A program made the position numbers and the translations under genes. From Buttiauxella gaviniae ATCC 51604 (lineage in GTDB: Bacteria; Pseudomonadota; Gammaproteobacteria; Enterobacterales; Enterobacteriaceae): DNA of 64,000 bases. Below, piece after piece: positions 1 through 64,000 of the stretch; positions within the stretch are counted from its first letter, which is position 1, and every line of letters begins with the position of its first letter. Under the pieces are notes generated by a model, which was given only the letters and a program-made list of their open reading frames with translations, was not told where the DNA came from and searched no databases. The DNA lies in assembly GCF_001654835.1 (NCBI RefSeq), contig NZ_LXEP01000026.1, forward strand, positions 124,001 to 188,000. The letters run 5' to 3'.

Positions 1-777
1 CTTAAAAACCCGCTGGAACAATATTATCTGGTGCAGGGCGGCTTTAAAGCGACCGATCTGAACGATACTAAGTCCGACTCCAGCACCCTCGCGGTCTCAC
101 GATACTGGGATTTATCCAGCGGTTGGCAGCACGCCATTAACCTGCGCTGGAGTCTCGATCACTTTACCCAGGCAGACGTAACCAACACCACGATGCTGCT
201 TTATCCGGGTTTGAGCCTTAACCGTACCCGTTCGCGTGGTGGTTTGATGCCAACCTGGGGCGATTCCCAACGCTATTCGATTGATATTTCCGACACCTCA
301 TGGGGCTCGGACGTCGATTTCGGGGTATTCCAGGCGCAGCAAGTCTGGATTCGAACGTTGCAGGAAAAACACCGTTTTGTGGTGCGTGGCAATGTGGGTT
401 GGATTGAAACCAATAACTTCGACAAAGTGCCGCCAGACTTACGCTTCTTTGCCGGTGGTGACCGCAGTATTCGCGGCTATTCCTACAAATCCATCTCCCC
501 TGAAAACGACAAAGGCGAACTGACCGGTGCGTCAAAAATGATTACCGGATCGCTGGAGTATCAATACAACGTTACCGGGAAATGGTGGGGGGCGGTGTTC
601 GTCGATTCTGGCGAAGCAGTCAACGATATCAAACAGAGTAACTATAAAACGGGTGCAGGCTTTGGCGTACGCTGGCAGTCGCCGGTTGGGCCCATCAAAC
701 TCGATTTAGCGGTCCCGGTGGCTGATAAAGATGAGCATGGTTTACAGTTTTACATCGGTTTGGGGCCTGAACTATGA
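1..777 (+). CDS. tamA: TamA, C-terminal part (translocation and assembly module outer-membrane protein)
   Basis: This is the last ~258 codons of TamA, the Omp85-family outer-membrane barrel that works with TamB in assembling outer-membrane proteins and in envelope lipid homeostasis. The frame is open from base 1, so the N-terminal POTRA domains lie upstream of the window. The visible part is all beta-barrel: alternating strands, the Omp85 loop signature with [11 protein letters not shown], and a C-terminal strand ending [10 protein letters not shown]. The stop codon overlaps the tamB start (ATGA), the usual translational coupling of this pair. Identification is secure; only the 5' part is missing. 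Confidence 0.95.
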
Positions 778-3700
778 GTCGTTGGAAGAAAATAAGCCTC
801 GCGGTGTTGGTTTTTGTGGTGCTGTTGATTGGTGCTGTGGGTTTCCTGGTGGGGACTACCACCGGGCTGCACGTCTTATTTAACGCCGCAAACCGTTGGG
901 TGCCGGGGCTGGATATCGCAAGCGTCACGGGCGGCTGGCGCAATTTGACCATCAAAGGTTTGCGCTACCAACAACCTGGCGTTGATGTGAATGCCGGCGA
1001 AATTAATCTGGCTGTGAAACTAGGCTGCCTGCGTGATAGCAGCCTGTGCGTGAATAATCTCTCGCTTAAAGACATTGATGTCGTTATCGACAGCAAAAAA
1101 ATGCCTCCGGCAGCACCGGTTCAGGAAGAAGACACCGGCCCGCTCAATCTCACCACGCCGTATCCGATTACCCTAAGTCGCGTGGCGCTTAATAACGTCA
1201 ATATCAAGATTGATAACACCACTGTTTCGGTGATGGAGTTTACTTCCGGCCTGAACTGGCAAGAACGCAACGTGACCGTTACGCCAACCAATCTCGAAGG
1301 TTTGCTGATTGCATTGCCGAAAGTGGCCAAAGTTGCTCAGGAACAGGTGGTTGAGCCGAAGATCCAGAACCCGCAGCCAGAAGAGTTGCCGCTGGGCGAA
1401 ACGCTCAAACAATTGTTTGAAAAGCCAGTTTTGCCTGAAATGACCGATGTGCATTTGCCGCTGAACCTGAATATTCAGGAATTCCGTGGGGCGAACTTAC
1501 GCCTGACTGGCGACACCGATTTACTGGTCAGCAGCCTGTTGCTAAAAGTCAGCAGTATTGATGGCTCTCTTAAGCTTGATGCACTGGATGTGGATTCCTC
1601 GCAAGGGCTGGTCAACGCTACTGGTAGCGCGGAATTACGCGATAAATGGCCGGTCGACTTAACCTTAAACACCACGCTGAATATCGACCCAATCAAAGGT
1701 GAAAAGGTGAAGATGAAGATTGGTGGGGAGCTGCGGGATGTGCTGAAAGTGGGCATGAATCTCTCAGGCCCGGTTGATCTTGAACTCACTGCGCAAACTC
1801 AGCTTGCTGAAGCAGGCTTGCCGCTCAATCTTGAAGTGGTCAGTAAGCAACTTTACTGGCCATTTACCGGGAAGAAAGAGTACCAGGCCAACAACCTGAA
1901 ACTGAAATTCAGCGGCAAAATGACCGACTATAAATTGTCGTTCCGTAGCGATGTGAAAGGCGAGCAAATTCCGCCAGCCACCATCACTCTGGATGCGGCA
2001 GGCAACGAGCAACAGCTTAATCTCGACAAGCTGCGTGTCGCTGCGTTGCAGGGCAACACTGACTTGAAAGCGGTGCTCGACTGGAGCAAAGCCATTAGCT
2101 GGCGTGGCGAGCTGAAACTCGACGATATCAATACGGCGAAGCAATTCCCGGACTGGCCTGCGAAACTCGACGGTCTGGTGAAAACCAGCGGCAGTTTGTA
2201 TGGCGGCAGCTGGCAGGTGGATGTCTCCGAGCTGAAACTTGCCGGGAATGTCAAAAATAACAAACTAAACGTAACCGGCAAGCTCAACGGCAACAGTTAC
2301 ATGCAGTGGAAAACTCCTGGGCTGCATATAGAACTGGGGCGCAACAGTGCTGATGTTAAAGGGGAGTTAGGGCCGAAAGATCTGGAGCTTGATGCCACCA
2401 TCGATGCACCGAATCTCGACAATGCTTTACCGGGACTTGGCGGCACAGCGAAAGGCACGATTAAAGTGCGTGGCGATGTGAAAGCGCCGCAGCTGCTGGC
2501 AGACCTTACCGCGAATAACCTCCGCTGGCAGGAGCTGTCGATTGCGCGAGTCTTGCTGAAAGGGGATGTGAAATCCACCGATCAAATTGCCGGGAATCTG
2601 GATCTGCGCGTTGAGCGTATTTCCCAGCCAGGTGTCGATCTCAGCCTGGTAACGCTTGACGCAAAAGGCTCCGAAAAACAGCACCAGCTAAAACTGCGCA
2701 TTCAGGGCGAACCCGTTTCCGGGCAGCTTGATTTGAGCGGCAGCTTCGACCGTGCGGAGGAGCGCTGGCGTGGCAGTCTTAGCAATACGCGATTTGAAAC
2801 GCCAGTTGGCCCATGGTCACTTAACCGTTCATTGGCGCTCGATTACCGCAATAAAGAGCAGAAAATCAATATCGGTGTGCATTGCTGGACTAACCCGAAT
2901 GCCGAACTTTGTGTACCGCAGCCGATTGATGCAGGAGTGAAAGGCCGTGCGCTGGTCAATCTGAACCGCTTTGATCTGGCGATGCTAAAACCGTTTATGC
3001 CAGCTGATACACAAGCGGTGGGAACATTTAGTGGCCGTGCGGATGTGAGCTGGGATGCGGAATCTGAAGGCTTGCCACAAGGTTCAGTTACGCTCACGGG
3101 TAACGGCGTGAAAGTCACGCAAATGGTGAACGACAGCCCGCTGCTGGTGGCGTTCGACACGCTTAATCTCAATGCCGAGCTTAAAAACAACCAGGCCAAA
3201 CTAGGCTGGTTGATTCGCATTGCTCAAAATGGCCAGTTCGATGGTCAGGTTCAAATTAGCGATCCACAAAACCGCCGCAACCTGGCGGGGAATGTGAATA
3301 TGCGCAACTTTGATTTGGCTATCGCCAATTCGGTGTTCTCACGCGGAGAAAAAGCCGCTGGCAAGATTAACGCTAACTTACGTCTGGCGGGGAATTTGGA
3401 GCGCCCGCAAGTCTTCGGCCAGTTGCAAGTTAACGGCGTGGATATCGACGGCAACTTTATGCCGTTTGATATGCAGCCAAGTCAGTTGGCAATGAACTTT
3501 AACGGTATGAACTCGACGCTTGCCGGTACAGTGCGTACGAAGCAGGGTGATATTGCTCTGAGTGGCGATGCTGACTGGACGCAAATCGACAACTGGCGCG
3601 CGCGTGTGGCGGCGAAAGGCAATAAGGTGCGCATTACTGTGCCACCGATGGTGCGCCTTGATGTTTCGCCTGACGTTGAGTTTGTTGCGACTCCGAGCTT

Positions 3701-4550
3701 GTTCACGCTTGATGGTAGTGTAGACATCCCGTGGGCACGTATCGTGGTGCACGAAGTTCCGGAAAGCTCAGTGGGCGTGTCCAGTGATGAAGTGATGCTG
3801 GATAAAAATTTGAAGCCGATTAAACCGCAAACGGCAAGCATTCCTATCAACAGTAACTTGGTTATTCACGTTGGTAACAACGTGCGCCTGGATGCGTTTG
3901 GTTTGAAAGCGCGTCTGAATGGTGATTTAAAAATGGTGCAGGACCGTCAGGGTCTCGGCCTGAACGGGCAGATCAATATTCCTGAAGGGCGTTTCCATGC
4001 GTACGGACAGGATCTGATCGTGCGTAAAGGCGAGCTGTTATTCTCAGGTCCACCAGACCAGCCATTATTAAATATCGAAGCGATTCGTAACCCAGAAGCG
4101 ACAGAAAACGACGTAATAGCCGGTGTTCGTGTCACGGGAACAGCAGATGAGCCGAAAGCTGAGATATTTTCTGATCCGGCCATGTCACAGCAAGAAGCCT
4201 TGTCCTACCTGCTTCGCGGGCAGGGTTTGGACAATTCTGGCGACGATGGTAACGCCATGACATCAATGCTTGTTGGCTTGGGGGTTGCACAAAGTGGTCA
4301 GGTTGTGGGTAAAATCGGCGAGACGTTTGGCGTAAGCAATCTGGCGCTTGATACCGCAGGGGTGGGGGATTCCTCTCAAGTGGTGGTCAGTGGCTATGTA
4401 CTGCCAGGTCTCCAGGTTAAATATGGAGTGGGTATTTTTGACTCATTGGCGACACTAACACTGCGTTATCGCCTGATGCCTAAGCTGTATCTGGAAGCGG
4501 TGTCTGGTATCGATCAGGCACTTGATCTGCTTTATCAGTTTGAGTTTTAG
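774..4550 (+). CDS. tamB: TamB, inner-membrane-anchored lipid-transfer-like component of the TAM complex
   Basis: A 1258-residue protein, the usual length of enterobacterial TamB. Residues ~7-27 form one hydrophobic anchor ([17 protein letters not shown]). The rest is a long repetitive beta-rich periplasmic region of the AsmA/VPS13-like type that spans the periplasm as a groove. The C-terminal ~350 residues are the conserved TamB/DUF490 domain, ending in an aromatic-rich YQFEF typical of proteins that pair with a beta-barrel. It starts inside the tamA stop codon and is followed three bases later by ytfP, so tamA-tamB-ytfP form one transcription unit. Confidence 0.96.
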
Positions 4551-4552
4551 CT

Positions 4553-4897
4553 ATGCGAATTTTTGTTTACGGCAGTTTACGACGCAAGCAAGGTAACAGT
4601 CACTGGATGACCAACGCCCAGTGGCTTGGGGATCATCATGTTGAAAATTACGCTTTATACAGCCTTGGCCATTATCCGGGGGTAGTGCCGGGTGAAGGTT
4701 CTGTGGTGGGTGAAGTGTATCGTATTGATGCTTCTACACTCTCTGAGCTTGACGCTTTGCGCACTAAAGGTGGCGAGTATAAACGTCAGCTAATTCAGAC
4801 ACCTTACGGCAGTGCATGGATGTACGTGTACCAACGATCGGTGGATGGATTAACCCGCATAGAAAGCGGAGACTGGTTGGATAAAGATCAGTTCTAG
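4553..4897 (+). CDS. ytfP: YtfP, gamma-glutamylcyclotransferase-fold protein
   Basis: A 114-residue protein of the GGCT-like (AIG2-like) family. The N-terminal FVYGSLRR is the substrate-loop motif, and the EYKR segment near residue 78 is in the region of the family's catalytic acid. The E. coli homologue has a known fold but no firmly assigned substrate. It starts three bases after the tamB stop, the same order as in E. coli. A strong hairpin terminator follows. The function is inferred only at family level. Confidence 0.92.
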   Translation: MRIFVYGSLRRKQGNSHWMTNAQWLGDHHVENYALYSLGHYPGVVPGEGSVVGEVYRIDASTLSELDALRTKGGEYKRQLIQTPYGSAWMYVYQRSVDGLTRIESGDWLDKDQF

Positions 4898-4906
4898 TTG
4901 ATTCCC

Positions 4907-4935
4907 AAAACGGCCACTCACTCGAGTGGCCGTTT
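4907..4935. terminator. Hairpin terminator after ytfP
   Basis: Perfect inverted repeat AACGGCCACTC / GAGTGGCCGTT with a four-base loop, A-rich on the left and followed by TTTCACTTTT on the right. It lies between the convergent ytfP and ppa genes. Confidence 0.8.
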
Positions 4936-4954
4936 CACTTTTGCAGACGCATAA

Positions 4955-4983
4955 AAAAAACACCGCCAGATGGCGGTGTTTTC
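4955..4983. terminator. Bidirectional hairpin terminator between ytfP and ppa
   Basis: Stem AACACCGCCA / TGGCGGTGTT preceded by a run of eight A and followed by TTTT. The A run becomes a U tract when ppa is read on the minus strand, so this is mainly the ppa terminator. Confidence 0.85.
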
Positions 4984-5006
4984 ATAAGCTTTAAGCAGGG
5001 TAAGAA

Positions 5007-5534
5007 TTACTTCTTAGCACGCTCGAAGGAAGCAACGATTTCAGCTTTAGCTGCTGCTGCATTGTCCCAGCCTTCAACTTTAACCCATTTGCCTTTCTCG
5101 AGAGCTTTGTACTGCTCGAAGAAGTGGGAGATCTGCGCTTTCAGCAGTTCTGGCAGGTCGTTCACATCTTTAATGTGATCGTATTCTTTGCTCAGTTTGG
5201 TGTGCGGAACCGCAACCAGCTTGGCATCTTCGCCAGCTTCGTCAGTCATTTTCAATACGCCAACTGGACGGCAACGAATAACAGAACCTGGTTGCAGTGG
5301 GTATGGAGTTGGGACCAGAACGTCAACCGGGTCACCGTCTAAAGACAGGGTGTGGTTGATGTAACCGTAGTTGCACGGATAGAACATTGCGGTAGACATG
5401 AAACGGTCAACGAACAGCGCGCCGGTGTCTTTATCAACTTCATATTTGATAGGATCAGCGTTTGCTGGGATTTCGATAACAACGTAGATGTCTTCTGGCA
5501 GATCAATACCCGCAGGGACGTTGAGTAAGCTCAT
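5007..5534 (-). CDS. ppa: Inorganic pyrophosphatase
   Basis: A 175-residue soluble family I pyrophosphatase that hydrolyses pyrophosphate to two phosphates in the cytoplasm, pulling biosynthetic reactions forward. The start MSLLNVPAG matches the E. coli protein; longer in-frame extensions upstream overlap the promoter and are not coding. The metal-binding core with DGDPVDVLV (residues ~65-75) and the earlier KYEVDK segment are intact. It is a single-gene unit, convergent with ytfP. Confidence 0.97.
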
Positions 5535-5573
5535 GTCTTTTTCCTTTAAACTGGTGTCATTCAAGTGCCGCGT

Positions 5574-5579
5574 ATTATA
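5574..5579 (-). promoter_or_regulatory. ppa -10 element
   Basis: On the minus strand this reads TATAAT, a perfect sigma-70 -10 hexamer about 40 bases upstream of the ppa start. No convincing -35 is seen. A strong -10 fits a highly expressed housekeeping gene. Confidence 0.6.
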
Positions 5580-5697
5580 GCTAACTCGATTTAAATGTCT
5601 TCGCCTCTTTTTGCCTTCATTTCTCTCCCACATCCCTTTCCAGAACCTTCCGACAACGGGAAAATCCATAAACATAGCCGTATTCTTTATAAACTTA

Positions 5698-5711
5698 TGT
5701 AAGCGGTTACA
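5698..5711. promoter_or_regulatory. GalR/GalS-like operator upstream of ytfQ
   Basis: TGTAAGCGGTTACA is a perfect palindrome that fits the GalR/GalS-type LacI-family operator (TGTAANCGNTTACA). It lies ~117 bp upstream of the ytfQ start, consistent with galactose-linked control of the galactofuranose transporter. Binding is inferred from the motif only. Confidence 0.6.
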
Positions 5712-5735
5712 AGGTTATGCGCGACTTGTTGGAAT

Positions 5736-5777
5736 TGTGATGTAACTCATTCTGTTACACCACACGTCGTCTATAGT
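5736..5777 (+). promoter_or_regulatory. Putative ytfQ promoter with a CRP-like half site
   Basis: TGTGA-N6-TCATT at 5736-5751 has one perfect and one weak CRP half-site. A TATAGT -10-like hexamer follows at 5772-5777, about 50 bp upstream of the ytfQ start. Fits a catabolite-controlled sugar transporter; not proven. Confidence 0.4.
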
Positions 5778-5827
5778 TTTTTCGACGCCCAGATTTTAAC
5801 CAACAATAACCCTACGAGGATGTCCCT

Positions 5828-6784
5828 ATGTGGAAGCGCTTACTTTTGGTCTCTGCAGTCTCCGCAGCCATGTCGTCTATGGCAATAGCTGCTCCGTTAA
5901 CGGTCGGATTTTCGCAGGTAGGTTCTGAATCCGGCTGGCGAGCAGCGGAAACATCGGTTGCGAAGAGTGAAGCCGAGAAACGCGGCATCACGCTGAAAAT
6001 CGCAGACGGCCAACAAAAACAAGAAAACCAGATTAAAGCCGTACGTTCATTTATCGCCCAGGGCGTAGACGCAATCTTCATTGCGCCAATCGTCGCCACG
6101 GGTTGGGAGCCAGTATTACAAGAAGCAAAAGAGGCCAAAATCCCAGTATTCCTGCTCGACCGTAATATCGATGTTAAAGATAAATCGCTGTACATGACCG
6201 TCGTCACCGCCAACAACGTGCTGGAAGGCCAGTTAATTGGTGAATGGCTGCTTAAAGAGTTGAATGGTAAGCAATGTAACGTGGTTGAACTGCAAGGCAC
6301 CGTGGGCGCGAGCGTGGCAATTGACCGTAAGAAAGGTTTTGCGGACGCCATTTCTAAAGCATCCAACGTGAAAATCATTCGTTCTCAGTCTGGCGACTTT
6401 ACCCGCAGTAAAGGTAAAGAAGTGATGGAGAGCTTCATCAAAGCTGAGAACAACGGCAAAAACATCTGCATGGTTTACGCGCACAACGATGACATGGTGA
6501 TCGGTGCGATTCAGGCAATCAAAGAAGCGGGTCTGAAACCGGGCAAAGACATTCTGACCGGTTCAATTGATGGCGTGCCGGATATCTACAAAGCGATGAT
6601 CGATGGCGAAGCCAACGCAAGTGTTGAGCTGACGCCAAACATGGCAGGACCTGCGTTCGATGCACTCGAGAAGTTCAAGAAAGATGGCACCATGCCTGAA
6701 AAAGTGACCATCACCAAATCAACGCTATACCTCCCGGATACCGCGAAAGAAGAGCTCGAGAAGAAGAAATCGATGGGCTACTGA
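5828..6784 (+). CDS. ytfQ: YtfQ, periplasmic galactofuranose-binding protein
   Basis: A 318-residue substrate-binding protein of the pentose/hexose ABC family. Residues 1-21 are a signal peptide (MWKRLLLVSAVSAAMSSMAIA, cleavage before APL). The mature part is a type I periplasmic-binding fold, nearly identical in pattern to E. coli YtfQ, which binds galactofuranose and galactopyranose. Segments such as FLLDRNIDVKD and GSIDGVPDIYKAM belong to the sugar cleft and hinge. It is the first gene of ytfQ-ytfR-ytfT-yjfF. A terminator-like hairpin and a REP-like palindrome separate it from ytfR, which would give more binding protein than permease. Confidence 0.95.
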   Translation: MWKRLLLVSAVSAAMSSMAIAAPLTVGFSQVGSESGWRAAETSVAKSEAEKRGITLKIADGQQKQENQIKAVRSFIAQGVDAIFIAPIVATGWEPVLQEAKEAKIPVFLLDRNIDVKDKSLYMTVVTANNVLEGQLIGEWLLKELNGKQCNVVELQGTVGASVAIDRKKGFADAISKASNVKIIRSQSGDFTRSKGKEVMESFIKAENNGKNICMVYAHNDDMVIGAIQAIKEAGLKPGKDILTGSIDGVPDIYKAMIDGEANASVELTPNMAGPAFDALEKFKKDGTMPEKVTITKSTLYLPDTAKEELEKKKSMGY

Positions 6785-6791
6785 TGAGTTA

Positions 6792-6820
6792 TGCCCCTCC
6801 CGAAAAGGAAGGGCTGTTTT
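6792..6820 (+). terminator. Intra-operon attenuator-like hairpin after ytfQ
   Basis: GCCCCTCC / GGAAGGGC stem with loop CGAAAA, followed by TGTTTT, eight bases after the ytfQ stop. Probably a partial terminator that sets the ratio of binding protein to permease. Confidence 0.6.
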
Positions 6821-6821
6821 A

Positions 6822-6900
6822 TGTAGGGCGGATAAGCGTAGCGTCATCCGCCATTAAGGCACGGGCCAGATCGAGGGCGCTGCGCTTATCTCACCCTACA
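6822..6900. repeat. REP/BIME-like palindromic repeat between ytfQ and ytfR
   Basis: Outer arms TGTAGGG...ATAAGCGTAGCG and CGCTGCGCTTAT...CCCTACA pair with each other. The unit resembles the GGATAAG...CATCCG heads of enterobacterial REP elements. It would stabilise the upstream ytfQ message and may bind gyrase or IHF, as BIMEs do in E. coli. Confidence 0.65.
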
Positions 6901-6925
6901 GTTGTGTGTTGGCAGGAGTGCGTTC

Positions 6926-8428
6926 ATGAACACAAATAACAATCAGGAAATTCTGCGCACGGAAGGCTTATCGAAACATTTCCCAGGGGTTAAGGCGCTC
7001 GACAAAGTGGATTTCAGCCTCAATCGGGGTGAAATCATGGCATTACTGGGTGAAAATGGAGCAGGGAAATCAACGCTTATCAAAGCCTTAACCGGTGTTT
7101 ATCAGCGCGATAGCGGCAATATTTATCTCGATGGGGAACAGATTTCCCCGAAGAATACCGCCCATGCCCAACAACTCGGCATCGGTACGGTGTATCAGGA
7201 AGTCAATCTACTGCCCAATATGTCGGTGGCGGATAACTTGTTTATCGGCCGCGAGCCGCGTCGCTTTGGGTTTATACAACGCAAAGAGATGGAAAAACGC
7301 GCCGCCCTCCTGATGGAATCCTACGGGTTCTCGCTGGATGTCGCCGAACCGCTCAACCGTTATTCCGTCGCGATGCAGCAAATCGTTGCGATTTGCCGGG
7401 CCATCGATCTTTCGGCCAAAGTGCTGATTCTCGATGAACCTACCGCCAGCCTCGACACCAAAGAAGTTGAAATGCTGTTCACCCTGATGCGCCAGTTGCG
7501 CGATCAGGGCGTAAGCCTGATCTTCGTTACCCACTTCCTCGATCAAGTTTATGAAGTCACCGACAGGATAACCGTTCTGCGCAACGGATCGTTTGTTGGC
7601 ACGAGAAATACAAAAGATCTGCCGCAGATAGATCTGGTGAAAATGATGCTGGGGCGCGAGCTGGAAACTAATGCACTTAACCGTGCGGGCCGCACTTTAC
7701 TGAGCGATAAACCGGTCGCCGCGTTTAAAGATTTTGGTAAGAAAGGGGTGATCAACCCGTTCAATCTTGAAGTCCGTCCGGGTGAGATCGTTGGTCTGGC
7801 GGGTTTATTAGGATCCGGGCGCACCGAAACCGCCGAAGTGATATTTGGGATCAAGCCCGCGGACCAGGGCAACGCGTGGATCAAAGGCAAGCCGCAATCA
7901 CTTCGATCACCGCATAAAGCTTCGTCGCTGGGTATTGGTTTTTGCCCGGAAGATCGCAAAACTGACGGCATTATTTCCGCCGCTTCAGTACGTGAAAATA
8001 TCATTCTGGCGTTACAGGCCCAACGCGGCTGGCTGCGCCCCATCCCTAAGCGTGAGCAGTATCAGATAGCCGAACGGTTTATTCGCCAGTTGGGGATCCG
8101 TACGCCTGGCCCCGATCAACCGATCGAGTTTCTCTCCGGCGGTAATCAGCAAAAAGTTCTGCTCTCGCGCTGGCTGTTGACCAAACCGCAGTTTCTGATC
8201 CTCGACGAACCGACGCGCGGGATCGACGTTGGCGCACACGCCGAAATTATCCGTTTGATCGAAACGCTGTGTGCCGATGGCCTGGCGCTGTTAGTTATCT
8301 CCTCTGAACTGGAGGAACTGGTGGGCTATGCGGATCGTGTGATCATCATGCGTGACAGGCAGCAAGTGGCTGAGATCCCGCTCGCGGAGCTTTCCGTGTC
8401 GGCAATTATGAATGCCATTGCGGCATAA
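6926..8428 (+). CDS. ytfR: YtfR, galactofuranose ABC transporter ATP-binding protein
   Basis: A ~500-residue double ABC cassette of the sugar-importer type. The N-terminal cassette has Walker A GENGAGKST (residues ~42-50) and Walker B VLILDEPTA. The C-terminal cassette has a degenerate P-loop (GLLGSGRTE) but an intact signature LSGGNQQKV and Walker B FLILDEPTRGIDVG, as usual for RbsA/MglA relatives. The start was put at 6926 (MNTNNNQEIL) because CAGGAG lies 8 bases upstream; a start at 6902 would add eight residues and run into the repeat. It powers YtfT/YjfF. Confidence 0.94.
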   Translation: MNTNNNQEILRTEGLSKHFPGVKALDKVDFSLNRGEIMALLGENGAGKSTLIKALTGVYQRDSGNIYLDGEQISPKNTAHAQQLGIGTVYQEVNLLPNMSVADNLFIGREPRRFGFIQRKEMEKRAALLMESYGFSLDVAEPLNRYSVAMQQIVAICRAIDLSAKVLILDEPTASLDTKEVEMLFTLMRQLRDQGVSLIFVTHFLDQVYEVTDRITVLRNGSFVGTRNTKDLPQIDLVKMMLGRELETNALNRAGRTLLSDKPVAAFKDFGKKGVINPFNLEVRPGEIVGLAGLLGSGRTETAEVIFGIKPADQGNAWIKGKPQSLRSPHKASSLGIGFCPEDRKTDGIISAASVRENIILALQAQRGWLRPIPKREQYQIAERFIRQLGIRTPGPDQPIEFLSGGNQQKVLLSRWLLTKPQFLILDEPTRGIDVGAHAEIIRLIETLCADGLALLVISSELEELVGYADRVIIMRDRQQVAEIPLAELSVSAIMNAIAA

Positions 8429-8438
8429 GGAGTAACAC

Positions 8439-9470
8439 GTGATGCCTCGTTCATTGCCGCAAACGGATGCCGAAAAGCCAAAGCGAAATTTCCGCTGGCC
8501 GCCGGGTATTCCGCAGTTGGTCGCGTTGGTGCTGGTGCTGTTAGTCGATAGCCTGGTCGCCAATCACTTCTTTGATATTGTGGTGCAAAACGGGCGGCTG
8601 TTCGGCAGCCCGATAGATATTCTCAACCGTGCGGCACCGGTCGCATTACTGGCAATCGGCATGACACTGGTGATCGCCACTGGTGGCATTGACCTTTCCG
8701 TTGGCGCGGTGATGGCGATTGCTGGCGCTACGGCGGCGACGTTAACTGTCGACGGGCACAGTCTGACGGTAGTTATTCTGGCGTCACTCGGCGTGGGGGT
8801 TCTGGCGGGGCTGTGGAACGGCATTCTGGTGGCCATCCTGAAGATTCAGCCGTTCGTTGCCACGCTAATCCTGATGGTAGCCGGGCGTGGTGTGGCGCAA
8901 CTTATCACCGCCGGGCAAATCGTTACTTTTGATTCACCAAACCTCTCGTATCTGGGCAGCGGTTCGCTGTTCTTCTTCCCGACGCCCGTGATTATTGTGC
9001 TGGCAACGCTGCTGGTCTTCTGGCTGTTTACCCGCAAAACGGCGTTGGGCCTGTTTATCGAATCGGTCGGGATTAACATTCGCGCGGCGAAAAACGCCGG
9101 GGTCAATACGCGCATTGTGGTGATGCTGACTTACGTTTTGAGCGGCCTGTGCGCGGCCATCGCCGGGATTATCGTTACCGCCGATATTCGTGGTGCTGAT
9201 GCCAACAACGCCGGATTGTGGCTGGAACTGGACGCCATTCTGGCGGTAGTAATCGGTGGCGGTTCGTTGATGGGCGGGCGCTTTAACATCGCGCTTTCGG
9301 TAATTGGTGCGCTGATTATTCAGGGGATGAACACCGGCATCCTGCTTTCCGGTTTTCCGCCTGAGCTTAACCAGGTGGTGAAAGCGGTGGTGGTGATGTG
9401 CGTGCTGATTGTTCAGTCGCCACGTTTTATTGCTTTGCTCAAAGGACTACGTCGCCATGATCAAACGTAA
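8439..9470 (+). CDS. ytfT: YtfT, galactofuranose ABC transporter permease
   Basis: A 343-residue integral membrane permease of the RbsC/AraH family with 8-10 hydrophobic segments. Conserved signatures are MTLVIATGGIDLSVGAVMAI (residues ~75-94) and AVVIGGGSLMGGRF near residue 270. It starts ten bases after ytfR and its 3' end overlaps yjfF by 14 bp, so the two permease subunits are translationally coupled. Together with YjfF it forms the membrane channel. Confidence 0.93.
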   Translation: MMPRSLPQTDAEKPKRNFRWPPGIPQLVALVLVLLVDSLVANHFFDIVVQNGRLFGSPIDILNRAAPVALLAIGMTLVIATGGIDLSVGAVMAIAGATAATLTVDGHSLTVVILASLGVGVLAGLWNGILVAILKIQPFVATLILMVAGRGVAQLITAGQIVTFDSPNLSYLGSGSLFFFPTPVIIVLATLLVFWLFTRKTALGLFIESVGINIRAAKNAGVNTRIVVMLTYVLSGLCAAIAGIIVTADIRGADANNAGLWLELDAILAVVIGGGSLMGGRFNIALSVIGALIIQGMNTGILLSGFPPELNQVVKAVVVMCVLIVQSPRFIALLKGLRRHDQT

Positions 9471-10458
9471 CTTGCCGTTGATGATTACCCTGGCGGTGTT
9501 TGTGCTGGGGTATCTGTACTGCCTGACGCAATTCCCCGGTTTTGCCTCAACGCGGGTAATTTGCAACATCCTGACTGATAACGCGTTCCTGGGGATTATT
9601 GCCGTTGGCATGACCTTTGTGATCCTCTCCGGCGGCATCGATCTTTCTGTCGGTTCAGTGATCGCCTTTACCGGGGTGTTCCTCGCTAAAGCGATTGGCT
9701 TCTGGGGCTTGTCGCCGCTGGTGGCTTTCCCGCTGGTGCTGCTGATGGGCTGCGCGTTTGGCGCGTTTATGGGCTTGCTTATCGACGCGCTAAAAATCCC
9801 AGCCTTTATTATCACCCTTGCTGGGATGTTCTTCCTGCGTGGGGTCAGCTACCTGGTTTCGGAAGAGTCCATTCCCATTAACCACCCGATTTACGACACG
9901 CTTTCAAACCTTGCCTGGCGCATTCCCGGCGGTGGGCGTTTGAGTGCCATGGGCTTGCTGATGCTGGCCGTGGTGGTGATTGGTATTTTCCTTGCGCACC
10001 GCACCCGTTTTGGTAACCAGGTTTATGCGATTGGCGGCAACGCAACGTCGGCAAACCTGATGGGGATTTCCACCCGCAGCACTACAGTGCGCATTTATAT
10101 GCTTTCAACCGGGCTTGCCACACTCGCCGGTATTGTCTTTTCGCTCTATACCTCAGCAGGTTACGCGCTGGCAGGAATGGGTGTTGAGCTGGATGCGATT
10201 GCCTCAGTGGTTATCGGCGGCACGCTGTTAAGTGGTGGCGTTGGGACGGTGCTGGGCACGCTGTTTGGCGTGGCGATACAGGGGCTGATTCAGACCTATA
10301 TCAACTTCGATGGTACGCTCAGTTCGTGGTGGACGAAAATCGCCATCGGCATTTTGCTATTTATTTTCATCGCCCTACAGCGCGGCCTGACGGTGTTGTG
10401 GGAAAACCGCCAAAGCTCGCCAGTGAAGCGTATTAGCGTGCGCCCTGGTCAAAGCTGA
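9457..10458 (+). CDS. yjfF: YjfF, second galactofuranose ABC transporter permease
   Basis: A 333-residue permease starting MIKRNLPLMITL, paralogous to YtfT and sharing MTFVILSGGIDLSVGSVIAF and SVVIGGTLLSGG. The start at 9457 lies inside the end of ytfT; an upstream start at 9409 would overlap ytfT further and extend into hydrophilic sequence, so it was rejected. It is the last gene of the operon, followed after 10 bases by an ERIC element. Confidence 0.93.
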   Translation: MIKRNLPLMITLAVFVLGYLYCLTQFPGFASTRVICNILTDNAFLGIIAVGMTFVILSGGIDLSVGSVIAFTGVFLAKAIGFWGLSPLVAFPLVLLMGCAFGAFMGLLIDALKIPAFIITLAGMFFLRGVSYLVSEESIPINHPIYDTLSNLAWRIPGGGRLSAMGLLMLAVVVIGIFLAHRTRFGNQVYAIGGNATSANLMGISTRSTTVRIYMLSTGLATLAGIVFSLYTSAGYALAGMGVELDAIASVVIGGTLLSGGVGTVLGTLFGVAIQGLIQTYINFDGTLSSWWTKIAIGILLFIFIALQRGLTVLWENRQSSPVKRISVRPGQS

Positions 10459-10468
10459 ATCTTTAAAC

Positions 10469-10620
10469 ATACCCAAAATATTTCGAGTTGCAGGAAGGCA
10501 GCAAACGAGCAAATCCCGATGAGCTTACTTAAGTAAGTGATTATTTGGCCCATTCATGGGCCTACCCCTTCGGGGGCGCGAGAGCAGCTAACGCACCTGC
10601 GGCTCTAAAGATCCAGGGTA
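10469..10620 (+). repeat. ERIC element (variant with internal insertion), copy 1
   Basis: Starts ATACCCAAAATATTTCGAGTTGCAG-like and contains the ERIC core GAGCTTACTTAAGTAAGTGA. It carries an extra block with GGCCCATTCATGGGCC and CCCCTTCGGGG, then AGCTAACGCACCTGCGGCT. About 152 bp against ~126 bp for a typical ERIC. It ends two bases before the promoter of the chemoreceptor gene. Confidence 0.85.
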
Positions 10621-10621
10621 T

Positions 10622-10648
10622 TAAACTTTCTCCGGTGATGGTCGATAA
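10622..10648 (+). promoter_or_regulatory. FliA (sigma-28) promoter of the chemoreceptor gene
   Basis: TAAA at 10622-10625, exactly 15 bases, then GTCGATAA at 10641-10648. The flagellar class 3 consensus is TAAA-N15-GCCGATAA, so only one base differs. The start codon lies 41 bases downstream. This ties the receptor to the flagellar regulon. Confidence 0.8.
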
Positions 10649-10689
10649 CACTTCAATCGTTTCTATCGTTCTGTCACCGGGAAAAGAGC

Positions 10690-12255
10690 ATGTTGAGAAA
10701 TTTGTCTATTCGCACGGGGCTGCTGACATTGCTGGCAGTCATGACCTTCCTGTTGTTATTTGTCAGCGGCATGGGCATTTTTGCTCTGCAACAAAGCTCA
10801 ACCTCACTCCAGAATATTAATCGCCTACAGGGCGAGCAGATGGTGCGCTTGTCTGATGGCTATGTTTCGTTGCTACGCGCGCGTAACGGTGCAGGGCAGG
10901 CGGTTCGCCAGATGGAAATTGGCCTGCTGGAAGATGCCACCAAATCTACCGATTACGTTGCCAGTGATGTGGCGGCGGCTCAACAGCAGCTAAAAGAGTT
11001 TATCGACAGCGGCGTGAGCGATGAAGAAGGCAATCGACTGATTCAAAACTTAGCGCAAAGCTATGCGGAATACCTCGCAAAAGGCATCAATCCGATGCTC
11101 GCAGCGCTCACCAAACAAAGCCCCGATGATTACTACGATCTGCTGGAAAAGACGCTGATTCCGCTGTCGCAAAAGTTTGATACCGATGTGGAGATTTTCA
11201 AGCAGTGGGGCGAGGCGCGCGGCAACAGCGAAGTTGAAGCGGTGCAATTGCATAAGAAAATCGTCCTTACGCTAATTATTATCGCCGCATTGCTCACCGC
11301 CGGAATTATCGTGCTGGTGTGGCTGGCACTCCGCCATTTACTGCTCAAGCCGTTGAATCAGTCGATTGAGCAGCTGGAGTTTGTCGCCAGGGGCGATTTA
11401 ACTCAGACGTTGCCACCTGCTGGTAACAACGAATTTGGCCGCCTGGCGACGGCAATTACCATCATGCGAGATTCCTTGATGGAATCGGTAAGCCGCGTGC
11501 GCGATGCCAGCTCGCAAATTGATACCGGCAGCCGCGAACTGGCCGCAGGCAACCAGAACCTTGCCCAACGCACTGAATCAACCGCCACTTCTCTTGAGCA
11601 AACGGCTGCCAGCATGGAGCAGATCACCGCGACCGTGAAACAGAACGCCGACAACGCCGAGCAAGCACATAAATTAGCAAAAGACGTTTCTGATACCGCC
11701 GATCGTGGCAGCGAAATGGTGTGCTATGTGATTGAAAAAATGCGTGATATCTCCAGTAGTTCCGACCGTATTGCCGACATCCTCAGTGTTATCGACGGCA
11801 TCGCATTCCAGACCAATATTCTGGCGCTGAACGCCTCGGTAGAAGCAGCACGTGCAGGTGAACAAGGGCGTGGATTTGCGGTGGTAGCGGGCGAAGTTCG
11901 TATCCTGGCAAGCCGCAGCGCTGACGCCGCAAAAGAGATCCGTACGCTGATTTCGGACTCGCAAAATCACGTTGGCGAAGGTCGTGAACTTGCGCAGCAA
12001 GCCGGGGAAACGATGGATGAAATCGCCGAAGAAGTGATGCGCATGACCCGTCTGGTGAGTGAAATCGCTAATGCGTCAAACGAGCAAAGCTATGGTATCG
12101 AGCAGGTGAATATTGCGGTGAGCCAGATGGATGAGGCAGCGCAGCAGAATGCGGCATTGGTTCAGGAATCAACAGCGGCTACGCGTTCGCTTGAGGAGCA
12201 GTCACAGCACTTGGTGGCTGCGATGGCAACGTTCAGGTGTACCCGTCATACTTGA
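10690..12255 (+). CDS. Methyl-accepting chemotaxis protein (Tar/Tsr/Trg-type)
   Basis: A 521-residue chemoreceptor. TM1 spans residues ~10-35, followed by a ~155-residue four-helix-type periplasmic sensor, TM2 (~191-213, LTLIIIAALLTAGIIVLVWLAL), a HAMP linker and a cytoplasmic coiled coil. The hairpin tip carries the CheA/CheW contact motif IAFQTNILALNASVEAARAGE, and methylation-type Glu/Gln pairs flank it. The last five residues (CTRHT) and the stop codon lie in or at the edge of the ERIC repeat, and there is no NWETF pentapeptide for CheR/CheB docking. The ligand is unknown. Adjacency to the galactofuranose transporter suggests, as inference only, sensing of YtfQ or a related sugar-binding protein. 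Confidence 0.9.
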   Translation: MLRNLSIRTGLLTLLAVMTFLLLFVSGMGIFALQQSSTSLQNINRLQGEQMVRLSDGYVSLLRARNGAGQAVRQMEIGLLEDATKSTDYVASDVAAAQQQLKEFIDSGVSDEEGNRLIQNLAQSYAEYLAKGINPMLAALTKQSPDDYYDLLEKTLIPLSQKFDTDVEIFKQWGEARGNSEVEAVQLHKKIVLTLIIIAALLTAGIIVLVWLALRHLLLKPLNQSIEQLEFVARGDLTQTLPPAGNNEFGRLATAITIMRDSLMESVSRVRDASSQIDTGSRELAAGNQNLAQRTESTATSLEQTAASMEQITATVKQNADNAEQAHKLAKDVSDTADRGSEMVCYVIEKMRDISSSSDRIADILSVIDGIAFQTNILALNASVEAARAGEQGRGFAVVAGEVRILASRSADAAKEIRTLISDSQNHVGEGRELAQQAGETMDEIAEEVMRMTRLVSEIANASNEQSYGIEQVNIAVSQMDEAAQQNAALVQESTAATRSLEEQSQHLVAAMATFRCTRHT

Positions 12256-12435
12256 AGCCGCATCCGCGTTGGCTGCGTTCACGCACCCGACAAATCTGCT
12301 GAAAGCAGATTTGAACGCTGCTAGCAGCGGCCCGAAGGGGTAGGCCCATGAATGGGCCAAATAATCACTTACTCTAGTAAGCTCATCGGGATTTGCTCAC
12401 TGCCGCCTTGATGCAGTTTCAATTATTTAGGGTAT
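12240..12435 (-). repeat. ERIC element (variant with internal insertion), copy 2, inverted
   Basis: Read on the minus strand it starts ATACCCTAAATAATT and ends CTTCAAGTATGACGGGTA, the ERIC termini. It has the same internal insertion as copy 1 plus an extra hairpin (CAAATCTGCTTTCAGCAGATTTG). Its outer 16 bp provide the 3' end of the chemoreceptor gene. Confidence 0.85.
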
Positions 12436-12447
12436 GGAGCGCTATTT

Positions 12448-12471
12448 ATCCTCTCCCGTGGGAGAGGATCG
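12448..12471. terminator. CCTCTCCC-type intergenic hairpin downstream of fbp
   Basis: TCCTCTCCC GT GGGAGAGGA forms a 9-bp stem with a two-base centre between the convergent chemoreceptor and fbp genes. There is no U tract, so it is a processing or stability hairpin, or a weak terminator. Related hairpins occur at 18774 and 41173. Confidence 0.5.
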
Positions 12472-12486
12472 AGGGAGGGCAAGAAC

Positions 12487-13485
12487 TTATGCGTCCGGGT
12501 ACTCACGGATAAAGCGTTCTACATCATCGACCATATGTTCGTTACCCACGAAGAACGGACGTCGCTGGTGCAGGGTTTCCGGGATGATATCCAGAATACG
12601 CTCTTTGCCATCACTCGCTTTACCGCCAGCTTGTTCCGCAAGGAACGCCATCGGGTTGCCTTCATACAGCAAACGCAGCTTCCCTTGCGGGTGGCTTGCG
12701 GTGCTTGGGTAAAGATAAATCCCACCTTTCAGCAGGTTGCGGTGGAAGTCGGCAACCAGAGAACCGATATAACGCGAGGTATACGGGCGCTGGGTGTTTG
12801 AATCTTCTTCCTGGCAGAACTTAATGTACTTTTTCACACCCTGCGGGAAACGGATGTAGTTCCCTTCGTTGATAGAATAGGTGCTGCCAATTTCCGGGAA
12901 GCGCATACGCTCCTGGCACAGGCAGAACACGCCAAGAGAAGGATCGTAGGTGAAGGCATGAACGCCACAGCCGGTGGTATAAACCAGCATGGTTGAAGAG
13001 CCATAAACCACATAACCTGCCGCGACCTGACGGTTGCCTGGCTGAAGGAAATCGGCTTCGGTGACAGGAGTGCCTACCGGCGTAATACGGCGATAGATAG
13101 AGAAAATGGTACCAACTGATACATTCACGTCGATGTTTGATGAACCATCAAGTGGGTCCATCAGCACCACATATTTGGCATGTTCCGCGCCTTCGAAAAC
13201 AACGATGTCATCTTCTTCTTCGGAAGCAACACCGGCCACAATCCCTCGGGCTTTCAGTGCTGCTTTCAGTTTTTCGTTTGCGAACAGGTCAAGTTTTTGC
13301 TGCACTTCGCCCTGAATGTTTTCAGCTCCGCTGGCACCCAAAATATCAACCAGACCTGCTTTGTTGATATCACGGTGGATGATTTTTGCGCCGAGCTTTA
13401 TTGCCGACAACAAGGCAGTCAGTTCACCGGTTGCGTGCGAGAACTCATGCTGCTTTTCGACAATAAATTCACCTAACGTTTTCAT
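12487..13485 (-). CDS. fbp: Fructose-1,6-bisphosphatase class I
   Basis: A 332-residue enzyme, the same length as E. coli Fbp. It hydrolyses fructose 1,6-bisphosphate to fructose 6-phosphate in gluconeogenesis. The metal-binding signature [12 protein letters not shown] is intact, as are the upstream EEEDD acidic cluster and the C-terminal [20 protein letters not shown] substrate loop. The start at [12 protein letters not shown] matches the family; the longer open frame up to 13671 overlaps the intergenic region and mpl. It is divergent from mpl, as in E. coli. Confidence 0.97.
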
Positions 13486-13659
13486 AACACTTTCCCTGCT
13501 TCTGTTAATTAAATGAAACGACTGCAACAATCCTAACAAACTTTCAAATAGTAGCGTACAGGTGAATCGCGCCAGCAAAATGCGGAATATCCTGAAATGC
13601 GATTTGCCAGCATCCAACATACGGTTAGAATGTGCGCCAAATAATAAAAGGATAGTTTT

Positions 13660-15030
13660 ATGCGTATTCATATTTTGGGTATTTGCGGCACGTTCATGGG
13701 CGGCCTTGCTATGCTGGCTCGTTCACTCGGCCATCAGGTTACGGGCTCGGATGCCAATGTGTACCCTCCAATGAGCACTCTGCTTGAAGAGCAGGGTATT
13801 GAATTAATTCAAGGTTACGACCCAAGCCAACTCGATCCACAGCCGGATTTGGTGATCATCGGCAACGCAATGACGCGTGGAAACCCGTGCGTTGAAGCGG
13901 TGCTTGAGAAAAGTATTCCTTACATGTCTGGCCCACAGTGGCTGCACGATTTTGTGCTGCGCGACCGTTGGGTGCTGGCTGTGGCGGGTACACACGGTAA
14001 AACCACCACTGCAGGTATGGCAACGTGGATTCTGGAAGCCTGTGGCTACAAGCCTGGCTTTGTGATCGGTGGCGTACCGGGTAATTTCGATGTTTCTGCA
14101 CGCCTGGGCGACAGCCCATTCTTCGTGATTGAAGCTGACGAATACGACTGCGCGTTCTTCGATAAGCGTTCCAAATTCGTGCATTACTGCCCGCGTACAT
14201 TGATCCTCAATAACCTTGAGTTTGATCACGCGGACATCTTTGACGATCTGAAAGCGATTCAGAAACAGTTCCACCATCTGGTGCGTATTGTTCCGGGGCA
14301 GGGGAAAATCATCTGGCCTGAGAACGACACCAACATTAAGCAGACGCTGGCAATGGGCTGCTGGAGCGAGCAAGAGCTGGTGGGTGAGCAAGGCCACTGG
14401 CAGGCGAAGAAGCTTAATCCTGATGCATCTAATTGGGAAGTTTACCTGGATGGCGAGCGTGTCGGTGAAGTCCACTGGCAGCTAGTTGGCGAACACAACA
14501 TGCATAACGGGCTGATGGCGATTGCCGCAGCACGCCATGTGGGTGTTACACCAGCAGATGCCGCGAAAGCCCTGGATAGCTTCATCAATGCACGTCGTCG
14601 CCTTGAATTACGTGGCGAAGCGCACGGCGTGACGGTATATGACGATTTTGCTCACCATCCAACGGCGATTCTGGCAACGCTTTCGGCATTGCGTAGCAAA
14701 GTTGGCGGCACCGCACGTATTCTCGCAGTGCTTGAGCCACGCTCTAACACCATGAAAATGGGCCTGAGCAAAGATGATCTGGCACCTTCTTTAGGTCGTG
14801 CAGACGAAGTCTTCTTGCTCCAGCCTCCGCATATTCCATGGCAAGTGGTTGAAGTGGCTGAAGCCTGTATTCAGCCTGCTTACTGGAGTGCAGATGTCGA
14901 CACTTTGGCGGATATGGTGGTGAAAACGGCTCAACCTGGCGACCATATTCTGGTGATGAGCAACGGTGGTTTCGGTGGTATTCACCAGAAGCTGCTGGAT
15001 GCGCTGGCTAAAAAATCAGAAAACCAGTAA
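13660..15030 (+). CDS. mpl: UDP-MurNAc:L-alanyl-gamma-D-glutamyl-meso-diaminopimelate ligase (Mpl)
   Basis: A 456-residue Mur-ligase-family enzyme that recycles the murein tripeptide by attaching it to UDP-MurNAc. Domain order is the N-terminal UDP-binding domain ([13 protein letters not shown]), the central ATPase with P-loop GTHGKTTT (residues ~110-117) and a C-terminal ligase domain. A Mur-type [13 protein letters not shown] segment and [10 protein letters not shown] are present. ATG at 13660 follows AAAGGATAG at good spacing. It is followed by a hairpin and an acetyltransferase gene that is absent at this place in E. coli. Confidence 0.96.
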
Positions 15031-15045
15031 TCGTACCTTCCTACC

Positions 15046-15075
15046 ATGCCAGCTCGGTCATCGGGCTGGCATTTC
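15046..15075 (+). terminator. Hairpin after mpl
   Basis: ATGCCAGC / GCTGGCAT stem with an 11-base loop followed by TTTCC. A weak terminator or attenuator between mpl and the downstream acetyltransferase. Confidence 0.55.
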
Positions 15076-15088
15076 CTGGCCTATCAAT

Positions 15089-15616
15089 ATGCTCACAATT
15101 AAACGTATTACTTCCCCTGATGCTCCGTGGTTTTCGCCCGTGGATGCGTTATATGAAAGCGCTTTTCCATGGCATGAGAAACGTGAACCCGAAGCTAAGG
15201 TGAGTGCGCTCAGTAGCCCAAACTACGCTTTGCAAGCCTGGTTTGATGGTGAGCAGTTTATTGGCATGATTGCGTCATGGAGTTTTGGTGATTACACCTA
15301 CATCGAGCATCTGGCGGTAAACGGGGAATTGCGGGCACAAGGATATGGCAAAAAAATGTTGAGCCAGTTTCTGCAAATGCAGCCGCTGACTATTCTGGAA
15401 ATCGATCCGTTAACGACTGATATTGCCCAGAAACGCCTGCGCTTTTATCAAAGCCTCGGATTCCATGAGAATGGATTTAATCATTATCATCCGACTTATC
15501 ACATTGATACATCAGATCACGAGTTGATTGTTTTGAGCTACCCGCATACGATTAGCAGCGAGCAATATCAGCGATTTAATGCGGATTTACGCAGTGTGGT
15601 AATGGAGCGGGAATAA
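15089..15616 (+). CDS. GNAT-family N-acetyltransferase, substrate unknown
   Basis: A 175-residue protein with a GNAT fold. The acetyl-CoA site is the LAVNGELRAQGYGKKML segment around residues 75-95 (R-x-x-G-x-G), followed by a C-terminal FYQSLGFHENGF strand-helix typical of GNATs. The start MLTIKRITSP at 15089 was chosen because the open frame upstream runs into mpl. The gene sits between mpl and darP and is separated from both by hairpins, so it is probably its own unit. The acceptor substrate cannot be told. Confidence 0.8.
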   Translation: MLTIKRITSPDAPWFSPVDALYESAFPWHEKREPEAKVSALSSPNYALQAWFDGEQFIGMIASWSFGDYTYIEHLAVNGELRAQGYGKKMLSQFLQMQPLTILEIDPLTTDIAQKRLRFYQSLGFHENGFNHYHPTYHIDTSDHELIVLSYPHTISSEQYQRFNADLRSVVMERE

Positions 15617-15632
15617 CGCGCCAGGCACTAAG

Positions 15633-15664
15633 AAAAATGCCCGCAAATTTGCGGGCATTTTTTT
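15633..15664. terminator. Strong bidirectional terminator between the GNAT gene and darP
   Basis: AAATGCCCGCAAA / TTTGCGGGCATTT, a perfect 13-bp stem with A and T runs on both sides, lying between convergent genes. Confidence 0.88.
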
Positions 15665-16214
15665 ACGCCTGGGTTTCAGCCAGTTCGCGCAGATATGAGA
15701 AAATCTGGCGATAAGATTTTGGCGGCTTATTTGCTGCCTTTTCTTTTTGTGCGTTACGAATCAGTACACGTAATTGCTGGCGGTCAGCTTCTGGGTAAAG
15801 TCTTAACACTTCACTCATTGCATCATCGCCTTCCTCAACCAAACGATCGCGCAGTGCTTCCAGTTTATGGAACAGTGCGACTTGTTGGTTGTGACGGTTT
15901 TTCAGTTTATCGAGCGCTACGCGGATAGGATCCATGTCGCGCGAACGCATCATTTTGCCAATTAACTGAACCTGACGGCGACGGCCTTCTTTTTTGATTT
16001 TCTGAGCCAAATCAATAGCGGCACGCAAATCTTCATCAAGAGGGATTTTGTCGAGCGCATTTTTGCCCAACTCCATCAGTTCCATACCCAGGCGTTTTAA
16101 CTCCTCGGCATCACGCTTAATTTCGCTTTTACTGACCCAGATAATCTCATCATCTTCGTCTTCATTTTCGTTATCTGGTACGTCGTCGAGCCAGTCATCG
16201 GGCTGCTTAGTCAT
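15663..16214 (-). CDS. darP: DarP (YjgA), 50S ribosome biogenesis factor
   Basis: A 183-residue, strongly charged, helical protein of the YjgA/DarP family that associates with the large ribosomal subunit during its maturation. The start is [16 protein letters not shown] lies upstream on the minus strand and the family begins here; the further open frame to 16304 would add 30 residues with no family match. The N-terminal acidic stretch ([13 protein letters not shown]) and the conserved [16 protein letters not shown] block are clear. It is divergent from tldE, the same arrangement as in E. coli. Confidence 0.94.
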
Positions 16215-16312
16215 ATTAGGCTCCTTAAAAAAAGTGGCTAATTCTACCAGTAAAGCCTGTTCACTGCGAAATTGTTCTGTTCCTGTTAGACTTAATTCAC
16301 TCACCTTACATT

Positions 16313-17665
16313 ATGGCAGTAGCGATGAAAGTAAACACGCAAGTAGCACAACAACGTCAGGTTCTGGAACAAGCGGTATCTCAGGCGCTGGAACTGGCTT
16401 CCGCTCAGTCCGATGGCGCAGAAGTTGCCGTCAGTAAAACCACTGGTATCAGCGTAAGTACCCGATACGGTGAGGTGGAAAACGTCGAATTTAACAGCGA
16501 TGGTGCGTTAGGCATCACCGTTTATCATCAAAACCGTAAAGGCAGCGCATCCACAACAGACCTTAGCCCGGATGCCGTAGCGCGTACCGTGCAGGCGGCG
16601 CTGGATATCGCCCGTTACACCTCACCAGACCCGTTTGCGGGTGTGGCAGATAAAGAATTGCTGGCTTATGACGCGCCGGACCTGGACCTTTTCCACCCAA
16701 CGGAAATGGACGCTGACCGCGCGATTGAACTGGCAGCACGCGCTGAAAATGCATCATTGAACGTCGATAAGCGCATCAACAATACCGAAGGCGGCAGTTT
16801 TAACAGCCACTACGGCATTAAAGTTTTCGGTAACAGCAACGGTATGCTGCAAAGCTACTGTTCAACGCGCCATTCGCTTTCCAGCTGCGTTATCGCCGAA
16901 GTTAACGGTGAAATGGAGCGTGATTACGCCTATACCATTGGCCGCGCGATGGAAGATCTCGACAGCCCTGAATCAGTGGGCATCGAATGTGCTCGCCGCA
17001 CCCTTGCGCGCCTGTCGCCACGCAAGCTGTCTACCATGAAAGCGCCGGTTATTTTTGCCGCTGAAGCGGCGACCGGCCTGTTCGGTCACCTGGTTGGCGC
17101 GATTGCGGGTGGTTCGGTTTACCGTAAATCCACGTTCCTGCTCGATTCTCTTGGCAAACAAATTCTGCCGGAATGGCTGACCATTGAAGAGCACCCGCAT
17201 CTGCTCAAAGGCCTGGCTTCAACGCCGTTCGATAGCGAAGGTGTACGTACAGAACGCCGCGACATTATCAAAGACGGTGTCTTGCAGCAGTGGCTGCTGA
17301 CTAACTATTCCGCGCGCAAACTGGGTCTGAAAAGCACCGGTCATGCGGGTGGTATCCACAACTGGCGTATCGAAGGGCGAGGCCTGGATTTCGCGGGTAT
17401 GCTTAAAGAGATGGGCACCGGCCTGGTGGTGACCGAGTTGATGGGGCAGGGCGTAAGCGGCATCACTGGCGATTACTCTCGCGGCGCGTCCGGTTTCTGG
17501 GTTGAGAACGGCGAAATTCAATATCCGGTGAGCGAAATCACTATCGCTGGAAACTTGAAAGATATGTGGCGTGAAATGGTCACAATTGGTAGTGATATTG
17601 AGAAGCGCAGTAATATTCAATGTGGTTCAGTGTTACTCCCAGAAATGAAAATTGCTGGGCAGTAG
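16313..17665 (+). CDS. pmbA: TldE (PmbA), metalloprotease partner of TldD
   Basis: A 450-residue TldE/PmbA protein, colinear with the E. coli one from MAxAMKV to PEMKIAGQ. With TldD it forms a cytoplasmic protease involved in microcin B17 maturation and CcdA turnover. TldE itself lacks the HExxxH zinc site, as expected of this subunit. Signatures are [18 protein letters not shown] and the C-terminal [18 protein letters not shown] second in-frame ATG (16325) could also serve as start. Confidence 0.96.
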
Positions 17666-17677
17666 TTAACCGTAACA

Positions 17678-17700
17678 GGCGCGTCCTGCCGCGCCTTTCT
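17678..17700 (+). terminator. Terminator after pmbA
   Basis: GGCGCG TCCTGC CGCGCC followed by TTTCT; a short GC-rich stem with a modest U tract, 12 bases after the stop codon. Confidence 0.65.
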
Positions 17701-17718
17701 AATAAAAAAGGTGAGTTA

Positions 17719-18105
17719 ATGCGTAAGCAACTGATTGCAATGTTGGCAGTATCGTCCGTGTTATTTACTGGCGCTGTAATGGCGAAAGATGTTGGCGATG
17801 ATATGGATACCATCGCTGAAAATTACAAAACCGTGTTGAAGACCGATAATGCGGCAGAGTTAAAAACCTCGCTCAATAATATGCGTATCGCAGCGCTGGA
17901 TGCGCAAAAGGGCACACCACCAAAGCTCGAGAACAAAGCGGCAGATAGTGCCGAGATGAAAGATTATCGCCACGGTTTGGATTTACTGGTTGGACAGATT
18001 GACGGTGCGTTGAAGCTTGCCAACGAAGGCAAAGTGAAAGAAGCGCAGGCAGCAGCAGAAGAATTTAAAACCACTCGCAATGCCTACCATAAAAAATACC
18101 GCTAA
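17719..18105 (+). CDS. cybC: Soluble cytochrome b562
   Basis: A 128-residue precursor. Residues 1-22 form a signal peptide ([22 protein letters not shown]), leaving a 106-residue four-helix heme protein in the periplasm. The axial ligands are present: Met7 of the mature chain (KDVGDDM) and a His near the C-terminus in NAYHKKYR, the typical Met7/His102 pair. The start at 17719 follows AAGGTGAG; the longer open frame from 17620 overlaps pmbA. It is intact, unlike the truncated copy in E. coli K-12. Confidence 0.93.
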
Positions 18106-18114
18106 GCTCATACT

Positions 18115-18136
18115 GGCCCCTAACCCCTAAGGGGCC
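18115..18136 (+). terminator. Hairpin after cybC
   Basis: GGCCCC ... GGGGCC stem around TAACCCCTAA, just after the cybC stop. No U tract is seen. Confidence 0.5.
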
Positions 18137-18173
18137 GGAACATATCTGTTTATCTTATAAGGACATCTGATTT

Positions 18174-18758
18174 ATGAAACCGATTCAAACCTTCATCAAA
18201 GGTGCTGCTACTGTTTCCCTACTGGCATTCAGCATTATGTCCGCCAATGCCACCGTCTTGCCTGTAGCAGGTGATTTCCAGGCCGATCATTTTTCCGCGA
18301 AAGTGGTTTCAGTTGATCAAAAAAATCATGTCGTGGTGTTGGAAGGGGAAGCAGGAAATAAAGTCTCTCTCAACGTTCCAGAAGAAGCCGGTACGCTGGC
18401 GAATATCAAAGCGGGCGATACCGTTGATACTACTGTTACGCGTTCCGTTGCCATTGCTTTTGATACCAACGTTGATAAAGCCGCACCTACGGCTTCAACC
18501 ACCAAAGGGATGGAAAAAGCGACCAGTGGTTCACCTGAGCATGAAGCCTTCCGCCAGGTTAACGTTCAGCTCAAAATTAAACACATCGATCTGAAAAAGA
18601 ATGAAATCACCTTCGTAGGGCCAAAAGGTCAGGAAAAAACGGTAACCGTTGAAGACCCTAAAGTTCAGGCGAAATTGAAAGACTTGAAAGTGAACCAAAG
18701 CGTGCGTGTGACTTACACCGACTCAATCAAAATCACTGCCCACCCGGTTAAATCATAA
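18174..18758 (+). CDS. Exported protein of unknown function with two OB-like beta repeats
   Basis: 194 residues. Residues 1-26 are a signal peptide ending SANA, so the protein is periplasmic. The mature part contains two similar beta-rich units: FSAKVVSVDQKNHVVVLEG...AGDTVDTTVTRSVAI (residues ~40-93) and VQLKIKHIDLKKNEITFVG...VNQSVRVTYTDSIKI (~131-188). Both follow the pattern beta-turn-beta, then a KAGD/KVNQ turn, then V-T-Y/T strand. They are joined by a linker rich in Thr, Ala and Ser. This looks like a tandem OB- or CusF-like fold. I do not recognise a named family. It lies after cybC, with an AAGGAC ribosome-binding site. Confidence 0.75.
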   Translation: MKPIQTFIKGAATVSLLAFSIMSANATVLPVAGDFQADHFSAKVVSVDQKNHVVVLEGEAGNKVSLNVPEEAGTLANIKAGDTVDTTVTRSVAIAFDTNVDKAAPTASTTKGMEKATSGSPEHEAFRQVNVQLKIKHIDLKKNEITFVGPKGQEKTVTVEDPKVQAKLKDLKVNQSVRVTYTDSIKITAHPVKS

Positions 18759-18773
18759 TAGCTGATGCATAAA

Positions 18774-18799
18774 CCCTCTTTCCGTTTGTGGGGAGAGGG
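18774..18799. repeat. CCCTCTCC-type intergenic hairpin
   Basis: CCCTCTTTCC...GGGGAGAGGG stem between the exported protein gene and the convergent toxin gene; same family as the hairpins at 12448 and 41173. Confidence 0.5.
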
Positions 18800-18822
18800 A
18801 TTCAATACTGCCAAATAACCGT

Positions 18823-19128
18823 TCATTCAAACAGCTCGGCATGTGTACCTAAATCTGAAAAGACAATGGTCCGGCTGGCTTCGTCAACGTAATACACCAG
18901 CAAATAATCGCCACCGATATGAAGTTCCCGATACTTGTCATATTCACCACTCAGACTGTGGTCGAGGTAATAAGCTGGCAAAGGATTACGGGAGGCAACT
19001 AGCCACATAGCTGCAGAAACAGCGTTCATGTCATAGCGACCAGATTTGTTGTAACGTTCCCATGCCTTGCTAAAGGATTTTGTGTGTTTTGTCTGATACG
19101 GCTGCTTCGCTCGTTTGTTGTTGACCAT
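18823..19128 (-). CDS. Type II toxin, RelE/YafQ superfamily mRNA interferase
   Basis: About 101 residues from MVNNKRAKQPYQTKH. The C-terminal part DHSLSGEYDKYRELHIGGDYLLVYYVDE carries the L-x-G-x-(W/Y)-x-x-x-R-x-L-H-I-G-G-D-Y-L-L-x-Y pattern of YafQ-type RelE toxins, and the extreme C-terminus has LGTHAELF with the catalytic-type His. The 5' end overlaps the antitoxin gene by ~59 bases in another frame, so translation is coupled. The exact start (19152, 19140, 19131 or 19128) is uncertain because none has a strong ribosome-binding site. Confidence 0.82.
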   Translation of the reverse strand: MVNNKRAKQPYQTKHTKSFSKAWERYNKSGRYDMNAVSAAMWLVASRNPLPAYYLDHSLSGEYDKYRELHIGGDYLLVYYVDEASRTIVFSDLGTHAELFE

Positions 19129-19387
19129 CATTGAGTGCATCCATCTGCTCATTTACATCTGAAAATCCGTTTTTGCCGTTATGAAGAATTTCTTGCGTTT
19201 CACGCATGGCCTGAAGCAAGCGAGGGCTGGGATTGCGATTAATATCAAATGGTAAGCCTTCGTTTATTACCACTTGTTCAACGAAGAGGCGCAAGGCTGT
19301 GCTCATTGTTAGCCCACAGTTTTCAAGAATTTCTGTGGCCTTTTGTTTGGTCTGGCTATCAATGCGAGTGCGAATTACAGAATCCAT
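19070..19387 (-). CDS. Type II antitoxin, RelB/DinJ family
   Basis: 105 residues. The N-terminal ribbon-helix-helix DNA-binding segment (SVIRTRIDSQTKQKATEILENCGLTMSTALRLFV) is typical of RelB/DinJ. The C-terminal half is polar and probably disordered until it wraps the toxin. The start has an excellent AAAGGAGG site six bases upstream. A perfect 12-bp palindrome 28 bases upstream is the likely autoregulatory operator. It is first in the operon, with the toxin downstream. Confidence 0.85.
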   Translation of the reverse strand: MDSVIRTRIDSQTKQKATEILENCGLTMSTALRLFVEQVVINEGLPFDINRNPSPRLLQAMRETQEILHNGKNGFSDVNEQMDALNDGQQQTSEAAVSDKTHKIL

Positions 19388-19414
19388 TATTTCCTCCTTT
19401 GCTTTGTGGTTTCA

Positions 19415-19426
19415 TTGTAGCTACAA
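19415..19426. promoter_or_regulatory. Antitoxin operator palindrome
   Basis: TTGTAGCTACAA is a perfect 12-bp palindrome 28 bp upstream of the antitoxin start codon, where RelB/DinJ-type autoregulators bind. AT-rich promoter-like sequence lies beside it. Confidence 0.55.
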
Positions 19427-19623
19427 AATGAATATATTCAATTGCCACAAAACAGGTATCTCTGGCTGCTAATTCAAGCAGGCAGTCATATTCTATAAAT
19501 TCCCAGCTTGCCACCAACCGCCTGATCACCAGCATGCGGCACTCCTCGCAGGAAAAGTTTTTATATTGCCAGTAGTGCAGAATTCCTGGTCTCGCCTTCC
19601 ACCCCGATCACAAAACCAAAAGT

Positions 19624-19647
19624 TCATTATTACTCTAAGGCTAATGA
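19624..19647. promoter_or_regulatory. Candidate MdcR site upstream of mdcA
   Basis: TCATTA-N12-TAATGA is an inverted repeat ~100 bp upstream of mdcA and the only clear dyad in the 356-bp gap between the antitoxin and mdcA. Fits a LysR-type activator site. No gene is seen elsewhere in 19388-19743. Confidence 0.45.
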
Positions 19648-19743
19648 TTGTTCCCCGAGCTTAATTGATGGTCTAACCAGTGAGGCGCACAATTTAACCA
19701 AGCTAAAGCAAATCAGAATGATTGGCTGAATCAGGAGGTTAAA

Positions 19744-21399
19744 ATGACGGCTTTCCAAAAGCCAGCACGCCAGTGGAACACACGCCGCACTGAGAAACTG
19801 CGTCGTATGGCTTCCATCAACGTGCAGGGCAAGGTGCTTCCAACCGAAGATCTTGTCGATATGCTGGAAAAACTGATCGCTCCCGGCGATCGCGTGGTGC
19901 TTGAAGGCAATAACCAAAAACAGGCGGATTTCCTTTCCCGCATGTTGGCTGAAGTTAGCCCATCCAAAGTTCACGACCTGCATATGATTATGCCGAGCGT
20001 CGGGCGTAGCGAACACCTTGATATTTTTGAAAAAGGTATCGCCCGCAAGCTAGATTTCTCCTTCTCTGGTACCCAGAGCCTGCGTATTTCGCAGCTGCTT
20101 GAAGACGGTCAGTTAGAGATTGGTGCCATTCATACCTACATCGAACTCTATTCCCGTTTGTATGTGGATCTCGCGCCAAACGTGGCACTGATTGCCGGTT
20201 TTAAAGCTGACCGCAAAGGTAACTTGTATACCGGCGCCAGCACCGAAGACACGCCAGCACTGGTTGAAGCGGCGGCATTCCACGACGGTATTGTTATCGC
20301 TCAGGTTAACGAACTGGTTGATGACGAATGTGATTTACCGCGTGTCGATATTCCAGGCTCGTGGATTGATTACGTGGTGGTGGCTGACAAGCCGTTCTTT
20401 ATCGAACCGCTGTTTACCCGCGACCCGCGTCTTATCAAGCAAGAACACATCCTGATGGCGATGATGGCGATTAAAGGCATCTACGCTGAACACCAGGTGC
20501 AATCGCTCAACCACGGTATCGGCTTTAACACCGCCGCCATCGAACTGCTGCTGCCAACCTACGGCGAACAGCTCGGTCTGAAAGGCAAAATCTGTAAACA
20601 CTGGACGCTGAACCCGCACCCAACGCTTATCCCTGCTATCGAAAGTGGCTGGGTTGAAACCGTGCACTGCTTCGGTGGCGAGCTGGGTATGGAAGAGTAC
20701 GTGCGCGCTCGCCCGGATGTGTTCTTTACCGGTGCTGATGGCTCGATGCGCTCCAACCGTGCGTTCTGCCAGTTAGCAGGCCAATACGCAGTGGACATGT
20801 TCATCGGCTCCACATTGCAGGTTGATGGCTATGCCAACTCCTCAACCGTGACGCGCGGTCGTCTTTCCGGTTTCGGCGGTGCGCCAAACATGGGCCATGA
20901 CCCACACGGTCGTCGCCATGCAACGGCTGCATGGCTTGCGATGCAGGCCCAACCAGATCTGATGCAGCGCGGCCGTAAGCTCGTTGTTCAGATGGTCGAA
21001 ACCTTCCAGGCTGGTGTTAAACCAACGTTCGTGGAAAAACTCGACGCAGTTGAAGTGGCTAAATCCTCCGGTATGCCGCTGGCTCCGGTGATGATTTACG
21101 GCGACGACGTGACTCACGTGCTGACCGAAGAAGGTATCGCGTATCTGTATCGTGCTGAAAGCATGGAAGAGCGCCGCGCTATGGTGGCATCCGTTGCAGG
21201 TATCACTGATATCGGTCTGGGCGTGGATGCTAAACGCGTTGCTGCATTGCGCCAAAGCGGCAAAGTGGTCTTCCCGGAAGACATGGGCATTCGTCGCACC
21301 GACGCAACCCGTTCTCTGTTGGCTGCCGGCAGCGTGGCGGACTTAGTGGAATGGTCTGACGGTCTATATAACCCACCTGCGAAATTCCGGAGCTGGTAA
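19744..21399 (+). CDS. mdcA: Malonate decarboxylase alpha subunit (acetyl-S-ACP:malonate ACP transferase)
   Basis: A 551-residue CoA-transferase-like subunit. It exchanges the acetyl group on the MdcC carrier for malonate, giving malonyl-S-ACP. The start at 19744 follows a near-perfect CAGGAGG. Conserved stretches include LTEEGIAYLYRAESMEERRAMVASVAG near the C-terminus and GGAPNMGHDPHGRRH in the middle. Length and order match the Klebsiella mdc operon. Its stop overlaps the mdcB start (TAATG). Confidence 0.95.
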   Translation: MTAFQKPARQWNTRRTEKLRRMASINVQGKVLPTEDLVDMLEKLIAPGDRVVLEGNNQKQADFLSRMLAEVSPSKVHDLHMIMPSVGRSEHLDIFEKGIARKLDFSFSGTQSLRISQLLEDGQLEIGAIHTYIELYSRLYVDLAPNVALIAGFKADRKGNLYTGASTEDTPALVEAAAFHDGIVIAQVNELVDDECDLPRVDIPGSWIDYVVVADKPFFIEPLFTRDPRLIKQEHILMAMMAIKGIYAEHQVQSLNHGIGFNTAAIELLLPTYGEQLGLKGKICKHWTLNPHPTLIPAIESGWVETVHCFGGELGMEEYVRARPDVFFTGADGSMRSNRAFCQLAGQYAVDMFIGSTLQVDGYANSSTVTRGRLSGFGGAPNMGHDPHGRRHATAAWLAMQAQPDLMQRGRKLVVQMVETFQAGVKPTFVEKLDAVEVAKSSGMPLAPVMIYGDDVTHVLTEEGIAYLYRAESMEERRAMVASVAGITDIGLGVDAKRVAALRQSGKVVFPEDMGIRRTDATRSLLAAGSVADLVEWSDGLYNPPAKFRSW

Positions 21400-22283
21400 T
21401 GAAACTACAGCCACAGATTGGGAGTGAAGGCAGCGCTGCATGGCTTGCAAGGGTTGCCACCCAAAGCTTGATCACAGAAGCACGCTTAAGCCCGAAACCT
21501 GGTCTTGTGGACAGTCGGGGAAGTGGTGCACATCATGACCTGACGCTGGAATTGATGGAGCGCTCTGCGCACAGCCTTTCCCCGACGTTTCATGCTCTGG
21601 CATTGCAAAGCTGGCAGCGCCCGGCAGACATCGCTCTGCGCCAACTCGTCGGCCGTTTAGGTCGTGAAGGTGAGGCGCAGATGATGGCAGCTACAGGCGG
21701 AGTGAATACTCACCGGGGCGCCATCTGGGCACTCGGTTTGTTGGTCAGCGCTGCTGCGATGCACGGTCTTGAAGGCCGCAGTGAAGAGATTGCGGCAACT
21801 GCCGCAAAACTCGCCAGTCTACCAGACAGTTCAGCACCAAAAGTTTTCAGTAAGGGGTTGCTCGCGACACGGCGTTATAGCGTTCCCGGTGCTCGCGAAG
21901 AAGCGCAACTTGGCTTCCCGCACATCATGCAACTGGCGTTGCCGCAACTGCGCCGCAGCCGTTTGCAGGGTGCCACGGAACAGCAGGCTCGCCTTGATGC
22001 GCTGATGGCCATCATGACGACTCTTAGCGATACCTGCGTGCTTTCACGTGCCGGGCTTGAAGGGCTGGAAACCATGCAAAGCGGTGCGCGTAGCGTGCTG
22101 GTAGCAGGTGGCACAGCTCAGGTTGAAGGCCGTGCAGCACTTGCCTGGCTTGATGAGCAGATGCTGGCACTCAATGCCTCACCAGGTGGAGCCGCAGATT
22201 TGCTGGCCGCCACGCTGCTGATTGACCGTATCGCCTGCGACGACGCGACGCTTACCCCATTACCGCAACATTCACACTTTTAA
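21399..22283 (+). CDS. mdcB: Triphosphoribosyl-dephospho-CoA synthase
   Basis: 294 residues of the CitG/MdcB family. It makes 2'-(5''-triphosphoribosyl)-3'-dephospho-CoA from dephospho-CoA and ATP, the precursor of the MdcC prosthetic group. Visible family motifs are ARLSPKPGLVDSRGSGAHHDL near residue 30, a GGVNTHRGAIWALGLL segment and the later TLSDTCVLSRAG. It overlaps the end of mdcA by one base, so translation is coupled. Confidence 0.93.
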   Translation: MKLQPQIGSEGSAAWLARVATQSLITEARLSPKPGLVDSRGSGAHHDLTLELMERSAHSLSPTFHALALQSWQRPADIALRQLVGRLGREGEAQMMAATGGVNTHRGAIWALGLLVSAAAMHGLEGRSEEIAATAAKLASLPDSSAPKVFSKGLLATRRYSVPGAREEAQLGFPHIMQLALPQLRRSRLQGATEQQARLDALMAIMTTLSDTCVLSRAGLEGLETMQSGARSVLVAGGTAQVEGRAALAWLDEQMLALNASPGGAADLLAATLLIDRIACDDATLTPLPQHSHF

Positions 22284-22292
22284 GAGGGTGTT

Positions 22293-22592
22293 ATGGAACA
22301 CATTACATTGTCATTTCCGGCAACTCGTACCGTTAGCGGCAAAGCGCTGGCGGGTGTAGTTGGCTCCGGTGATATGGAAGTCCTGTTTACTGCGGCTCAA
22401 AGCGAGACGCTGACTATCGACATCACCACGTCTATTGATAACAGCGAGCAACGCTGGCAGGCGCTGTTCGAACGCCTTGGCGCATTGTCCAGCCTGCCTG
22501 CCGGTCAGATGCAGATCCACGACTTTGGCGCGACGCCAGGTGTGGCTCGTATCCGCATAGAACAAGTTTTTGAAGAGGTGACTCATGCGTAA
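22293..22592 (+). CDS. mdcC: Malonate decarboxylase acyl carrier protein (delta subunit)
   Basis: 99 residues. This small acyl carrier bears the phosphoribosyl-dephospho-CoA arm on a serine; Ser25 in GVVGSGDMEVLF is the likely attachment residue by analogy with Klebsiella MdcC. The start follows AAGAGGG. Its last codons overlap mdcD by eight bases. Confidence 0.93.
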   Translation: MEHITLSFPATRTVSGKALAGVVGSGDMEVLFTAAQSETLTIDITTSIDNSEQRWQALFERLGALSSLPAGQMQIHDFGATPGVARIRIEQVFEEVTHA

Positions 22593-23418
22593 CGACAGCA
22601 GCTTTATCGAACTCAAAGCGCGTGAACGTGCGCGTTTGCTGCTTGATGACGGCAGTTTCCGCGAATTGCTCGATCCGTTCGAAGGCATTGTGTCCCCGTG
22701 GTTAGAAGCTCAGGGCATCGTTGTGCAGTCAGACGACGGCATGGTTGTTGCCAAAGGCACCATTAATGGCGGCCCGGCGGTAGTGATTGCTATCGAAGGC
22801 GCTTTCCAGGGCGGCAGCATGGGCGAAGTATCCGGTGCGAAAATGGCCGCGGCCCTTGAACTGGCAGCGGAAGATAACCGTAACGGCATTCCGACTCAGG
22901 CCGTTTTGTGCCTCGAAACCGGTGGTGTGCGCTTACAGGAAGCAAACCTTGGCCTCGCAGCGATTGCCGATATTCACGCAGCCATTGTAGACCTGCGCCG
23001 TTATACGCCAGTTATCGGCGTGGTGGCAGGAACCGTAGGTTGCTTCGGCGGGATGTCTATCGCTGCCGCACTTTGCAGCTACCTGATTGTGACGCGTGAA
23101 GCGCGCCTTGGCCTGAACGGCCCACAGGTTATCGAACAAGAAGCGGGTATCGACGAATACGATTCACGTAACCGTCCGTTTATCTGGAGCATGACCGGTG
23201 GTGAAGTTCGCTTTGAGAGCGGTCTGGTGGAAGCGCTGGTAGGTGATGGCGTTAACGCGGTTAAACAAGCGGTGAACGAAGCTCTCGCCAAAGGTGTTCC
23301 GGCTAAGCATCGTACCGATAACTATGACTGGTATCTCGATCGCCTGAACAATTTCGACACCACTAAACAGGCTGATTCCGAACAGATTAAGCAGCTTTTT
23401 GGGGAGAAACGCGCATGA
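22585..23418 (+). CDS. mdcD: Malonate decarboxylase beta subunit
   Basis: 277 residues of the crotonase/carboxyltransferase fold. With MdcE it decarboxylates malonyl-S-ACP to acetyl-S-ACP. The oxyanion-hole glycine stretches EGAFQGGSMGEVSGAKMA and GVVAGTVGCFGGMSIAAAL are visible. The enzyme is the soluble, biotin-independent type: no biotin carrier or sodium-pump subunit is encoded nearby. It overlaps mdcE by four bases (ATGA). Confidence 0.94.
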   Translation: MRNDSSFIELKARERARLLLDDGSFRELLDPFEGIVSPWLEAQGIVVQSDDGMVVAKGTINGGPAVVIAIEGAFQGGSMGEVSGAKMAAALELAAEDNRNGIPTQAVLCLETGGVRLQEANLGLAAIADIHAAIVDLRRYTPVIGVVAGTVGCFGGMSIAAALCSYLIVTREARLGLNGPQVIEQEAGIDEYDSRNRPFIWSMTGGEVRFESGLVEALVGDGVNAVKQAVNEALAKGVPAKHRTDNYDWYLDRLNNFDTTKQADSEQIKQLFGEKRA

Positions 23419-24215
23419 GCCAGAAACTGAATCGCGCCGCCATTTGGTTGGACAAATTGACTTCAAACGCACCGCGTATGGCTGGCCTTTGCCCGTCTGT
23501 GCAAGTGGTTGATGGCGCTGTTGATGGCCAGGCTGCACGTTTTATCGCAGTCGTGCCAGATGAAAGCAACCACTACCCGCGCGCGAAAGGCGGTGAAGTC
23601 GGTCTGCTCGAAGGCTGGACGCTGGCGAAAGTCGTAAGCGAAACCATCGCTGAAGATGCTGAAAAGTCAGAGAAACGCGCCATTGTGGCGGTTATCGACG
23701 TACCGAGCCAGGCTTATGGCCGTCGCGAAGAAGCGTTTGGTATCCACCAGGCATTAGCGGGGGCCGCAGCGGCCTACGCCAATGCACGTCTGGCAGGTCA
23801 CCCGGTTGTTGGCCTGATTGTTGGCAAAGCGATGTCCGGTGCATTCCTGGCACACGGCTACCAGGCTAACCGCCTGATTGCGTTCAACGATTCCGGCGTG
23901 ATGATCCACGCAATGGGCAAAGAGTCTGCGGCACGCATCACCTTGCGTACCGTTGAGGCGCTGGAAAAACTGGCGGCGACCATCCCTCCGATGGCGTACG
24001 ACATCAGCAACTACGAAACCCTCGGGTTGTTATCCGCGTTACTTGATATCGCGAACCCTGAAGCGCCAGAAGCAGGCGATATGGGCAAAGTGAATGAAGC
24101 GCTGGCTACCGCAGTCCGCGAAGCTCGCACGGATAACACGCTGAAAAACCGACTGAATGCGAAAAATCGCCACAGTTCGGCACTGGTTCGTGAGCGTATG
24201 CGCGCGGCCTGGTAA
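23415..24215 (+). CDS. mdcE: Malonate decarboxylase gamma subunit
   Basis: 266 residues, second carboxyltransferase-fold subunit. It carries GLIVGKAMSGAFLAHGYQANRLIAF, an oxyanion-hole-type segment, and HAMGKESAARIT. It pairs with MdcD in the decarboxylating complex. A 138-bp gap with an 8-bp hairpin (24258-24278) then separates the enzyme genes from mdcF. Confidence 0.93.
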   Translation: MSQKLNRAAIWLDKLTSNAPRMAGLCPSVQVVDGAVDGQAARFIAVVPDESNHYPRAKGGEVGLLEGWTLAKVVSETIAEDAEKSEKRAIVAVIDVPSQAYGRREEAFGIHQALAGAAAAYANARLAGHPVVGLIVGKAMSGAFLAHGYQANRLIAFNDSGVMIHAMGKESAARITLRTVEALEKLAATIPPMAYDISNYETLGLLSALLDIANPEAPEAGDMGKVNEALATAVREARTDNTLKNRLNAKNRHSSALVRERMRAAW

Positions 24216-24257
24216 ATCACCAATGTATTACAGACAGACCTGCCAGACAGTCAATAA

Positions 24258-24278
24258 TGGGCACACTTGATGTGCCCA
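24258..24278 (+). other. Intercistronic hairpin between mdcE and mdcF
   Basis: TGGGCACA CTTGA TGTGCCCA, a perfect 8-bp stem followed by ACTAAAAAATAA rather than a U run. It may stabilise the mdcA-E message or reduce read-through into the transporter and cofactor genes. Confidence 0.45.
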
Positions 24279-24353
24279 ACTAAAAAATAACCGTCTGAAA
24301 AATAATAACTATCGCGAACGTGCTTGAATTCTTTTTTAACTACAGGTGAAGTT

Positions 24354-25313
24354 ATGACTTACGTGATCGTTCATGCTCTTGCTCCTATTTTTGTCATCAT
24401 GCTGCTCGGCTTTTTCGCCGGCAAAGCAAAGATGGTCGATAACAAAAATGTTTCCCTGCTCAATATCTTTGTCATGGATTTCGCCCTGCCTGCTGCGCTG
24501 TTTAGCGCAACGGTTCAGACCCCTTGGGAAGGTATCGTTAAACAGTCACCAATGAGTGTGGTGCTGGTTCTGGCGATGTGGATCACCTACGCTGCCATCT
24601 ATTTCATGGCGACCAAAGTATTCAAAAAATCGCCACAAGATGCGGCGGTACTGACGCTGACCGTAGCACTGCCAAACTATGCTGCACTTGGCCTGCCAAT
24701 TCTGGGTAGCGTGCTGGGTGAAGGCCCATCAACGTCGCTGTCTGTTGCGGTCTCTATCGCCTGCGGTTCCGTACTGATGACACCGTTCTGCCTGATGATT
24801 CTGGAGCGTGAAAAAGCGCGTGCTGCTGGCGAAGCTGCTGGTTCAACACTGGCGATGCTGCCTGTTCTGATGTGGCGTTCACTGAAAAAGCCAATCGTCT
24901 GGGGCCCGCTGCTGGGTGTGATTCTGTCAGCAATCGGCATTCGTATGCCTGACTTGCTGCTGTCGTCTATCAAACCATTAGGCATGTCAGCAACGGCTGC
25001 GGCACTGTTCCTGACCGGTGTGATCCTTTCTGCCCGTAAGCTGAAAATCAACACCGTGGTTTGCACCGCGACTATCACCAAACTGCTGATTCAGCCATTC
25101 ATCGCCTGGGGTATCGTGATGGCGTTGGGTCTGAGCGGCCCGATTGCTATCACCGCGATCCTGATGATTGCACTGTCTGCGGGTTTCTTCGGCGTGGTGT
25201 TCGGCAACCGTTTCGGTGTGCAGTCCCCGGATGCAGAGGCAGTATTGCTGCTTAGCTCCGTGCTCTCTATCCTGTCTTTACCGCTGTTTATCTCTCTGAC
25301 TTCAGGAATGTAA
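24354..25313 (+). CDS. mdcF: MdcF, malonate transporter (auxin-efflux-carrier family)
   Basis: 319 residues, about ten hydrophobic segments, AEC/BART-type. It starts MTYVIVHALAPIF with CAGGTGAAG upstream; a start ten codons earlier would add a hydrophilic tail lacking in the family. In Klebsiella the equivalent gene lies at the same place and its product is taken to be the malonate carrier. A separate TRAP transporter lies beyond mdcR. Confidence 0.88.
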   Translation: MTYVIVHALAPIFVIMLLGFFAGKAKMVDNKNVSLLNIFVMDFALPAALFSATVQTPWEGIVKQSPMSVVLVLAMWITYAAIYFMATKVFKKSPQDAAVLTLTVALPNYAALGLPILGSVLGEGPSTSLSVAVSIACGSVLMTPFCLMILEREKARAAGEAAGSTLAMLPVLMWRSLKKPIVWGPLLGVILSAIGIRMPDLLLSSIKPLGMSATAAALFLTGVILSARKLKINTVVCTATITKLLIQPFIAWGIVMALGLSGPIAITAILMIALSAGFFGVVFGNRFGVQSPDAEAVLLLSSVLSILSLPLFISLTSGM

Positions 25314-25316
25314 AAC

Positions 25317-25931
25317 ATGAACACACCACGCCCACACGACTTGCTCTGGCTTAGCGAAAGCAACGCGCTTGAAGGCGTGAGTGAAGAGTGGGTTGCAAGC
25401 CAGTGGCGGCCAGCTCTGCCAGTGGTGGTGCGGCGTGATGTGAATCATGAAGGGCGCATTCCGGTAGGTGTTCGTGGAATGCGCCGCGACCAGCGTGCAG
25501 CCGGTTGGGTGAATGCCGCAAAGATTAAACGCGTCGTTTCCCCAGAATCACTGGCTGCACGCGAACTCTTAGTCAAATCCCCGTTTGTTTCAATGCCGCC
25601 TGTTCAGGGGGCTATTCAATTGGCACTGCGAGAGTGGCCTTGGGTTTGGGGCATTACCGGCAGTGTTGGTTATGCGCTGGCAACGGAAGTTCCGGTGCTG
25701 CATGCGGATAGCGATCTCGATTTAATCATTCGTTGCCCTGAGCCTGTCGAGCACAAATTGCTGCTCGAATGGCAGCAGGTTATCGGCCAATTATTGTGCC
25801 GCGCCGATACGCAAATCGAAACGCCGCAGGGTGCGTTTGCGCTGGCAGAATGGCTGCGTGACGGACGTGTGTTGTTGAAAGCAAGCAGCGGGCCGCAGTT
25901 AGTTAGTGACCCATGGATGCAAAAGGGATAA
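25317..25931 (+). CDS. mdcG: Phosphoribosyl-dephospho-CoA transferase
   Basis: 204 residues. MdcG transfers the phosphoribosyl-dephospho-CoA group made by MdcB to the MdcC serine, giving holo-ACP. The nucleotidyltransferase-type G-S-V-G-Y...D-S-D-L-D-L motif is visible around residues 120-140 (ITGSVGYALAT, HADSDLDLIIR). It begins three bases after the mdcF stop. Confidence 0.92.
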   Translation: MNTPRPHDLLWLSESNALEGVSEEWVASQWRPALPVVVRRDVNHEGRIPVGVRGMRRDQRAAGWVNAAKIKRVVSPESLAARELLVKSPFVSMPPVQGAIQLALREWPWVWGITGSVGYALATEVPVLHADSDLDLIIRCPEPVEHKLLLEWQQVIGQLLCRADTQIETPQGAFALAEWLRDGRVLLKASSGPQLVSDPWMQKG

Positions 25932-25933
25932 GC

Positions 25934-26842
25934 ATGAAAATTCTCTTCACCTTTCCCGGGCAGGGAACACAACGTGCTGGCATGTTGCAGGCATTACCGC
26001 AAGATGGCGACATTTTAGCGCGAGTTCGCACAGTTTTAGGCGATGAAACCGACTCGCTTGATACCCCTGAATCCCTGAAGCATACCCGTGCAGTCCAACT
26101 CTGCTTGCTGATTGCAGGCGTTGCGTGGGCACAAGAACTTGAGAATAACGGCGTGCCGCCAGATATGGTCTGCGGGCTATCCATTGGTGCTTTTCCGGCG
26201 GCGGTTGTCGCAGGGGCGTTAGGTTTTGAAGATGCGCTGCGTTTAGTGGCATTGCGTGGTGATTTAATGGAGCAGGCGTACCCGCAAGGTTATGGCCTGA
26301 CTGCAATCACCGGCCTGCAATTGAGCCAGGTCGAGCGGCTGGTGGAAGGTAGCGGAACGTTTATCGCTAATATTAACGCCGAGCAGCAAATCGTGATTGC
26401 CGGGCGCGATGACGAAATGGCTGCCGTGGCGCATAAAGCGCTGGCATCGGGTGCGCAAAAAGCGAAACAGCTGGCGGTTAGCGTACCGTCGCACTGCGAA
26501 TTACTGCGTGAGCCGGCACTCAAACTGCAACAGGCTTTTGCCGATGTGACACTTTCGCGCGCCCGTTGTACTTACCTTAGCGGCAGCACCGCGCGCGTGC
26601 TATGGCAACCGGAACAGATCGCAGATGATCTGGCGCTAAATATGTCGCGCACCGTGCGCTGGCGCGATGCGATGATCGCCGCTAACGAACGCGATGTTCG
26701 TCTGGCAATCGAAATGCCGCCGGGAAGTGTGCTGACAGGTTTGACCCGCCAGGCATTCCGCGAAGGGGATATGTTGTGCCGTGAGCAAAGCAATGTAGCC
26801 TTGATTCAACGTCTTGCCGAGCGCGTTAAAGCGGCGCGTTAG
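25934..26842 (+). CDS. mdcH: MdcH, malonyl-CoA:ACP transacylase
   Basis: 302 residues of the FabD family. It loads the initial malonyl group from malonyl-CoA onto MdcC so that the cycle can start. The nucleophile elbow is GLSIGAF with Ser83. FPGQGTQRAGM at the N-terminus is the usual acyltransferase opening. ATG at 25934 has AAAGGGAT upstream; an upstream ATG at 25913 lies within mdcG. Its 3' end overlaps the convergent mdcR by 17 bp. Confidence 0.93.
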   Translation: MKILFTFPGQGTQRAGMLQALPQDGDILARVRTVLGDETDSLDTPESLKHTRAVQLCLLIAGVAWAQELENNGVPPDMVCGLSIGAFPAAVVAGALGFEDALRLVALRGDLMEQAYPQGYGLTAITGLQLSQVERLVEGSGTFIANINAEQQIVIAGRDDEMAAVAHKALASGAQKAKQLAVSVPSHCELLREPALKLQQAFADVTLSRARCTYLSGSTARVLWQPEQIADDLALNMSRTVRWRDAMIAANERDVRLAIEMPPGSVLTGLTRQAFREGDMLCREQSNVALIQRLAERVKAAR

Positions 26843-27764
26843 GCGTATCTATAAACGAACGGGCGTACATGCGCCCTTCGGCGGCGAGCGCCAGCAAGTT
26901 TGGATCGAGTTCGCGGTTTCGGGCAAAGACAATCGCGATGGACTGCTGCATTTGATACGGCTCGGCAAGTTTGAGCAACTGCACCGAATTTTCATACACT
27001 TTCTTCATACGTCCCGGCATTAACGCCAGCCCCACACCCGCCTGCACCAGGCTTATCATCGAGAAAATATCGTTCACTCGCGTAACAATTTCTGGCTCAA
27101 AACCGGCAATGTGAAACGCTTCCTGGAAACCGTTGTAGGTGGCAAAACCTTCTGCGAGCGAAACAAACTTCTCATCACGATAATCACGTAAATCTGCCAG
27201 CTTGCTGGTATCGAGCGGGAAAGAAGAGGTCGCCGCGAGGAAAATATCGTCATGAAAAAGTGGGAGTACTTCAAGGCGGTTACGGTCTATTTCGCTTTCC
27301 GAAATAGAAATCAGAATTGCGTCGAGTACGCCGTCTTCGAGCATGTTGAGTAGCATTTGGTTGGAGCCCATGGTCAGGTCCATCTCCAGCTCAGGGCGAC
27401 GCAGTTTCATCCCCATAATCAGGCGCGGAACGGTTTCGAGCGTCAACGAATAGAGCGTACCGATGCGCAATCGTCCTTGCCCAACCCCCGCTGCCTGGCG
27501 CGTTTCTGCAATACCCCGTGCCATCAATGCCACCGCTTCCTGGCTGTGTTCTAGCAGAGTGTAAGCCGACGGCAGTGGCACAAGGTTGCGGCCTTTATGG
27601 ATAAACAGCGGGCAGCGCACGCCTTCTTCAAGCGTATGCAACGCGCGATGGACGCTTACACCACTAATACCGAGTGTTTCAGCGGTACGGGCGATATTCC
27701 CCTTTTCCATAAACGCCATAAAAATCTCGAGTTTACGGAAGGTGATTTCTGCATCTATTTTCAT
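26826..27764 (-). CDS. mdcR: MdcR, LysR-family regulator of malonate genes
   Basis: A 312-residue LysR-type regulator. The winged HTH is at residues ~5-65 (ITFRKLEIFMAFMEKGNIARTAETLGISGVSVHRALHTLEE), followed by a two-lobed effector domain. The start MKIDAEITFRKL matches Klebsiella MdcR; twelve more in-frame codons upstream are probably not used. Convergent with mdcH and divergent from the TRAP genes, so it could control both. The 306-bp gap to the TRAP operon holds the dyads listed separately. Confidence 0.9.
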   Translation of the reverse strand: MKIDAEITFRKLEIFMAFMEKGNIARTAETLGISGVSVHRALHTLEEGVRCPLFIHKGRNLVPLPSAYTLLEHSQEAVALMARGIAETRQAAGVGQGRLRIGTLYSLTLETVPRLIMGMKLRRPELEMDLTMGSNQMLLNMLEDGVLDAILISISESEIDRNRLEVLPLFHDDIFLAATSSFPLDTSKLADLRDYRDEKFVSLAEGFATYNGFQEAFHIAGFEPEIVTRVNDIFSMISLVQAGVGLALMPGRMKKVYENSVQLLKLAEPYQMQQSIAIVFARNRELDPNLLALAAEGRMYARSFIDTPNAPL

Positions 27765-27899
27765 TAAGTTTCCGAATGTTTCACCCAGCGAGATTGCCAT
27801 AAAGTACCCTAAAACCGTTGCTGCTTCACTGACTCAGATCTTGTCTGTGCTCGCCTTGTTTCTGGCAGCCGCCATTTATCCTTCCGAAAATAGTTCATT

Positions 27900-27911
27900 A
27901 ATCGTACGATT
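27900..27911. promoter_or_regulatory. 12-bp palindrome in the mdcR-TRAP intergenic region
   Basis: AATCGTACGATT is a perfect palindrome 136 bp upstream of mdcR. TTCATTA precedes it, echoing the TCATTA arm upstream of mdcA. Possible MdcR autoregulatory site. Confidence 0.35.
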
Positions 27912-28015
27912 TTTGAGCGTAAAATTCTGCAATTTTGAGATCTCATCAGCAAAATGAATCAAAAGTTCTTTTTAAATAAAATAACGTTTCATTCTTCGTG
28001 GGTTTGGTGTGTAAA

Positions 28016-28050
28016 TGATTTCCAAACGGAATAATACCGAACCGAAATCA
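28016..28050. promoter_or_regulatory. Inverted repeat upstream of the TRAP operon
   Basis: TGATTTC at 28016-28022 and GAAATCA at 28044-28050, with ACGGAA and CCGAAC between them, directly before the ribosome-binding site of the TRAP binding-protein gene. Likely operator, or a hairpin in the leader. Confidence 0.35.
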
Positions 28051-28070
28051 TGGATAAGGGAGTCTGAAGG

Positions 28071-29084
28071 ATGCAGCATTTCAAACATGTTTTGCCAAAA
28101 ATTTCGCTGGTTGCTACCGCCGTTGCGGCGACAATTTTACTGAGCGGATGTGGAGATGACGCAGCGCCAACAGGCCCTGTAGTCCTGAAAACAGCGTTTA
28201 ACCAGTCTGAAAACAACCCACAATACAAAGCATTAGTCTCTTTCAGCGATAAACTGGAAGCGGCGACTAATGGCCGCTACAAACTTGAAATTCACCCTAA
28301 CGAACTGTTAGGTGACCAGCGTGCTTCGCTGGAACTGGTTCAGTCTGGCGCGATTCAGATGGCGGTCGTCGCCAACCCACTGGTCGAAAACTTCAATAAA
28401 AACTTCTCTGTTCTGGCGATGCCGTACGTTTACGACAACCCGGAACATCAGCGCAAAGTGTTTACCTCTGGCGTGCTCGATAACCTGTTTGCTTCCACCA
28501 AAGGCACCGGTTTTGAAGTTATTACCGCGTACACAGCAGGCGCGCGAAGTATTTACACCAAAGGCGCCGCAGTCACCAGCCCGGCCGATATGCAGGGTAA
28601 AAAGATCCGTGTAATGCAGTCTGACACCATGATCAAAATGTTGTCTTGCATGGGCGGAACCGGTGTGCCGATGGGGCAAGGTGAAGTCTATTCAGCGATT
28701 CAGCAAGGCGTGCTGGATGGTGCTGAAAACAACGAGATCACTTATGCCGACCTGAAGCAGTACGAAGTTGCTCCGTATTTCTCAGCAACGCGTCATGTCA
28801 TGGTGGCTGATTTGCTAGTCGCTAATGAAAACTTCATCGCCAAGATGGATGAAAGCGACCGCGAGCTGTTCCGCAAACTGGCTAAAGAGAGTACCCAGAC
28901 TCAGTTTGAGCTGTGGGACAAAGCCCTTGATGGCGCACGCCAAACCGCGAAAGACAACGGCGCAGTCTTTACCGAAGTGGACATCAAACCATTCCAGGAA
29001 CGTTGCAAACCGCTGCAATCAGCCATGTTGACCACCCCGGAACAAAAAGCGCTGTACGAAAAAATTCGTGAGATGGCCGAGTAA
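28071..29084 (+). CDS. TRAP transporter substrate-binding protein (DctP family), predicted lipoprotein
   Basis: 337 residues. The N-terminus is a lipoprotein signal with lipobox LLSGC (Cys27), so the receptor should be membrane-anchored rather than free. This is unusual for TRAP receptors of Gram-negative bacteria. The mature part is a DctP fold; the conserved Arg region KIRVMQSDTMIKML and the AENNEITYADLKQYEVAPYFSATRH stretch belong to the carboxylate-binding cleft. It is first of three TRAP genes. The substrate is probably a carboxylate; malonate is a guess from position next to mdcR. Confidence 0.88.
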   Translation: MQHFKHVLPKISLVATAVAATILLSGCGDDAAPTGPVVLKTAFNQSENNPQYKALVSFSDKLEAATNGRYKLEIHPNELLGDQRASLELVQSGAIQMAVVANPLVENFNKNFSVLAMPYVYDNPEHQRKVFTSGVLDNLFASTKGTGFEVITAYTAGARSIYTKGAAVTSPADMQGKKIRVMQSDTMIKMLSCMGGTGVPMGQGEVYSAIQQGVLDGAENNEITYADLKQYEVAPYFSATRHVMVADLLVANENFIAKMDESDRELFRKLAKESTQTQFELWDKALDGARQTAKDNGAVFTEVDIKPFQERCKPLQSAMLTTPEQKALYEKIREMAE

Positions 29085-29131
29085 TAAGGTTTGAAGTTTG
29101 GGGGATCTTCGGGTCCCCCGTGGAGATAAAA

Positions 29132-29674
29132 ATGAAAGTTGCTCAATCCGCCCCCTCTACCGCTGTATCCAAATCTGATTTTTATTCGCTTGTCACACGA
29201 GTAAAACAGGCCGTGGATAAAGCTGCGTCTTATCTGTGTATTCTGATTGTTGGTTTAATGACTTTGTTGGTGACCTGGCAGGTTGCGTCGCGCTATTTGT
29301 TTAATAGCCCGAGTGCGGTCAGTGAAGTGCTGGCGCGTTATTTGTTTATCTGGCTGGTGCTGATTGGCGGGGCATATGTTTTTGGCCTGCGCGAGCACAT
29401 GGCTATTACGTTTATGCGCGATAAAATGCCGCGTAAATTGCGCCTTTCTCTGGAAATTGTTGGCGAGTTAGCCACTTCAGTATTTGCATTACTGGTGCTG
29501 ACTATCGGTGGTTATATCGGTATGAGCCGCCAGATGGCGCAGCTCGACTCCGCATTACAAATCCCTATCGGCATTATCTACATTGCGATTCCGCTGAGCG
29601 GTGCATTGACGCTGTTCTATTGTCTGTATAACCAATATGGGTTGTTCAGAAAGTTCTCTTCGAAACAAGATTGA
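29132..29674 (+). CDS. TRAP transporter small permease subunit (DctQ family)
   Basis: 180 residues with four transmembrane segments (first ~ILIVGLMTLLVTWQVASRYLF). The WQVASRY and EVLARYLFIWLVLIGGAY motifs are typical of DctQ. ATG at 29132 was preferred over GTG at 29120 because TGGAG sits eight bases upstream of the former. A GGGGGATCTTCGGGTCCCCC-type hairpin precedes it in the gap after the receptor gene and would favour higher receptor levels. Confidence 0.88.
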   Translation: MKVAQSAPSTAVSKSDFYSLVTRVKQAVDKAASYLCILIVGLMTLLVTWQVASRYLFNSPSAVSEVLARYLFIWLVLIGGAYVFGLREHMAITFMRDKMPRKLRLSLEIVGELATSVFALLVLTIGGYIGMSRQMAQLDSALQIPIGIIYIAIPLSGALTLFYCLYNQYGLFRKFSSKQD

Positions 29675-29686
29675 TTGGGTGTCGAT

Positions 29687-30994
29687 ATGGATATTGCAAT
29701 TATTGTTGCTCTGGTGATGTTTAGCGGCGTATTTATTCTGCTGCTAGCGGGAACGCCAATTAGTATTAGTATTGGGATCTCATCCTTCGCCGCGATGTGT
29801 CTTATTTTACCGTTCGATGGCGCGATATTAACCTCTGCCCAGCGCGTCTTTGTCGGCCTCGACTCCTTTGCCTTATTAGCCATTCCCTTCTTTATTCTGG
29901 CCGGGAATTTAATGAACAATGGCGGGATAGCCATTCGTTTAATTAACTGTGCAAAATTGATCAGTAATTTCCTGCCGGGGCCTCTGGCGCAAACCAACGT
30001 CGTCGCCAACATGCTGTTTGGCTCCATCAGTGGTTCAGGCGTGGCATCTGCGGCAGCGGTCGGTGGCATCATGTCGCCAATTCAGAAAAAAGAGCAGTAT
30101 GACCCGGCGTTTAGTGCCGCTGTGAATATCGCTTCTGCACCAACGGGTATGCTGATCCCACCTAGTAACTCTTTGATTGTTTATGCAACGGTTGCAGGCA
30201 GCGTGTCTATTTCCGCTCTGTTTATGGCGGGTTATGTGCCTGGCATTCTGTGGGGCCTGGGGGTGATGATTGTCGCCGGGGTTATTGCAAAACGCCGGGG
30301 TTATGTAGCCGACCGTTCTGCGGATAAAGGCAAAACGTTACGCATTCTGTTTGATGCAATTCCAAGCCTGATGATGATTGTTGTGGTTATCGGCGGCATT
30401 CTGGGGGGCGTATTTACCGCAACAGAAGCCTCGGCAATTGCGGTGGTTTATTCGCTGGTGCTCGGCGTTATTTACCGCAATATCAAAATGGATGATTTGC
30501 CGAAGATATTCCTCGCGACCGCGAAAATGACGGCGATTGTTATTTTCATGCTGGCGGCATCGTCGATTATGTCGTGGGTCATGGCGTTTACCAAAATCCC
30601 TGCGCTGATTGCCTCCGGTTTACTTTCTGCAACAGATAGCTTCATCGTTATTCTGCTGATTATGAACCTGGTATTACTGCTGGTGGGCACCTTTATGGAC
30701 CCAACACCTGCGGTATTAATCTTCACCCCAATTTTCCTGCCAATCTGCATGCAGTTTGGAATGGACCCGGTACATTTCGGTATCATGATGGTGTTCAACT
30801 TATCGCTTGGCACAATTACGCCGCCGGTAGGGCCAATATTATTTACCGGCTGTAAGGTGGGGGATATTAAGATTGAGCGCGTGATTAAACCGTTGCTGCC
30901 ATTCTTTGCGGTGATTGCGATTGTTCTGATGATGGTAACCTATTTACCGGCTATCACCATGGCACTGCCACAGAGCATGGGTCTGGTTAAATAG
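29687..30994 (+). CDS. TRAP transporter large permease subunit (DctM family)
   Basis: About 435 residues, twelve or so hydrophobic segments, typical DctM. It has the FVGLDSFALLAIPFFILAGNLM and SGSGVASAAAVGGIM motifs and the LGTITPPVGPILF stretch near the C-terminus. ATG at 29687 is taken as start; TTG at 29675 is a less likely alternative. It completes the sodium-coupled TRAP system. Confidence 0.9.
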   Translation: MDIAIIVALVMFSGVFILLLAGTPISISIGISSFAAMCLILPFDGAILTSAQRVFVGLDSFALLAIPFFILAGNLMNNGGIAIRLINCAKLISNFLPGPLAQTNVVANMLFGSISGSGVASAAAVGGIMSPIQKKEQYDPAFSAAVNIASAPTGMLIPPSNSLIVYATVAGSVSISALFMAGYVPGILWGLGVMIVAGVIAKRRGYVADRSADKGKTLRILFDAIPSLMMIVVVIGGILGGVFTATEASAIAVVYSLVLGVIYRNIKMDDLPKIFLATAKMTAIVIFMLAASSIMSWVMAFTKIPALIASGLLSATDSFIVILLIMNLVLLLVGTFMDPTPAVLIFTPIFLPICMQFGMDPVHFGIMMVFNLSLGTITPPVGPILFTGCKVGDIKIERVIKPLLPFFAVIAIVLMMVTYLPAITMALPQSMGLVK

Positions 30995-31001
30995 ATTAAA
31001 G

Positions 31002-31024
31002 TTGGCGGGGATTTTCCCCGCCAA
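31002..31024. terminator. Hairpin between the TRAP operon and the nadS-like gene
   Basis: TTGGCGGGG ATTTT CCCCGCCAA, a perfect 9-bp stem between convergent genes. U tract is lacking, so efficiency is uncertain. Confidence 0.6.
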
Positions 31025-31027
31025 TCA

Positions 31028-31312
31028 CTAATGCGCAGCTAATTCCTGGAAGAATGCAGGGTTAGCCTGGATAGTTGCCAGCACTTTTGCAGCAAGCCCG
31101 GTTGGGTTACGCCTTCCGGACTCCCAGCTTTTGATTGTATCAACGCTAGTACCAAGTGCCTTGGCCATCTCACTCTGCGACACATTCAGCTGTTCCCTGA
31201 TTGCCTTAACATCAGCGATCTCATAACGGGTGACATGGGCGGGAGATTGAACGCCATTTTTAATATCGACCGCTTCTTCAAGGGACGCTTTCAGGTCGTC
31301 AAAAAAGCTCAT
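31028..31312 (-). CDS. NadS-like XRE-family regulator, orphan antitoxin-type protein
   Basis: 94 residues. An N-terminal helical segment is followed by a helix-turn-helix (VKAIREQLNVSQSEMAKALGTSVDTIKSWESGRRNPTG) as in HigA/NadS-type antitoxins. The start has GAGG six bases upstream. No RelE/HigB-type toxin gene is seen on either side: upstream is a 23-residue remnant of another regulator, downstream the TRAP operon. It is therefore an orphan, or a regulator with another role. Confidence 0.8.
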   Translation of the reverse strand: MSFFDDLKASLEEAVDIKNGVQSPAHVTRYEIADVKAIREQLNVSQSEMAKALGTSVDTIKSWESGRRNPTGLAAKVLATIQANPAFFQELAAH

Positions 31313-31339
31313 ATGACACCTCGTTTTTCAGTATTTTCG

Positions 31340-31411
31340 TCAATTTCTTGAGAGAGTAGCCAGCGAAAAGCCTTTCTTATTCAGCGAGGCAATAATTTCG
31401 GCTTTATGCCA
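31340..31411 (-). pseudogene. Remnant of an SfsB/Nlp (Ner-like) DNA-binding protein
   Basis: The minus strand encodes WHKAEIIASLNKKGFSLATL followed by SRN and a stop. This matches the start of the helix-turn-helix of SfsB/Nlp proteins (WHPADIIAxLRKKGTS...). There is no start codon in frame (a stop lies five codons upstream) and the rest of the protein is missing. It is a decayed gene fragment between the nadS-like gene and gpx. Confidence 0.6.
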
Positions 31412-31443
31412 GTGGGAAGATATTTAAAAGTGAATGGTTCGAA

Positions 31444-31938
31444 TTACAGTGACACTTTGATTTCAAGTGCAGCAAGGATTGCGGCTTCCATTTTCTCCGG
31501 GGTGGAGATAGGAGCAAAACGCTTGAGCGGTTTGCCGTCGCGTCCGATCAGAAACTTAGTGAAATTCCACTTTATTCGCCCACCCAGCACACCGGGTAAT
31601 TCATCCTTCAGGTAACGAAACAACGGGTGCGTTGCTGCGCCGTTGACCTCCACTTTCTCGAACATCGGGAAGCTCACGCCGTAGTTGATATGACAGGTCT
31701 GCGCGATTTCGTCGGCACCGCCGGGTTCCTGCTTACCGAACTGGTTGCAGGGGAAACCAAGCACCACCAGACCCTGGGCGGCGTACTTCTTGTAGAGCGC
31801 TTCAAGGCCTGCGTATTGTGGCGTGAAGCCACAATGGCTGGCGGTATTAACCACCAGAACCAGCTTGCCAGCGTAGTCAGCCATAGAGATGAGCTGGCCA
31901 CGCAGACTGGTGGCAGTAAGTTGATGAAAGGTGGTCAT
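31444..31938 (-). CDS. Glutathione peroxidase
   Basis: 164 residues of the glutathione peroxidase family, thioredoxin fold. The active site is Cys36 in NTASHCGFTPQY; the FPCNQFGKQEPG loop and KWNFTKFL complete the Cys-Gln-Trp-Asn tetrad. It reduces hydroperoxides using glutathione or thioredoxin. It is shorter than E. coli BtuE and not part of a btu operon. A 22-codon open frame with its own ribosome-binding site precedes it and nearly touches its start. Confidence 0.88.
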   Translation of the reverse strand: MTTFHQLTATSLRGQLISMADYAGKLVLVVNTASHCGFTPQYAGLEALYKKYAAQGLVVLGFPCNQFGKQEPGGADEIAQTCHINYGVSFPMFEKVEVNGAATHPLFRYLKDELPGVLGGRIKWNFTKFLIGRDGKPLKRFAPISTPEKMEAAILAALEIKVSL

Positions 31939-31948
31939 GTCGGAATCC

Positions 31949-32017
31949 TCAGAGCAGAATCAGTTTGACGTTAGCATTGCCACGTAGCGTGTAGTAAATA
32001 CGCGTTCTGCGTTTCAT
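31949..32017 (-). CDS. Possible 22-residue leader peptide upstream of the glutathione peroxidase gene
   Basis: An ATG on the minus strand with AAGGGG eight bases upstream encodes MKRRTRIYYTLRGNANVKLI plus LL and stop. It is basic at the N-terminus with a hydrophobic end. The stop lies ten bases before the gpx start and overlaps its GAGGA ribosome-binding site, so translation of the two could be coupled. No named family is recognised. Confidence 0.4.
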   Translation of the reverse strand: MKRRTRIYYTLRGNANVKLILL

Positions 32018-32201
32018 GGCAACGCCCCTTGTTTAAGGATAGCGTTGCATCGACCCGTTGAACTCAAAGAACTTAAGCGACTGTCACTCCCTGATTATGC
32101 CCGTACTACCAAATCCATCGAAAGAACTATAAATCCTTCTCCTACAATTCCCTAGATAACGCTATTCACTAAAGTCAATGAATTAGAGGAAACACCGGGA
32201 T

Positions 32202-32248
32202 TTGGTTCCCGGAGGGACGCCAACCCCGGAGGTCGCCCCGGATATCTC
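32202..32248 (+). repeat. 47-bp inverted repeat, left copy
   Basis: TTGGTTCCCGGAGGGACGCC... matches the reverse complement of 35034-35080 at 41 of 47 positions. It lies in the 532-bp gene-free stretch before the PRD gene. With the preceding CCGGGA it can form a small hairpin. The rest of this gap holds only the CRP-like site and palindrome listed below; the 70-residue open frame over 32152-32361 looks non-coding. Confidence 0.75.
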
Positions 32249-32381
32249 AGTCCTAAACTATCCAAACCAACTCCCAATCCCACACTCATAAGTCTTTCCA
32301 ATATTTCTTGCAAAACGTCCCTCGCATCACAATTTCGCTCAAAAACTATCACTGTCACCAATAGATTCGCCCTCGTTAATG

Positions 32382-32397
32382 CGTGACTGTAATCACA
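32382..32397. promoter_or_regulatory. CRP-like site upstream of the PRD/SFCGS operon
   Basis: CGTGA-CTGTAA-TCACA: one perfect and one 4/5 half-site at the right 6-bp spacing, set in TAATG...CATTA. It is ~150 bp upstream of the GTG start of the PRD gene. Suggests catabolite control of the locus. Confidence 0.5.
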
Positions 32398-32461
32398 TTA
32401 AGCCAGCGAATTATCATGAATCGGCCGCTTTTTGTGGCGCATATCACTCTTGCCTCCGGGA

Positions 32462-32481
32462 TTTCCACTTCAAAGTGGAAA
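32462..32481. promoter_or_regulatory. 20-bp palindrome upstream of the PRD gene
   Basis: TTTCCACTT-CA-AAGTGGAAA, nine perfect base pairs on each side of two central bases, 68 bp upstream of the PRD start codon. Best candidate for the operator of the locus activator (39255-41165). Confidence 0.5.
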
Positions 32482-32549
32482 ACAACTCGCTACAAACCTT
32501 TAACCCTCGCCGATACCTTAGAGCCATATCAGTAAACGAGGTATGCAGT

Positions 32550-32885
32550 GTGAATAACGGAGCGGTAAAGGTTAATGACGCCGGAAGTACCGACGCCACA
32601 CAACTTACGGAGCAAGTGTTGGCGTTTATCAGAACGCTGCTGGAAGGCCGAAACATCACGCCAAACGCAGTTCAGGAACAGATGCTGACATCTCACGTTC
32701 GCGCCATGGCGCACCGGTCACTGACCGGCGAACCGTTGCCAGAAGTTGAAGAAAGCCTATTCGAGGAAATTTCTGATGACTCTCTGGAAATGGCAAAAGC
32801 AGTCGTGGAACAGTTTGGCAATTTGCCGGTTGAAGAGGCGTGGTTGCTGTCAGTGCATTTCGAAGTCGCGAAAGACAATCTTTGA
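32550..32885 (+). CDS. Stand-alone PRD-domain protein
   Basis: 111 residues, essentially one PTS regulation domain. The conserved histidines are visible in LTSHVRAMAHR (~residue 49) and LLSVHFEVAK (~103). There is no DNA- or RNA-binding domain. GTG at 32550 is preferred, with ACGAGG eight bases upstream; the frame is open further back but without a good site. A free PRD could be phosphorylated by HPr/EIIB-like proteins and bind the locus regulator. It is the first gene of the SFCGS-DUF4312-DUF4311-DUF4310 block, 17 bases before the next gene. Confidence 0.78.
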   Translation: MNNGAVKVNDAGSTDATQLTEQVLAFIRTLLEGRNITPNAVQEQMLTSHVRAMAHRSLTGEPLPEVEESLFEEISDDSLEMAKAVVEQFGNLPVEEAWLLSVHFEVAKDNL

Positions 32886-32902
32886 ATAATCAGGAGATTC
32901 AA

Positions 32903-33265
32903 ATGGAACAAATTACCGTAGTGATCGGCGACCGCCTGGGTAAAGGCCAGAAAGTGGCAGCAGGGATTGAGAAAGCAGGCGGCCGTGCCGTGGTTATTCC
33001 TGGTGTTGCCGCTGATATGAAACTTGGCGACGTGATGAAAGCCGAGAACGCCACATTCGGCATCTCTTTTTGTGGCAGCGGCGGCGCAGGTGCCATTACC
33101 GCGCAAACCAAACATGGTTACAAAGCCAAATACGGCATGCGTTCAGTTGAAGAGGGCGTCACCGCCATCAACGAAGGCAACAACGTGCTGGGCTTCGGCT
33201 TTATGGATAAAGAAGAGCTGGGCGAGCGCTTAGTTCTGGCCTGGGCTAAGAAGTACGGTAACTAA
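32903..33265 (+). CDS. Glycine-rich SFCGS-family protein, function unknown
   Basis: 120 residues, soluble. The centre reads GISFCGSGGAGAITAQTK, with Cys57 the only cysteine in the protein. The N-terminus (ITVVIGDRLGKGQKVAAGI) looks like an alpha/beta sheet start with a glycine loop. A lone cysteine in a glycine/serine loop recalls the phosphocysteine of PTS EIIB domains, but homology is not shown. It has a GGAGA ribosome-binding site and is two bases from the DUF4312 gene, always with the membrane pair downstream. Confidence 0.85.
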   Translation: MEQITVVIGDRLGKGQKVAAGIEKAGGRAVVIPGVAADMKLGDVMKAENATFGISFCGSGGAGAITAQTKHGYKAKYGMRSVEEGVTAINEGNNVLGFGFMDKEELGERLVLAWAKKYGN

Positions 33266-33267
33266 GT

Positions 33268-33564
33268 ATGAAAGAACACTTCTCCGAAACGGTGAGAGTG
33301 AAAGGTCGTGGCGACACTAAAGCCAAGGCCTTTGCTGATGCCCTGAATCATGTTCAGGGCTCGGTTATGAAGTCATCTCCCCACATTTTACTGCGTATTG
33401 AGCCACAGGATGTGCAGGTTGTTCAGGCGCGAGTACAGGTCAAGAAAGAGGCCTTTTTGTTCTTCTTTCTGAAACGTGAAAAACAGATGTTCAGCGTGGA
33501 GTTGGATGTTTCAGTCAATGTGACGGCCATCAATATGGACAAAGTAGACTTCATCCCCCAATAA
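33268..33564 (+). CDS. DUF4312-family protein, function unknown
   Basis: 98 residues, soluble, beta-rich. VKGRGDTKAKAFADALNHVQGSV is followed by amphipathic strands (HILLRIEPQDVQVVQARVQVKK) and a FLFFFLKREKQMF stretch that could touch the membrane. Histidines 4, 28 and 39 are present. It starts two bases after the SFCGS gene, so the two products are probably made in equal amounts. Confidence 0.83.
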   Translation: MKEHFSETVRVKGRGDTKAKAFADALNHVQGSVMKSSPHILLRIEPQDVQVVQARVQVKKEAFLFFFLKREKQMFSVELDVSVNVTAINMDKVDFIPQ

Positions 33565-33587
33565 AATCACACAGAAAGGACAGACAG

Positions 33588-34364
33588 ATGTTCTTAATTA
33601 TATTAATAAAATCGCTAATCATCGGCGGTCTGGTTGGCGTTGGAGTGGGCGCCGGGGCTGCACGTATGTTTCATGCGCCGACCACGCAAGGTATGGGCGC
33701 TTTTCGTACCCTCGGCGAGCTGAACTCCTGCGAAGGCGACCCGGCTTCACACTTCTCATTTGGTTTAGGCTTCTTCTTCAACGCCTGGGCATCGTCCGTT
33801 GCGGCGGGTGCTTTCACTCAGGACGTTGACCACCGCATTATCCCACACTGGGGTGCAGCTGCGCTGATGATGAAAAATCGCAACGTGGCTGAGACCCTGC
33901 ACGATCCGCGCAAGATGGCTGTCGCGTGCGGCATCATCGGCATGATTGTAGTGGCCTTCCTTAACACTACCGCGTCTGCTGTTCCCGCAGCATTACAGGT
34001 CACCGCAGTCAAAGTGCTGGTCCCTGCGGCGAACTTGCTGGTGACCATCATCATGCCAGTGATTTTCTGGCTGGCAGCGATTGATGCCGGTAAAAAATCA
34101 GGCTTCTGGGCGACTATTTTCGGTGGCTGTGCGCAACTGATTATGGGCAACGCCGTACCAGGCTTGGTGCTGGGCATCCTGATTGGTAAAGGCGTGGAAG
34201 AGAGCGGCTGGAACCACGTCACCAAAGTGATGATGGTGGCGATTATCGCGCTGTTTGTGCTGAGTGGCTTCTTCCGTGGCTTCGATATGAAGATGATCGA
34301 ATCCTTCCATCTGACCGTGCCGGACTGGCTCAGTCTGATCCATAACTCGATGAGCGGAAAATAA
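33588..34364 (+). CDS. DUF4311-family membrane protein, predicted permease subunit
   Basis: 258 residues with about six transmembrane segments (for example residues 3-24, 107-130, 140-163 and 215-232). A conserved-looking hydrophilic loop GELNSCEGDPASHFSFGLGFFF follows TM1, and there are small-residue-rich helices. The architecture resembles the EIIC/EIID pair of sugar permeases, but I see no known PTS motif. The ribosome-binding site is AAAGGA. Followed by the partner membrane protein after 11 bases. Confidence 0.84.
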   Translation: MFLIILIKSLIIGGLVGVGVGAGAARMFHAPTTQGMGAFRTLGELNSCEGDPASHFSFGLGFFFNAWASSVAAGAFTQDVDHRIIPHWGAAALMMKNRNVAETLHDPRKMAVACGIIGMIVVAFLNTTASAVPAALQVTAVKVLVPAANLLVTIIMPVIFWLAAIDAGKKSGFWATIFGGCAQLIMGNAVPGLVLGILIGKGVEESGWNHVTKVMMVAIIALFVLSGFFRGFDMKMIESFHLTVPDWLSLIHNSMSGK

Positions 34365-34375
34365 GGGAGCCTGTG

Positions 34376-35017
34376 ATGGAAACGAATAAAGGTTTTTGGT
34401 ACGCCGACTGGTCATTCCCGATTTTCGTTGGCCTGCTTTCTTCCGGCGTGTTCGCCGGGACACACATGTATTACCTCTACGGCATTGGCGCATTCAACGA
34501 AGTGGCGTTTGTTTCCATGCTGCGTGCCGGGATTGATACCGGTGTGTATGGCGCAGTCGCCGCGTTTGGTGCCAGCTTCCTGTTTGCCCGCATCATTGAA
34601 GGTTCGTTGGTCGGGATTCTGGATATCGGCGGGGCGATTCAAACCGGCGTAGGTCTTGGCGTTCCGGCGCTGTTACTTGGCGCGGGCATTATCTTCCCGG
34701 TCGCAAACTTTGCGGCATCGCTGGTGACGGGGCTGGTGATTGGCCTGGCGATTGGTTATGTGATTATTCTGGCGCGTAAATTCACCGTCAACCAGAGCAA
34801 CTCAACCTACGGGGCAGACGTCATGATGGGCGCGGGTAACGCATCCGGCCGCTTCCTTGGCCCGTTGATTATCCTCAGCGCAATGACCGCTTCTATTCCG
34901 ATTGGTATCGGATCCTTGATTGGTTCTCTGCTGTTTTATCTGTGGAACAAGCCGATTACCGGCGGTGCGATTCTTGGCGCAATGCTGTTTGGGGCATTCT
35001 TCCCGATTGCTTTGTAG
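34376..35017 (+). CDS. DUF4310-family membrane protein, predicted permease subunit
   Basis: 213 residues with six or seven transmembrane segments, opening NKGFWYADWSFPIFVGLLSS. Glycine-rich helices (VGILDIGGAIQTGVGLGVPA, GADVMMGAGNASGRFLGP) may line a path. ATG at 34376 has GGGAG six bases upstream and is preferred over GTG at 34373. It ends the membrane block. A 117-bp gap with the right inverted repeat follows before the catabolic genes. Confidence 0.84.
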   Translation: METNKGFWYADWSFPIFVGLLSSGVFAGTHMYYLYGIGAFNEVAFVSMLRAGIDTGVYGAVAAFGASFLFARIIEGSLVGILDIGGAIQTGVGLGVPALLLGAGIIFPVANFAASLVTGLVIGLAIGYVIILARKFTVNQSNSTYGADVMMGAGNASGRFLGPLIILSAMTASIPIGIGSLIGSLLFYLWNKPITGGAILGAMLFGAFFPIAL

Positions 35018-35033
35018 GCCGAAGCGGGGGCTG

Positions 35034-35080
35034 GAGATACCCGGGGCGATTTCAGGGCTTGGCATCCCTCCGGGAACCAA
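35034..35080 (-). repeat. 47-bp inverted repeat, right copy
   Basis: Reverse complement matches 32202-32248 at 41 of 47 positions. It lies between the DUF4310 gene and the amidohydrolase gene. GGGAA CCAA TTCCC inside it forms a compact hairpin that is also possible in the left copy. Confidence 0.75.
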
Positions 35081-35134
35081 TTCCCTGAACTTCCCCTAAT
35101 AATCGGCTACGGGATCTTTCTGAAGGAGAAAACC

Positions 35135-36268
35135 ATGTTCGACTTAATCCTGCGCAACGCGTGTCTGGTGGATGACACCGTTATCGACATCGCGTTGAAG
35201 GACGGAAAAATTGCCGCACTTGGCGAAATTACGGGTGAGGCGAAAGAAGTGCGCCAGCTCAATGGCGAATATTATGTCAGTGCAGGCTGGATTGATTCTC
35301 ACGTCCACTGCTACCAAAAATCCCCGATTTATCACGACGACCCTGACAGCATCGGTATAAATACTGGCGTCACTACGGTTGTTGATGCCGGGAGCACTGG
35401 TGCTGATGATATTGATGAGTTTTACGAGCTGACTCGCAAAGCGACGACGGATGTTTACGCGTTACTGAACATTTCCCGCGTTGGGCTGATTGCGCAGAAC
35501 GAACTGTCGGATATGGCGAATATCGACAAAGTCGCCGTGCGTGACGCGGTAAAGCGCCATCCTGGTTTTATCGTCGGCATCAAAGCGCGCATGAGCAGCA
35601 GCGTCGTCGGTGCCAACGGCATTAAACCACTGGAGCGAGCGAAAGAAATCCAGCGCGAAAACGGTGATTTGCCGCTGATGGTACACATTGGTAATAACCC
35701 GCCAGACCTCGACGAAATTGCCGATTTGCTGACAACTGGCGACATCATTACCCACTGCTACAACGGCAAACCGAACCGCATTCTGACGCCTGCCGGTGAA
35801 TTGCGAGCGTCCATTTCCAACGCTATACAACGTGGCGTACGTCTCGATGTGGGACACGGCTCCGCCAGTTTCAGCTTTGAAGTGGCGAAAATCGCCATCA
35901 GCAAAGGGATTCTGCCACACACCATTAGCTCCGATATTTACTGCCGCAACCGCATTAACGGCCCGGTGCATAGCCTTGGCGTGGTGATGTCTAAATTCCT
36001 CTCCATTGGTATGTCACTTCCACAAGTAATTGATTGTGTTACCGCTCATGCCGCCGATGGTTTACGCCTGGGCAGTAAAGGGCGCTTGTCCGTTGGCCTT
36101 GATGGCGACCTGACCATTTTTACTCAACGCCGCCAGCCGACGGTCTTTACCGACTCAGAAAGCCAGACTCTCCAGGGTGAACAACTGCTGGTGGCACTTG
36201 CCGCCGTTCGCGCCGGGAAGTGGTTTGTTACCGAACAAGGGAAGGAAGAACATGTCTTCGATTTATGA
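35135..36268 (+). CDS. Amidohydrolase/deacetylase-family metallohydrolase
   Basis: 377 residues, TIM-barrel amidohydrolase with a binuclear metal site. HVH is at residues 56-58, the probable carboxylated Lys150 in GIKARMS, His184 in MVHIG, His207 in THCYNG and Asp267 in SSDIY. It should remove an acyl group or open a ring on a substrate taken up by the preceding system. It starts after AAGGAGAA. Its 3' end overlaps the ammonia-lyase gene by 17 bases. Confidence 0.87.
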   Translation: MFDLILRNACLVDDTVIDIALKDGKIAALGEITGEAKEVRQLNGEYYVSAGWIDSHVHCYQKSPIYHDDPDSIGINTGVTTVVDAGSTGADDIDEFYELTRKATTDVYALLNISRVGLIAQNELSDMANIDKVAVRDAVKRHPGFIVGIKARMSSSVVGANGIKPLERAKEIQRENGDLPLMVHIGNNPPDLDEIADLLTTGDIITHCYNGKPNRILTPAGELRASISNAIQRGVRLDVGHGSASFSFEVAKIAISKGILPHTISSDIYCRNRINGPVHSLGVVMSKFLSIGMSLPQVIDCVTAHAADGLRLGSKGRLSVGLDGDLTIFTQRRQPTVFTDSESQTLQGEQLLVALAAVRAGKWFVTEQGKEEHVFDL

Positions 36269-37370
36269 GAAATACAATTTAAAACAAGTCATTAATGCCT
36301 CCGGCCGCATGACGGCGCTCGGTGTTTCTACCCCGCGCCCGGAAGTGGTCGAAGCTGTGACCACTGGCATGAATCATTACTTTGAAATGAAAGACCTGGT
36401 GAACAAAACCGGGGAATACATTGCTAAATTGCTCGATGTAGAAGGCGCGACAGTTGTCTCTTGTGCATCAGCGGGGATCGCGCAATCCGTGGCGGCTGTA
36501 CTGGTAAAAGACAACGCCTGGCTGATTGAAAACTTGCACGCCGCACCCCTTCAAAACAACGAGATCGTGCTGCCGAAAGGCCACAACGTGAACTTCGGCG
36601 CACCGGTTGGCACCATGGTGAATCTCGGTGGCGGCAAAGTGGTTGAAGCGGGTTACGCCAACGAATGTTCAGCCGACCAACTGGCAGCGGCAATTTCCCC
36701 GCGCACCGCCGCGATTCTGTATATCAAATCGCACCACTCGGTACAGAAAAGCATGCTTAGCGTTGAGCAGGCCGTGGTCGTGGCGCGCAAACATAACCTG
36801 CCGCTGATTGTTGATGCTGCCGCAGAAGAAGATTTGCAGTGCTACTACCGTGCGGGTGCGGATCTGGTGATTTACAGCGGCGCGAAAGCGATTGAAGGGC
36901 CAACCAGCGGTCTGGTGATTGGCAAAACGCAGTACGTTGAATGGGTAAAACTCCAAACCGGCGGTATTGGCCGTGCCATGAAAGTCGGCAAAGAGGGCAT
37001 TCTCGGCCTGACCTGCGCCATCGAACACTATTTAACGGCAGCCAAAGCAAGCGGCGCACAGATGGTCGAAAAAATGACGCCGTTTATCGAGAGCCTCAAC
37101 ACCCTTGATGGCGTGAGTGCACGTGTAGTGTGGGATGCTGCAGGGCGTGATATTGCACGTACCGAGATTAAGTTCGATGAAGCAGTTATCGGCATCAGCA
37201 CCAGCGAGCTGGTGAGCGCGTTGAAACAGGGCGATTATGCGATTTTCTTCCGTGGCTACAAAGCCAACGAAGGGATTATCGAAGCCGATGTGCGTAGCGT
37301 CAGCCCGCAGCAGTTAGAGATCATTTATCACTGCATTAACGCACTGGTAAGCAAGGAGAAGCAGGTATGA
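36252..37370 (+). CDS. DgaE-type pyridoxal-phosphate ammonia-lyase
   Basis: 372 residues of the SelA-like fold-type I family, close in kind to DgaE, D-glucosaminate-6-phosphate ammonia-lyase of Salmonella. PLP lysine is Lys212 in YSGAKAIEGPTSG; the aspartate of the cofactor site is in LIVDAAAEED. The expected product is 2-keto-3-deoxy-6-phosphogluconate plus ammonia. ATG at 36252 has AAGGAAG upstream; the longer frame from 36177 lies inside the amidohydrolase gene. It overlaps the aldolase gene by four bases. Confidence 0.87.
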   Translation: MSSIYEKYNLKQVINASGRMTALGVSTPRPEVVEAVTTGMNHYFEMKDLVNKTGEYIAKLLDVEGATVVSCASAGIAQSVAAVLVKDNAWLIENLHAAPLQNNEIVLPKGHNVNFGAPVGTMVNLGGGKVVEAGYANECSADQLAAAISPRTAAILYIKSHHSVQKSMLSVEQAVVVARKHNLPLIVDAAAEEDLQCYYRAGADLVIYSGAKAIEGPTSGLVIGKTQYVEWVKLQTGGIGRAMKVGKEGILGLTCAIEHYLTAAKASGAQMVEKMTPFIESLNTLDGVSARVVWDAAGRDIARTEIKFDEAVIGISTSELVSALKQGDYAIFFRGYKANEGIIEADVRSVSPQQLEIIYHCINALVSKEKQV

Positions 37371-38107
37371 AACTGACCCCGAATTTTTACCGCGACCGTG
37401 CATGCCTGAACGTGCTGGCGGGCTCGAAAGAGAACGCGAAAGAGATTTATGACGCCGCAGAAGGCCATGTGTTGGTCGGCGTGCTTTCTAAAAATTACCC
37501 GGATGTGGCAACTGCCGTGGCGGATATGCGCGAGTATGCGGCGCTTATCGACAATGCGTTGTCCGTTGGCCTCGGCGCGGGTGACCCAAACCAGTCGGCA
37601 ATGGTGAGTGAAATCTCCCGCCATGTGCAGCCGCAGCATGTAAACCAGGTGTTTACCGGGGTGGGTGCAAGCCGCGCGTTGCTTGGGCAAAATGAAAGCG
37701 TGGTCAATGGCCTGGTTTCTCCAACGGGAATGGTAGGGATGGTGAAAATATCCACCGGTCCGCTAAGCTCAGTCTCCTCTGACGGGATTGTGCCGGTAGA
37801 TACCGCTATCGCGTTGCTTAAAGATATGGGCGGCAGCTCAATCAAATATTTCCCGATGGATGGCCTGAAATACCGTGATGAGTTCCGCGCGGTAGCGCTG
37901 GCTTGTGCAAAACACGATTTCTGGCTGGAGCCGACTGGTGGGATCGATCTTGAGAACTACGAAGAAATCCTGAAGATCGCGCTGGATGCGGGAGTGAGTA
38001 AGATCATTCCGCATATTTACAGCTCAATTATTGATAAAGCGAGCGGTAATACGCGTCCGGAAGATGTGCGTACTTTGCTGGACATGACGAAGAAGTTAGT
38101 TGGCTAA
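37367..38107 (+). CDS. DgaF-type 2-dehydro-3-deoxy-phosphogluconate aldolase
   Basis: 246 residues. The KDGP aldolase of the DgaF type, which splits 2-keto-3-deoxy-6-phosphogluconate to pyruvate and glyceraldehyde 3-phosphate. The active-site region with lysine is SIKYFPMDGLKYRDEF; LEPTGGIDLENYEEIL and IIPHIYSSIIDKASG are further conserved stretches. ATGA overlap with the ammonia-lyase gene shows tight coupling of the two steps. Confidence 0.87.
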   Translation: MKLTPNFYRDRACLNVLAGSKENAKEIYDAAEGHVLVGVLSKNYPDVATAVADMREYAALIDNALSVGLGAGDPNQSAMVSEISRHVQPQHVNQVFTGVGASRALLGQNESVVNGLVSPTGMVGMVKISTGPLSSVSSDGIVPVDTAIALLKDMGGSSIKYFPMDGLKYRDEFRAVALACAKHDFWLEPTGGIDLENYEEILKIALDAGVSKIIPHIYSSIIDKASGNTRPEDVRTLLDMTKKLVG

Positions 38108-38132
38108 AACCTGATAACAATGAGGATCATCA

Positions 38133-39239
38133 ATGCCCGCAACACAAACGCAATTCGCCTGGGTAGGTACCTACAACCCAAATGGTGAAGGAATTTACCG
38201 TTTTCATGTCGATGCCGAAACCGGTGCGCTGACCCGCAAAACGCTGGTCAGTGAACTGCCAAATGCCGCGCAGCTCACCGCCTCGAAAGAGGGTAAAACG
38301 CTGTATGTGGCATGCGAAACTGAAAACGGTGTGATTGCAGCATTGCGTGTTGGGGATGATGGCAATCTTACTGAACTTAATCAGGTTTCATCGGGCGGAG
38401 CGGGGGCGGTCTATCTCACGCTCACGCCGAACGAGCGGCATTTGCTGGTGGCGAATTACGGCAGCGGTTCCGTTGCCGTATTGCCCGTGAAGGGCGATGG
38501 CAACTTGGGCCAGGCCACGGATATTCAACAGGATACGGGGCCTACTGGCGCCAAAAAACCAGAAGCCGCCGTGGAAGGCAGTTTTGCGGCCAGCGGCCAC
38601 AGTGGCCCGCATGCACATATGATCGCCGCCGATCCCAGTGGTAAATTCGTCTTTACTACCGATCTTGGACTCGATCGGATCTATCAATATCGTTTCGATG
38701 AAACCCACGGCAAACTCACGCCAAACGATCCTCCCTTCATTGAGTCTTCATCGAAAGGATCCGGTCCGCGCCACTTTGTGTTCACCCCACAAGGGGATGG
38801 CCTGTGGCTGATTAACGAAGAGGCTTCTACGCTTACCCACTACCAACTTGATGTAGTCAAAGGAATCCTAACCGAGGGCGAGAGCATTTCCTCACTACCT
38901 AAGGGGTTCAAAGGAACCAACTTTGCTGCGGGTCTGGTGCTAAGTAAAGACGGGAAACAGCTATATGTGGCGAACCGTTTGCACAACAGCATCGGCCATT
39001 TCAGCGTTGCCGCGAATGGCAGGCTGGAGCTTGTGGAGCACGTCTGGACGCGGGGTGATTACCCGCGCACGCTAACGCTCGGCCATAATGAAAATTATCT
39101 GTACGTGATGAATCAGCGCAGCGATAACATCGCGCGTTTTTGCGTGGCGCAGCCGACTGGAAAACTGAATTTTGTTGAGGATTACATTGCGGTTGGCAGC
39201 CCGTCACAGATGGTTTTGACAGGTGCTGCGCCCGATTAA
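38133..39239 (+). CDS. Lactonase-family seven-bladed beta-propeller protein (YbhE-like)
   Basis: 368 residues with repeated blade motifs (GKTLYVACETENG, ERHLLVANYGSGSVAVLP, GKFVFTTDLGLDRIYQYRF, GKQLYVANRLHNSIGHFSV, ENYLYVMNQRSDNIARF). Same family as 6-phosphogluconolactonase Pgl/YbhE, cytoplasmic as there is no signal peptide. In this operon it probably opens a sugar lactone before or after deacylation. Ribosome-binding site GAGGAT. Confidence 0.85.
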   Translation: MPATQTQFAWVGTYNPNGEGIYRFHVDAETGALTRKTLVSELPNAAQLTASKEGKTLYVACETENGVIAALRVGDDGNLTELNQVSSGGAGAVYLTLTPNERHLLVANYGSGSVAVLPVKGDGNLGQATDIQQDTGPTGAKKPEAAVEGSFAASGHSGPHAHMIAADPSGKFVFTTDLGLDRIYQYRFDETHGKLTPNDPPFIESSSKGSGPRHFVFTPQGDGLWLINEEASTLTHYQLDVVKGILTEGESISSLPKGFKGTNFAAGLVLSKDGKQLYVANRLHNSIGHFSVAANGRLELVEHVWTRGDYPRTLTLGHNENYLYVMNQRSDNIARFCVAQPTGKLNFVEDYIAVGSPSQMVLTGAAPD

Positions 39240-39254
39240 CGAAAGGAAACGGCA

Positions 39255-41165
39255 GTGAGATTCCCAAACCAACGTCTGGCCCAACTGTTTGAAATGCTGC
39301 AAAACGAGACGCTGCTCCAGGATGAACTGGCGCGGCGATTATCAGTTTCTACCCGCACCGTGCGCGCGGATATCACTGCTTTAAATGCGCTGATGGTCGG
39401 GCATGGCGCGCAGTTTGTCCTCAATCGCGGAGCGGGGTATCAGCTCAATATTGCAGATCCGGCGCTGTATGAAGAACTCCAGCAGCAGCCTTCACGCCAG
39501 CTGCGTATTCCGCGCAACTCACCGGAGCGTGTGCACTATCTGGTAGTTCGTTTTCTGACGTCTGCCTTCTCATTAAAACTCGAGGATCTGGCCGAGGAGT
39601 GGTTTGTTAGCCGTGCGACATTGCAAAGCGATATGGCTGAGGTTCGTGATTGGCTGGCGCGCTACAACCTGACGATTGAAACCCGCCCGCGCCACGGAAT
39701 GAAGCTGTTTGGCAGTGAAATGTCGGTGCGTGCTTGTCTGACCGATCTGCTTTGGAAACTCACGCAGGAAGATTGCGAAAATCCACTGCTGACTGAAGAA
39801 GTGCTCAATGCAGGCGTGCCAGAACAACTGGCGGCAGAACTGCACAATTGTTTTACGCGCTGCCGTATCCGCCTGACTGACGAAGGTGAACAGTTTATCC
39901 GTTTATATTGCGCCGTTGCGGTTCGCCGTATCAGTGAAGGTTATCCGCTGCCGGAATTTAGCGCCGACAATGTAGACGAAGCTGTGCGTGAAGCCGCAAA
40001 ACAAATCACCGTACTGTTACAGAAGCTTGCCGGTAAAGCGCTTTCCGAGGCGGAAGAACAATGGCTGCAAGTTCATATTGCCTCGCGCCAGGTGCAAGCA
40101 GTGGCTGCGAGCGCTATCAGTGCTGACGACGATGAAGCGCTGGTGAATTACATTCTGAGCTTTATCAACAACAACTATAACTACAACCTACTAACCGATA
40201 AGCAGCTTCATGCTGATTTGCTCACGCATATCAAAACTATGATTACCCGTGTGCGCTATCAGATAAATATTCCTAATCCCCTGCTAGGCAATATTAAACA
40301 GCACTACCCGATGGCTTATGACATGACGCTTGCGGCGGTGTCGAGCTGGGGGAAATACACGCCTTATGTGATTAGCGAAAACGAAATTGGTTTCCTGGTG
40401 CTGCATATTGGTGTGGGGCTTGAGCGGCACTACAACATTGGTTATCAGCGCCATCCACGCGTGCTGTTGGTTTGTGATACCGGGAACTCAACGGTACGCA
40501 TGATTCAGGCGATGCTGCTGCGTAAATATCCCCAAATTGAGGTCACGCGGATCATTTCCCTGCGAGATTATGAACAACTCGACGGCGTGGAAGAGGATTT
40601 TGTTATTTCCACGGCGCGCATTAGCGATAAACAAAAGCCCACTGTGGTGGTGGCGCCATTCCCGACCGAGTACCAACTTGAGCAGTTGGGCAAACTGGTG
40701 CTGGTGGACCGCACGCGCCCATACATGCTGGAAAAATTCTTTGATGCCAGCCATTTCCGCGTTGTTGATGAGCCGATGACTCAGCAGGAGTTGTTCAGCA
40801 CGCTTTGCCAGCAGCTTGAACGAGAAGGCAATGTTGCTGCTGATTTTTATCCGTCTGTGGTCGAGCGCGAGGCTATTGTCAGCACCGTGCTGGGTGAGGG
40901 GATTGCACTGCCTCACTCATTGGGGCTGATGGCGAACAAAACCGTGGTGTACACCGTGCTTGCACCACAAGGTATTCGCTGGGGAGATGAGACGGCGCAC
41001 GTCATCTTCCTGCTAGCAATCAGCAAAAGTGAGTATGAAGAGGCGATGGCGATTTACGATTTATTCGTGACTTTCCTGCGCGAAAGGGCGATGCCGCGTT
41101 TACGCGATAGTAAGAATTTTGAGGAGTTTAAAGCAGTAGCAATGGATTGTTTGAGCAGATTTTAA
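39255..41165 (+). CDS. BglG/MtlR-family PTS-responsive transcription activator
   Basis: 636 residues. Domains in order: N-terminal winged HTH (~1-60, LSVSTRTVRADITALNALM), a second HTH-like region with PRD1 (~90-280), PRD2 (~290-395), an EIIB-Gat-like domain with Cys407 in LLVCDTGNST, and an EIIA-Fru-like domain with His554 in EGIALPHSLG. Such activators are switched by phosphoryl transfer from HPr and from the cognate EIIB. GTG start with AAGGAAA upstream. It is the last gene of the locus and the only regulator with a DNA-binding domain. Confidence 0.87.
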   Translation: MRFPNQRLAQLFEMLQNETLLQDELARRLSVSTRTVRADITALNALMVGHGAQFVLNRGAGYQLNIADPALYEELQQQPSRQLRIPRNSPERVHYLVVRFLTSAFSLKLEDLAEEWFVSRATLQSDMAEVRDWLARYNLTIETRPRHGMKLFGSEMSVRACLTDLLWKLTQEDCENPLLTEEVLNAGVPEQLAAELHNCFTRCRIRLTDEGEQFIRLYCAVAVRRISEGYPLPEFSADNVDEAVREAAKQITVLLQKLAGKALSEAEEQWLQVHIASRQVQAVAASAISADDDEALVNYILSFINNNYNYNLLTDKQLHADLLTHIKTMITRVRYQINIPNPLLGNIKQHYPMAYDMTLAAVSSWGKYTPYVISENEIGFLVLHIGVGLERHYNIGYQRHPRVLLVCDTGNSTVRMIQAMLLRKYPQIEVTRIISLRDYEQLDGVEEDFVISTARISDKQKPTVVVAPFPTEYQLEQLGKLVLVDRTRPYMLEKFFDASHFRVVDEPMTQQELFSTLCQQLEREGNVAADFYPSVVEREAIVSTVLGEGIALPHSLGLMANKTVVYTVLAPQGIRWGDETAHVIFLLAISKSEYEEAMAIYDLFVTFLRERAMPRLRDSKNFEEFKAVAMDCLSRF

Positions 41166-41172
41166 GGCTAAT

Positions 41173-41196
41173 ACCCTCTCCCGTATGGGAGAGGGT
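41173..41196. terminator. CCCTCTCCC-type hairpin between the activator gene and dolP
   Basis: ACCCTCTCCC GTAT GGGAGAGGGT, perfect 10-bp stem between convergent genes; no U tract. Related to the hairpins at 12448 and 18774. Confidence 0.6.
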
Positions 41197-41201
41197 GAGT
41201 A

Positions 41202-41777
41202 TTACTTCAGCATCGTAAACGCGGTCGTCACATGCTTCACACCGCTGACGCGGCTGGCAATATCTGCCGCAGCTTTGGCTTCTCTGTCAGTGACTAAACC
41301 TAACAGGAACACTTCGCTGTTCTCGGTAGTGACTTTCACATTCGTCGATTTTACCTGGTCGCTTGCCAGCAGTTGCGAGCGCACTTTGGTCGTTATCCAG
41401 GTATCGTTAGACGCCGTTCCCAGGCCAATTGGCGCCATGTTACGGATTTCGTTATACACTTCTGTGGTGCCATCAACGCCTAACGCAATCTGTTTGGCAC
41501 GCGATGAGAGTTCGGAGTTAGGCGACTGCCCAACCAACAGCACTTTGCCTTGGTACGCACTCACGTTGATACGCGTTTCTTTCTTGATTTGCTCGTCTTT
41601 GCCGAGCGCGCTATTTACGCGCAATTCCAGCGTACCATCATCAACCTGAGTACCGACTGTGCGCGGATCTGTCGCCGTTTTAGTGGCGACTGCTGCGGTA
41701 CCCACGACTGCGGCAGCAACACATCCTTGTAGAAGTAGTGCGGTAATAAGGACTGCAAGTGGCTTATATGCCTTCAT
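41202..41777 (-). CDS. dolP: DolP (YraP), outer-membrane lipoprotein with two BON domains
   Basis: 191 residues. Lipobox LLLQGC (Cys19) marks an outer-membrane lipoprotein. Two BON domains follow (LRVNSALGKDEQIKKETRINVSAYQGKVLLVGQ and ITTKVRSQLLASDQVKSTNVKVTTENSEVFLLG). In E. coli DolP supports membrane integrity and cell separation at the division site. It starts nine bases downstream of diaA on the minus strand. Confidence 0.95.
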   Translation of the reverse strand: MKAYKPLAVLITALLLQGCVAAAVVGTAAVATKTATDPRTVGTQVDDGTLELRVNSALGKDEQIKKETRINVSAYQGKVLLVGQSPNSELSSRAKQIALGVDGTTEVYNEIRNMAPIGLGTASNDTWITTKVRSQLLASDQVKSTNVKVTTENSEVFLLGLVTDREAKAAADIASRVSGVKHVTTAFTMLK

Positions 41778-41786
41778 CTGTACTCC

Positions 41787-42377
41787 TTAATCGTCCTGGT
41801 GAGGGAATAACGTATTATCAATCAGATCGCATAAGCAGTTTACCGTCAGCATATGCATTTCCTGAATGCGCGCGCTGCGGTGAGAAGGGATGCGAATTTC
41901 CACATCCTGTGGCCCTAATAGCCCGGCCAATTCCCCGCCATCGTAACCAGTTAGTGCAACAATAGTCATATCGCGCGTGACGGCGGCTTCTACCGCTTTG
42001 ACGATATCACGACTGTTTCCGCGGGTCGAAATGGCGAGTAAAACATCACCGGTTTGACCGAGGGCACGTACTTGTTTTGCATACACTTCTTCGTGTAAAC
42101 GATCATTTGCGATCGCGGTTAAGACCACATTATCAGCATTAAGTGCAATAGCAGGTAAACTCGGTCGCTCAGTTTCAAAGCGGTTGATCATACTGGCGGC
42201 AAAATGTTGGGCGTTGGCCGCAGACGTGCCGTTGCCACAGCAAAGGATTTTATTGCCGTTAAGCAGAGACTGAACCAGTGTCATTGCTGCACGGGAGATA
42301 GCATCTGGCAGAGCTTCCGCTGCGGCAATCTGGGTTTGAATACTTTCCGTGAAGCAGACTTTGATTCTTTCGAGCAC
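41787..42377 (-). CDS. diaA: DiaA, DnaA initiator-associating protein
   Basis: 196 residues of the SIS phosphosugar-binding fold. DiaA forms tetramers that hold several DnaA molecules at the replication origin and promote timely initiation. [23 protein letters not shown] and [18 protein letters not shown] are the SIS signatures. It lies between yraN and dolP as in E. coli. Confidence 0.95.
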
Positions 42378-42396
42378 GTTAGTTTACCTGGTTACT

Positions 42397-42792
42397 TTAA
42401 ACATCTGCGGTGAACGCGTTGGTTAACCACTCTATTTCATTGCCGGTGAAGGCTAACACATCGAAACGGCAATCCACAGTATCAAAACTTCCTGATGTGC
42501 GGGCTAACCAATACGAAGCAGTGTGTAATAATTTTTGTTGCTTACGGCGAGTGATGCTTGCGGCGGCATCACCGAAGTGGTTTGAGCGGCGGTATCGCAC
42601 TTCTACGAAGACGATAACGCTGCCGTGTTTCATGATGAGGTCGATTTCGCCGCCGCGAGAATGGACGTTTGCGGCGATGAAACGCAGTCCATTGCGTTCA
42701 AGAAAGCGGCGCGCTTCTAATTCGTAGCGCGCGCCAGCTTGTTGTCGGGTCAGGATGCCGGAACGATTTGACCTTGACTGAATTGCAGCCAA
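42397..42792 (-). CDS. yraN: YraN, UPF0102 endonuclease-like protein
   Basis: 131 residues with the restriction-endonuclease-like pattern GGEIDLIM...VFVEVRYR (D..E.K/R-type core) followed by CRFDVLAF. The protein is widely conserved; activity is not established. Its 5' end overlaps lpoA by 43 bases, so the two are translationally linked. Confidence 0.93.
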
Positions 42793-44825
42793 TTTAACTT
42801 CCTGTTAATGACACAATCCTGGGTTGCAGAAAGCGTGCCGGTATTGCCATTCACCTGATAGCCAGGGACCTGGCGGATTTGAGAGAAGTGATTTGCCAGT
42901 GACCACGCGTCCACGCCCATGGCGTAAAGACGTGCCAGTGAGTAATCGTTATTTACGCTACCCAGCGCTTGCTGCATCAGCGATGGGTTGTTGCCGGCAA
43001 GCATCGGGATTTCACTGAACTGCAAGCCTTCCATTTCCAGACGGAAATCCGGGCCACTTACACCCTGAGAGCTGCGCGAGCTGGCATACAGTTGCGCTGG
43101 GCTGCGGCTGCCGGTACGCATGGCGATCATTGGTTTGATCAATGCGACTTCATCTGACGTTGCAACGATGTAGGCTGCATCTACGCCGCCGGAAGTACCA
43201 CCCGTAATTTGTGCATCTGTTGGTGGAGCCGGAATTGTCAGCCCACCAATGGTCACAGCTTCCGGTTGAGCGGCTGCGGCGTTAACCGGAGTGCCGCTCA
43301 GCGCGATACCTGAACCGCTGTTAATCCCTTGTTTTAGCTCAGCAGTTGAACCGAACTTCTGCTGTAGTACCGTGCCACCACCGAGTTTCAGCCATTCATC
43401 GGCAAAAGCTTTAGTGACGCGATCGCCGAGGGCGCTACGCGGAACCAACAATAGCGGAGCACGGTGGCCTTGCTGCCAGATATGGTCGGCTGCATCACGC
43501 GCTTCATCTTCTGGCGACAGGGCGAAATAGCAGATATTTGCACGGTTCTGCACGTTTTCTGGTTGGTTAAGCGCCAGGATATTCAACGGGGAAGTTGTTG
43601 TTGCTAACTGATCGACGTTGTTTTTAAGCAATGGACCGACAACAATCGTTGCGCCATCTTGCTGGGCCTGAGCGAGTATCTGAGCCAGCGGTTGTGTGGT
43701 GGTGTCGTAGACTTTAATTTCCGCAGCCGGATTGGCTGGAGCTGCGGCAGCGGCAGCTGGCTGTGTTTGCGCAGCCGCTTGCGGGGCCGGAGCTGTTGGC
43801 GTTGCGTCAGGCTGTTGAGTTAAATCATCAACCGATGCCGCAGCCGGGCTTGCAACCATATTTGGATCCGCAGGTTTCGGCAATGCGGCCTGAGTGGTGT
43901 CAACCGGTTGCCCGTTGGTATCAGCAACCTGCGCCGGAGCCGTAGTCTGTGCGACTGGTGCGGAGCCCATATTTTTCGCCGCTTCAAAACCTTGCTGGAT
44001 AGTGCGACCAAATACAGCGGCCTGGCCACTTAATGGCAGCAACAGGGCGATTTTTTCAGTAGAGGCAGGTTTGTAATTCTGCATATTACTGAGCTGAGCT
44101 GGCAGCGTTTTCGCACCTGGGTTTTGCGGGTAACGCGTTTGCCAGTCTTTAATACCGGCTTTCAGCATTTCGGGATCGTTACGGTTATCGTTCCAGACGC
44201 GTTGCAGATCCAGCCAGCCTTGCAGCGTGTTTTCGTCGGCATTAATGACCAGCGAATTCATCTGCTCCGGGGTCATCTGAGACAGTGCCTGCCATGTACC
44301 GTCGATATTCTTCTGATGCGCAGGGCCAGTCAGCATTGGCTCTTGTGCAATATACGCGCGCAGCAGGTCAAGCGATGGGCGGTTCTGGCTTGCGTCGATA
44401 ACTGCCTGGTAGTAGCGAGTTTGCTGGTTTTTATTGAGTGTAGAAAGCTCGATTTTGCTCAGGCGCGCGTTGGCGTCAGCAAAATCCTTCTGGGCAACTT
44501 TCACCTCGACTGCCAGTAACTTCTGCTCACGCACCTGCTCTTCATTCATCTCTTTTGGCAGTTGATTGTAGAGATCAACGGCTTGCTGAGTTTTGCCTTC
44601 TTTTAACAGCGCATGAATGGCGAGTAATTGCCAGGTGGTCTTGCTATCATCGCTACTTTGCTGCATTTGTTGCAGGTAATACGCTGAATCAGCAGTCGCC
44701 TCGCCCTGAATATGGGCAGCAGACTGGTCTGGTGCTTTAGTTGTACAGCCGGCGAATATTAGCGCGGCCAACATAACAGGCAGACAACGCCCGGCTTTAG
44801 AACGAATAAATTTAGACGGTACCAT
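42750..44825 (-). CDS. lpoA: LpoA, outer-membrane lipoprotein activator of PBP1A
   Basis: 691 residues. Lipobox LIFAGC follows a signal peptide. The N-terminal ~250 residues are TPR-like helices. A Pro/Ala/Gln-rich linker (roughly 290-370, with runs such as [19 protein letters not shown]) precedes a periplasmic-binding-protein-like domain. LpoA reaches through the periplasm and activates the peptidoglycan synthase PBP1A. It is divergent from rsmI, with only 62 bases between the two starts. Confidence 0.95.
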
Positions 44826-44887
44826 TCTGTATCCAGTGTAATTTTTATCTCAGTGTTCAATATTAAATCGGCAATACGGATGAAACA

Positions 44888-45754
44888 ATGAAACAACTCG
44901 AAACGGCGGCTATTTCTGCCAGCACGCTCTACATCGTTCCGACACCCATCGGTAACCTCGGCGATATCACACAGCGGGCATTAGCCGTGTTGCAAAGCGT
45001 TGACCTGATTGCCGCCGAAGATACTCGCCATACCGGTTTGCTGCTGCAACATTTTGCGATTAATGCGCGAATGTTCGCATTGCACGATCATAACGAGCAA
45101 CAAAAAGCAGAAACCCTGCTGGCAAAGCTGCAAGAAGGGCAAAGCATCGCGCTCGTGTCTGATGCAGGAACGCCATTAATTAACGATCCTGGTTACCATC
45201 TGGTGCGTGCGTGTCGCGAAGCTGGTATTCGCGTGGTGCCGCTGCCAGGTCCATGTGCCGCGATTGCTGCATTAAGTGCAGCTGGTTTACCTTCTGACCG
45301 CTTCTGCTACGAAGGTTTTCTTCCTGCAAAATCCAAAGGCCGTCGCGATGCACTCAAAGCGATTGAGCAAGAACCACGTACGCTCATCTTCTATGAGTCT
45401 ACGCATCGCCTGCTCGATAGTTTAGACGATATATGCGCTGTGCTCGGTGAATCACGCTATGTGGTGCTGGCGCGCGAGCTGACGAAAACCTGGGAATCGA
45501 TTCACGGCGCACCAATTGGTGAGCTGGCTGCCTGGGTTAAAGAAGATGAAAACCGCCGCAAAGGTGAGATGGTTTTGATTGTCGAAGGCTTCAAAGCCCC
45601 TGTCGATGACGCACTGCCAGCCGATGCACTGCGCACTCTGGCTCTGCTGCAAACAGAACTGCCTCTGAAAAAGGCTGCAGCTCTGGCGGCTGAAATTCAC
45701 GGTGTGAAGAAAAATGCGCTGTATAAATATGCCTTAGAAAACAGCGAGAAATAA
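44888..45754 (+). CDS. rsmI: RsmI, 16S rRNA (cytidine-1402 2'-O) methyltransferase
   Basis: 288 residues of the SAM-dependent tetrapyrrole-methylase-like family. [19 protein letters not shown] at the N-terminus, [17 protein letters not shown] in the middle and [12 protein letters not shown] are the family signatures. It methylates C1402 of 16S rRNA in the decoding centre. Divergent from lpoA as in E. coli. Confidence 0.95.
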
Positions 45755-45866
45755 CGTTTTCCGAGCAGGCTCGCACTCTTTCATTACAGGTATCACTATT
45801 GTTCGTGTGGTTTAAATAAGCGATGGTAGTTTGCTCATACTTTAGTCTGTTCAGGATGAGCAAATT

Positions 45867-46514
45867 ATGCTGGTGTTGATTCGTGGGGATTCAAACATGA
45901 TAGTGATGCCTCTTTCTTATAGTGCCTCAGCGATTGCGCGTTCGTTTGAAGTGATTGAAGAAATAACCATCGCTGAAAAGCGTTACCTTATTATCTTCGA
46001 TAAAAAAACACCTCGCGCTTCTATTGTGAAAGCTGAATTAGAAGATGTGAGTGGCGAGCCCCGGCATGTTGCCGTTGCTATGTTGGTATTGAACAACCAA
46101 AAAGCTATTGGTGATAATGTCATTTCAGTAGAGCGGTTTTGGGAAGATTCAAGCGTACTTCAAGTGGAAGGCGTTTGTGTTGATAGGCGCTATCAGGAAC
46201 TTGGCTTCGCTACGCAATTATATGAAGCTTTGGTTCTCAAATGCGGTGTCATTATAATGAGTGATAATACACAGTATGAAGGCGGGAAAGCTTTGTGGCA
46301 GAAGGTTGCGAAAAGTTCGAATGCTCTGTCCGTATTCATTCTTGACTCCGATGCAGGCCTCTTTTTCCCTTATGACGGGACGAAAGCTATTTATGATGGG
46401 ATCAGCATCCCAGAAGAAAAAATCTGGAGTGTTCATCCAGATGTTGAGCATTTTGGTATCGTGCTGATTGCTGAAGATAAGCGCAAAATCGAGACCCTAA
46501 CATTCTCAAATTAA
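45867..46514 (+). CDS. GNAT-like acetyltransferase of unknown substrate
   Basis: Up to 215 residues. The segment VEGVCVDRRYQELGFATQLYEALV (~residues 92-115) fits the acetyl-CoA-binding motif A of GNATs in weakened form (R-x-x-x-G-F-A-T), followed by the ALWQKVAKSS helix. The rest has no close named family. Its bases are richer in A and T than neighbouring genes, suggesting acquisition. Start is either 45867 (AGGA upstream) or 45897 (GGGGA upstream). Followed by a good terminator. Confidence 0.7.
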   Translation: MLVLIRGDSNMIVMPLSYSASAIARSFEVIEEITIAEKRYLIIFDKKTPRASIVKAELEDVSGEPRHVAVAMLVLNNQKAIGDNVISVERFWEDSSVLQVEGVCVDRRYQELGFATQLYEALVLKCGVIIMSDNTQYEGGKALWQKVAKSSNALSVFILDSDAGLFFPYDGTKAIYDGISIPEEKIWSVHPDVEHFGIVLIAEDKRKIETLTFSN

Positions 46515-46515
46515 T

Positions 46516-46539
46516 AAACCCGCTTTCGCGGGTTTTTTG
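46516..46539 (+). terminator. Rho-independent terminator after the GNAT-like gene
   Basis: AACCCGC TTTC GCGGGTT followed by TTTTTG; classic hairpin plus U tract. Confidence 0.88.
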
Positions 46540-46560
46540 TTTTATGCACAATAACAAACC

Positions 46561-48456
46561 CTACTTCGCGGCAACCGGTGTGGCTTCAATGACCAGTGTT
46601 TCCAGCGGTTTCAGCGTCACAATAACAGGCTTGGTGTAATCACTTGGAAGTGTGGCATTCGCACCATAGACCGGTTTGAGCGTGAAACTTGTCGCTTCGC
46701 CATCCGGGATTTCAAAGCTCTTCGTCAAATCCAGATAATAGCTTTGCTCTTTGTCTGACGGGTTGCGTAAGCCGAGGATAGCTTTCTCTTTGCTCCACGA
46801 TGCCCAACCATAAGTTTCAAGTGCCGTTGGGTCGCCACCAATCCAGTGGGTATCGACCAGTACTGTGCTATTTTCCCGCGACCATTTAGCCGCATTAGCG
46901 AGCGTGTCCCATTTGGCGCTGTTCAACATTGATGGCGTGATATACAGCTCTTGTAACTGGGTTCCGGTAGCAAAGTAACTCCAGACCTGATCGGCGAAAT
47001 CACTGTCGGTTTGCACTTTTTCCAGGCCGAAATAGGCATTCTCCGCGCTGACAATCCCGTGATACATCAGTGAGTTTATCGGGAATAATGGACCTTTACG
47101 CACAATGGAACGGTAGGTTTCAGCATCGCGGTAGGTCATCCATTGTTGAACCGGTGAGCCTTTGCCGTACAGGTTAATATCATCGCCCTGGCGCCAGATT
47201 GAATCGGCGTAGAACAGCCAGGATGGACTGGCATCGGTGCCGGTGGTCAGGTTAATAAACAGGTCTTTATTCGCCGCTCGCATATTTTTGATGAGTTCAA
47301 TCGACGCATCAAAATCTGAGGCAAACTGGCTGCCTTTAATCCAGTTATTGGCGTTGCCCATGCCATCAAGTTTGAACGAGGTAATATGTTCATTTTTGAT
47401 TAACTTAATAATCTGCTCGTTAAAGTTACGGAAATAATTCGGTCCAGAGAGCGCAAATTTCCCGCCGACGGTTTCAAAGCCATTTTCTTTGGCGTGAGAA
47501 ACGCGAATGTCGCGCGGTTTGTTATAGCCACCCCACGGTGATAACCAAAGACCTACGGAAGTATGCAGGCTATCGGCCTTATCTTTTACGACACCAAAAC
47601 CATTGCTGAACGCCGGGCCAAATAGCCATTTGCCGGTACGATCGTCCCAGCCGTCATCCAGCAGGAAGCCATCGAGTTTTACGCCACGCTTTTTAATCAA
47701 CTCGTCAGCGTAGGCATCCATCCTGTTAAGCACATCTTTTTCGGTATAGGTGGTGAAGAAACCAATATCCATCCAGCTGTTGTAATGCAGATAGGGCTTA
47801 TAGGGGCGCGGGCGCATGGCATTGATAAATTCATTGAAGCTTCGACGTAGTTGGTTTGTCGCCTCAAAGGTTCCGAAATAGGTAGTAAAGGTAACGGGGG
47901 CATCGGTTTTAATCGGCGTTTTCAGGCCGACATTCAGGTTGGTTGTCGTTTCATACGCGTAGGTATTAACGATAGGTTTTTCCGGCAGTATAAAGAAGCT
48001 GTCAGCAATAATCGGTGAGCTATTAATCGCGCCATCAACATAAGGCGCTTGTGATTGCCCTTTTGTCGGGAAGAAGGTTATTTTCGCGACATCTTGCGCT
48101 TTGCCTTTCGCTTTGATCGTGTAGTCGATACTGGCGTATTTTCCTTTAAGGACATTCAACGCCACGCTGACGGCGAAAGCTTTATGGTCATATTCGATAT
48201 GAATAGAGTCATCTTTCTGGCTGACGCTTTTAATTTTAAAATCCGCCGCGTGAATAACATCTTCATTCGGTAGTGTTAGAAAGAACAACTCTTTGGGGGC
48301 GAGTTTACTCTGGGAAAGTTTGTCTTTAATTAAAACCGCAGAATTGGTGTCGTCAAATGAGATGGAGATATTGTTATTATTGAGCAGATATTCGGAAGCA
48401 AATGCGCCATTGCTGACCAGTAAAAGTAATAACGAGCTTTTAATCATTCTATTCAT
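46561..48456 (-). CDS. Exported GH36-like (clan GH-D) alpha-glycosidase, possibly alpha-N-acetylgalactosaminidase
   Basis: 631 residues. Residues 1-20 form a signal peptide (cleavage AFA/SE), so the enzyme is periplasmic or secreted. The N-terminal ~200 residues are a beta-sandwich; the catalytic barrel shows GFLLDDGWDDR (261-273), FKLDG with nucleophile Asp364, and SIWRQGDD with acid/base candidates Asp425/426. A C-terminal beta-domain ends in LKPLETLVIEA. The pattern is that of alpha-galactosidase/alpha-N-acetylgalactosaminidase families. It follows kbaY on the same strand with no operator between, so it is probably the last gene of agaS-kbaY and supplies GalNAc or galactosamine. Confidence 0.8.
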   Translation of the reverse strand: MNRMIKSSLLLLLVSNGAFASEYLLNNNNISISFDDTNSAVLIKDKLSQSKLAPKELFFLTLPNEDVIHAADFKIKSVSQKDDSIHIEYDHKAFAVSVALNVLKGKYASIDYTIKAKGKAQDVAKITFFPTKGQSQAPYVDGAINSSPIIADSFFILPEKPIVNTYAYETTTNLNVGLKTPIKTDAPVTFTTYFGTFEATNQLRRSFNEFINAMRPRPYKPYLHYNSWMDIGFFTTYTEKDVLNRMDAYADELIKKRGVKLDGFLLDDGWDDRTGKWLFGPAFSNGFGVVKDKADSLHTSVGLWLSPWGGYNKPRDIRVSHAKENGFETVGGKFALSGPNYFRNFNEQIIKLIKNEHITSFKLDGMGNANNWIKGSQFASDFDASIELIKNMRAANKDLFINLTTGTDASPSWLFYADSIWRQGDDINLYGKGSPVQQWMTYRDAETYRSIVRKGPLFPINSLMYHGIVSAENAYFGLEKVQTDSDFADQVWSYFATGTQLQELYITPSMLNSAKWDTLANAAKWSRENSTVLVDTHWIGGDPTALETYGWASWSKEKAILGLRNPSDKEQSYYLDLTKSFEIPDGEATSFTLKPVYGANATLPSDYTKPVIVTLKPLETLVIEATPVAAK

Positions 48457-48532
48457 CTGAGTTTCCTGTCAGGGTGTTTTCAAACGTAGGGTATTACCCG
48501 CATTTGCAGGCAATGCCCTGAAGGGAAAGGAT

Positions 48533-49423
<891 letters not shown>

Positions 49424-50578
49424 TCAGCCTTTCCACGGATGAATAACGACACCTTTCACAACACGGTTTACCGTGCCGCTTGCGGAAGGGGTATCAGGGG
49501 TAATGCCCGCTTTGACGGATTCCGTCAGCGCGAAAATCTGCGCATACATCAGGAAACAGAAAGCCTGTTCAACGTCGATGAAATCGCGGGAAGGTGGCAG
49601 CCAGATATGTGGCCCCGACTCGACTTCCGGGCAAGGTGACGAGCAGATAGCAACGACGCGCAGGGCCTGTTGGTCGCGGCGCAACTCAGCCAGTAAATCA
49701 AGGTCGTACTGGCGGGTATACGGGTGGCTTGAAATCATGACCACAACTAACGTTTCGTTGTTAACCAGTGATTTAGGGCCGTGACGGAACCCGGTTGGGG
49801 AGTCATAAAATGCCGCCAATTTCCCTGCAGTGAGTTCCAGAACTTTCAGTGCAGATTCACGCGCAACACCTTGCAAGCCGCCGCTGCCGAGGTAGACGAC
49901 ACGTTTGAAAGGCAAATCACCGAACACGCTTTCGCTTAAGTCACCTTGTGAAGCAATGATTTCTTCGCAGTGCTTAGCCACATCCTGGAAAGTGCTGCTG
50001 TTGATAACATCCGGTGCAAACACGGCCAGGCAGCTTGCCATCATGGTGGTGATACTGCTGGTCATGGCGAAGCCACGATCGTGCGTTTCCGGTGGCATCA
50101 GCAGCGCATGTGAGTTACCGCTGGTCGCGGCGTTCTGGTAAAGGCTGCCGGCTTCATTGCAGGTAATGATCAGGTGATAGCAATCCTTCACCACCTGGTT
50201 GACTAAATCGACCGCCGCCACACTTTCCGGACTGTTGCCGGAGCGGGCAAAAGAAACCAGTAGCGTCGGTTCCTGCTCGGATAAGTAATCAAGCGGGTTG
50301 GTGACAAGGTCGGTGGTCGGTACTGCAACAAAGTTTTTCCCGGTGTGGCGCGATAGCCACGGCGTAATAATATCGCCAATAAATGCGGAGGTTCCTGCAC
50401 CCGTCAGGATAATTTTTAGCGAGGTGTTTTGCAGCAAAGGATCAAGGAATGCGTTGATGCTGCTACGTTGATTACCGATATTTTTTAACGATCGGATCCA
50501 GCTTTCCGGCTGTTGGCGGATCTCTTTTTCAGTCCAGGTTAATGTGCCGGAAAGACAGGCTGATTGGGTTTCGCTCAT
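49424..50578 (-). CDS. agaS: AgaS, galactosamine-6-phosphate deaminase/isomerase
   Basis: 384 residues with two SIS domains: LTGAGTSAFIGDIITPWL...SFARSGNSPESVAAV and VYLGSGGLQGVARESALKVLEL. It converts galactosamine 6-phosphate to tagatose 6-phosphate and ammonia. Own promoter region upstream with AgaR-type sites; followed by kbaY and the glycosidase gene. The separate AgaI found in E. coli is not present here, which fits AgaS being the functional deaminase. Confidence 0.93.
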   Translation of the reverse strand: MSETQSACLSGTLTWTEKEIRQQPESWIRSLKNIGNQRSSINAFLDPLLQNTSLKIILTGAGTSAFIGDIITPWLSRHTGKNFVAVPTTDLVTNPLDYLSEQEPTLLVSFARSGNSPESVAAVDLVNQVVKDCYHLIITCNEAGSLYQNAATSGNSHALLMPPETHDRGFAMTSSITTMMASCLAVFAPDVINSSTFQDVAKHCEEIIASQGDLSESVFGDLPFKRVVYLGSGGLQGVARESALKVLELTAGKLAAFYDSPTGFRHGPKSLVNNETLVVVMISSHPYTRQYDLDLLAELRRDQQALRVVAICSSPCPEVESGPHIWLPPSRDFIDVEQAFCFLMYAQIFALTESVKAGITPDTPSASGTVNRVVKGVVIHPWKG

Positions 50579-50635
50579 TACTCAGTCCTTAGCAGTGCAA
50601 GATCATCGGAAGTAGCACAAAGCAGTACAGGACAA

Positions 50636-50702
50636 TCTTTCGTTTTGTTTCATTTACTCAACTTCATGCTTAAATAAAATCTATAGAAAAGAAAACGAAA
50701 GG
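50636..50702. promoter_or_regulatory. AgaR-type operator sites in the agaS promoter region
   Basis: TCTTTCGTTTTGTTTCATTT at 50636-50655 and, inverted, AGAAAAGAAAACGAAAGG at 50685-50702. They fit the E. coli AgaR pattern of TTTCRTTT repeats. Further CGAAA-rich copies at 50717-50734 and 50815-50834 lie in the same 303-bp gap between agaA and agaS; no gene is seen there. Confidence 0.7.
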
Positions 50703-50881
50703 TCAATGTAAGAAAAACAATAAAACGAAAAATGTGATCCGGAAAACGATCTTTTTTAGTTATTTTATTGATTTAAATGATTATTTTTAAATAATGGATA
50801 GTTGGGGTGATTTTAAACGAAAGGAAAAGAAAGGTCTGTCGCGGGGCAGGCGACAGACAAAAGTGAGAAGCAACGAAAGTA

Positions 50882-52015
50882 CTACAGGGGGAGAACCTGG
50901 CCATTAATCCAGATATTTTGAAGACCTAACTGGGAATTAAGCGCAATCATATTGGCGCGTTTTCCCACCACCAGCGAACCTAGATCGTTATCCAAACCGA
51001 GCATTTTTGCGGGGTGCAGCGACGCCATATGAATGGCATCTTCGGCAGAAACGCCCACGTCATTCACCAGGTTTCGCACCGCGGCATCAAGCGAAAGCGT
51101 ACTTCCCGCAAGCCCTCCGCTTTCAGTGCGTACGATCCCCTCACGCATTGTCACCGGGTATCCGCAAATCGAGTAGTCGCCATCAGGCATACCTGCTGCA
51201 CTCATGGCATCGGTTATTAGCAAAACGCGAGGTTTCGCGCAGCTACAACAAATATTCATGACCGCAGGGTGAACGTGATGCCCGTCGGCAATCAGTTCCA
51301 GCCAGGCCCGTTTATCGCTTAACCCGGCTCCGACCATACCAGGGTTACGGTGATGCAAGCCTGTCATGCCGTTAAAGCAGTGCACCAGCCCGTCGGCCCC
51401 GGCATCAAATGCCTCAAGGGTTTGCTCGTAACTGGCGGCACTGTGGCCAAGCATGACCCGTATATCCCGGTTTTTAAGGTGCTTAATTGCTTCGAGTGCT
51501 TCTGGTTTTTCAGGTGCCAGTGCTACCACTCGTAAGGTGTTTTGCGACACGGCGATTAGCCTGTCCAACTCGGCAATATTCAGCTCGCGGAACAATTCTG
51601 GCGGATGAGCGCCTTTATTGAGCGGCGTAAAGTATGGCCCTTCGAGATAACTGCCCAGCACGGTTGAACCAGGCCCGCCGAGATAAAAGCGCTCTGCGAT
51701 CCGCCGCAACGCGCTTTCAATGTTGGCAAGCGGTGCTGTGACGGTGGTGGGCAGCCAGCCGCCCACACCTTCGCGTGCCTTGTGCATCGCAAGCCGTGCA
51801 AGGACGCCAGGATCGTCGTCCATCACATCAACCCCGTCGCCGCCGTGAACGTGAATATCAATGTACGCCGGGCACAACAGTTCAGCATCACGCGCCATCG
51901 TTCCCGCAGGAATGGGTTCGATGGCGACAATCGTTTCGTTATCAATACGTAACTGGTGATCGTCCAGCCAGCCTTGTTCGGTGAGAACGCGCCTGGCTCT
52001 CAGTAGCCTGGTCAT
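50882..52015 (-). CDS. agaA: AgaA, N-acetylgalactosamine-6-phosphate deacetylase
   Basis: 377 residues, NagA-like amidohydrolase. Metal and substrate motifs are DIHVHGGDGVDVMDD (residues ~52-66), EGPYF, LGHSAASY, HCFNGMTGLHHRNPG and LITDAMSAAG. It makes galactosamine 6-phosphate and acetate. Its start overlaps agaF by four bases. Confidence 0.94.
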   Translation of the reverse strand: MTRLLRARRVLTEQGWLDDHQLRIDNETIVAIEPIPAGTMARDAELLCPAYIDIHVHGGDGVDVMDDDPGVLARLAMHKAREGVGGWLPTTVTAPLANIESALRRIAERFYLGGPGSTVLGSYLEGPYFTPLNKGAHPPELFRELNIAELDRLIAVSQNTLRVVALAPEKPEALEAIKHLKNRDIRVMLGHSAASYEQTLEAFDAGADGLVHCFNGMTGLHHRNPGMVGAGLSDKRAWLELIADGHHVHPAVMNICCSCAKPRVLLITDAMSAAGMPDGDYSICGYPVTMREGIVRTESGGLAGSTLSLDAAVRNLVNDVGVSAEDAIHMASLHPAKMLGLDNDLGSLVVGKRANMIALNSQLGLQNIWINGQVLPL

Positions 52016-52446
52016 ATTCCTTCCTCGACCGCCTCTGCTTCGCGATAACGCCCCATTTCATCGACCAGGCTGGTTAACCCGCGATGGCCGCATTCCAGCG
52101 CCTGAAGGCGGAACTCTTTACTGCTCAGACCGTCGCGTTCCAGCACCATTTCCAGCAGCAGTTGCAGGTTGATACCGGTGATGACTTCGCGCCCAGGCTG
52201 CTCTAACGCCATGGTTGAAGCAACGCGGAAGGGTGTGCCGCCAAGTAAATCAGTTAAAAACACCAGCCCTTCACTTTCGTCTAATGCGCTAATGGCTGTC
52301 TCAAACTGTGACGTGAGCAATGCCGTTGAAGACGTTTCGGGGAAATCAATGGCGATAAACTGCTCTTGTTCACCCAGGATCTGCTTCATCGCTTTTTCAA
52401 GACCGGTGGCAAAGCCACCGTGACCGCTAAGAATAATGCTTAACAT
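52012..52446 (-). CDS. agaF: AgaF, PTS EIIA component for N-acetylgalactosamine/galactosamine
   Basis: 144 residues, mannose-family EIIA. The phosphorylated histidine is His9 in IILSGHGGFATGLEKA. The FLTDLLGGTPFRVAS stretch is the dimer/active-site region. Follows agaE on the minus strand and overlaps agaA. Confidence 0.93.
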   Translation of the reverse strand: MLSIILSGHGGFATGLEKAMKQILGEQEQFIAIDFPETSSTALLTSQFETAISALDESEGLVFLTDLLGGTPFRVASTMALEQPGREVITGINLQLLLEMVLERDGLSSKEFRLQALECGHRGLTSLVDEMGRYREAEAVEEGI

Positions 52447-52475
52447 ATTGTTTTATCTCGCTTACAGGATGCCAC

Positions 52476-53351
52476 TTACAGGAAGTGGGCAAACTTCCCA
52501 ACAACACCCAGAACGACGGTGATACCGATAAGGCGCAACGGGCTCCAGCCACGACGCACTAACGCGTACATGCACAAGGTATAAACCAGTGGTAAAAAGG
52601 CCGGCATCAGCTTGTCGATAACGTCCGTTTGCAGTTTCACCACCGCATCACCCGCTGTGATTTCCAACGTAGTGGACAGGCGAACGTAAGTTGCAACCAG
52701 CGCGCCAATCACCGTCATCCCAACAATAGACGCGGCATGACCGACTTTGCGAGTGTTGGCTTTGATTAGCGGGATGGCGGCCACACCCATGCGGTAAGCG
52801 TAATGCGCAAGACCGAAACGCAGGCCGAGATGCACGACGTTAAACAGCACGATGAAGATAACCGCGCCGAGTATTGAACCTTGTAAGGCAAGGCTCGCCC
52901 CGATACCGCCGCAGATAGGTAACAAGGTCAGCCAGAACATCGCATCGCCAATCCCTCCCAGCGGTGCACCCACGGCAATTTTCGTGCTCTGAATGCTGTT
53001 CACATCCTGCTTTGAGCGTTCCATCGCCAAAATAATGCCGATAACAAAGGTCACAAGGAAAGGGTGAGTATTGAAGAACCCCATGTGGCCTTTCATGGCA
53101 CGCGCCAGGTCGCTTTTATTGGTATGGATTTTTTTGAGTGCGGGTAGCAGGCCATATAGCCAACCGGACCCCTGCATACGTTCATAGTTGAATGATGCTT
53201 GTAATAGCATGGAGCGCCATGCCACACGATTGATGTCTTTTCTGGTTAACTCTACACCGATGCTCTGGTCTTCATAGATGTTGTCGTTGCCGTTAGTCAG
53301 GGAGGTTTCCGTAACGTCTGTATCTGGCAAAGTCTGGATATTAGATGCCAT
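52476..53351 (-). CDS. agaE: AgaE, PTS EIID component
   Basis: 291 residues, mannose-family EIID. Contains GVELTRKDINRVAWRSMLLQASFNYERMQ at the N-terminus, MKGHMGFFNTHPFL, the conserved APLGGIGDAMFWL loop and several C-terminal membrane helices. Start at MASNIQTLPD; the frame open to 53417 lies in agaW. It forms the channel with AgaW. Confidence 0.93.
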   Translation of the reverse strand: MASNIQTLPDTDVTETSLTNGNDNIYEDQSIGVELTRKDINRVAWRSMLLQASFNYERMQGSGWLYGLLPALKKIHTNKSDLARAMKGHMGFFNTHPFLVTFVIGIILAMERSKQDVNSIQSTKIAVGAPLGGIGDAMFWLTLLPICGGIGASLALQGSILGAVIFIVLFNVVHLGLRFGLAHYAYRMGVAAIPLIKANTRKVGHAASIVGMTVIGALVATYVRLSTTLEITAGDAVVKLQTDVIDKLMPAFLPLVYTLCMYALVRRGWSPLRLIGITVVLGVVGKFAHFL

Positions 53352-54123
53352 CTTCAAATTCCTCTTTCTGAACGCTGGAAGGTTGCTGTGGAGCCGGGTC
53401 TTTGCGTAAGAAATCAATCAGCGCCATTGCTAATGCGGCAGCGGCAATCGCCAACACCGGCAGTTTTAGCCAGGCAGCAGCCACAAAACCGAGAATGAAA
53501 TAGGGGATATAAATGTTTTTCATCATGATTTTCAGCAGCACGGCAAAGCCGATGGCTGGCATGATGCCGCCTGCCACACCCAGGCCGTCAATTAAGCGGG
53601 TGGGTAAAACATCGATCGCGGTTTTGGCATGTTCCGCACCAAAATAGATGGGCAAAAACGCGCACAAGAAATAGAACGTACCGAGGGCCAGAAGGGCCAG
53701 ATAATTAACGCGTTCAATGCCATCCGTATCAGCTTGCGCCGCCATTTGGTCGCAGCGAGCCATCACACCTGACATGATGGAGAACAGGAAGGTAATCCCC
53801 ATTTGTACCGCAACGGCGAATGGCACGGCGACGCCGACCGCAACTTCAGGTTTCACGCCAGTGGTAATAGCAAAAGTGGTGCCGACGATGGTGCCGATAA
53901 TCACGTTTGGTGGCTGTGCGCCTGCAAGTGGCGCAAGCCCCATCCAGACCAGTTCCAGCGTACCGCCACATAAAATACCGGTATGAAGATCACCAAGAAT
54001 CAAACCAACCAGCGGCCCTAATACAACAGGACGGTGCATGTGCGTCAGGCCGTTGAACATATCCAGACCGGCAATAAAGGCCAGAATCCCCAACGCTAAT
54101 GCCTGTAATAAGCTAATTTCCAT
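53341..54123 (-). CDS. agaW: AgaW, PTS EIIC component
   Basis: 260 residues, mannose-family EIIC with about seven membrane segments. HMHRPVVLGPLVGLILGDLHTGILCGGTLELVWMG is the typical EIIC region. Start MEISLLQALALG with CAGAGGTA upstream; overlaps agaE by 11 bases. Confidence 0.93.
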   Translation of the reverse strand: MEISLLQALALGILAFIAGLDMFNGLTHMHRPVVLGPLVGLILGDLHTGILCGGTLELVWMGLAPLAGAQPPNVIIGTIVGTTFAITTGVKPEVAVGVAVPFAVAVQMGITFLFSIMSGVMARCDQMAAQADTDGIERVNYLALLALGTFYFLCAFLPIYFGAEHAKTAIDVLPTRLIDGLGVAGGIMPAIGFAVLLKIMMKNIYIPYFILGFVAAAWLKLPVLAIAAAALAMALIDFLRKDPAPQQPSSVQKEEFEDGI

Positions 54124-54133
54124 AGAAAATACC

Positions 54134-54607
54134 TCAGAGGAGTTTGTAGAGATCCTGAGCGGATTCCGTCGGCACACCCTGAACAAAACATTCTACTCCG
54201 GCCTTTTGTAAGCCATTAAAAGCAGCAATATCTTGCTCATCCACAGAGACGGTTTTCGCGATTTGTTGTTTGCCTTCTGCGTAGTGCATGTTGCCGACGT
54301 TAATCCGCGTAACAGGCACATCGCCTTTCACTAAGGTCAGGAAATCATCCGGATTTTTGCAAACCAGCAGGATTTTCTGGCGGTCTGCTGCACGGTGAAT
54401 ATTGTCGATAACTTTTTGCAGTGACCAGAAACGTACGGCTATCCCTTCAGCCAGAACCATCTCCATCAAGTTTTGCTGCACTGTGTCTTCTGCGACTTCA
54501 TCGTTGGCAACAAGGACGAGGTTTGCACCAGCAAAACCGACCCATTGAACACCAACCTGGCCGTGAATGAGTCGCTCATCAATGCGGCTTAATACAATAT
54601 TTGGCAT
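54134..54607 (-). CDS. agaV: AgaV, PTS EIIB component
   Basis: 157 residues, mannose-family EIIB. The phosphoacceptor is His15 in RIDERLIHGQVGVQW. Passes phosphate from AgaF to the sugar. First PTS gene after kbaZ. Confidence 0.94.
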   Translation of the reverse strand: MPNIVLSRIDERLIHGQVGVQWVGFAGANLVLVANDEVAEDTVQQNLMEMVLAEGIAVRFWSLQKVIDNIHRAADRQKILLVCKNPDDFLTLVKGDVPVTRINVGNMHYAEGKQQIAKTVSVDEQDIAAFNGLQKAGVECFVQGVPTESAQDLYKLL

Positions 54608-54633
54608 GTTGTTTTCCTTTTATTATCATTGTG

Positions 54634-55926
54634 TTATTTGGATTGTTGTGTGCCAAGACAGGCGCAATGGTACTGGCGCAACACGTCCTGGATATGGTCG
54701 ATAATCAGTTCATGCGGCGTTGCCGCGATTTTTCCTTCACGGACCTTAGCGTATTGAAGTGGCAGAAACTGACTGATCAGTGGCAAAGGAATGGATTCAC
54801 CAGCCAGGTTGGTAAGAAGTCTTGAATACGCCTCGTCAATGTCATGATCTGGCCAGTAGTAGCGAACGCGGTCGGAGAAGCTGTATCCACGTGCCAGACG
54901 GCGATCGCTGTCATTGCCGTGATAATGGTGTTTCCAGTATTCAGGTTGCTCAAGCATCACGCTTTCAAGAACATCGCGAAGCCCGGAGCATTTATGTGCC
55001 GGGCGTAATTCGCGCTCGATAGCGGCTAATGAAAACAGTGCTTCACGCAGTGCAAAGGTCAGTGCCGGGCCGACTTTCAAAATCGCAAAATGGTTCTGCA
55101 CTAGCTGCTGCAAGGCTTGTGGCGTCTGATAATCGGTGGAGTGCGCTTCAAACACCATAGTGTCGAAGGCTTCAATCATCTGGCTTAAGAACAGTGATTT
55201 CTCAGATTGATAATCAATGACCTGCGTGTGATCGAATTCGACACCTGGCTGGACAACCAGCCCGATAATTCGTGGCCACAAGTCGCTCAAACCTTGTAAT
55301 TCAAACGCATGGCGATGGGCTTCGAGTGTGGCTTTGGCAGCCGATGGCGTAGTGACGGCAAGTTCCGCCAGCGTTTCGTGCGCGCCACCTGGCACTGGAA
55401 CTTCAGTGCCGATAACGTAAACCAAATCGGAAGCACCAAATTTCTCAATACAGGTTTGTTCCGCGATCTTTGCAAGCCGGGCGGCACGCATGGCAACAAT
55501 GGTATCGGTCAACGGAACCGGGTCATCTGCGCAAGACATGCTGCAGTCGAGATGGATCTTTTTGAAACCTGCCGCGACATAGCAACGGATGAGCTCGTCC
55601 GCGTTACGCATGGCTTCTTCTGCGGGCAGAGCCTGCCAACGGTTCGGACCCAGGTGATCGCCCCCCAGAATGAGTTGCTCGCGTGGGAAGTGATATTTAT
55701 CTGCCATTTGTTCGACAAAACCACGGAAGTGTTCCGGTGTCATTCCGGTATAACCGCCGTATTGATCGACCTGATTAGACGTTGCTTCTATTAATAAGAG
55801 AGATTTTTCGTCCCGACTATGGCGCATCGCCGCTTCGAGAACTAACGGGTGAGCTGAACAAACGGCAAAAATGCCACATCGTGAATCCAGTTTATGGTCG
55901 GCCACAAACGCGGTTAAATGTTTCAC
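54634..55926 (-). CDS. kbaZ: KbaZ (AgaZ), tagatose-1,6-bisphosphate aldolase accessory subunit
   Basis: 430 residues of the GatZ/KbaZ family. [18 protein letters not shown] and [12 protein letters not shown] near the N-terminus and [17 protein letters not shown] are family signatures. It stabilises and activates KbaY, encoded 5 kb away in the same cluster. First gene of kbaZ-agaVWEFA, with AgaR sites upstream. Confidence 0.94.
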
Positions 55927-55958
55927 TTTCCTCTCCGTATGGGTGGGGTGTTAGTTTA

Positions 55959-56016
55959 TCTTTCGGTTTGTTTCATTTAATAGTGGTGTATCGTGCGATA
56001 AAAACAAAACGAAAGA
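55959..56016. promoter_or_regulatory. AgaR-type operators of the kbaZ promoter
   Basis: TCTTTCGGTTTGTTTCATTT at 55959-55978 and the inverted AAAACAAAACGAAAGA at 56001-56016. The two copies face each other across 22 bp, as in the divergent agaZ-agaR region of E. coli. Confidence 0.75.
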
Positions 56017-56030
56017 TAATAGAATTGAGA

Positions 56031-56158
56031 TCTGTTTCGCAAAAGAAACATAATGAAAGCCTATTTGACACAATAGCAGTGAATGCAGCACACGATGTAA
56101 AGGCTTGCTTTCCGCGAAAAGAAAGGTGTTAATAGGCGAAGTGAAATGAAACGAAAGG
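56031..56158. promoter_or_regulatory. AgaR-type operators of the agaR promoter
   Basis: TCTGTTTCGCAAAAGAAACA beginning at 56031 and GAAATGAAACGAAAGG at 56143-56158 just before the agaR start. Autoregulation is likely, as in E. coli. Confidence 0.65.
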
Positions 56159-56177
56159 TTTTATGAAAGGATCATTT

Positions 56178-56987
56178 ATGAATAATACCGACGCAGCAAC
56201 GGACAAGCGTGTAACAGGTACAAGTGAAAGGCGTGAGCAGATCATTCAGCGTCTTCGCCAACAAGGGAGCGTGCAGGTTAATGATCTATCATCATTTTTT
56301 GGTGTCTCGACGGTGACGATCCGTAACGATCTGGCTTTTCTGGAAAAGCAAGGCGTTGCGGTGCGAGCTTATGGCGGGGCGCTAGTTTGCGATTCGGGAA
56401 CTGCTGCGGTTGAACCGACCGTTGAGGATAAAAGCTCTCTGAATACTTCGCTCAAGCGCAGCATTGCGCGTGCAGCGGCGGATCTCATCAAACCAGGTCA
56501 TCGTGTCATTCTTGACTCAGGCACCACAACTTATGAGATTGCGCGTCATATGCGCCACCATAAGGAAGTGATTGCGATGACCAACGGCATGAACGTGGCG
56601 AATGCACTGCTTGAAGCTGAAGGTGTGGAATTGCTGATGACCGGCGGGCACCTGCGCCGCCAGTCGTTGTCATTCTATGGCGATCAGGCCGATCAATCTT
56701 TGCAAAACTATCACTTCGACATGCTGTTCCTTGGCGTGGATGCCATTGATCTTGAGCGTGGTGTTAGTACCCATAACGAAGATGAAGCACGTCTTAACCG
56801 CCGGATGTGTGAAGTGGCCGAGCGTATTATTGTGGTCACTGATTCCAGTAAATTTAACCGCTCCAGCTTGCATAAGATCATTGATACCCAACGCATTCAT
56901 ATGGTTATTACGGATGCAGGTATTCCTGAAGAGAGCCTGAACGGGTTGCGTAAAGGTGGCATTGAAGTGGTTTTGGTTGGGGAATAA
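56178..56987 (+). CDS. agaR: AgaR, DeoR-family repressor of the aga genes
   Basis: 269 residues, the same length as E. coli AgaR. DeoR-type HTH at residues ~18-70 ([20 protein letters not shown] ... [17 protein letters not shown]), then a sugar-phosphate-sensing domain ([26 protein letters not shown]). ATG at 56178 was chosen: AAAGGA is six bases upstream and [14 protein letters not shown] matches E. coli; the ATG at 56163 is possible. Divergent from kbaZ. Confidence 0.94.
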
Positions 56988-56997
56988 TCTGTTATTG

Positions 56998-57027
56998 AAG
57001 GCCAACGCGAAATTGAACGTTGGCCTT
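56998..57027. terminator. Hairpin between convergent agaR and the MFS gene
   Basis: AAGGCCAACG / CGTTGGCCTT, perfect 10-bp stem with a ten-base loop. Confidence 0.7.
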
Positions 57028-57033
57028 ATCTGA

Positions 57034-58428
57034 CTACACCTTAGCTAACTTATACCCGCGCAAGCGGCTAACGCTGAGAATAATCGCTAAAACTGTCGCA
57101 ACCACTGCCATCCACAAACTGAAATGTACCGCGCTGTTCTGCGCATAAATCGACATCATCACACCGACAAACGCGGCGCCCAGGCACTGCCCGAAGGTGC
57201 GCATGATTGCCAGAACACCGGATGCATATCCGCTGTTTTCCCGCGAGGCGTTGGACAACATTTCTTTGTTATTTGGACTTTGAAAACAGCCAAAACCTAT
57301 CCCGCAAATCAAACTGCGCAGGCAAATATCCCATGCTTGCGCGTGTTCCGGAAGCATAGCCAGCAATGCAAGGCCAATGGCGAAGATACACAACCCTGCT
57401 GTTGAGATTATTGCGGCTGAATATCGGTCTGCAAGGCGTCCGGCATGAGGTGCCGCGAGAATTATACCGATGGGCCATGGAGTGAATAGCAGAGCTGAAA
57501 CCAACGCGATGTACCCGTAAACGCTCTGGAACAGGAACGGCAAGGCAATAAACGTGATGCCCTGGCTGACAAACGAAGCCAGTGAAGTCAGTGCCGCCAG
57601 AGAAAACCGAGAAGAGGAAAAGATATTGAGCGGAAGCAATGGCTTAGTCACGCGGCGCTGAACCCAGACGAATGTAAGGCCGGTGAGAATCGCGATGCTC
57701 GCGAAAATCACAGCAGTGGTCAGGTCACCGTTGCCGGGATGGGTAAATGCATCTGCGGCCATAATCAATGCGCCTAACGCAACTGCCGAAAGTAAGGCTC
57801 CGGCATAATCGAATGGTTCGCGTTTTAACGCCGGGTTATTGGGAATAACACGCAGCGTGAGTAATAAAGCGATTATGCCCAGCGGAATATTAATCGCAAA
57901 CAGCCATTGCCAGCTCAACGTGGAAAGAATCGTGCCCCCGAGAATCGGCGCGATGGCAGTGCTAGTGCCAATCAGCAGCGCGTTCAGGCCAAGTATTCGC
58001 CCCAAGAGGCGATTGGGGAAAACTGAGCGCAGTATCGCCGGGCCAATGCTTAATGTTGCCGCACCACCAATACCCTGCAAAACCCGCATGATAACTAACA
58101 TATCCAGTGAGGATGAGAGCGCACATCCCACAGAGGCCAGCGTGAAAAGGCCAAGACCGAAGGCGAAAATCGAGCGAAATCCGATGCGGCTGGACAGGGC
58201 GGCAAATATTGCCAGCGTCATCGCCGCAGATAATAAATATCCGTTGGATACCCAAACGGTGGCACTCAATGAAGCATCGAGCGAGCGGGCGATTTGCGGC
58301 AAGGCAATGTTGATCATCGAGCCGTCAAACACGGCCATGGTCGTCATGGTCATGACGGCGGCCATCGCTAAGCCACGCTCACGGCCAGGCAAACCTTCAT
58401 CGCCTGGCTGGTCGGAAAATAGTGCCAT
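57034..58428 (-). CDS. MFS multidrug-type transporter, DHA2 (14-TM) family
   Basis: 464 residues with about 14 hydrophobic segments. The N-terminus has MAVFDGSMINIALPQIA (the D-x-x-x-x-N-x-A-L-P motif of EmrB/QacA relatives) and GIGGAATLSIGPAIL (motif C type). Proton-driven efflux is likely; substrate unknown. It is divergent from a LysR gene that probably controls it, 132 bp apart. Confidence 0.85.
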   Translation of the reverse strand: MALFSDQPGDEGLPGRERGLAMAAVMTMTTMAVFDGSMINIALPQIARSLDASLSATVWVSNGYLLSAAMTLAIFAALSSRIGFRSIFAFGLGLFTLASVGCALSSSLDMLVIMRVLQGIGGAATLSIGPAILRSVFPNRLLGRILGLNALLIGTSTAIAPILGGTILSTLSWQWLFAINIPLGIIALLLTLRVIPNNPALKREPFDYAGALLSAVALGALIMAADAFTHPGNGDLTTAVIFASIAILTGLTFVWVQRRVTKPLLPLNIFSSSRFSLAALTSLASFVSQGITFIALPFLFQSVYGYIALVSALLFTPWPIGIILAAPHAGRLADRYSAAIISTAGLCIFAIGLALLAMLPEHAQAWDICLRSLICGIGFGCFQSPNNKEMLSNASRENSGYASGVLAIMRTFGQCLGAAFVGVMMSIYAQNSAVHFSLWMAVVATVLAIILSVSRLRGYKLAKV

Positions 58429-58560
58429 TTTTTAATTCTCTCGCTTGGGTATGCCAGAAATATAGCTGTACTAGAGATAAGGCGGAAGGCGCAGCATTTG
58501 CATTAATAACCTGCACTAAACGCCTTCTCTCATTTTAACGCGCGCGCTAGTATTGAGTTT

Positions 58561-59490
58561 ATGACTGAACCCGATCTGAACTTACTTATTGCTCTTGATG
58601 TGCTTCTGGCCGAAGGAAGTGTGGCAGGGGCTGCGCGTCGCCTGGGGTTAAGCGCCTCGGCAATGAGCCGAACATTAGGCCGCCTGCGCGATACCACTGG
58701 CGACCCGCTACTGGTGCGGGCAGGGCGTAATATGGTGCTGACTCCTTACGCTGAAGAGATTCGTGAGCGCACGCAAAATGCCGTCTTTGAAGCCCGAGCG
58801 ATACTTCGCCCTTCATCGGATGCTTTTAATCTTGCAACACTTGAGCGCAGTTTTACCCTGCGTACTAACGCCGGGTTTATCGAGATATTTGGTGCTGCGT
58901 TGATTGCTGCGGTAGCCGCTGTCGCGCCTTTAGTCCAGCTGCGCTTTATGCCCAAACCAGAGAAAACAGCAAAGTATCTGCGTGAAGGTTTAATTGATCT
59001 TGAGATCGGTGTACTTGGGGAGATGGGCCCAGAAATACGATTAACGGCGCTTTATCGGGATAAGTTTGTCGGCGTAGTCAGGAAAGGCCACCCGCTTGAG
59101 CAAGAGGAAGATATTACCGCCGCGAAGTATGCCGAATTGGGGCATGTGGTGGTTTCCCGTCATGAACGAGGAACTGGCCCGGTTGATGTGCTGCTGGCAG
59201 AGCTGAATTTACAACGCAAAATTGCGGCAATGGTGCCGGGGTTTCCCGCGGCGATTGCGGTGGCTCAGGCATCGGATTTGGTGGCGTTGGTGCCAGCTAC
59301 ATTCCTGCTGAACCAGCCGGGGTTGAATGGCAATTCAGGTGAAGCGAGGCTTTATGTTTTTGAGCTGCCAGTGAAAACCAATGAGATTACGGTGTCTTTA
59401 ATGTGGCATCCGCGCTCGGAAGCAGGCCCGGCGCATCGCTGGCTACGGCAGTTAGTGTTGAAGGTTTGCCGCGAGAAAGTGCCGGGGTGA
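58561..59490 (+). CDS. LysR-family regulator, probably of the adjacent MFS pump
   Basis: 309 residues. HTH at the N-terminus (LNLLIALDVLLAEGSVAGAARRLGLSASAMSRTLGRLR), effector domain after ~90. The two genes are divergent, as is usual for a LysR regulator and its target. This pair is absent between agaR and garD in E. coli K-12, so it is an insertion. Confidence 0.85.
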   Translation: MTEPDLNLLIALDVLLAEGSVAGAARRLGLSASAMSRTLGRLRDTTGDPLLVRAGRNMVLTPYAEEIRERTQNAVFEARAILRPSSDAFNLATLERSFTLRTNAGFIEIFGAALIAAVAAVAPLVQLRFMPKPEKTAKYLREGLIDLEIGVLGEMGPEIRLTALYRDKFVGVVRKGHPLEQEEDITAAKYAELGHVVVSRHERGTGPVDVLLAELNLQRKIAAMVPGFPAAIAVAQASDLVALVPATFLLNQPGLNGNSGEARLYVFELPVKTNEITVSLMWHPRSEAGPAHRWLRQLVLKVCREKVPG

Positions 59491-59512
59491 GGCAATCATT
59501 GCCGTAATAAGA

Positions 59513-59637
59513 ATACCCAAAATAATTCGAGTTGCAGAAAGGCGGCCAAGCCGTAAGACCCCGGGAGCATAGTAAACTATGTGACCGGGGCGCACGGGTG
59601 CAGCCAACGCATCTGCAGCTTGAAGTATGATGGGTAT
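59513..59637 (+). repeat. ERIC element, standard length, copy 3
   Basis: Begins ATACCCAAAATAATTCGAG and ends CTTGAAGTATGATGGGTAT, 125 bp, the standard ERIC size, without the insertion seen in copies 1 and 2. Its last base is the first base of the garD stop codon triplet, so it directly abuts the gene. Confidence 0.9.
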
Positions 59638-61208
59638 CAGGTCACTGGCGCTGGGTTGAAAACGGCGAGCGCGTTATGCAATCCCCACTGATCCGAGAAG
59701 GTTTTCTTACGGCCACTCGCCACATCAAGAATAAATTTGAACAGTTCCCAGCCGACATCCTCAATTGTCGCTTCGCCGGTGGCGATAGTGCCGGCGTTGA
59801 TATCCATTAAGTCATACCAGCGGTTTGCCAGTGCGGTACGCGTAGCCATTTTAATCACCGGAACTGCCAGCAAACCGTATGGCGTACCGCGTCCGGTTGT
59901 GAACACTTGCACCGTAATGCCTGAAGCCACTTGTTGTGTGCCGCAGACGAAGTCACTGGCAGGCGTTGCCGCGAAAATCAGGCCGCGTTTGGTTGGGCGC
60001 TGCCCTGGGGAAAGCACCTCAACAATCGCGCTTTTGCCTGATTTAGCAATTGAACCAAGCGCTTTTTCCACCACGTTTGCCAGGCCACCTTTTTTGTTAC
60101 CCGGTGATGGGTTGGCGCTACGGTCGGTTTTACCCATATCAAGATAGTTGTCGTACCATTCCATTTCTTCGAGCAGGCGCTTACCCACTTCTTCGTTGAT
60201 GGCACGCGGTGTTAGCAGGTGAATAGCATCACGCACTTCCGTCACTTCAGAGAACATCACCGTTGCACCACAGCGGACCAGCAGATCAGAGGCATAACCG
60301 ACCGCCGGGTTAGCCGTGACGCCTGAGAACGCATCGCTGCCGCCACATTGCATACCAACAACCAGGTCAGATGCCGGGCAAGTTTCGCGTTGGCGCTGAT
60401 TCAGTTTGACCAGATGGCGCTCAGCGACGTTAAGAATGTCATCGACCATCGATTTAAAACCGACGTGGTGTTCATCTTGCAGACGCACGATGCTGGCATC
60501 GCCGACATTAATCGACTGGACGTCATCAGTACCTTCCAACAAACGCTCTGGCTGCAATTTCTCACAACCCAGGCCCACCACCATAATCTCGCCGCCAAAG
60601 TTTGGGTTCAGGGAGATATTATGGATGGTGCGAATAGGGATGACCGCGGCAGGGGCGTTGATCGCCACGCCACAACCGTAGAGGTGATTCAGGCCCACGA
60701 CACCGTCGACATTCGGGTATCGCGGCAACAAATCACGTTCAATAATTTTGATGACGTAATCCACCACACCGGCAACGCAATGCACGCTGGTGGTGATGCC
60801 TAGTAGGTTTTTGGTGCCGACGCTGCCGTCAGCATTGCGATAACCTTCAAAGGTATAACCTTCCAGCGGCGGCAGTGGCTCAGGTACTTTCGTGGCTAAT
60901 GGCAAAGTGTGGAGCGGCGGCGCTTTTGGCAATTCCACTAATGATTCGTCAATCCAGCTGCCGCGTGGAATATCACGCACCGCATAGCCAATCACTTCGC
61001 CATAACGAACAATTTCACCATGTGCCGGAATATCAACCAGTGCAGCTTTATGCCCTTGTGGGATATGTTCGATAAGTTCTAATCCATCCGGAAAACGGGT
61101 GCCCGCTTTCAGCCCATTATCATTAACAATAATAGCGACGTTATCTGTCTCATGAACTTTTATATAAAATGAACCAGGGGATTGTTGTTTAATTTCAATA
61201 TTCGACAT
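59637..61208 (-). CDS. garD: Galactarate dehydratase
   Basis: 523 residues, matching E. coli GarD from MSNIEIKQQ to [12 protein letters not shown]. It dehydrates D-galactarate to 5-keto-4-deoxy-D-glucarate, using iron. Conserved stretches are [36 protein letters not shown] and [24 protein letters not shown]. Divergent from garPLR; the 375-bp gap holds the shared control region. Confidence 0.96.
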
Positions 61209-61285
61209 TGCCGCTATTCTCCAGAATTTTTTCTAATCGTGACTTCTCACAAGCTAAATAAAGAATGTCAGGCCCTGAGAAATAA

Positions 61286-61307
61286 AAATGTGAGCGAGAT
61301 CACTTTA
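61286..61307. promoter_or_regulatory. CRP site in the garD-garP intergenic region
   Basis: AAATGTGAGCGAGATCACTTTA: TGTGA-N6-TCACT with the flanking A and T of the CRP consensus. Well placed to act on garD. The rest of the 375-bp gap is AT-rich, with no open frame of note; the activator CdaR is expected to bind here, but I could not pick its site. Confidence 0.75.
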
Positions 61308-61583
61308 TATTACGAGGCATTGCCCACCAGGCAGGGTTATCTATGAAATTGTGCAATACACCCCACAAACATGTGCATAAGTTTAATTATTTGGCTTTTA
61401 AAGTGTTATCTATTGGGCGTATGCCTAATGTCCATTTGTTCTGTGCTGGCTATACTGTGTTGCGAATGACAAACACCAGGTTAATTTCAGAGAGCAGTAT
61501 TATCCCGAAAATATATTCGTGAAATACTGCTTTATATAAATAAAAATCCTTGAATTAAGTACCCGCAACAGAGGATGTAGAAA

Positions 61584-62915
61584 ATGATTTTGGATACGGC
61601 AGTTGAGTCTAAAAAAGGTAAGAACACGCGATACTTAATATTATTAATTATCTTTATTGTCACGACGATTAACTACGCAGATCGCGCCACACTTTCTATT
61701 GCGGGTACTGAAGTTGCTAAAGAATTACAGCTCAGTGCAATCTCAATGGGCTATATTTTCTCAGCATTTGGTTGGGCTTACCTGTTGATGCAAATCCCTG
61801 GCGGCTGGTTACTTGACCGCTACGGCTCGAAAAAAGTTTACACCTACAGTCTGTTCTTCTGGTCACTGTTTACGTTCATGCAAGGCTTTGTGGATATGGT
61901 GCCGCTGGCGTATGCGGGTATCTCCATGTTCATCATGCGCTTTATGCTCGGATTCTCGGAAGCACCATCGTTCCCTGCTAACGCCCGTATTGTTGCGGCC
62001 TGGTTCCCAACGAAAGAACGTGGCACTGCTTCTGCCATCTTTAACTCCGCGCAGTATTTCTCATTAGCACTGTTCTCTCCATTACTCGGCTGGCTGACCT
62101 TTGCGTGGGGTTGGGAGCATGTGTTTACCGTGATGGGCGGTATCGGTTTTGTGCTGACTTTCCTGTGGGTGAAGTTTATCCATAACCCGACTGACCACCC
62201 GCGTATGTCTCAAGAAGAATTGGACTACATCACTAAAGGTGGCGCAGTGGTTGATATGGACCACAAAAAACCAGGTGCGGTCGTTGAAGGGCCAAAACTG
62301 CATTACATCAAGCAGTTGCTGACTAACCGCATGATGCTGGGGGTGTTCTTTGGACAGTACTTTATTAACACCATCACCTGGTTCTTCCTGACATGGTTCC
62401 CGATTTACCTGGTGCAAGATAAAGGTATGTCGATTCTGAAAGTGGGTATGGTCGCTTCCATCCCGGCGCTATGTGGTTTCGCTGGTGGTGTGTTGGGCGG
62501 CGTATTCTCCGATTCGTTAATCAAACGCGGTTACTCGCTGACCGTTGCTCGTAAGATACCGATTGTTCTCGGAATGCTGCTGGCTTCAACCATTATTCTT
62601 TGTAACTACACCGAGAGCACTGCTCTGGTGATCACCCTGATGGCATTCGCATTCTTCGGTAAAGGTTTTGGTGCGCTGGGCTGGCCGGTTATTGCCGACA
62701 CGGCACCAAAAGAGATGGTTGGCCTGTGCGGTGCGGTGTTCAACGTGTTTGGTAACGTGGCTTCTATCGTGACTCCACTGGTGATTGGTTACCTGGTTTC
62801 TGAACTTCACTCCTTCAATGCGGCGCTGATCTTTGTTGGCTGCTCGGCGCTGATGGCAATGGTTTGTTATCTGTTCGTAGTTGGCGATATTAAACGTATG
62901 GAATTGCAGAAGTAA
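61584..62915 (+). CDS. garP: GarP, galactarate/glucarate/glycerate MFS transporter
   Basis: 443 residues, 12 transmembrane segments, anion:cation symporter family. TTINYADRATLSIAG at TM1, WAYLLMQIPGGWLLDRYGSKKVY (motif A type) and FMLGFSEAPSFPANARI are seen as in E. coli GarP/GudP. ATG at 61584 follows AGAGGATG. First gene of garP-garL-garR. Confidence 0.95.
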   Translation: MILDTAVESKKGKNTRYLILLIIFIVTTINYADRATLSIAGTEVAKELQLSAISMGYIFSAFGWAYLLMQIPGGWLLDRYGSKKVYTYSLFFWSLFTFMQGFVDMVPLAYAGISMFIMRFMLGFSEAPSFPANARIVAAWFPTKERGTASAIFNSAQYFSLALFSPLLGWLTFAWGWEHVFTVMGGIGFVLTFLWVKFIHNPTDHPRMSQEELDYITKGGAVVDMDHKKPGAVVEGPKLHYIKQLLTNRMMLGVFFGQYFINTITWFFLTWFPIYLVQDKGMSILKVGMVASIPALCGFAGGVLGGVFSDSLIKRGYSLTVARKIPIVLGMLLASTIILCNYTESTALVITLMAFAFFGKGFGALGWPVIADTAPKEMVGLCGAVFNVFGNVASIVTPLVIGYLVSELHSFNAALIFVGCSALMAMVCYLFVVGDIKRMELQK

Positions 62916-62952
62916 TTCTCTCAACAGATAACTGAATAAATAAGGGCAACAG

Positions 62953-63723
62953 ATGAATACCAACGTTTTCCCAAATAAATTCAAAGCAGCACTGGCAGCA
63001 AATCAGACTCAAATTGGTTGCTGGTCCGCACTGGCAAACCCTATCAGCACAGAAGTGCTGGGTCTGGCAGGTTTCGACTGGATTGTGCTGGATGGCGAAC
63101 ATGCGCCAAATGACATCACGACGTTTATCCCGCAGTTGATGGCACTTAAAGGCAGCGAAAGTGCCGCCGTGGTACGTGCACCGACCAACGACCCGGTGAT
63201 CATCAAGCGCCTGCTGGATATCGGCTTCTATAACTTCCTGATCCCATTTGTTGAAACACAGGAGGAGGCGGTTCTGGCGGTCTCTTCAACCCGCTATCCA
63301 CCTGAAGGGATTCGTGGCGTGTCCGTTTCACACCGCGCCAATATGTTTGGCACCGTGCCGGATTACTTCGCGCAGTCCAACAAGAACATCACGATTCTGG
63401 TGCAGATCGAAAGCCAGCAGGGTGTTGATAACGTTGATGCCATCGCTGCAACCGAAGGCGTAGACGGGATCTTCGTTGGCCCAAGTGACCTTGCTGCGGC
63501 ATTAGGCCATTTGGGTAATGCTTCACACCCGGACGTGCAGCATTGCATCAAACACATCTTTGCCCGTGCTAAAGCGCACGGTAAACCAGCCGGCATCCTG
63601 GCACCGGCTGAAGCCGATGCGCGCCGTTATATGGAATGGGGCGCGACCTTTGTGGCTGTGGGCAGTGATTTAGGCTGCTTCCGCTCGGCAACCCAGAAAT
63701 TGGCTGATTCTTTTAAAAAATAA
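62953..63723 (+). CDS. garL: GarL, 5-keto-4-deoxy-D-glucarate aldolase
   Basis: 256 residues, HpcH/HpaI class II aldolase family. [13 protein letters not shown] with the acid and His, and [13 protein letters not shown] with the metal-binding acid, are present. It yields pyruvate and tartronate semialdehyde from the GarD product. Confidence 0.96.
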
Positions 63724-63750
63724 CCACCATCTGAAAAGAGAGACTGAATT

Positions 63751-64000
63751 ATGACACTGAAAGTTGGGTTTATTGGCCTGGGCATCATGGGCAAACCAAT
63801 GAGTAAAAACCTCATCAAAGCCGGTTATTCGCTGGTGGTTGCCGACCGTAATGCAGAGGTGATTGCTGAAGTTATCGCGGCGGGTGCAGAAACTGCAGCG
63901 ACGCCAAAAGAAATTGCTGAGCAGTGTGATGTGATTATCACCATGCTGCCAAACTCCCCGCACGTTAAAGAAGTCGCTCTGGGCGAAAACGGCATTATCG
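63751..64000 (+). CDS. garR: GarR, tartronate semialdehyde reductase (5' part only)
   Basis: The first 83 codons of GarR, cut by the end of the window. The Rossmann motif VGFIGLGIMGKPMSKNL opens the protein, and IITMLPNSPHVKEVALG is typical of the beta-hydroxyacid dehydrogenase family. It reduces tartronate semialdehyde to D-glycerate. It starts 27 bases after garL, and GAGAGA precedes the ATG. Confidence 0.94.
   Translation, partial: MTLKVGFIGLGIMGKPMSKNLIKAGYSLVVADRNAEVIAEVIAAGAETAATPKEIAEQCDVIITMLPNSPHVKEVALGENGII

Follow-up and report, generated by a model that had tools for sequence, protein, structure and literature searches.

What does a ten-gene block do when four of its products belong to protein families so far without known function, and how is its substrate taken up when the ten genes include no mannose-type PTS permease? 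The question arises from positions 32550..41165 of the window, by which we mean the whole 64,000-nucleotide stretch of DNA analyzed here. The ten genes lie on the + strand with short gaps, and their positions and family matches agree with those of an earlier interpretation made from the letters alone (the sequence-only reading). The features are as follows:

32383..32396, no strand (.): CRP-type site, pattern GTGA-N6-TCAC, upstream of the block
32550..32885, +: standalone PRD protein with a GTG start (TIGR03582 family)
32903..33265, +: SFCGS protein (PF14272), with Cys57 in ISFCGSGGAG
33268..33564, +: DUF4312 protein, small and soluble (PF14189)
33588..34364, +: DUF4311 polytopic membrane protein (PF14188)
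34376..35017, +: DUF4310 polytopic membrane protein (PF14187)
35135..36268, +: cog3964-type amidohydrolase/deacetylase (TIGR03583)
36252..37370, +: DgaE-family PLP ammonia-lyase (TIGR01437)
37367..38107, +: KDGP aldolase, DgaF equivalog (PF07071, NF047796)
38133..39239, +: seven-bladed propeller lactonase, an optional member (PF10282)
39255..41165, +: transcriptional activator with HTH, PRD and EIIA domains (HTH_11, Mga, two PRD stretches, PTS_EIIA_2)

The block is already on record in NCBIfam/TIGRFAM as the set EF_0829-EF_0839/AHA_3910-3917: each conserved member passes its model, and the model names that we saw read 'conserved hypothetical', without a function. In the literature searched we found no functional study of DUF4310, DUF4311, DUF4312, SFCGS, STM4440-4445 or EF0830-EF0839, of yhfT/U/S, yhfY, DUF2620, the YhfT family, PF14187, PF14188 or TIGR03580, or of N-acetylglucosaminate uptake with a PTS.

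We propose with a probability of about one half that the block is an operon under CRP control that breaks down an N-acylated 2-amino-2-deoxyaldonate, taken up by a new system that would have DUF4311 and DUF4310 as its membrane components and SFCGS and DUF4312 as soluble partners. The leading candidate substrate is N-acetyl-D-glucosaminate or an epimer. Judging from the enzyme families, the amidohydrolase would strip the acyl group, the lyase would take off ammonia to give a 2-keto-3-deoxyaldonate (6-phosphate), and the aldolase would cleave this product into pyruvate and glyceraldehyde 3-phosphate, while the optional lactonase would open the lactone form. The operon would be coupled to PTS phosphorylation through the standalone PRD protein and the activator. 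If true, this would give four protein families a role and a defined pathway.

We surveyed the best 80 of 468 relatives of the locus, all from Enterobacterales, and added 20 further loci. The interval from the PRD gene to the aldolase gene, including the four uncharacterized proteins, the amidohydrolase and the lyase, is whole in 80 of the best 80 loci and in 18 of the 20 further ones, which supports the expectation that, in the loci surveyed, the four proteins keep company with a DgaE-family lyase and an aldolase. The two exceptions (L133 and L144) retain a DgaE-family gene. Throughout the best 80 of 468 relatives, the seven gaps of this interval range from -17 to +156 bp on a single strand; the interval contains no mannose-type PTS permease genes and is too tight to hold a kinase or a further transporter. 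The best-conserved members in these 80 loci are SFCGS, DUF4311 and DUF4310 (median identity 93%, 91% and 92%, respectively), with the lyase at 85% and the amidohydrolase at 77%. The block is also complete outside Enterobacterales, namely in an Enterococcus faecalis plasmid record (L013, with the aldolase read as two ORFs), in two Bartonella plasmids (L014 and L125) and in a record labelled Listeria phage (L104). A scan of viral contigs with DUF4310 and DUF4311 returned no relatives, and an E. coli control genome gave no match to DUF4310.

An acylated amino-sugar acid as substrate, as the sequence-only reading had it, is supported in part by the combination of amidohydrolase, lyase and aldolase. 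The amidohydrolase scores 563.3 against TIGR03583 (cut-off 432.15) and has solved relatives in 8wzy, 2ics and 2ogj; the relatives Atu3266 and Oant2987 reportedly hydrolyze acetyl-(R)-mandelate. The enzymes had been named DgaE and DgaF, and the aldolase indeed passes the DgaF equivalog model NF047796 (393.7, cut-off 300). The lyase passes TIGR01437 (599.3, cut-off 385.3) but falls short of the DgaE equivalog NF047797 (377 bits, cut-off 600), and is thus a DgaE-family paralogue. A required lactonase step, in turn, is not supported: the lactonase gene is present in 55 of the 80 best-ranked loci among the 468 relatives, two of the 25 loci without it (L022 and L078) being truncated by a contig end.

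With the Salmonella dga pathway (DgaABCDEF, with a mannose-type PTS for D-glucosaminate), as described in PMC9529869, the block has in common the DgaE-family lyase, the DgaF-type aldolase and the PTS-linked regulation. It differs in that there are no EIIA/B/C/D genes, and the four proteins and the amidohydrolase stand in their place. The permease genes are absent as had been stated, but the claim that the four proteins replace them is loose: since Salmonella Infantis SARB27 holds both the block and a dga-type operon with a mannose-type PTS, the two are parallel loci.

A second comparison is offered by the Ong pathway for oxidized chitin (GlcNAc1A) in Pseudoalteromonas, where deacylation is followed by PLP-dependent deamination to KDG/KDGP, according to PMC9537276 and PMC12017989. 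The enzymes belong to other families than those in the window throughout, OngB being of the D-aminoacylase type and OngC a fold-type III PLP enzyme; also unlike the window, uptake is by an SSS transporter and KdgK lies inside the cluster. Two Aeromonas strains are reported in PMC11653859 to have homologues of an LPMO, KdgK and KdgA and no clear OngB or OngC, and other deacetylases and deaminases converting GlcNAc1A are considered possible there. The block offers candidate enzymes for this gap, because the NCBIfam names (AHA_3910-3917) and an Aeromonas caviae record (L016), in which the lyase is lost along with most of DUF4310, show the block or its remnants in Aeromonas. Oxidized chitin as the source of the substrate was considered and set aside, as no link to chitin LPMOs was found: LPMO_10 occurs in 14 of the 69 genomes that have DUF4310, compared with 13 of the 80 that lack it (Fisher p 0.53). 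The 80 include reduced genomes of endosymbiont size, and both lists are assumed to come from the same 149 genomes. The genome that carries the window has no LPMO_10.

The uptake step depends on the membrane pair. A simple scan returns six hydrophobic segments in DUF4311 and five in DUF4310, and because these are the sole membrane proteins of the core block, it is fair to infer that the four proteins do the uptake, as previously suggested; phosphorylation together with uptake, the other half of that suggestion, may occur as well. We consider it unlikely that the four proteins form instead an enzyme complex or a sensor complex in the membrane, the substrate being imported by some other transporter encoded elsewhere. 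This would fit with a transporter role deduced from genes alone and with the resemblance of SFCGS to a sugar-phosphate isomerase, but on the two Bartonella plasmids and in the L104 record the block contains no other transporter gene.

The pair might also consist of very distant relatives of mannose-type EIIC and EIID, which would make the system an outlying branch of that PTS family. Its place in the pathway is that of dgaC/dgaD in Salmonella, there are again two membrane proteins of similar sizes, and the regulators are PTS-linked. Against this, searches of Pfam and NCBIfam up to E 10 and of solved structures returned no match of either protein to EIIC or EIID, and in a profile comparison 10 to 58 of 150 permuted profiles scored equally high; separate, shallow profile comparisons gave no signal. 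This counterevidence is weak, as a known EIIC/EIID pair used as positive control failed the same comparison (39 of 150 permuted profiles as high). SFCGS and DUF4312 likewise have no EIIB match up to E 10 in Pfam and NCBIfam. The remote-homology search thus returned no kinship of the four proteins to EIIB, EIIC or EIID, within a profile test that failed its own control, and we regard a mannose-type EIIC/EIID origin of the membrane pair as quite unlikely. AlphaFold models of DUF4311 and DUF4310, built on alignments of close relatives only, were unusable (mean pLDDT 41.5 and 41.3). The four unstudied proteins are a promising candidate for a transporter of a new type.

Regulation points to the PTS and to CRP. 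The GTGA-N6-TCAC pattern is present in the 350 bp tested upstream of 43 of the 80 best-ranked loci among the 468 relatives, compared with an expectation of 0.019 per 350 bp derived from its density in the loci themselves, and PMC11000858 lists STM4441-2 as crp-regulated. In the standalone PRD protein the first PRD histidine is invariant in 20 aligned rows, and family model searches found no DNA-binding domain. The activator is present in 78 of the 80 loci (best 80 of 468), the remaining two being truncated by a contig end. It had been described as a PRD/EIIB/EIIA protein: PRD and EIIA are borne out, whereas no EIIB model matched and what there is of EIIB is a VCDTGNST stretch, which we take to read like an EIIB cysteine loop.

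In both Bartonella plasmids ptsP comes after the block, and according to Pfam that of L014 encodes HPr fused to enzyme I; there is no PfkB match across either whole plasmid. With an HPr-enzyme I gene beside the block and a PfkB kinase lacking, PTS phosphorylation is probably involved, be it of the substrate or of the regulators. We rate phosphorylation of the substrate at uptake at somewhat less than even odds, and the HPr-enzyme I gene may serve the regulators only. A late-phosphorylation route is possible because the genome that carries the window encodes a KdgK over cut-off outside the block. The membrane pair could then be an ordinary non-phosphorylating transporter, the acid being deacylated and deaminated to KDG, a KDG kinase from another locus making KDGP and the PTS setting the regulators only. 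Besides this KdgK, such a route is favored by L150 and L013, where the same three enzymes are combined with a KDG-kinase-like gene, and by the Ong pathway, for which PMC9537276 describes the same chemistry with no early phosphorylation. It fits less well with the Bartonella plasmids, and the kinase in L013 and L150 accompanies an EIIC of the lactose/cellobiose family together with a MupG-like gene, so that a disaccharide phosphorylated on its other sugar could explain it. Overall, we consider this alternative a substantial possibility, although not the favored one.

The lyase itself does not decide the matter. It keeps the PLP lysine, His-162/163 and Arg-301/332/346 of the Salmonella enzyme, and the three arginines, which sit near the substrate phosphate by docking in PMC9529869, are kept in 85 of 85 block-linked lyases; in two ABC-linked relatives the third is Cys. 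However, the cluster is no proof of a phosphorylated substrate, because it is also complete in L150, which has the KDG-kinase-like gene and no DUF4310.

The SFCGS protein resembles RpiB/LacAB (ribose-5-phosphate isomerase B, PF02502) through matches that all lie under the curated cut-offs: 13.7 bits against PF02502 (cut-off 24.7), E 0.0036 against TIGR02133 and 0.032 against NF004051, both far under cut-off, and 2vvr as sole PDB match (E 0.29). E-values near 0.01-0.1 arise by chance in these searches, comparable ones linking E. faecalis SFCGS to Cecropin (0.0032) and the window SFCGS to methanogenesis marker 12 (0.02). The likeness therefore rests on agreement in place and on a shared motif, the CGSG of SFCGS being aligned onto the CGTG of RpiB, rather than on any single E-value. 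At the position of what we take to be the RpiB active-site histidine, mutated in 2vvr, the alignment has Asn in SFCGS.

These proteins suggest a link to the uncharacterized yhf operon of E. coli (YhfY-YhfU-YhfT), which likewise combines a standalone PRD protein, an RpiB-like small protein and a polytopic membrane protein, with PLP and metal-dependent hydrolase genes adjoining. By sequence comparison, the PRD protein and SFCGS have counterparts there. The block has a PRD protein of the YhfY kind, profile comparison with YhfY giving a probability of 93.5, and YhfY matches TIGR03582 with E 8.9e-5 (22.8 bits, cut-off 69.35). One Cys is invariant in all 16 aligned SFCGS/YhfU rows. It is conceivable, though rather unlikely, that an RpiB-fold SFCGS with a phosphoryl-carrying Cys57 forms with DUF4312, DUF4311 and DUF4310 a new class of PTS permease, of which yhf (YhfU, YhfT) would be a second branch for another substrate.

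For the membrane pair a yhf counterpart is proposed tentatively, as DUF4310 weakly matches the middle of YhfT. Set against 150 permuted profiles, the joined DUF4311 and DUF4310 profile outscores all 150, DUF4310 by itself 148 and DUF4311 by itself 98, and the signal is confined to DUF4310 residues 4-61. Other candidates were rejected: a resemblance between the N-termini of DUF4311 (F28-H29) and YhfT noticed by eye (equalled by 26 of 100 permuted profiles), one between their C-terminal halves (56 of 100), and a match of G308 to YhfT (E 8.2e-4), which we attribute to chance, since neither the block nor yhf has a counterpart in the 16 kb examined there. The yhf operon differs from the block in its other enzymes, with no DUF4312 seen, and in having one membrane protein of 434 residues where the block has two.

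The sequence-only reading had described ten genes on one strand, and both the genes and their family names were confirmed by the sequence and by family matches:

32550 to 41165, forward strand: genes for a PRD protein, SFCGS, DUF4312, DUF4311, DUF4310, amidohydrolase, lyase, aldolase, lactonase and activator

For the PRD gene, the GTG at 32550 is the most likely start codon. NCBIfam already holds the block as the 'conserved hypothetical' proteins EF_0829 to EF_0839 and AHA_3910 to AHA_3917, with no function assigned to it, and the cluster itself is therefore not new. Buttiauxella brennerae and B. massiliensis have DUF4310 proteins with 100% identity to the one in the window. Upstream of the block, at 28071-30994, lie three TRAP-transporter-like genes (a binding protein and two membrane subunits).

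DUF4310 (PF14187) was detected in 12 out of 398 genomes of a phylum sample, all 12 from the window's own family. Within that family, 69 out of 149 sampled genomes have it; the 14 control genomes gave no match. Of 468 relatives returned when 84,980 species genomes were scanned, the best 80 are all from Enterobacterales. All 80 loci share the order PRD-SFCGS-DUF4312-DUF4311-DUF4310-amidohydrolase-DgaE-family lyase-aldolase, with intergenic gaps of at most 156 bp from PRD to aldolase; 78 of them also have the activator and 55 have the lactonase, and two loci (L022 and L078) end at contig ends. We also sampled 20 of the 69 DUF4310-positive family genomes, chiefly from the low-scoring end, and 18 of them carry the complete PRD-to-aldolase run and the activator. 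The exceptions are L133, in which no aldolase was seen, and L144, which has broken genes in an assembly that is 49% complete. Twelve loci from the phylum-sample and control scans were too short to reveal the lyase. In the loci that could be examined, the four proteins thus stay with DgaE/DgaF-type enzymes rather than mostly apart from them. In one Aeromonas caviae record, the first part of DUF4310 runs into the last part of the aldolase as a single ORF (L016:11935-12546), and neither amidohydrolase nor lyase is present.

Plasmid and phage collections hold further relatives in Enterococcus, Bartonella, Klebsiella, Salmonella, Aeromonas and records labelled Listeria phage; the latter are probably host DNA. 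Four phage-collection records (L104, L105, L114 and L150) have a bacterial-host look, with catabolic operons and zero annotated phage genes. Besides the block, two Bartonella plasmids of about 55 kb (L124 and L125) have a type VI secretion cluster, and their replication and partition genes are duplicated in inverted orientation.

The proposed pathway was largely supported, by its enzyme families and constant linkage; a PTS-like sequence of the four proteins was not. Comparisons of DUF4311 and DUF4310 with EIIC and EIID profiles stayed at background level, as did that of the known pair EIIC and EIID. Several observations indicate that PTS phosphorylation plays a part in the system, acting either on the substrate or on regulators. 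On two Bartonella plasmids the block is followed by a gene annotated ptsP, whose product in one of them (L014) has HPr and enzyme I domains in Pfam. PfkB had no match anywhere on either whole plasmid, and no sugar kinase appears among the annotated genes listed. The activator combines PRD and EIIA domains. Finally, the first PRD histidine of the standalone PRD protein is kept in 20/20 aligned rows; the second is present in ten block-type rows and absent from the aligned column of ten YhfY rows. The strain's own genome encodes a KdgK above cut-off, away from the block. The block of an Enterococcus faecalis plasmid record (L013) encloses genes for an EIIC of the lactose/cellobiose family, a MupG-like protein and a KDG-kinase-like protein; the kinase gene may form a disaccharide module with the other two.

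The enzymes fit an N-acyl 2-amino-2-deoxyaldonate as the predicted substrate, which would undergo deacylation, then D-amino-acid-type ammonia elimination and then KDGP cleavage. The amidohydrolase belongs to the TIGR03583 family, whose solved relatives are filed under dihydroorotase or adenine deaminase. Two cog3964 enzymes reportedly hydrolyse acetyl-(R)-mandelate. Among 85 loci, the lyase keeps its PLP lysine and His-163 in all and His-162 in 84. Arg-301, Arg-332 and Arg-346, which the available text of PMC9529869 places near the substrate phosphate by manual docking, are likewise all kept in 85/85. ABC-linked relatives from Rhizobium and Aminobacter have Cys in place of Arg-346, and a haloarchaeal relative has none of the three arginines. 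The L150 lyase has all three, though its operon lacks DUF4310, which counts against a simple reading of the arginine cluster. That operon ('Listeria phage' record, L150:390-6824) encodes EIIC, a MupG-like protein, amidohydrolase, DgaE-family lyase, aldolase and a KDG-kinase-like protein, with no DUF4310 in 7.9 kb. On an Aminobacter plasmid (L148:1916-11058), a cog3964-type amidohydrolase and a DgaE-like PLP enzyme occur with RidA and another transporter, of the ABC type.

According to the available portions of PMC9537276 and PMC12017989, the use of N-acetylglucosaminate from LPMO-cleaved chitin follows a comparable logic with enzymes unrelated to those of the block. We found no LPMO link when sampled genomes with and without DUF4310 were compared. 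EF0839 and EF2975 were earlier suggested to possibly act in amino-sugar use (PMC7701990, available part). Elsewhere in the window lies a set of genes resembling an aga-type amino-sugar operon:

49424 to 56987, reverse strand: mannose-type PTS (EIID at 52476-53417, next to EIIC- and EIIB-like genes), plus an amidohydrolase

The four proteins are likely to be the uptake system, which has a genuine possibility of representing a new class. The joined DUF4311 and DUF4310 profile scored 33.9 against YhfT, above all 150 class-preserving permutations (mean 17.6). Alone, DUF4310 outscored 148/150 and DUF4311 98/150, and the signal is located in DUF4310 residues 4-61. Neither protein has a relative among solved structures, and DUF4312 gave no informative relative. 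SFCGS had sub-threshold matches to LacAB_rpiB (E 0.062), TIGR02133 ribose-5-phosphate isomerase (0.0036), NF004051 RpiB (0.032) and DUF2620 (0.23, or 0.034 for SFCGS of E. faecalis). Its only PDB match was RpiB 2vvr (E 0.29), with CGSG aligned to the CGTG motif. YhfU (DUF2620) in turn weakly matched LacAB_rpiB (E 0.081), and the SFCGS-YhfU profile comparison gave E 0.0022, with 1/150 permuted profiles equally high. Chance matches were of similar size (Cecropin, 0.0032, with the E. faecalis protein; methanogenesis marker 12, 0.02, with the window protein), so the apparent kinship of SFCGS to RpiB and YhfU is a good lead and not proof.

YhfY of the yhf operon matches the PRD family of the block (E 8.9e-5; profile comparison probability 93.5). 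A phosphotriesterase-type gene and two genes for PLP enzymes accompany those for a PRD protein, DUF2620 and YhfT, both in the strain's own genome (L098) and in Cetobacterium (L113). In L098:3484-11008 (contig C54), the relative order PRD, DUF2620, YhfT is that of PRD, SFCGS and the membrane pair. Judged from sequence, the block and yhf may represent a single type of system that has split into two branches; confidence in this is moderate where the soluble parts are concerned and low for the membrane part.

A candidate CRP-type site precedes the block:

32383 to 32396: GTGA-N6-TCAC

The same motif is found in 43 of the best 80 of 468 loci when 350 bp are tested, against an expected 0.019 per 350 bp. 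The Salmonella block genes bear the tags STM4440-4443 and STM4447, and STM4441-2 are listed as crp-regulated in the available part of PMC11000858.
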